Source: Blautia sp. (GTDB taxonomy: Bacteria; Bacillota; Clostridia; Lachnospirales; Lachnospiraceae). Taken from it: a stretch of DNA of 13,695 nt. Both the position numbers and the translations under genes were made by a program. The notes under the pieces are model-generated. The model was not told where the DNA came from. It saw only the letters and a list, made by a program, of their open reading frames with translations, and searched no databases. This document shows, piece by piece, positions 1 through 13,695 of the stretch; within the stretch, counting starts at the first letter, position 1; the number at the start of each line of letters is the position of its first letter. The stretch spans positions 1 to 13,695 of the forward strand of contig JAFOJB010000405.1 in assembly GCA_017420455.1 (NCBI GenBank), read 5' to 3'.

Positions 1-1422
1 ATCCGCTTTATCGAGCAGGGTGATTATGCGTCTGCCAACGCTACCGTACGCGAGAAGGTGCCGTTCCCGCACAGCCTGGGCTATATCTGCGTCCACAGCT
101 GTGAGCTGGAGTGCAAGCATCAGTATCTGAATGAGCCTGTCTCTATCCGCAACCTGAAGAGATTTGCGGCGGAGCATGACGACGGAGCGTGGAAGGAAAA
201 AGCGTTCCATAAACCCGCAACGGGCAAGAAGATCGCTGTTGTCGGCGGAGGCCCCTCCGGACTTACAGCAGCCTACTTCGGAGCGAAGCTCGGACATTCT
301 GTGACTGTTTTTGAGAGCAGCGAGAAGCTTGGCGGACAGCTGCGTTATGGAATCCCCTCCTACCGTCTGCCCAGAGAGACTCTGGACAAGGAGATCCAGG
401 ATATCCTGGAGACCGGAGATATCACCGTGAAGACCGGAGTGAAGGTCGAGAACGTGCCCGCTCTTCTGAAGGAAGGCTTTGACGCTGTCTATGTGGCAGT
501 GGGAACCCATCAGGGAGCCAGGCTTCCGCTTCCGGGGAACGACCTGGAAGGAGTTCAGGTCAACACCGATTTCCTCCGTGCTTTTGAAGAGGGTACAGCC
601 AGCGTTGGCGAAAAGGTAGTCATCCTCGGCGGCGGGAATGTAGCCATCGACTGCGCAGGCGCTGCATTCCGCCTTGGCGCAAAGAGTGTGAATATGGCAT
701 GTCTGGAGGCTTATGACGCCATGACCGCTACCGATGAGGAGCGTGCCTGGGCGGAGGAGGAAGGAGTCGTCCTTCACAACTCCAAGACCTTCCCCCAGAT
801 CCTGGGTGAGAACGGTCACTGCACCGGTGTGGAGATCCAGAGTGTCGGAAACTTCCGCAAGGAAAACGGACGTATGGTATTCGACAAGATCGAGGGGACG
901 AATGAGATCCTTCCCGCGGATACCGTCATTTTCGCTACCGGACAGCGTCCCACCATCCCCATGGATCCGGAGGTCTTCGGTCTGGAGCTGACCCATGGAA
1001 ACTATGTAGCCGCGACGGGCGAAAACGGTGAGACCTCCATAGAGGGAATCTATGCCGGCGGTGATTCCAGCACCGGAACCACCTCCGTGATCAGGGGAAT
1101 CGAAGGCGCCAGAAAGGCCATTTCCGCCATCGACAGATATCTGGGCGGCGACGGAAACATCGATGAGAAGCTGGCACCGGAACAGGAAAAGGATCCCTGG
1201 ATCGGAAGTATCGAAGGTTTCGCAGGTATCCCGAGGACAGAGCCGAATGTGGTACCGGTACCGAAAAGAGTGGTGGAATGGAAGACCTGCGGCCCCATGG
1301 ACAATGGTTTCGACGAGGAAAAGGCAAAATGTGAAGCAGGAAGATGTCTCCAGTGCGATCTGAGACTCTGTATTTCCAGTCCGAAAACCTGGTCTGATTT
1401 TGCAAAGGAGGGTGAAGGCTGA
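1..1422 (+). CDS. GltD-like FAD/NAD(P)-dependent oxidoreductase, 5' partial
   Basis: The reading frame is open from base 1, so the gene starts before the window; the GTG at 58 lies inside the conserved N-terminal domain and is not the start. The first residues carry the end of the GltD/dihydropyrimidine-dehydrogenase-type Fe-S domain, with cysteines in GYICVHSCELECK (about 85-120). A dinucleotide fold with VVGGGPSG (about 238-261) would bind FAD. A second fold with VILGGGNVAIDCA (about 622-660) would bind NAD(P)H. IYAGGDSSTGTTS near 1050-1085 is the closing flavin motif. The C-terminus has another cysteine group, EAGRCLQCDLRLC. Known members pass electrons between NAD(P)H and iron-sulfur partners. 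It overlaps the next gene in TGATG, so the two products probably form a complex. The physiological acceptor is unknown, and the missing 5' part could add further domains. Confidence 0.9.
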   Translation: MRFIEQGDYASANATVREKVPFPHSLGYICVHSCELECKHQYLNEPVSIRNLKRFAAEHDDGAWKEKAFHKPATGKKIAVVGGGPSGLTAAYFGAKLGHSVTVFESSEKLGGQLRYGIPSYRLPRETLDKEIQDILETGDITVKTGVKVENVPALLKEGFDAVYVAVGTHQGARLPLPGNDLEGVQVNTDFLRAFEEGTASVGEKVVILGGGNVAIDCAGAAFRLGAKSVNMACLEAYDAMTATDEERAWAEEEGVVLHNSKTFPQILGENGHCTGVEIQSVGNFRKENGRMVFDKIEGTNEILPADTVIFATGQRPTIPMDPEVFGLELTHGNYVAATGENGETSIEGIYAGGDSSTGTTSVIRGIEGARKAISAIDRYLGGDGNIDEKLAPEQEKDPWIGSIEGFAGIPRTEPNVVPVPKRVVEWKTCGPMDNGFDEEKAKCEAGRCLQCDLRLCISSPKTWSDFAKEGEG

Positions 1423-2606
1423 TGACAGCATTCGAGAGTGCAAAAGAAATGGGCTATGTCGCTCTGGTGGAGAAGATCAATGCGGTTTCCCTGATGGAAT
1501 ACGGCCTTTGCCCGGAGCTTTTCATGGACAGGGTTTTCCGTGCCAACGAGAATCCTGAGAAGCCCTTTGTCTATGCAGGGCTGAACAATGCGGATGTGGA
1601 TCTGGCATTGCTTGAGCTCCTTTCAAAGGATCCGGAAAAGATATTCGACGGGATCGATATCGCGGGAATGCTCACAGATGCCGGCGCGAAATTCCTGTAT
1701 CTTCCGGTGAACTGCACCGCGCTTGCAGATGAACTGCGCAATAAGGCTGGAGCGCATGGCATTATCCTGGTAAATGACATCATTAATGTGCGGGAGACGG
1801 AGAAGGACCTGATCCTCCATATCGTAACTGCCTGTGACCTGGCGGACCTTGCATTGGGGACCTACGAGGCCGGCGTTTATGTAAAGACAGGAGAGGAGCC
1901 TCTTAAGAAGGTTCCGGCGGATACCCCGGTTTCGGATCTTGTGTCCCTTGACGGCGCCAAAGCCGTATATCTGGGATATCGTCTGTATACTCCCGAGGAA
2001 GCAAAGGCTCTGACGGCGAAGGATGCCAGCAGCGCTCTGATCCGGGTACTGACAGAAAAGGACTGTATCGTGGATGAAACCGCCAGGCGGCTTCTTCTGG
2101 ACCGGACAGCCAGCTGCGGCAAATGCGTATTCTGCCGCGAGGGACTCATCCAGCTGGAGTATATGCAGAAAGAGATCACCCAGGGCAGAGGAAAAGCGGA
2201 ATATATTGACCTCACCCAGGAAATCGGAAGTGTTATGGGGGATTCTACCCTTTGTACGGTAGGACAGGTTTCTGCGGATATTCCTCTGGACGCCATCGCG
2301 AAATTCCGCGGCGAATATGATTCTCATATCAAGAAAAATCAGTGTCCTGCGGGAGTGTGTACTTCCTTCGTACATATTTATATCGATCCCCAGACATGTA
2401 CCGGCTGTGGGGACTGCCTGGATGTATGTCCGGCTGACTGCATCGAAGGAAAGCCGAAATTCATCCATATGATCGATGAGTTCGACTGTACGAAGTGCGG
2501 TAAATGTATCGAGGCCTGCGAGGAAGGCGCAGTGCAGCAGACCTCGGGCAAGCTTCCGAAGCTTCCTGACAGATTGACGAAGGTTGGAAAATTCAAGAAA
2601 CACTGA
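1422..2606 (+). CDS. NuoF C-terminal-like iron-sulfur protein with 2[4Fe-4S] ferredoxin domain
   Basis: This 394-residue protein begins at an ATG overlapping the previous stop. The first 130 residues are poorly conserved by eye. A SLBB-like stretch may lie around residues 150-190. Residues about 225-310 match the NuoF/HydB cluster domain: CGKCVFCREG followed by STLCTVGQ gives the CxxCxxC...C set for one [4Fe-4S]. The tail has CTGCGDCLDVCPADC and CTKCGKCIEACEEGA, two ferredoxin-type [4Fe-4S] sites. I do not see the glycine-rich FMN/NADH motif (GRGGAGFPTG type) of true NuoF, so it is probably an electron relay that depends on the adjacent flavoprotein. Likely role: carrying electrons between NAD(P)H/FAD and ferredoxin or a redox enzyme encoded outside the window. 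It is cytoplasmic, with no signal or membrane segment. Family call is firm; partner and direction are inferred. Confidence 0.88.
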   Translation: MTAFESAKEMGYVALVEKINAVSLMEYGLCPELFMDRVFRANENPEKPFVYAGLNNADVDLALLELLSKDPEKIFDGIDIAGMLTDAGAKFLYLPVNCTALADELRNKAGAHGIILVNDIINVRETEKDLILHIVTACDLADLALGTYEAGVYVKTGEEPLKKVPADTPVSDLVSLDGAKAVYLGYRLYTPEEAKALTAKDASSALIRVLTEKDCIVDETARRLLLDRTASCGKCVFCREGLIQLEYMQKEITQGRGKAEYIDLTQEIGSVMGDSTLCTVGQVSADIPLDAIAKFRGEYDSHIKKNQCPAGVCTSFVHIYIDPQTCTGCGDCLDVCPADCIEGKPKFIHMIDEFDCTKCGKCIEACEEGAVQQTSGKLPKLPDRLTKVGKFKKH

Positions 2607-2638
2607 CCAGGGAAAATGGTCTGGAAGGAGGAACTGCA

Positions 2639-3742
2639 ATGGGAAAACTACGCGTGGGTATCGTAGGCTGCGGCGGGATCGCCACCCAGAAGCATATGCC
2701 GTCCCTCAGGGCAAATGCGGATCTCAATGAGATTACGGCATTCTGCGATATTCTGGAGGAGCGTGCAGTAAAGGCAAAGGCGGATTTTGGCACGCCGGAC
2801 GCAAAGGTGTATACGGATTATCATGACCTGGTAAACGATCCCGATGTGGACGTGGTCCATGTCTGCACCCCCAATGTAGCTCATTGCCCCATCACGGTCT
2901 CTGCTTTGGAAGCCGGCAGGCATGTCATGTGCGAGAAACCCATGGCGCATACCGCGGCGGACGCGCAGAAGATGATCGATGCCTGGAAAAAATCCGGGAA
3001 GAAATTCACCATCGGATATCAGAACCGTCTGCGCGACGATACGCAGACCCTGCATGCGTCCTGCGAAGCAGGAGAGCTTGGAGAGATATATTTTGCGAAA
3101 GCCCATGCCCTTCGAAGAAGAGCAGTTCCTACCTGGGGGGTATTCCTGAACAAGGAGCTGCAGGGAGGGGGGCCGCTGATCGATATCGGAACCCATGCTC
3201 TGGACATTACTCTGTGGATGATGAACAATTATGAACCCCTCTCCGTATCAGGCCAGGTTTTTTATAAGCTGGGACGGCTGAAGGACACTCCTGCAGGAAA
3301 CGTTTTTGGTTCCTGGGATCCGGAGACCTATGAAGTAGAGGACTCTGCCTTTGGCCTGATCAAGATGAAAAACGGAGCGGTCATTTACCTGGAGGCTTCC
3401 TGGGCGCTGAATATCCTGAAATCCATAGAAGCCTCCACGACCCTCTGCGGCACCAGGGCAGGCGCCGAGCTGCACCACGGCGGCAGCTATCCGAAGGATG
3501 AGCTGATCTACAATACCGTAGAGCACAACCAGCTGATGGAAAAGACTGTTTCCCCGGGAGGAGCCGTGGATTTCTTCAAGGGCAGCGTGCCTGCAGAAAG
3601 TGTACGCGAGCAGAGACAGTGGCTGGAAGCGATCCTGAACGATACAGAGCCGCTGGTGAAACCGGAGCAGGCGTTTGTAGTTACCCAGATCCTGGAAGGC
3701 ATCTACAAATCCGCGGAAACCGGGAAAGAAGTATTCTTCTGA
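2639..3742 (+). CDS. Gfo/Idh/MocA family oxidoreductase
   Basis: This 367-residue protein starts at an ATG preceded by AAGGAGG at the right distance. The N-terminal Rossmann fold shows GIVGCGGIATQKH (residues about 7-19) for NAD(P). The family EKP motif is at about 99-101, with the lysine expected in catalysis. The C-terminal domain has GGGPLIDIGTHALD (176-189), supplying the Asp/His pair usual in this family. Length is normal. Members oxidise or reduce a sugar, inositol or glycoside hydroxyl, often at C3 of a hexose or of an inositol ring; substrate cannot be read from sequence. A TIM-barrel isomerase and a ROK kinase further along the cluster support a sugar-like substrate. The 3' end, including the TGA stop, is repeated in tandem three times directly after the gene. 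It lies 32 bp after the iron-sulfur gene and is probably co-transcribed. Confidence 0.92.
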   Translation: MGKLRVGIVGCGGIATQKHMPSLRANADLNEITAFCDILEERAVKAKADFGTPDAKVYTDYHDLVNDPDVDVVHVCTPNVAHCPITVSALEAGRHVMCEKPMAHTAADAQKMIDAWKKSGKKFTIGYQNRLRDDTQTLHASCEAGELGEIYFAKAHALRRRAVPTWGVFLNKELQGGGPLIDIGTHALDITLWMMNNYEPLSVSGQVFYKLGRLKDTPAGNVFGSWDPETYEVEDSAFGLIKMKNGAVIYLEASWALNILKSIEASTTLCGTRAGAELHHGGSYPKDELIYNTVEHNQLMEKTVSPGGAVDFFKGSVPAESVREQRQWLEAILNDTEPLVKPEQAFVVTQILEGIYKSAETGKEVFF

Positions 3743-3775
3743 TGAAGTATTCTTCTGATGAAGTATTCTTCTGAT
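3728..3775 (+). repeat. Three perfect tandem copies of a 16-bp unit covering the Gfo/Idh stop
   Basis: The unit GAAGTATTCTTCTGAT occurs at 3728-3743, 3744-3759 and 3760-3775 with no mismatch. The first copy is the last codons and TGA stop (3740-3742) of the dehydrogenase gene; the others lie in the 73-bp gap before the thiolase gene. The 16-bp period is not a multiple of three, so the copies do not extend the protein in frame. Perfect identity points to recent slippage or to a locus variable in copy number. Confidence 0.95.
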
Positions 3776-3815
3776 CAGGAATGGAAGAAAAAAAATAAAC
3801 ATGTGGAGGTAAGAA

Positions 3816-5111
3816 ATGGTAAAACTTGGAAAGTATGCAAGGAGCGTTTCCATCATTGGCGTGGGCTGCACTCCCTTCATGTACACGGTGGATAATCCGG
3901 AAACAGACGGCCTTACCGAGGGCGAACTGTTCGGATACGCAGCGCTCCAGGCGATGGAGGACGCCGGTGTAAATCCTCAGGATGTGGATTATTATTTCCA
4001 TGGCGAGGCGAGCCCCTTAAACGGCTCCAATTATCTGACCCCCAATGTCCAGATCGCAAACTGGTTCGGAATGAAGGGCAAGGGTTCGATCCATCATTCC
4101 GAGGCCTGCTGTACCGGATATCTGGCAATTGAGCAGGCAGTAAATGCGGTAGCGTCCGGAAAATACAACTGTGTCCTGTCCGGCTGCGTCGAGTTCGGCG
4201 ACAGCCTGGCCATCGGAAACCATCCCTATAAGAGGGAAAAAATGACCATGGACAAGTTCCTTGTGACCACAGCCTGGCTGTATGACAGAAATTACACCAG
4301 AAGCCTGATGGCCGGCCAGGAGCTGATCTATGACGATGCGGCAGAATGGTATAAGCGTACCCGCGGCATCACAGACCAGGAGATGGATGATACCCTGAAC
4401 TGGATGTGCATCAACAACCGCCGGAACGCTTCCGTGAACCCGCTGGCGATCGAGAGAAGGACCTATGAACAGCTTGCAAAGGAAGCGGGCTTCGAGAACG
4501 TGATGGACTATATGAGAAGTCCGCACAACCCGAAGATGGGAGATTTCCTCCGCCTGGGCGGCGTCGAGCTGAAGTGCGACGGCGCGGCAGCTGTGGTGGT
4601 ATGCGCCACGGAGCTTGTGGATAAATATATGGGCAACAAGAGCCATAAACCGATAGAAGTTCTTGGCGTCGGAAGCGCAGCCTGCGAGGCGACTACGCCC
4701 CACTTCGAAGTGCGTGCCACAGAAGAGGCAGTACGCCAGGTTTATGAACTGACCGGACTTTCCGGAGAGGACCTGGATCTGTTCTTTGCCAACGACTTCA
4801 TCATCACCTCCCACCTCGTATCCGCAGAGATCGCCGGATACCTTCCCTACGGAGAAGGCTGGAAGTATATCTGCGAAGGAAGGACCGCCTATGACGGCGA
4901 CCGTCCCATCAATACCAACGGAGGAAGAACATCCTTCGGCCACGCCCATGCGGCTTCCGGTCTTGCAGACCTCTACGAGGCTGTCAAACAGATGCGCGGC
5001 GAATGCGGCGAACGCCAGGTGAAAAAACTTCCGAAGACAACGATGCTGCGGGGCTATGGCGGCGCACAGAACGTTGCTGCCTACATCATCAGAACCATCG
5101 AGGAGGGTTGA
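3816..5111 (+). CDS. SCP2-type thiolase-like acyltransferase
   Basis: This 431-residue protein starts at an ATG behind GTGGAGG (3803-3809). The nucleophile region reads SEACCTGYLAI; by alignment to ACxSG the active cysteine should be Cys98, with a second cysteine beside it. The C-terminal NTNGGRTSFGHAHAASG (about 366-382) is the GHP-type motif with His376. The third motif, NEAF or HDCF in relatives, reads ANDF (325-328), and the C-terminal CxG is replaced by RGYGGAQN, so acid/base chemistry may differ from acetoacetyl-CoA thiolase. Relatives that need a DUF35 partner include the archaeal acetyl-CoA thiolase/HMG-CoA synthase complex and PhlC of the PhlACB acyltransferase. The DUF35 gene follows after 2 bp, so a similar complex is likely here. 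Probable activity: thioester-dependent formation or cleavage of a C-C bond. Substrate unknown. Confidence 0.9.
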   Translation: MVKLGKYARSVSIIGVGCTPFMYTVDNPETDGLTEGELFGYAALQAMEDAGVNPQDVDYYFHGEASPLNGSNYLTPNVQIANWFGMKGKGSIHHSEACCTGYLAIEQAVNAVASGKYNCVLSGCVEFGDSLAIGNHPYKREKMTMDKFLVTTAWLYDRNYTRSLMAGQELIYDDAAEWYKRTRGITDQEMDDTLNWMCINNRRNASVNPLAIERRTYEQLAKEAGFENVMDYMRSPHNPKMGDFLRLGGVELKCDGAAAVVVCATELVDKYMGNKSHKPIEVLGVGSAACEATTPHFEVRATEEAVRQVYELTGLSGEDLDLFFANDFIITSHLVSAEIAGYLPYGEGWKYICEGRTAYDGDRPINTNGGRTSFGHAHAASGLADLYEAVKQMRGECGERQVKKLPKTTMLRGYGGAQNVAAYIIRTIEEG

Positions 5112-5113
5112 AC

Positions 5114-5527
5114 ATGAGTGTGAAGCTGGAAAAAGTAGTACAGAAGTTTTATGACAGCCTGGAAGAAGGCAAGATCATGGGCAGAAAATGCACCAAATGC
5201 GGCGCCATGGAGTTTCCTCCCGTCTACGCCTGCAACAGCTGCGGCTGTACAGACCTTGAGTGGACCGAGATCAGCGGAAAGGCAAAGATGCATTCCATCG
5301 TCATGCCTGCAGCCCTTTCCTCCAAACCGGAATACAAGGCGCTTGGCCAGTATGCCTACGGAGAGGTAGAGCTGGAGGAAGGAAGCCGTCTGAACGCGGT
5401 AGTCCGCGGCATTTCCAGGAAGAAGAGAAAAGAACTGCTGGACAAGCTTCCTGTCAGCTGCCACGCCGCCATTTATCAGAGAGACGGCTATAAGACCGTG
5501 GTATTCGACCTGGATGAAGACCAGTAA
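5114..5527 (+). CDS. Zn-ribbon/OB-fold (DUF35) protein, thiolase partner
   Basis: This 137-residue protein has its ATG at 5114, 2 bp after the thiolase stop and just behind GAGGAGGG at the end of that gene. A longer frame starting at 5003 would lie inside the thiolase gene and lacks such a site. An N-terminal helix is followed by a rubredoxin-like zinc ribbon with Cys26, Cys29, Cys40 and Cys43 (RKCTKCGAMEFPP...CNSCG), then a beta-rich OB-fold from about residue 48 onward. This is the standard layout and length of the family. In known complexes (archaeal thiolase/HMG-CoA synthase, PhlB in PhlACB) the protein holds the assembly together and helps bind CoA or position substrate. The tight coupling implies balanced production with the thiolase-like enzyme. 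The tail is acidic (DLDEDQ). Confidence 0.93.
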   Translation: MSVKLEKVVQKFYDSLEEGKIMGRKCTKCGAMEFPPVYACNSCGCTDLEWTEISGKAKMHSIVMPAALSSKPEYKALGQYAYGEVELEEGSRLNAVVRGISRKKRKELLDKLPVSCHAAIYQRDGYKTVVFDLDEDQ

Positions 5528-5583
5528 AGTTCCGGGAAGCTTCCCCGCCCTGGCGCACAGGGATATATAGAGCAGTCCCGCAG

Positions 5584-5611
5584 CCGGTCCTTCCTCCGGA
5601 AGGAAGACCGG
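5584..5611 (+). other. GC-rich hairpin in the DUF35-ACP gap
   Basis: CCGGTCCTTCC (5584-5594) can pair with the right arm GGAAGGAAGACCGG (5598-5611), giving an 11-bp stem with a 3-base bulge and a 3-base loop. No T-run follows (GCGCAGATAATAATAAC), so it does not look like a normal terminator. A 12-bp perfect palindrome, GGGAAGCTTCCC, lies at 5534-5545. The 202-bp gap (5528-5729) has no supported gene; it may hold an RNA-processing or stabilising structure separating the thiolase/DUF35 genes from the ACP/Pta genes. Confidence 0.45.
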
Positions 5612-5729
5612 CCGCGCAGATAATAATAACATGATTTCAGGGCAGAAGGACCGCCTGGCGGATGTCTGGCAAAATGGTGTCTTTCTGCACCGGAATCAGA
5701 AAGCACAGATCGAGAAAGGAACAGAAAAA

Positions 5730-5969
5730 ATGGATAGAGCAGAGCTTGAGAAGAAACTGATTGAGTGTGTAGCAATTGCATACAGCAAGGACGCGGCATC
5801 CCTTACCCTGGATACCAGCTTCAAGAATGATCTTGGCGGAGCATCCGTACAGATGGTCGGCCTTGTATCCCAGCTGGAGAATGAGCTGGACGTATTTATC
5901 CAGCTGGCAGACGCTGCTGCCTGCGAAACCATCAAAGACCTTGTAGATAAAGTGGAGGCTGAGCTGTAA
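5730..5969 (+). CDS. Stand-alone acyl carrier protein with non-standard attachment motif
   Basis: The start chosen is the ATG at 5730, behind AAAGGA (5715-5720); it gives 79 residues, the usual ACP length. An in-frame ATG at 5631 has no ribosome binding site and would add 33 residues unlike any ACP. The protein is acidic and helical. The attachment-site region reads DLGGASVQMVGLVSQLENEL; Ser39 sits where ACPs carry phosphopantetheine, but the usual DSL is ASV. The helix after it (VGLVSQLENELDV) and the end (ACETIKDLVDKVEAEL) fit the ACP fold. It overlaps the Pta-like gene in TAATG, so the two are translationally coupled. Inferred role: carrying an acyl group between the thiolase-like enzyme and the phosphate acyltransferase. 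It is not placed among fatty-acid synthesis genes, so it is probably a dedicated carrier. Confidence 0.85.
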   Translation: MDRAELEKKLIECVAIAYSKDAASLTLDTSFKNDLGGASVQMVGLVSQLENELDVFIQLADAAACETIKDLVDKVEAEL

Positions 5970-6973
5970 TGAGCGTACTGGATCCCATTTATGCCGTTGC
6001 GAAGGAAAATCTGCAGAAGGTTGCGTTCCCGGAAGCGACCAACGAAAAAATGATGCAGGCTGCCTATGAGACAGGGAAGGAAGGCTACATTATTCCTGTT
6101 CTGGTAGGAGATACCGCACAGAATAAAGCCCTCGCCGCCGAGAGAGGGTATGATGAGTCGGTATTTACTTTCGTGGACATCCACGATGAAGAATACAAAA
6201 GCAAGGTGATCGCCGCCTATGTGGCGAAGCCCGGCACCATGCTGAAGGAAAAAGCCATGTCCCGCCGTATGGAGAACCCGCTGTATTTCGCCATGGCCAT
6301 GCAGGCCGTGGGGGAAGCGGACGTTACCTTTGCGGGAATTGACAATACCACCGGGGATGTACTCCTGGCAGGCCAGATGATCATCGGCCTGAAACCCGGC
6401 ATCACCACCGTATCCAGCATCGGTCTTGCGGATATTCCCGGGTTCCAGGGTTCCGAAGGGACCCTTCTCGCCGTGGGAGACAGCGCGGTATGCACCAATC
6501 CCAATGCAGAGCAGCTGGCCAGCATCGCCATCTCTGCCTGCGATACCGTGAAGGAGCTCCTGGACTGGGAGCCCAGATGCGCCATGGTCTGCTATTCCAC
6601 ACTGGGAAGCGGGCAGGGCGAGCTGATCGACAAGGTGAAGGAAGCGCTCCGCATCGCAAATGAGAAGCGCCCGGATCTTGCCATCGACGGGGAATTCCAG
6701 CTGGATGCCGCTATCGTTCCCGCTGTTGCCGCCAAGAAGGTAAACAGAGAGAGCAAGGTGGCCGGCAAGGCCAATGTACTCATCTGGCCGGATCTGAACG
6801 TGGGAAATGTGGCAGTGAAGCTGATCCAGCAGTTCGGCCACGCAGATGCCTACGGCCCCATGCTTCAGGGCTTCAACAGCATTGTCTGCGACTGCTCCAG
6901 AGGGGCGCCGGTGTCCGAGATCAAGGGAAATATCGTCATGTCTGCAGTCCGCGCGGCAAGAAGCAAAAAATAA
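5969..6973 (+). CDS. Phosphate acyltransferase, Pta/Ptb family
   Basis: This 334-residue protein starts at an ATG overlapping the ACP stop. It has the full phosphotransacetylase pattern: YSTLGSG near 209-215, DGEFQLDAA at 240-248, VAGKANVLIWPDLNVGN at 264-280, and CDCSRG with Ser310/Arg311 matching the catalytic Ser-Arg of known Pta enzymes. Length matches the short, single-domain class. The reaction is acyl-CoA + Pi to acyl phosphate + CoA. The Tyr-Lys after the GN motif of common Pta enzymes is Val-Lys here, and the canonical PVNDLSRG reads IVCDCSRG, so the acyl pocket may differ from acetate. Butyrate kinase comes next in the cluster, suggesting an acyl chain of about C3-C5, as for Ptb. 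Coupling to an ACP gene raises the possibility that acyl-ACP is the donor; that is inference. Confidence 0.9.
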   Translation: MSVLDPIYAVAKENLQKVAFPEATNEKMMQAAYETGKEGYIIPVLVGDTAQNKALAAERGYDESVFTFVDIHDEEYKSKVIAAYVAKPGTMLKEKAMSRRMENPLYFAMAMQAVGEADVTFAGIDNTTGDVLLAGQMIIGLKPGITTVSSIGLADIPGFQGSEGTLLAVGDSAVCTNPNAEQLASIAISACDTVKELLDWEPRCAMVCYSTLGSGQGELIDKVKEALRIANEKRPDLAIDGEFQLDAAIVPAVAAKKVNRESKVAGKANVLIWPDLNVGNVAVKLIQQFGHADAYGPMLQGFNSIVCDCSRGAPVSEIKGNIVMSAVRAARSKK

Positions 6974-7001
6974 GAGCTGAGCAAATATTCCAGAAAGCTG
7001 C

Positions 7002-7051
7002 AAAGAGCTGCCTTTTCAGGGCAATGTGTCCCCGGAGCGGGCAGCTCTTTT
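7002..7051 (+). terminator. Probable intrinsic terminator or attenuator between pta-like gene and buk
   Basis: AAAGAGCTGCC (7002-7012) pairs perfectly with GGCAGCTCTTT (7040-7050), an 11-bp stem; the T-rich stretch TTTTACCATTTTTG follows. The loop is long (27 bases) and contains a smaller GGG/CCC pairing. This may end or reduce transcription after the acyltransferase gene, leaving buk weaker or on its own promoter. The long loop lowers certainty. Confidence 0.6.
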
Positions 7052-7105
7052 ACCATTTTTGTCTGTTTGTGTATTTTTCTGACAGAAAACAGGAAAGGAT
7101 ATCAA

Positions 7106-8215
7106 ATGAGTGAATATAAGATTCTGACCATCAATCCCGGCTCAACGTCCACGAAGATCGCCATTTTTGAAGGAACCAGGGAGATCCTGGGGAAAAATGT
7201 TTCTCACGATGCCTCCGAACTTGCGAAATATAAAGAGGTCATCGACCAGCTTCCTTACAGAAAGCAGATGATCGAGGAGTGCATCAAGGAAAGCGGCGTA
7301 GATTTTAAGGAACTGTCCGCAGTTGTAGGACGCGGCGGCGGCCTTTGCGCTGTGGAAGGCGGGGTGTACAAGATGGGTGAGATCCTGCTGGACCACGCGC
7401 ACCGTGGTGCCAACGGCATCCAGCATCCGGCAATGCTGGGACCGGGGCTTGCGAAGGAATTCGCAGATCTGGCCGGCTGCCCCGCCTTTGTCGTAAACCC
7501 GCCTGATACCGATGAGCTGCAGCCCGTCGCCCGTATGACCGGAATCAAAGGCGTGTACCGGAATGTGCATCTGCATGCCCTGAACCTGAAGGAGACAGCC
7601 ATCCAGCACTCCAAAAAGAATGGGAAGAAATACGAGGAATGCAACTATGTCGTCTGCCATATCGGCGGCGGAATTTCCATTTCTGCCCATGAAAAGGGCC
7701 GGATGATCGATGGAAATGACATTGTAGGAGGCGAAGGTCCCATGGCTCCCACACGCTGTGGTGCTGTTCCCGCTCTGGAAATGATAAATTACTGCTTTTC
7801 CGGCGTGACGCAGAAGGAGGCGATAGCTCTCTGCCAGAAGACCGGCGGCTTTGTAAGCCATCTCGGCACCTCCGATGCCATCGAAGTCAGCAATCGGGCC
7901 GCAGCCGGGGAGAAGGTGCCGAAGCTGGTCTGGGAGACCATGATCTACCAGATCATCAAGGAGATCGGCGCCATGGCAGCTGCCCTTCACGGAAAGGTAG
8001 ACGGAATCCTTCTTGGCGGCGGCATGGTCCACAACAAGGAACTGGTTCAGAAGATCACGGAGGCCTGCTCTTTCATCGCTCCTGTGACAGCCTATCCGGG
8101 AGAATTCGAGATGGAGGCCATGGCGGCCGGAGCGACCCGTGTTTTGAATGGTGAAGAGACGGCGAAAGAATATACAGGAAAGCCCCTCTGGGACAAGGCG
8201 GATTTTGAGGAATGA
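7106..8215 (+). CDS. buk: Butyrate kinase
   Basis: The start is the ATG at 7106 behind AGGAAAGG (7091-7098); an earlier in-frame start at 7067 would add 13 residues without a good site. The 369-residue protein is a little longer than typical Buk (about 355). ASKHA-fold motifs are plain: INPGSTSTKIAIF (9-21, phosphate 1), HIGGGISISAHEKGRMIDG (185-203, with the arginine and aspartate), EGPMAPTRCGAVP (210-222), SHLGTSDAIEV (251-261) and ILLGGGMVHN (301-310, adenosine). The reaction is acyl phosphate + ADP to carboxylate + ATP, run with the phosphate acyltransferase encoded before it. Buk enzymes often accept butyrate, isobutyrate, valerate and related acids, so the true substrate here is open. 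Classic butyrate-synthesis genes are not in the window, so the acyl group probably comes from the local thiolase/ACP system. Confidence 0.95.
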   Translation: MSEYKILTINPGSTSTKIAIFEGTREILGKNVSHDASELAKYKEVIDQLPYRKQMIEECIKESGVDFKELSAVVGRGGGLCAVEGGVYKMGEILLDHAHRGANGIQHPAMLGPGLAKEFADLAGCPAFVVNPPDTDELQPVARMTGIKGVYRNVHLHALNLKETAIQHSKKNGKKYEECNYVVCHIGGGISISAHEKGRMIDGNDIVGGEGPMAPTRCGAVPALEMINYCFSGVTQKEAIALCQKTGGFVSHLGTSDAIEVSNRAAAGEKVPKLVWETMIYQIIKEIGAMAAALHGKVDGILLGGGMVHNKELVQKITEACSFIAPVTAYPGEFEMEAMAAGATRVLNGEETAKEYTGKPLWDKADFEE

Positions 8216-8304
8216 TTTCCGGAAAGAAAAGGATATTTGTTTCAGCGGCAGATTTTTGTTTCCTCAATTCATAAAACATGATATGATAAAGGCAGGATTG
8301 TAAA

Positions 8305-8337
8305 GCGAGGAACGATCCGGAATCGCAGATACCTCGC
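8305..8337 (+). other. Structured leader hairpin before the isomerase gene
   Basis: GCGAGG (8305-8310) pairs with CCTCGC (8332-8337), and inside it CGAT (8313-8316) pairs with ATCG (8322-8325). The ribosome binding site AAAAGGAG follows directly (about 8340-8347). A TATGAT at 8282-8287 could be a -10 box, but no convincing -35 box is seen. This may be the 5' leader of a separate transcript for the isomerase and ROK kinase. Confidence 0.35.
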
Positions 8338-8354
8338 AGAAAAGGAGTCGACCA

Positions 8355-9269
8355 ATGAAATTCGGTCTTTTAACCGCCATATGTGAAGGGATGACCTTCG
8401 AAGAAGTGGTAGATTTTGCGGCAGAAAACGGTCTGGAGTGCCTGGAGGTTGCCTGCTGGCCTGCGGCCGGGGCAAAGAGACGCTACGCAGGCGTAAGCCA
8501 TATTGATGCGGCGAATCTTACCGAAGAAAAGGCAAAGGAGATCAATGACCTCTGCAAGGCGAAAGGCGTCGAGATTTCGTCCCTTGCCTACTACCCCAAT
8601 ACGCTGGATCCGGATCTGGAAAAGAGGGCCGGATATGTGGCCCATATCATGAAGCTGATCGATGCTTCCGCCATGCTCGGCGTAAACATGGTCACGACCT
8701 TCATCGGCCGTGTCAGCACCAGAACCTTTACAGAGAACCTCGAGATCGCGAAAGAGGTATGGACGCCGATCCTGCGGCACGCAGAGGAAAAGGGAGTGCG
8801 GATCGCCATCGAAAACTGCCCCATGTGGTTCACAGACGACGAGTGGCCCGGCGGACAGAATATCATGACGACTCCCGCAAACTGGAGAAAGGTATTTGAG
8901 GTTCTTGACAGCCCCAATCTGGGGATCAACTACGATCCCTCGCATTTTGTCTGGCAGCAGATCGACTATATCAGGCCGATTTACGAGTTCAGGGACAAAA
9001 TATTCCATGTCCCTTACAAGGATATCAAGGTCTACAGGGACAGACTGGCAGATGTGGGCGTGATGGCGAATCCGCTCCAGTATATGACCCCGAAGATCCC
9101 GGGCCTTGGCGATGTGGACTGGGGCAGGTATGTATCCGCCCTTACAGACATCGGCTATAAAGGCTGCAGTGTCATAGAGGTAGAGGATAAGGCTTTCGAG
9201 GACTCGTTGGAGAGCGCGAAGAAGGCAATCCTGCAGAGCGCAAGATATCTCCGCAATTTCGTCAGCTGA
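8355..9269 (+). CDS. TIM-barrel sugar (phosphate) isomerase/epimerase family protein
   Basis: This 304-residue protein starts at an ATG behind AAAAGGAG. It fits the xylose-isomerase-like TIM barrel (AP endonuclease family 2). Expected divalent-metal ligands can be placed: Glu153 in IAIENCPM, Asp194 and His197 in NYDPSHF, His218 in IFHVPYKD, and Glu275/Glu277 in VIEVED. GLGDVDWGRYVSAL (250-263) is a family hallmark before the last strands. Members include inosose dehydratase (IolE), hydroxypyruvate isomerase, 3-keto-sugar epimerases such as YcjR, and the catalytic subunit of C-glycoside-deglycosylating enzymes; sequence alone does not decide among them. With the Gfo/Idh dehydrogenase in the same cluster, a keto-sugar or keto-cyclitol substrate is likely. 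The gene for a small beta subunit, as in C-deglycosylases, is not present in the window. Confidence 0.88.
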   Translation: MKFGLLTAICEGMTFEEVVDFAAENGLECLEVACWPAAGAKRRYAGVSHIDAANLTEEKAKEINDLCKAKGVEISSLAYYPNTLDPDLEKRAGYVAHIMKLIDASAMLGVNMVTTFIGRVSTRTFTENLEIAKEVWTPILRHAEEKGVRIAIENCPMWFTDDEWPGGQNIMTTPANWRKVFEVLDSPNLGINYDPSHFVWQQIDYIRPIYEFRDKIFHVPYKDIKVYRDRLADVGVMANPLQYMTPKIPGLGDVDWGRYVSALTDIGYKGCSVIEVEDKAFEDSLESAKKAILQSARYLRNFVS

Positions 9270-9347
9270 GCAGGACAGCACGTTGCAGTAAATGGTATGC
9301 CTGCACGGCATTTATGCGGGTGCAAGAGAAGAAAGGTCGAAAACTAT

Positions 9348-10283
9348 ATGAAACCATATGCATTTGGAGTGGATATCGGCGGGACCACCGTAAAGATCGG
9401 GCTCTTTAAGACCGATGGAACACTTCTGGAAAAATGGGAGATCCCCACACGTACCGAGGACGGCGGCAGCGGGATCCTTCCGGACATCAAGGACGCGGTA
9501 CTTGGGAAGATCGAGGAAAAGAAACTGGACATCAAGGATTTTGAAGGCATCGGAATGGGGGTTCCGGGACCGGTTTCTCCGGATGGTACAGTACTGAAGT
9601 GCGTCAACCTGGGCTGGGGCGTTTTCAATGTGGAGGATCAGCTCTCCGAACTGACCGGCCTCAAGGTGAAAGCCGGAAATGACGCCAATGTGGCGGCTCT
9701 CGGCGAAATGTGGCAGGGCGGCGGCAAGGGCTTCAAGAACATGGTCATGGTCACGCTGGGAACGGGCGTCGGCGGAGGAATCATTCTGGACGAGCGTATT
9801 CTTGCCGGCGTGAACGGCGCTGCCGGCGAGATCGGCCATATGACCATGAGAGACGATGAGACGGATAAATGCGGCTGCGGCAAAAAGGGCTGTCTGGAAC
9901 AGTACGCGTCGGCCACCGGTATTGTCCGGGTCACGAAAAAATATCTCAAGGCACATCCCGAGGAGGAGACCTGCCTGAAGGAGAGCGGCCTGACATCGAA
10001 GGATATTTTTGACGCCGCGAAGGCGGGGGACAAGGTAGCGCTGCTTATGGTGGAGGAGCTGGGAGATATGCTTGGGAAAGCGACGGCTTCCGTCGCCTGC
10101 GTGGTCAACCCGGAAGCCTTCGTCATCGGAGGCGGCGTTGCCAGGGCAGGCCAGATCCTTCTGGATTCCGTGGCAGAGCATTTCCCGAAATACTGTTTCC
10201 ACGCCTGCAAAAACACGACCTTCCGTCTTGCCCAGCTGGGCAACGACGCAGGAATCTTCGGCGGCGTGCGTCTGGTGCTGTGA
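9348..10283 (+). CDS. glcK: ROK family sugar kinase, glucokinase-like
   Basis: The start chosen is the ATG at 9348 (MKPYAFGVDIGGTT), giving 311 residues, the family length; AGAAAGG lies about 12 bases before it. An ATG at 9297 would add 17 residues rich in Cys and Arg and is unlikely. The N-terminus has DIGGTTVKIGLF for ATP phosphate. GNDANVAALGE (111-120) holds the catalytic Asp112. GTGVGGGI (138-145) is a further phosphate motif. EIGHMTM (His164) and CGCGKKGCLEQYAS (Cys175, Cys177, Cys182) form the structural zinc site. The pattern matches Firmicute ROK glucokinases, so phosphorylation of glucose or a related hexose at O6 is likely. No DNA-binding helix-turn-helix precedes the kinase fold, so it is not a ROK repressor. 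In this cluster it could trap a hexose released by the dehydrogenase/isomerase pair. The symbol is at family level. Confidence 0.9.
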   Translation: MKPYAFGVDIGGTTVKIGLFKTDGTLLEKWEIPTRTEDGGSGILPDIKDAVLGKIEEKKLDIKDFEGIGMGVPGPVSPDGTVLKCVNLGWGVFNVEDQLSELTGLKVKAGNDANVAALGEMWQGGGKGFKNMVMVTLGTGVGGGIILDERILAGVNGAAGEIGHMTMRDDETDKCGCGKKGCLEQYASATGIVRVTKKYLKAHPEEETCLKESGLTSKDIFDAAKAGDKVALLMVEELGDMLGKATASVACVVNPEAFVIGGGVARAGQILLDSVAEHFPKYCFHACKNTTFRLAQLGNDAGIFGGVRLVL

Positions 10284-10316
10284 TCCTCTAAGAAGCAGAC
10301 ATATTGAGAAAAATCG

Positions 10317-10350
10317 AAAGGCCTCCGGATATTTTGTGCGGGGGCCTTTT
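10317..10350 (+). terminator. Intrinsic terminator after the ROK kinase
   Basis: AAAGGCCTCCG (10317-10327) pairs with CGGGGGCCTTT (10339-10349), 11 bp with one G-T pair, and runs into TTTT. It lies 34 bp after the kinase stop and marks the end of the catabolic cluster. Confidence 0.85.
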
Positions 10351-10356
10351 CTGCCA

Positions 10357-10414
10357 GTGTGAATAGCGGAGGGAGAAAAAGGAACCGTCCCCTATTCTCC
10401 GTCCCCTATTCTCA
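10357..10414. repeat. Degenerate REP-like palindrome with a tandem 14-bp unit
   Basis: GGAACCGTCCCCTATTCTC begins at 10381, and CCGTCCCCTATTCT is repeated at 10385-10398 and 10399-10412. GTGAATAG at 10357-10364 is a partial inverse of the CTATTCTCAC end, so this looks like a decayed palindrome of the GGGGACGGTTCC type common in clostridial genomes. The same GGAACCGTCCCC core recurs at 11609-11620, beyond the MoeA-like gene. Confidence 0.6.
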
Positions 10415-10467
10415 CACCGGGAACTGCAACAAACCGGGCTTCTTCCTGACCGGATCTGCGGGAATTC

Positions 10468-10496
10468 TTGCGCCAGGGGGAAAAATGTGGTATATA
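10468..10496 (+). promoter_or_regulatory. Candidate sigma-70 type promoter for the MoeA-like gene
   Basis: TTGCGC (10468-10473) and TATATA (10491-10496) are separated by 17 bases, a good match to the vegetative consensus. Transcription would start near 10503, about 50 bases before the start codon. Confidence 0.55.
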
Positions 10497-10539
10497 TGAG
10501 GAAACAGATTTTCAGGAGCTGCGGAGTTTCTGAGGAACA

Positions 10540-10548
10540 GAGGTGAGG
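10540..10548 (+). promoter_or_regulatory. Ribosome binding site that fixes a TTG start
   Basis: GAGGTGAGG lies 4 bases before the TTG at 10553. An in-frame TGA at 10544-10546 rules out any start further upstream, and the next in-frame ATG comes after conserved sequence, so TTG is the best start. Confidence 0.75.
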
Positions 10549-10552
10549 AAGA

Positions 10553-11572
10553 TTGAAAGAGATCAGGACTGTGGATGCGGCGGGTCATGTGCTTTGCCAT
10601 GATATGACGCAGATCATACCGGGGGAGTTTAAAGGCGCGCGTTTCCGGAAGGGGCATATTGTACAGGAGGAGGATATCCCTGTGCTTCTGTCCATGGGGA
10701 AGGAAACACTGTTTGTCTGGGAGAGGACGCCGGGTATGCTTCATGAGGATGAGGCGGCAGAGAGGCTCCGGGCCTTAAGCCAGGGACAGAATATGCACGC
10801 CACAGAACCGAAGGAAGGGAAAATTGAACTGATCGCGGACTGTGACGGGCTGTTTACAGTGGATGTGGAAAGGCTTTATCAGGTCAATTCCATAGAGGAG
10901 CTGATGATCGCCACACGGCATACCGCTGTTCCTGTGAAAAAGGGAGATAAGCTGGCAGGAATGCGGGTGATCCCTCTTGTCATCGGGGAGGAAAAGCTCA
11001 GGGAGGCAGAGGCGGCATGCGGCTCTGAACCGCTTATGCAGGTACTGCCTTACCGCTGCCGCAGGGCGGGGCTTGTGACTACCGGCGGCGAGGTGGCAAA
11101 GGGGCTGATCACAGATAAATTCACTCCTGTCATCATTGAGAAGCTGAAGGAATATGGGATTGAGGTCACCTGCCGCTGCACTCCCGGGGACGACAGGGGG
11201 GAGATCGCAGCCGCGGTGAAGGCTTACCATGAGGCAGGGGTGGACATGATCCTCTGCACCGGTGGAATGAGCGTGGACCCGGACGACCGTACGCCTGGCG
11301 CTATACGGGATACCGGGGTGCGGATCGTGACTTACGGAGCGCCGGTACTGCCGGGTGCCATGTTCCTGCTGGGCTATTTTGAAGACGGCGTTCCCGTGAT
11401 GGGACTGCCGGGCTGCGTCATGTACGCGAAAAGAACCATATTTGATCTGGTACTGCCCCGCATTGCCGCAGGTCTCCCCATCACCCGCCCGGAGCTGATG
11501 AAAATGGGACACGGAGGATTGTGCCTCGGATGTGAAAGCTGCACATTTCCGAACTGCGGATTTGGCAGATAA
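10553..11572 (+). CDS. MoeA-like molybdopterin-binding protein with cysteine-rich C-terminus
   Basis: This 339-residue protein uses a TTG start supported by a strong site. Residues about 172-305 form the MoCF (MoeA/MogA-type) fold: AGLVTTGGEV at 172-181, TPGDDRGEIAAAV, and the cofactor-binding ILCTGGMSVDPDD at 233-245, followed by YGAPVLPGAMF and VMGLPGCVMY. The N-terminal half lacks the full MoeA domain order, so it is probably not the standard MoeA. The last residues, CLGCESCTFPNCGFGR, are a compact four-cysteine group that could bind a metal or Fe-S cluster. Relatives occur in clostridia near molybdenum hydroxylase genes. Probable role: molybdenum cofactor handling or insertion. The gene converges on moaC, another cofactor gene. 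The exact reaction cannot be told from sequence. Confidence 0.85.
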   Translation: MKEIRTVDAAGHVLCHDMTQIIPGEFKGARFRKGHIVQEEDIPVLLSMGKETLFVWERTPGMLHEDEAAERLRALSQGQNMHATEPKEGKIELIADCDGLFTVDVERLYQVNSIEELMIATRHTAVPVKKGDKLAGMRVIPLVIGEEKLREAEAACGSEPLMQVLPYRCRRAGLVTTGGEVAKGLITDKFTPVIIEKLKEYGIEVTCRCTPGDDRGEIAAAVKAYHEAGVDMILCTGGMSVDPDDRTPGAIRDTGVRIVTYGAPVLPGAMFLLGYFEDGVPVMGLPGCVMYAKRTIFDLVLPRIAAGLPITRPELMKMGHGGLCLGCESCTFPNCGFGR

Positions 11573-11583
11573 AACACTACAGG

Positions 11584-11628
11584 AAAAAAGAGAAAACGGG
11601 GACGGTGAGGAACCGTCCCCGTTTTCTC
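11584..11628 (-). terminator. Perfect 17-bp stem terminator between the MoeA-like gene and moaC
   Basis: GAGAAAACGGGGACGGT (11590-11606) pairs perfectly with ACCGTCCCCGTTTTCTC (11612-11628) around a 5-base loop. Read on the - strand it overlaps the moaC stop by 2 bases and is followed by six T (11589-11584), a classical intrinsic terminator. It may also slow transcription from the MoeA-like gene. Its core matches the REP-like sequence at 10381. Confidence 0.85.
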
Positions 11629-12124
11629 AGAAGGAAACATCTGGAGGGAGTTCCGGGTTATAGAAATCCCCGCTTTTGCCGCCGTGCTTTTCCCGGAGAT
11701 GGATTTCCCTGATGACCATGTGTCTGTCGATGGCCTTGCACATATCGTAGATGGTAAGGAGGGCAGTGGAAACGCCGGTCAGGGCTTCCATCTCCACGCC
11801 GGTCTTCCCTTCGGTCTTCACGGTGCAGACTGCCCGGATCCGGCAGGCTTCCGGGAGCAGCTCGAAGGTCAGAGAGGCATGGGTAAGGTTCAGAAGATGA
11901 CACATGGGGATCAGGTCCTGGGTGCGCTTGCAGCCCATGATGCCTGCCACCTGAGCGACTGTCAGCACATCCCCCTTTTTTACGGTTTTATCCCTGATCG
12001 CCTCGAAAACCTCCCGGTTTACCTCCAGGATGCCCTCGGCCACTGCAGTCCGGGAGGTGATTTCTTTTTCAGACACATCAACCATGCGTGCGTTCCCCTG
12101 CTGGTCAAAATGCGTAAGCTCCAT
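11627..12124 (-). CDS. moaC: Cyclic pyranopterin monophosphate synthase
   Basis: This 165-residue protein is of normal MoaC length. Its ATG is at 12124-12122 with AAAGGGG upstream on the - strand. Conserved blocks in order: KKGDVLTVAQVAGIMGCKRT (49-68), DLIPMCHLLNLT (70-81) with Cys75-His76, KTGVEMEALTGVSTALLTIY (107-126), DMCKAID (127-133) with a lysine matching the active-site lysine, and HGGKSGDF (147-154). MoaC acts with MoaA in the first step of molybdenum cofactor synthesis, rearranging 3',8-cyclo-GTP to cyclic pyranopterin monophosphate in the cytoplasm. Its neighbours are the convergent MoeA-like gene and pepT upstream on the same strand. No terminator is evident between pepT and moaC, so they may share a transcript. 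Just upstream, CTTTCT and AGAAAG (12135-12150) could form a small hairpin near the ribosome binding site. Confidence 0.96.
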   Translation of the reverse strand: MELTHFDQQGNARMVDVSEKEITSRTAVAEGILEVNREVFEAIRDKTVKKGDVLTVAQVAGIMGCKRTQDLIPMCHLLNLTHASLTFELLPEACRIRAVCTVKTEGKTGVEMEALTGVSTALLTIYDMCKAIDRHMVIREIHLREKHGGKSGDFYNPELPPDVSF

Positions 12125-12210
12125 ATAGACTGGCCCCTTTCTCTGGAGAAAGACTTCTTCAGGTCTTGGCGTTCTGCGGTTCCTGTTCAGATTCCATGCC
12201 TGTCCTTCAT

Positions 12211-12408
12211 AGTTCGCTGCATTGCCGGATCAGGCCAGGGATGCCCCATGATGCCTTCTCCGGAACCTCTCTTCACAGTTCGCTGTATTGCCGGATCAGG
12301 CCAGGGATGCCCCGTGATGCCTTCTCCGGATTCTCTCTTTATAGTTCACTGTATTTCCGGACAAGACCAAGGATGATCCGGGATGCCTTCTCCAGACCCT
12401 CTGCGGTA
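12211..12408 (-). repeat. Three tandem 66-bp copies of the pepT 3' end, each with its own stop
   Basis: Units lie at 12211-12276, 12277-12342 and 12343-12408 with an exact 66-bp (22-codon) period. The third is the authentic end of pepT (TAA at 12341-12339). Read on in frame past that stop, the second unit encodes PEKASRGIPGLIRQYSEL then TGA, and the first PEKASWGIPGLIRQCSEL then TGA; the real tail is LEKASRIILGLVRKYSEL. By hand count units 1 and 2 differ at about 6 of 66 bases, units 2 and 3 at about 18. These fill most of the 214-bp pepT-moaC gap; 12125-12210 shows only two small hairpins and no gene. Confidence 0.92.
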
Positions 12409-13559
12409 ATGTGCTCGTAAGGGCCGTGATAGGCGTAACCACCGGTACCGAGATTGGGACAGGGAAGACCGCGATAGGAGAGTCTGGCGCCATCTGTGCC
12501 GCCCCGCACCGGCAGGACGGCAGGTTCCAAATCCAGGGAACGGATCACGGCCTTTGCGTTTTCGATCAGATGCATACAGGGCTCGATCTTTTCCTTCATG
12601 TTGCGGTATTGTTCCCGGATGGTGAGGGTCACGCAGCCTTCGCCCCACCGCTCGTTCATGATTTTTTCTATGTGGCGGAGCATTTCCAGGCGGGCTTCAA
12701 AATGGGGGAAGCTGTGATCCCGGATAATATAGGAAAGCCTGGCCTTCTCCACGGTTCCGGAAAGCTCTGTCAGGTGGAAGAAGCCTTCATAGCCCTCCGT
12801 ATCCCTGGGCGTTTCCGCCTCCGGGAGCATGGCGTTTATCCGGCAGGCCAGAAGAGCGGCATTGATCATCTTATCCTTCGAATCTCCCGGGTGGATATTG
12901 AAGCCCCGGATCTCGAAAACAGCGGCAGCGGCATTGAAGTTCTCATATTCGATCTCGTTTTCCGCCCCTCCATCCACAGTATAGGCGTATTTCGCCCCAA
13001 ACAGAGGAAGATCGAGGTCCTCGGCGCCGCCTCCGATTTCTTCATCCGGAGTGAAGCCGATGCAGATTCTGCCATGGGGGATATCCCCTGCCATGATTTC
13101 CTGTACTGCCGTCATGATAGCCGCTATCCCTGCTTTATCATCCGCGCCGAGCAGGGTGGTGCCGTCGGTGGTGATCAGAGTACGGCCCTTCAGTGACTTA
13201 AGGTGCGGGAACTGCCTTACAGAAAGCGTAAGGCCGCTTTCCCCGAGAGGCACGTCCTCTCCGTCATAGTTCTCGTGGACCAGGGGATGGACGTTTTCAC
13301 CGCAAAAATCCGGAGCAGTGTCCAGGTGGGCCAGAAAGCCCAGAGCAGGCGCTTTTTCGCAGCCCGCGGATGCCGGAACCGATCCATAGACATAGCATTT
13401 TTCATCTACGCGGGCATCCGCAATGCCCAGCTCCTTCATCTCCTTCACAAGGAGCCTGGCCAGGTCGAACTGGCGGGAAGTGGACGGGACTGTCCCCGTT
13501 TCTTCATCGCTGGTGGTATAGATCTTTACGTAATTTAACAGACGTTCATATGCTTTCAT
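12339..13559 (-). CDS. pepT: Peptidase T (tripeptide aminopeptidase), M20 family
   Basis: This 406-residue protein is of normal PepT length, with its ATG at 13559-13557 behind GGGAGAAGG on the - strand. The frame is open upstream to 13661, but those 34 residues have no ribosome binding site and include the likely promoter. Metal and catalytic residues of M20B peptidases are placed as follows: His78 and Asp80 in AHLDTAPD, Asp140 in LGADDKAGIA, Glu173-Glu174 in TPDEEIGG, Asp196 in TVDGG, and His378 in YHGPYEH. The inserted dimer domain carries GFNIHPGDSKDKMINAA (219-235). The enzyme is a cytoplasmic two-metal exopeptidase that removes the N-terminal residue of tripeptides. The 3' end has been copied twice in tandem behind the stop. 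Codon use matches the rest of the window. Confidence 0.96.
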   Translation of the reverse strand: MKAYERLLNYVKIYTTSDEETGTVPSTSRQFDLARLLVKEMKELGIADARVDEKCYVYGSVPASAGCEKAPALGFLAHLDTAPDFCGENVHPLVHENYDGEDVPLGESGLTLSVRQFPHLKSLKGRTLITTDGTTLLGADDKAGIAAIMTAVQEIMAGDIPHGRICIGFTPDEEIGGGAEDLDLPLFGAKYAYTVDGGAENEIEYENFNAAAAVFEIRGFNIHPGDSKDKMINAALLACRINAMLPEAETPRDTEGYEGFFHLTELSGTVEKARLSYIIRDHSFPHFEARLEMLRHIEKIMNERWGEGCVTLTIREQYRNMKEKIEPCMHLIENAKAVIRSLDLEPAVLPVRGGTDGARLSYRGLPCPNLGTGGYAYHGPYEHITAEGLEKASRIILGLVRKYSEL

Positions 13560-13626
13560 TTTCCTTCTCCCGGTATTGTGATTTAAAGAATACTTTGTCT
13601 TTTGCTGAAGCTTCCGGACAGCATAT

Positions 13627-13655
13627 ACGATATCATAAAAAAACATGGATTGCAA
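13627..13655 (-). promoter_or_regulatory. Candidate pepT promoter
   Basis: On the - strand TTGCAA (13655-13650) and TATCGT (13632-13627) are separated by 17 bases, about 70 bases before the pepT start. An inverted repeat, GGATTGCA/TGCAGTCC (13647-13654 and 13661-13668), overlaps the -35 box and could be an operator or, with the T-run after it on the - strand, the terminator of an upstream gene. Both boxes are imperfect. Confidence 0.4.
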
Positions 13656-13695
13656 ACACATGCAGTCCCCAGACGGTGAGACCGTGAACTGTAAC

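Follow-up and report, generated by a model that had tools for sequence, protein, structure and literature searches.

The stretch of DNA analysed here, called the window, comprises 13,695 nucleotides of a Blautia sp. genome (assembly GCA_017420455.1, contig JAFOJB010000405.1, positions 1 to 13,695, forward strand). On a single strand, and in the order that the original prediction had stated, it carries the genes for an SCP2-type thiolase, its DUF35 zinc-ribbon partner, a stand-alone acyl carrier protein (ACP), a phosphate acyltransferase (Pta)-like enzyme and a butyrate kinase (Buk) (Table 1). The tight pairing also described there holds for thiolase and DUF35, separated by 2 bp, and for ACP and Pta, the Pta start overlapping the ACP stop codon by 1 bp, but not for DUF35-ACP (202 bp) or Pta-Buk (132 bp). 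Its remark on the absence of the classic butyrate-forming genes is consistent with the annotated genes of the window, among which no acyl-CoA synthetase or CoA-transferase was found either.

Table 1. Annotated features of the window, with the evidence for each assignment
Feature	Position	Strand	Remarks
GltD-like NAD(P)/FAD oxidoreductase	1..1422	+	5' end lost at contig end; in relatives, within a ~700-aa NuoG-N + GltD protein
NuoF C-terminal Fe-S domain + [4Fe-4S] ferredoxin domains	1422..2606	+	NADH_4Fe-4S 1.5e-17; 1-bp overlap with GltD-like gene
Gfo/Idh/MocA oxidoreductase	2639..3742	+	Peripheral: near the set in 10/81 loci (best 80 of 287 kept)
SCP2-type thiolase	3816..5111	+	Pfam Thiolase_C_1 9.5e-29; Cys98 and His376 invariant, 9-row alignment
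DUF35/ChsH2-type zinc-ribbon partner	5114..5527	+	Pfam zf-ChsH2 5.4e-7; C-x2-C ... C-x2-C
Stand-alone ACP, 79 aa	5730..5969	+	PP-binding 5.5e-9; motif LGGASVQM, with the Ser of DSL but another residue for its Asp
Pta-like acyltransferase	5969..6973	+	PTA_PTB 1.1e-85; D-x-S-R present, main CoA-phosphate Arg positions lost
Butyrate kinase (Buk)	7106..8215	+	NCBIfam TIGR02707 402 bits, above the equivalog cut-off of 289.1
AP_endonuc_2 TIM-barrel protein, IolE-like	8355..9269	+	Peripheral: 5/81 loci (best 80 of 287 kept)
ROK-family sugar kinase	9345..10283	+	Peripheral

The five-gene set is genuine, and its members form one unit. Among relatives (the best 80 of 287 thiolase loci, 79-90% identity, several sharing a genome), genes for DUF35, ACP and Pta lie within 9 kb of the thiolase in 44/44 loci and Buk in 41/44, the window included, where the 44 are the loci with at least 5 kb on both flanks of the thiolase gene; these counts come from mechanically called ORFs and profiles built from the very same loci. 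Across 348 genomes of the family, searched for cluster-type Pta and thiolase at thresholds of E 1e-70 and E 1e-90, 13 carry both, five the Pta only, one the thiolase only and 329 neither (Fisher 8e-19, kinship ignored). Because the thiolase neighbours recur in other genomes and Pta and thiolase co-occur across these 348, the five-gene grouping is more than chance. The original prediction was to fall if the genes were not together in other genomes; the neighbourhood search finds them together there. A class-wide search of 391 genomes with the Pta of one locus (L036) at a strict E 1e-75 matched only the window's own genome.

The thiolase retains its nucleophile Cys98 and catalytic His376 in all nine alignment rows, roles assigned by eye from an alignment against solved thiolases. 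Residues 12-99 of the DUF35 protein match 6esq_E (Pfam DUF35), and zf-ChsH2 is over its cut-off; an OB-fold family had no Pfam match in this protein at E 0.001. The combination of an SCP2-type thiolase, Cys and His kept, with a DUF35-type partner is that of PpATase/PhlACB and of the archaeal thiolase-DUF35-HMG-CoA synthase complex. Unlike these systems, the annotated window genes include neither a PhlA subunit nor an HMG-CoA synthase subunit, and the pair is linked instead to ACP, Pta and Buk. PhlC, a relative of the thiolase, is reported to form and break C-acyl bonds without CoA (PMC6392133).

The ACP exceeds the Pfam PP-binding cut-off (36.6 vs 20.8 bits) and stays below those of all matched NCBIfam ACP models (best 46.3 bits vs 66). 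The attachment serine is present in 94/94 rows, repeat fetches of the same genes included, preceded by Ala in 89, Thr in three and Ser in two, so that DSL, the canonical ACP motif, is not matched. A PPTase-family gene is present in the window's metagenome-assembled genome (MAG), and AcpS-like and Sfp-like genes lie near 8/81 and 7/81 loci, respectively (best 80 of 287 kept). An ACP gene is found within 1.5 kb of 58/61 cluster Ptas and of 0/18 housekeeping Ptas, the latter figure being scored with a profile of thiolase-type ACPs that may not detect ordinary ones. Relatives contain seven natural DUF35-ACP fusion proteins, two of them with tandem ACPs. At other loci an alpha/beta-hydrolase, adjoining or fused to its own ACP, stands in for thiolase-DUF35 beside a Pta of the same clade, at some loci with Buk. 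This clade occurs with two or more ACP-linked enzymes, thiolase-DUF35 being one of them, a point absent from the original prediction. Of the five genomes with a cluster-type Pta but no thiolase, four have a CocE-type hydrolase in the stretch examined, along with an ACP and Buk; in the fifth the Pta sits at a contig edge. The Pta keeps an ACP at its side when the cleavage enzyme is a different one, and the fusions support a tie between ACP and cleavage enzymes. No ACP-Pta fusion occurs among the 120 matches listed of 3794 Pta homologues.

The set's Pta is a dedicated paralogue: an ordinary Pta is additionally present in 17/17 genomes behind named records. The only Pfam match of the window protein is PTA_PTB, and it falls below the NCBIfam equivalog cut-offs for both Pta (TIGR00651, 250.3 vs 311.2 bits) and Ptb (TIGR02706, 63.6 vs 410.5 bits). 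In a quick tree the cluster Ptas form a clade of modest support (80); the tree left out 20/137 rows, namely 19 second fetches and a distinct second cluster Pta (L138) of genome G073. The residues D309, S311 and R312 (D-x-S-R; numbering of the Porphyromonas gingivalis enzyme, PgPta), whose catalytic roles were assigned in PgPta (PMC6461089), are kept in 109/109 cluster rows, repeat fetches again included. In the same rows the R133/135 column has Arg or Lys in none and the R87/89 column Arg in none and Lys in one, whereas housekeeping Ptas have Arg at both positions in 18/18. These two arginines touch the beta- and 3'-phosphates of acetyl-CoA in PgPta (PMC6461089), and their counterparts in MaeB, R581 and R535, contact the same phosphates, mutation of R535 abolishing acetyl-CoA binding (PMC7902834).

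Could this enzyme nevertheless serve an ordinary CoA-based Pta-Buk fermentation, with the ACP as a helper of the thiolase only, or as a bystander? Replacing the two arginines in PgPta lowered activity by just 58% and 21%, and their loss is therefore compatible with CoA use; Lys92 also serves the 3'-phosphate there (PMC6461089). The K92 column, a minor third contact, is basic in 46/109 cluster rows (Arg 43, Lys 3), its placement being unsure because the loop carries a deletion. The R87 loop is likewise missing from eight Ptb-like proteins encoded in the same genomes; their R133 column contains no Arg, with Lys or Arg one column away as judged by eye, and the Ptb family are CoA users. At one locus (L166, genome G683) the thiolase/DUF35/ACP set adjoins two Ptas of the housekeeping clade (support 84). 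In the window's MAG, which is 78% complete, the set's Pta and Buk are the sole matches of their families, so they may have a general role there. Against this stand the separate ordinary Pta in all 17 genomes searched for one, the loss of both main arginines throughout the cluster rows, and an ACP that stays with the Pta when the cleavage enzyme is replaced and is itself fused to cleavage enzymes. Together, these observations make the CoA-based reading rather improbable. A purely sensory or regulatory Pta, comparable to the presumed function of the Pta domain in hybrid malic enzymes, has precedent in Pta domains that can drop catalysis and serve as acetyl-CoA sensors (PMC7902834). Here the catalytic triplet is invariant and the main CoA contacts are gone; such a role is very hard to credit.

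The reading that we prefer, with confidence barely above even, is an energy-conserving acyl-ACP pathway: this conserved gut-bacterial set appears to cleave a compound, to load the acyl group on a dedicated ACP rather than CoA, and to yield ATP. The upstream flavin and Fe-S oxidoreductases (GltD- and NuoF-like; in relatives also an FAD_binding_2 protein) would prepare the substrate; a point against this reading is that no FAD_binding_2 partner was found in the window's 78%-complete MAG. Thiolase and DUF35 would then cut a ketone that has not been activated beforehand, in keeping with the lack of acyl-CoA synthetase and CoA-transferase among the annotated window genes; a 1,3-dicarbonyl or an acylated phenol is the likeliest candidate. 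The acyl group, bound as an intermediate to the thiolase cysteine, would move on to the phosphopantetheine arm of the ACP. The divergent Pta would exchange the ACP for phosphate, and Buk would turn the acyl phosphate into ATP and free acid. The original prediction had proposed such a carrier-protein route from C-C cleavage to ATP and is borne out in part: the togetherness of the genes, the ACP serine, the arginine loss and the fusions speak for it, and we infer the use of acyl-ACP by the Pta, the catabolic direction, the cut of a C-C (or C-X) bond and the substrate class. In its wider form the proposal falls just short of an even chance: a modular substrate-level phosphorylation of gut anaerobes, in which cleavage enzymes unrelated to one another (thiolase-DUF35, DUF35-ACP fusions and CocE/NonD-type alpha/beta-hydrolases) may all load a catabolic ACP replacing CoA, and a Pta clade without CoA recognition would phosphorolyse acyl-ACP for Buk to make ATP.

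The same chain might run in reverse, with Buk spending ATP on a free acid, Pta loading the ACP, and thiolase-DUF35 or the hydrolase C- or O-acylating a product. The Pta and kinase steps are, as is generally known, reversible. PpATase (PhlACB) forms C-acyl bonds (PMC6392133), and in Listeria the Buk/Ptb pair activates an acid supplied from outside (PMC10026030). The neighbours, however, look catabolic, an indirect sign: PucR-type regulators, MFS transporters, MBL-fold and CocE-type hydrolases, and one [FeFe]-hydrogenase-like protein. Biosynthesis by this set is unlikely.

How would an acyl-ACP pathway relate to known systems? Pta-AckA and Ptb-Buk likewise draw ATP from an acyl thioester with a Pta-fold acyltransferase and an acyl kinase, but the carrier of this set appears to be a dedicated ACP, the main CoA-phosphate arginines are gone, and an ordinary Pta is encoded elsewhere in the 17 genomes. 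Citrate lyase and malonate decarboxylase use a small acyl carrier protein in catabolism, with a different prosthetic group, and are not known to make ATP via acyl phosphate; the window ACP best matches general ACP models, below the cut-offs of these models. PlsX converts acyl-ACP and phosphate to acyl phosphate in lipid synthesis and belongs to a different family, whereas the window Pta matches PTA_PTB. The anaerobic phloroglucinol pathway of Clostridium scatologenes resembles the set in its retro-Claisen cleavage and its acetate/butyrate kinases at the end, and differs in using a CoA-transferase and acetoacetyl-CoA thiolase; the main text of that paper has no occurrence of 'acyl carrier' (PMC10470551). 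A literature search found no such carrier-protein system described.

In the textbook route of fermenters, acyl-CoA passes through Pta and a kinase to ATP. An acyl-ACP counterpart, if real, would add an energy-saving mechanism not yet described for fermenting microbes: a channel of its own, shielded from the CoA pool and present in many Clostridia of rumen and gut, with ATP gained from cleaving compounds that are never CoA-activated. It would give a function to proteins automatically named ordinary thiolase, phosphate acetyltransferase, CocE/NonD hydrolase or ACP, and point toward undiscovered gut substrates.

Several substrate candidates were considered and set aside. Acyl-phloroglucinols or flavonoids are unsupported, with a GH106-like gene near 3/81 loci (best 80 of 287 kept) and phloretin/DAPG hydrolase PF18089 in 1/20 genomes that carry the set; a 937-aa protein (L019) considered as a rhamnosidase has no Pfam match. 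Inositol or a C-glycoside is likewise unsupported, the Gfo and TIM-barrel genes lying near 10/81 and 5/81 loci (best 80 of 287 kept). A fumarate-like acid was rejected since the FAD protein seems, by eye, to lack what we take to be the Arg/His residues of fumarate reductase. An OYE protein (L077) best matches a chain labelled 'NCR', presumably naphthoyl-CoA reductase, and 2,4-dienoyl-CoA reductase, matches that do not settle its substrate. The longer neighbourhood often found around the set, which the original prediction had overlooked, comprises the FAD protein, NuoG/GltD, NuoF/ferredoxin, a PucR-type regulator, DUF1097 and MFS. MBL-fold and CocE-type hydrolases also occur among the neighbours, and one DUF35-ACP locus carries the [FeFe]-hydrogenase-like protein.

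The window carries, in the order the original prediction gave, genes for a thiolase, a DUF35-type zinc-ribbon protein, a stand-alone ACP, Pta and Buk. The close spacing it gave within pairs holds for the thiolase-DUF35 gap (2 bp) and the ACP/Pta overlap (1 bp); the remaining two gaps measure 202 and 132 bp. Genes for a GltD-like protein, a NuoF-like Fe-S/ferredoxin protein and a Gfo/Idh oxidoreductase lie 5' in the same orientation, and an IolE-like TIM barrel and then a ROK kinase follow 3'; the flanking MoCF, MoaC-like and PepT-like genes of the window have no visible connection to the set. The source MAG is 3.1 Mb and 78% complete, and the window is one entire contig.

A thiolase alignment of nine rows, run against genome contigs, detected 287 relatives. 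Judged by record title, the best 80 of these come mostly from Lachnospiraceae, Oscillospiraceae and unplaced Clostridia, with Butyrivibrio, Pseudobutyrivibrio, Schaedlerella, Mediterraneibacter and Floccifex among the named carriers; together with the window they gave 81 loci, annotated using profiles made in this analysis. The neighbourhood search proposed with the original prediction bears out the grouping: where the thiolase gene has at least 5 kb on each flank (44 loci), DUF35, ACP and Pta lie within 9 kb in 44/44 and Buk in 41/44 (L049, L078 and L098 lack it). Across all 81 loci, many truncated at contig ends, DUF35 is present in 73, ACP in 74, Pta in 69, Buk in 65 and the complete set in 56. 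Order varies, with Buk immediately 3' of Pta in 44 adjacent pairs and immediately 5' of the thiolase in 14. One locus, L025, has a single Buk-Pta pair flanked by two thiolase/DUF35/ACP trios, whose thiolases are 55% and 89% identical to that of the window. The thiolase is patchy within the genus (8/37 genomes, counting the window's own); extending the count outside gives 11/61, three of them weak matches beyond the genus.

Coordinates of individual features (L, loci fetched from relatives)
Feature	Location	Strand	Remark
16-bp unit gaagtattcttctgat, 3 tandem copies	window 3728-3775		spans Gfo gene end and gap preceding thiolase gene
MoCF-domain protein	window 10553-11572	+	domain match
ORF we take to be MoaC-like	window 11627-12124	-	
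Peptidase, presumably PepT-like	window 12339-13661	-	
Two trios around one Buk-Pta pair	L025:5185-11979		
ACP-CocE/NonD-type alpha/beta-hydrolase, single protein	L036:3782-5932	-	5' of divergent Pta and Buk
[FeFe]-hydrogenase-like and Succ_DH_flav_C-type FAD proteins of a DUF35-ACP locus	L160:10475-13994	-	

How might such a set work? In our best reading a cleavage enzyme, through a thiolase Cys or a hydrolase Ser, would transfer an acyl group to the ACP from a substrate that is not activated; Pta would catalyze phosphorolysis of the acyl-ACP, and Buk would produce ATP. The main rival is the same chain reversed, an acylation driven by ATP. PhlC, of the same thiolase group, is CoA-independent and its crystal shows acetylated Cys88 (PMC6392133).

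The Pta residues bear on the ACP step. Each of the 17 genomes reached via named records encodes an ordinary Pta that scores high (378-420 bits), alongside one or more cluster-type Ptas with lower scores. In 109/109 cluster Pta rows, repeat fetches counted, D309, S311 and R312 (P. gingivalis numbering) are intact, and Arg stands at neither main CoA-phosphate position; housekeeping Ptas have Arg at both (18/18). These residue functions follow PMC6461089 and PMC7902834. Three observations call for caution. Activity losses in the P. gingivalis Arg mutants were just 58% and 21% (PMC6461089). The third contact column, K92, holds Arg or Lys in 46/109 cluster rows. Eight Ptb-like proteins likewise lack the first loop and have no Arg in the second column, although by eye a basic residue stands one column off. 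In a quick tree the cluster Ptas form a single clade (support 80) separate from the housekeeping enzymes.

The ACP lies within 1.5 kb of Pta in 58/61 cluster cases, the exceptions being L060 and L025 (at least 2 kb off) and L036 (fused with a hydrolase); the same thiolase-type ACP profile found none near housekeeping Ptas (0/18). All 94 ACP rows keep the attachment Ser, with the preceding Asp replaced by Ala (89), Thr (3) or Ser (2). AcpS-like genes stand beside 8/81 loci and Sfp-like beside 7/81. Seven DUF35 proteins (257-364 aa; six loci, five genomes) have C-terminal ACP domains, in tandem in two. Pfam, applied to three (L157, L160, L162), places PP-binding above cut-off in each and zf-ChsH2 above it in L160 and L162, slightly below in L157.

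Pta and thiolase, queried separately in 348 genomes of the family, occur together in 13, Pta only in 5, thiolase only in 1 and neither in 329 (Fisher 8e-19, a guide only because genomes share kinship). Four Pta-only genomes (G570, G604, G623, G740) have ACP, a CocE-type hydrolase and Buk within the fetched stretch; in the fifth, G629, Pta sits at a contig edge. The thiolase-only genome, G683 (locus L166), has thiolase and DUF35 in two copies each, Buk, an ACP bearing a DSL motif and a pair of Ptas that group with the housekeeping clade, possibly a CoA-using or intermediate form.

A second architecture has a CocE/NonD alpha/beta-hydrolase and its own ACP in place of thiolase and DUF35. The ACP is separate in L136, L150 (some 6 kb from the hydrolase), L151, L152, L153, L154 and L155; L137 is apparently the same contig as L154. 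Buk lies within the stretch in 7/8 hydrolase-type loci and is absent from that of L154. Homologues in 18 clusters span 98% of the L036 fusion; tandem ACPs occur in 3/7 inspected. Pfam gives the hydrolase-type ACPs weak scores or none, but a profile built from eight of them hits solved ACPs at 3.7e-10, their Ser residues aligning.

We find the individual families already known and their combination apparently undescribed: the titles and abstracts searched, from few subscription journals and no preprints, hold no description of an ACP-Pta-Buk set, those of PMC6392133, PMC10470551 and PMC10026030 included.

At the DUF35-ACP locus L160, a Succ_DH_flav_C-domain FAD protein and an [FeFe]-hydrogenase-like protein adjoin the thiolase, the fusion, Pta and Buk; H2-linked oxidation is possible there, and with this pair the redox step may go in either direction. 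Redox genes recur around the 81 loci (GltD 34, NuoF-like 34, FAD_binding_2 protein 26, FMN reductase 25), as do DUF1097 (36), a PucR-type regulator (28), MFS (16) and MBL-fold (11). The window's own MAG, itself incomplete, yielded no homologue of the FAD protein. The closest chains to the FAD protein are fumarate reductase, ketosteroid dehydrogenase and urocanate reductase, and in a three-locus cluster (one sequence inspected) it is apparently fused with the NuoF-like protein. Hydrolase loci have upstream partners in common with thiolase loci: L150 and L152 carry FAD, GltD and NuoF-type genes, and L151 carries FAD, FMN_red, DUF1097 and MFS genes.
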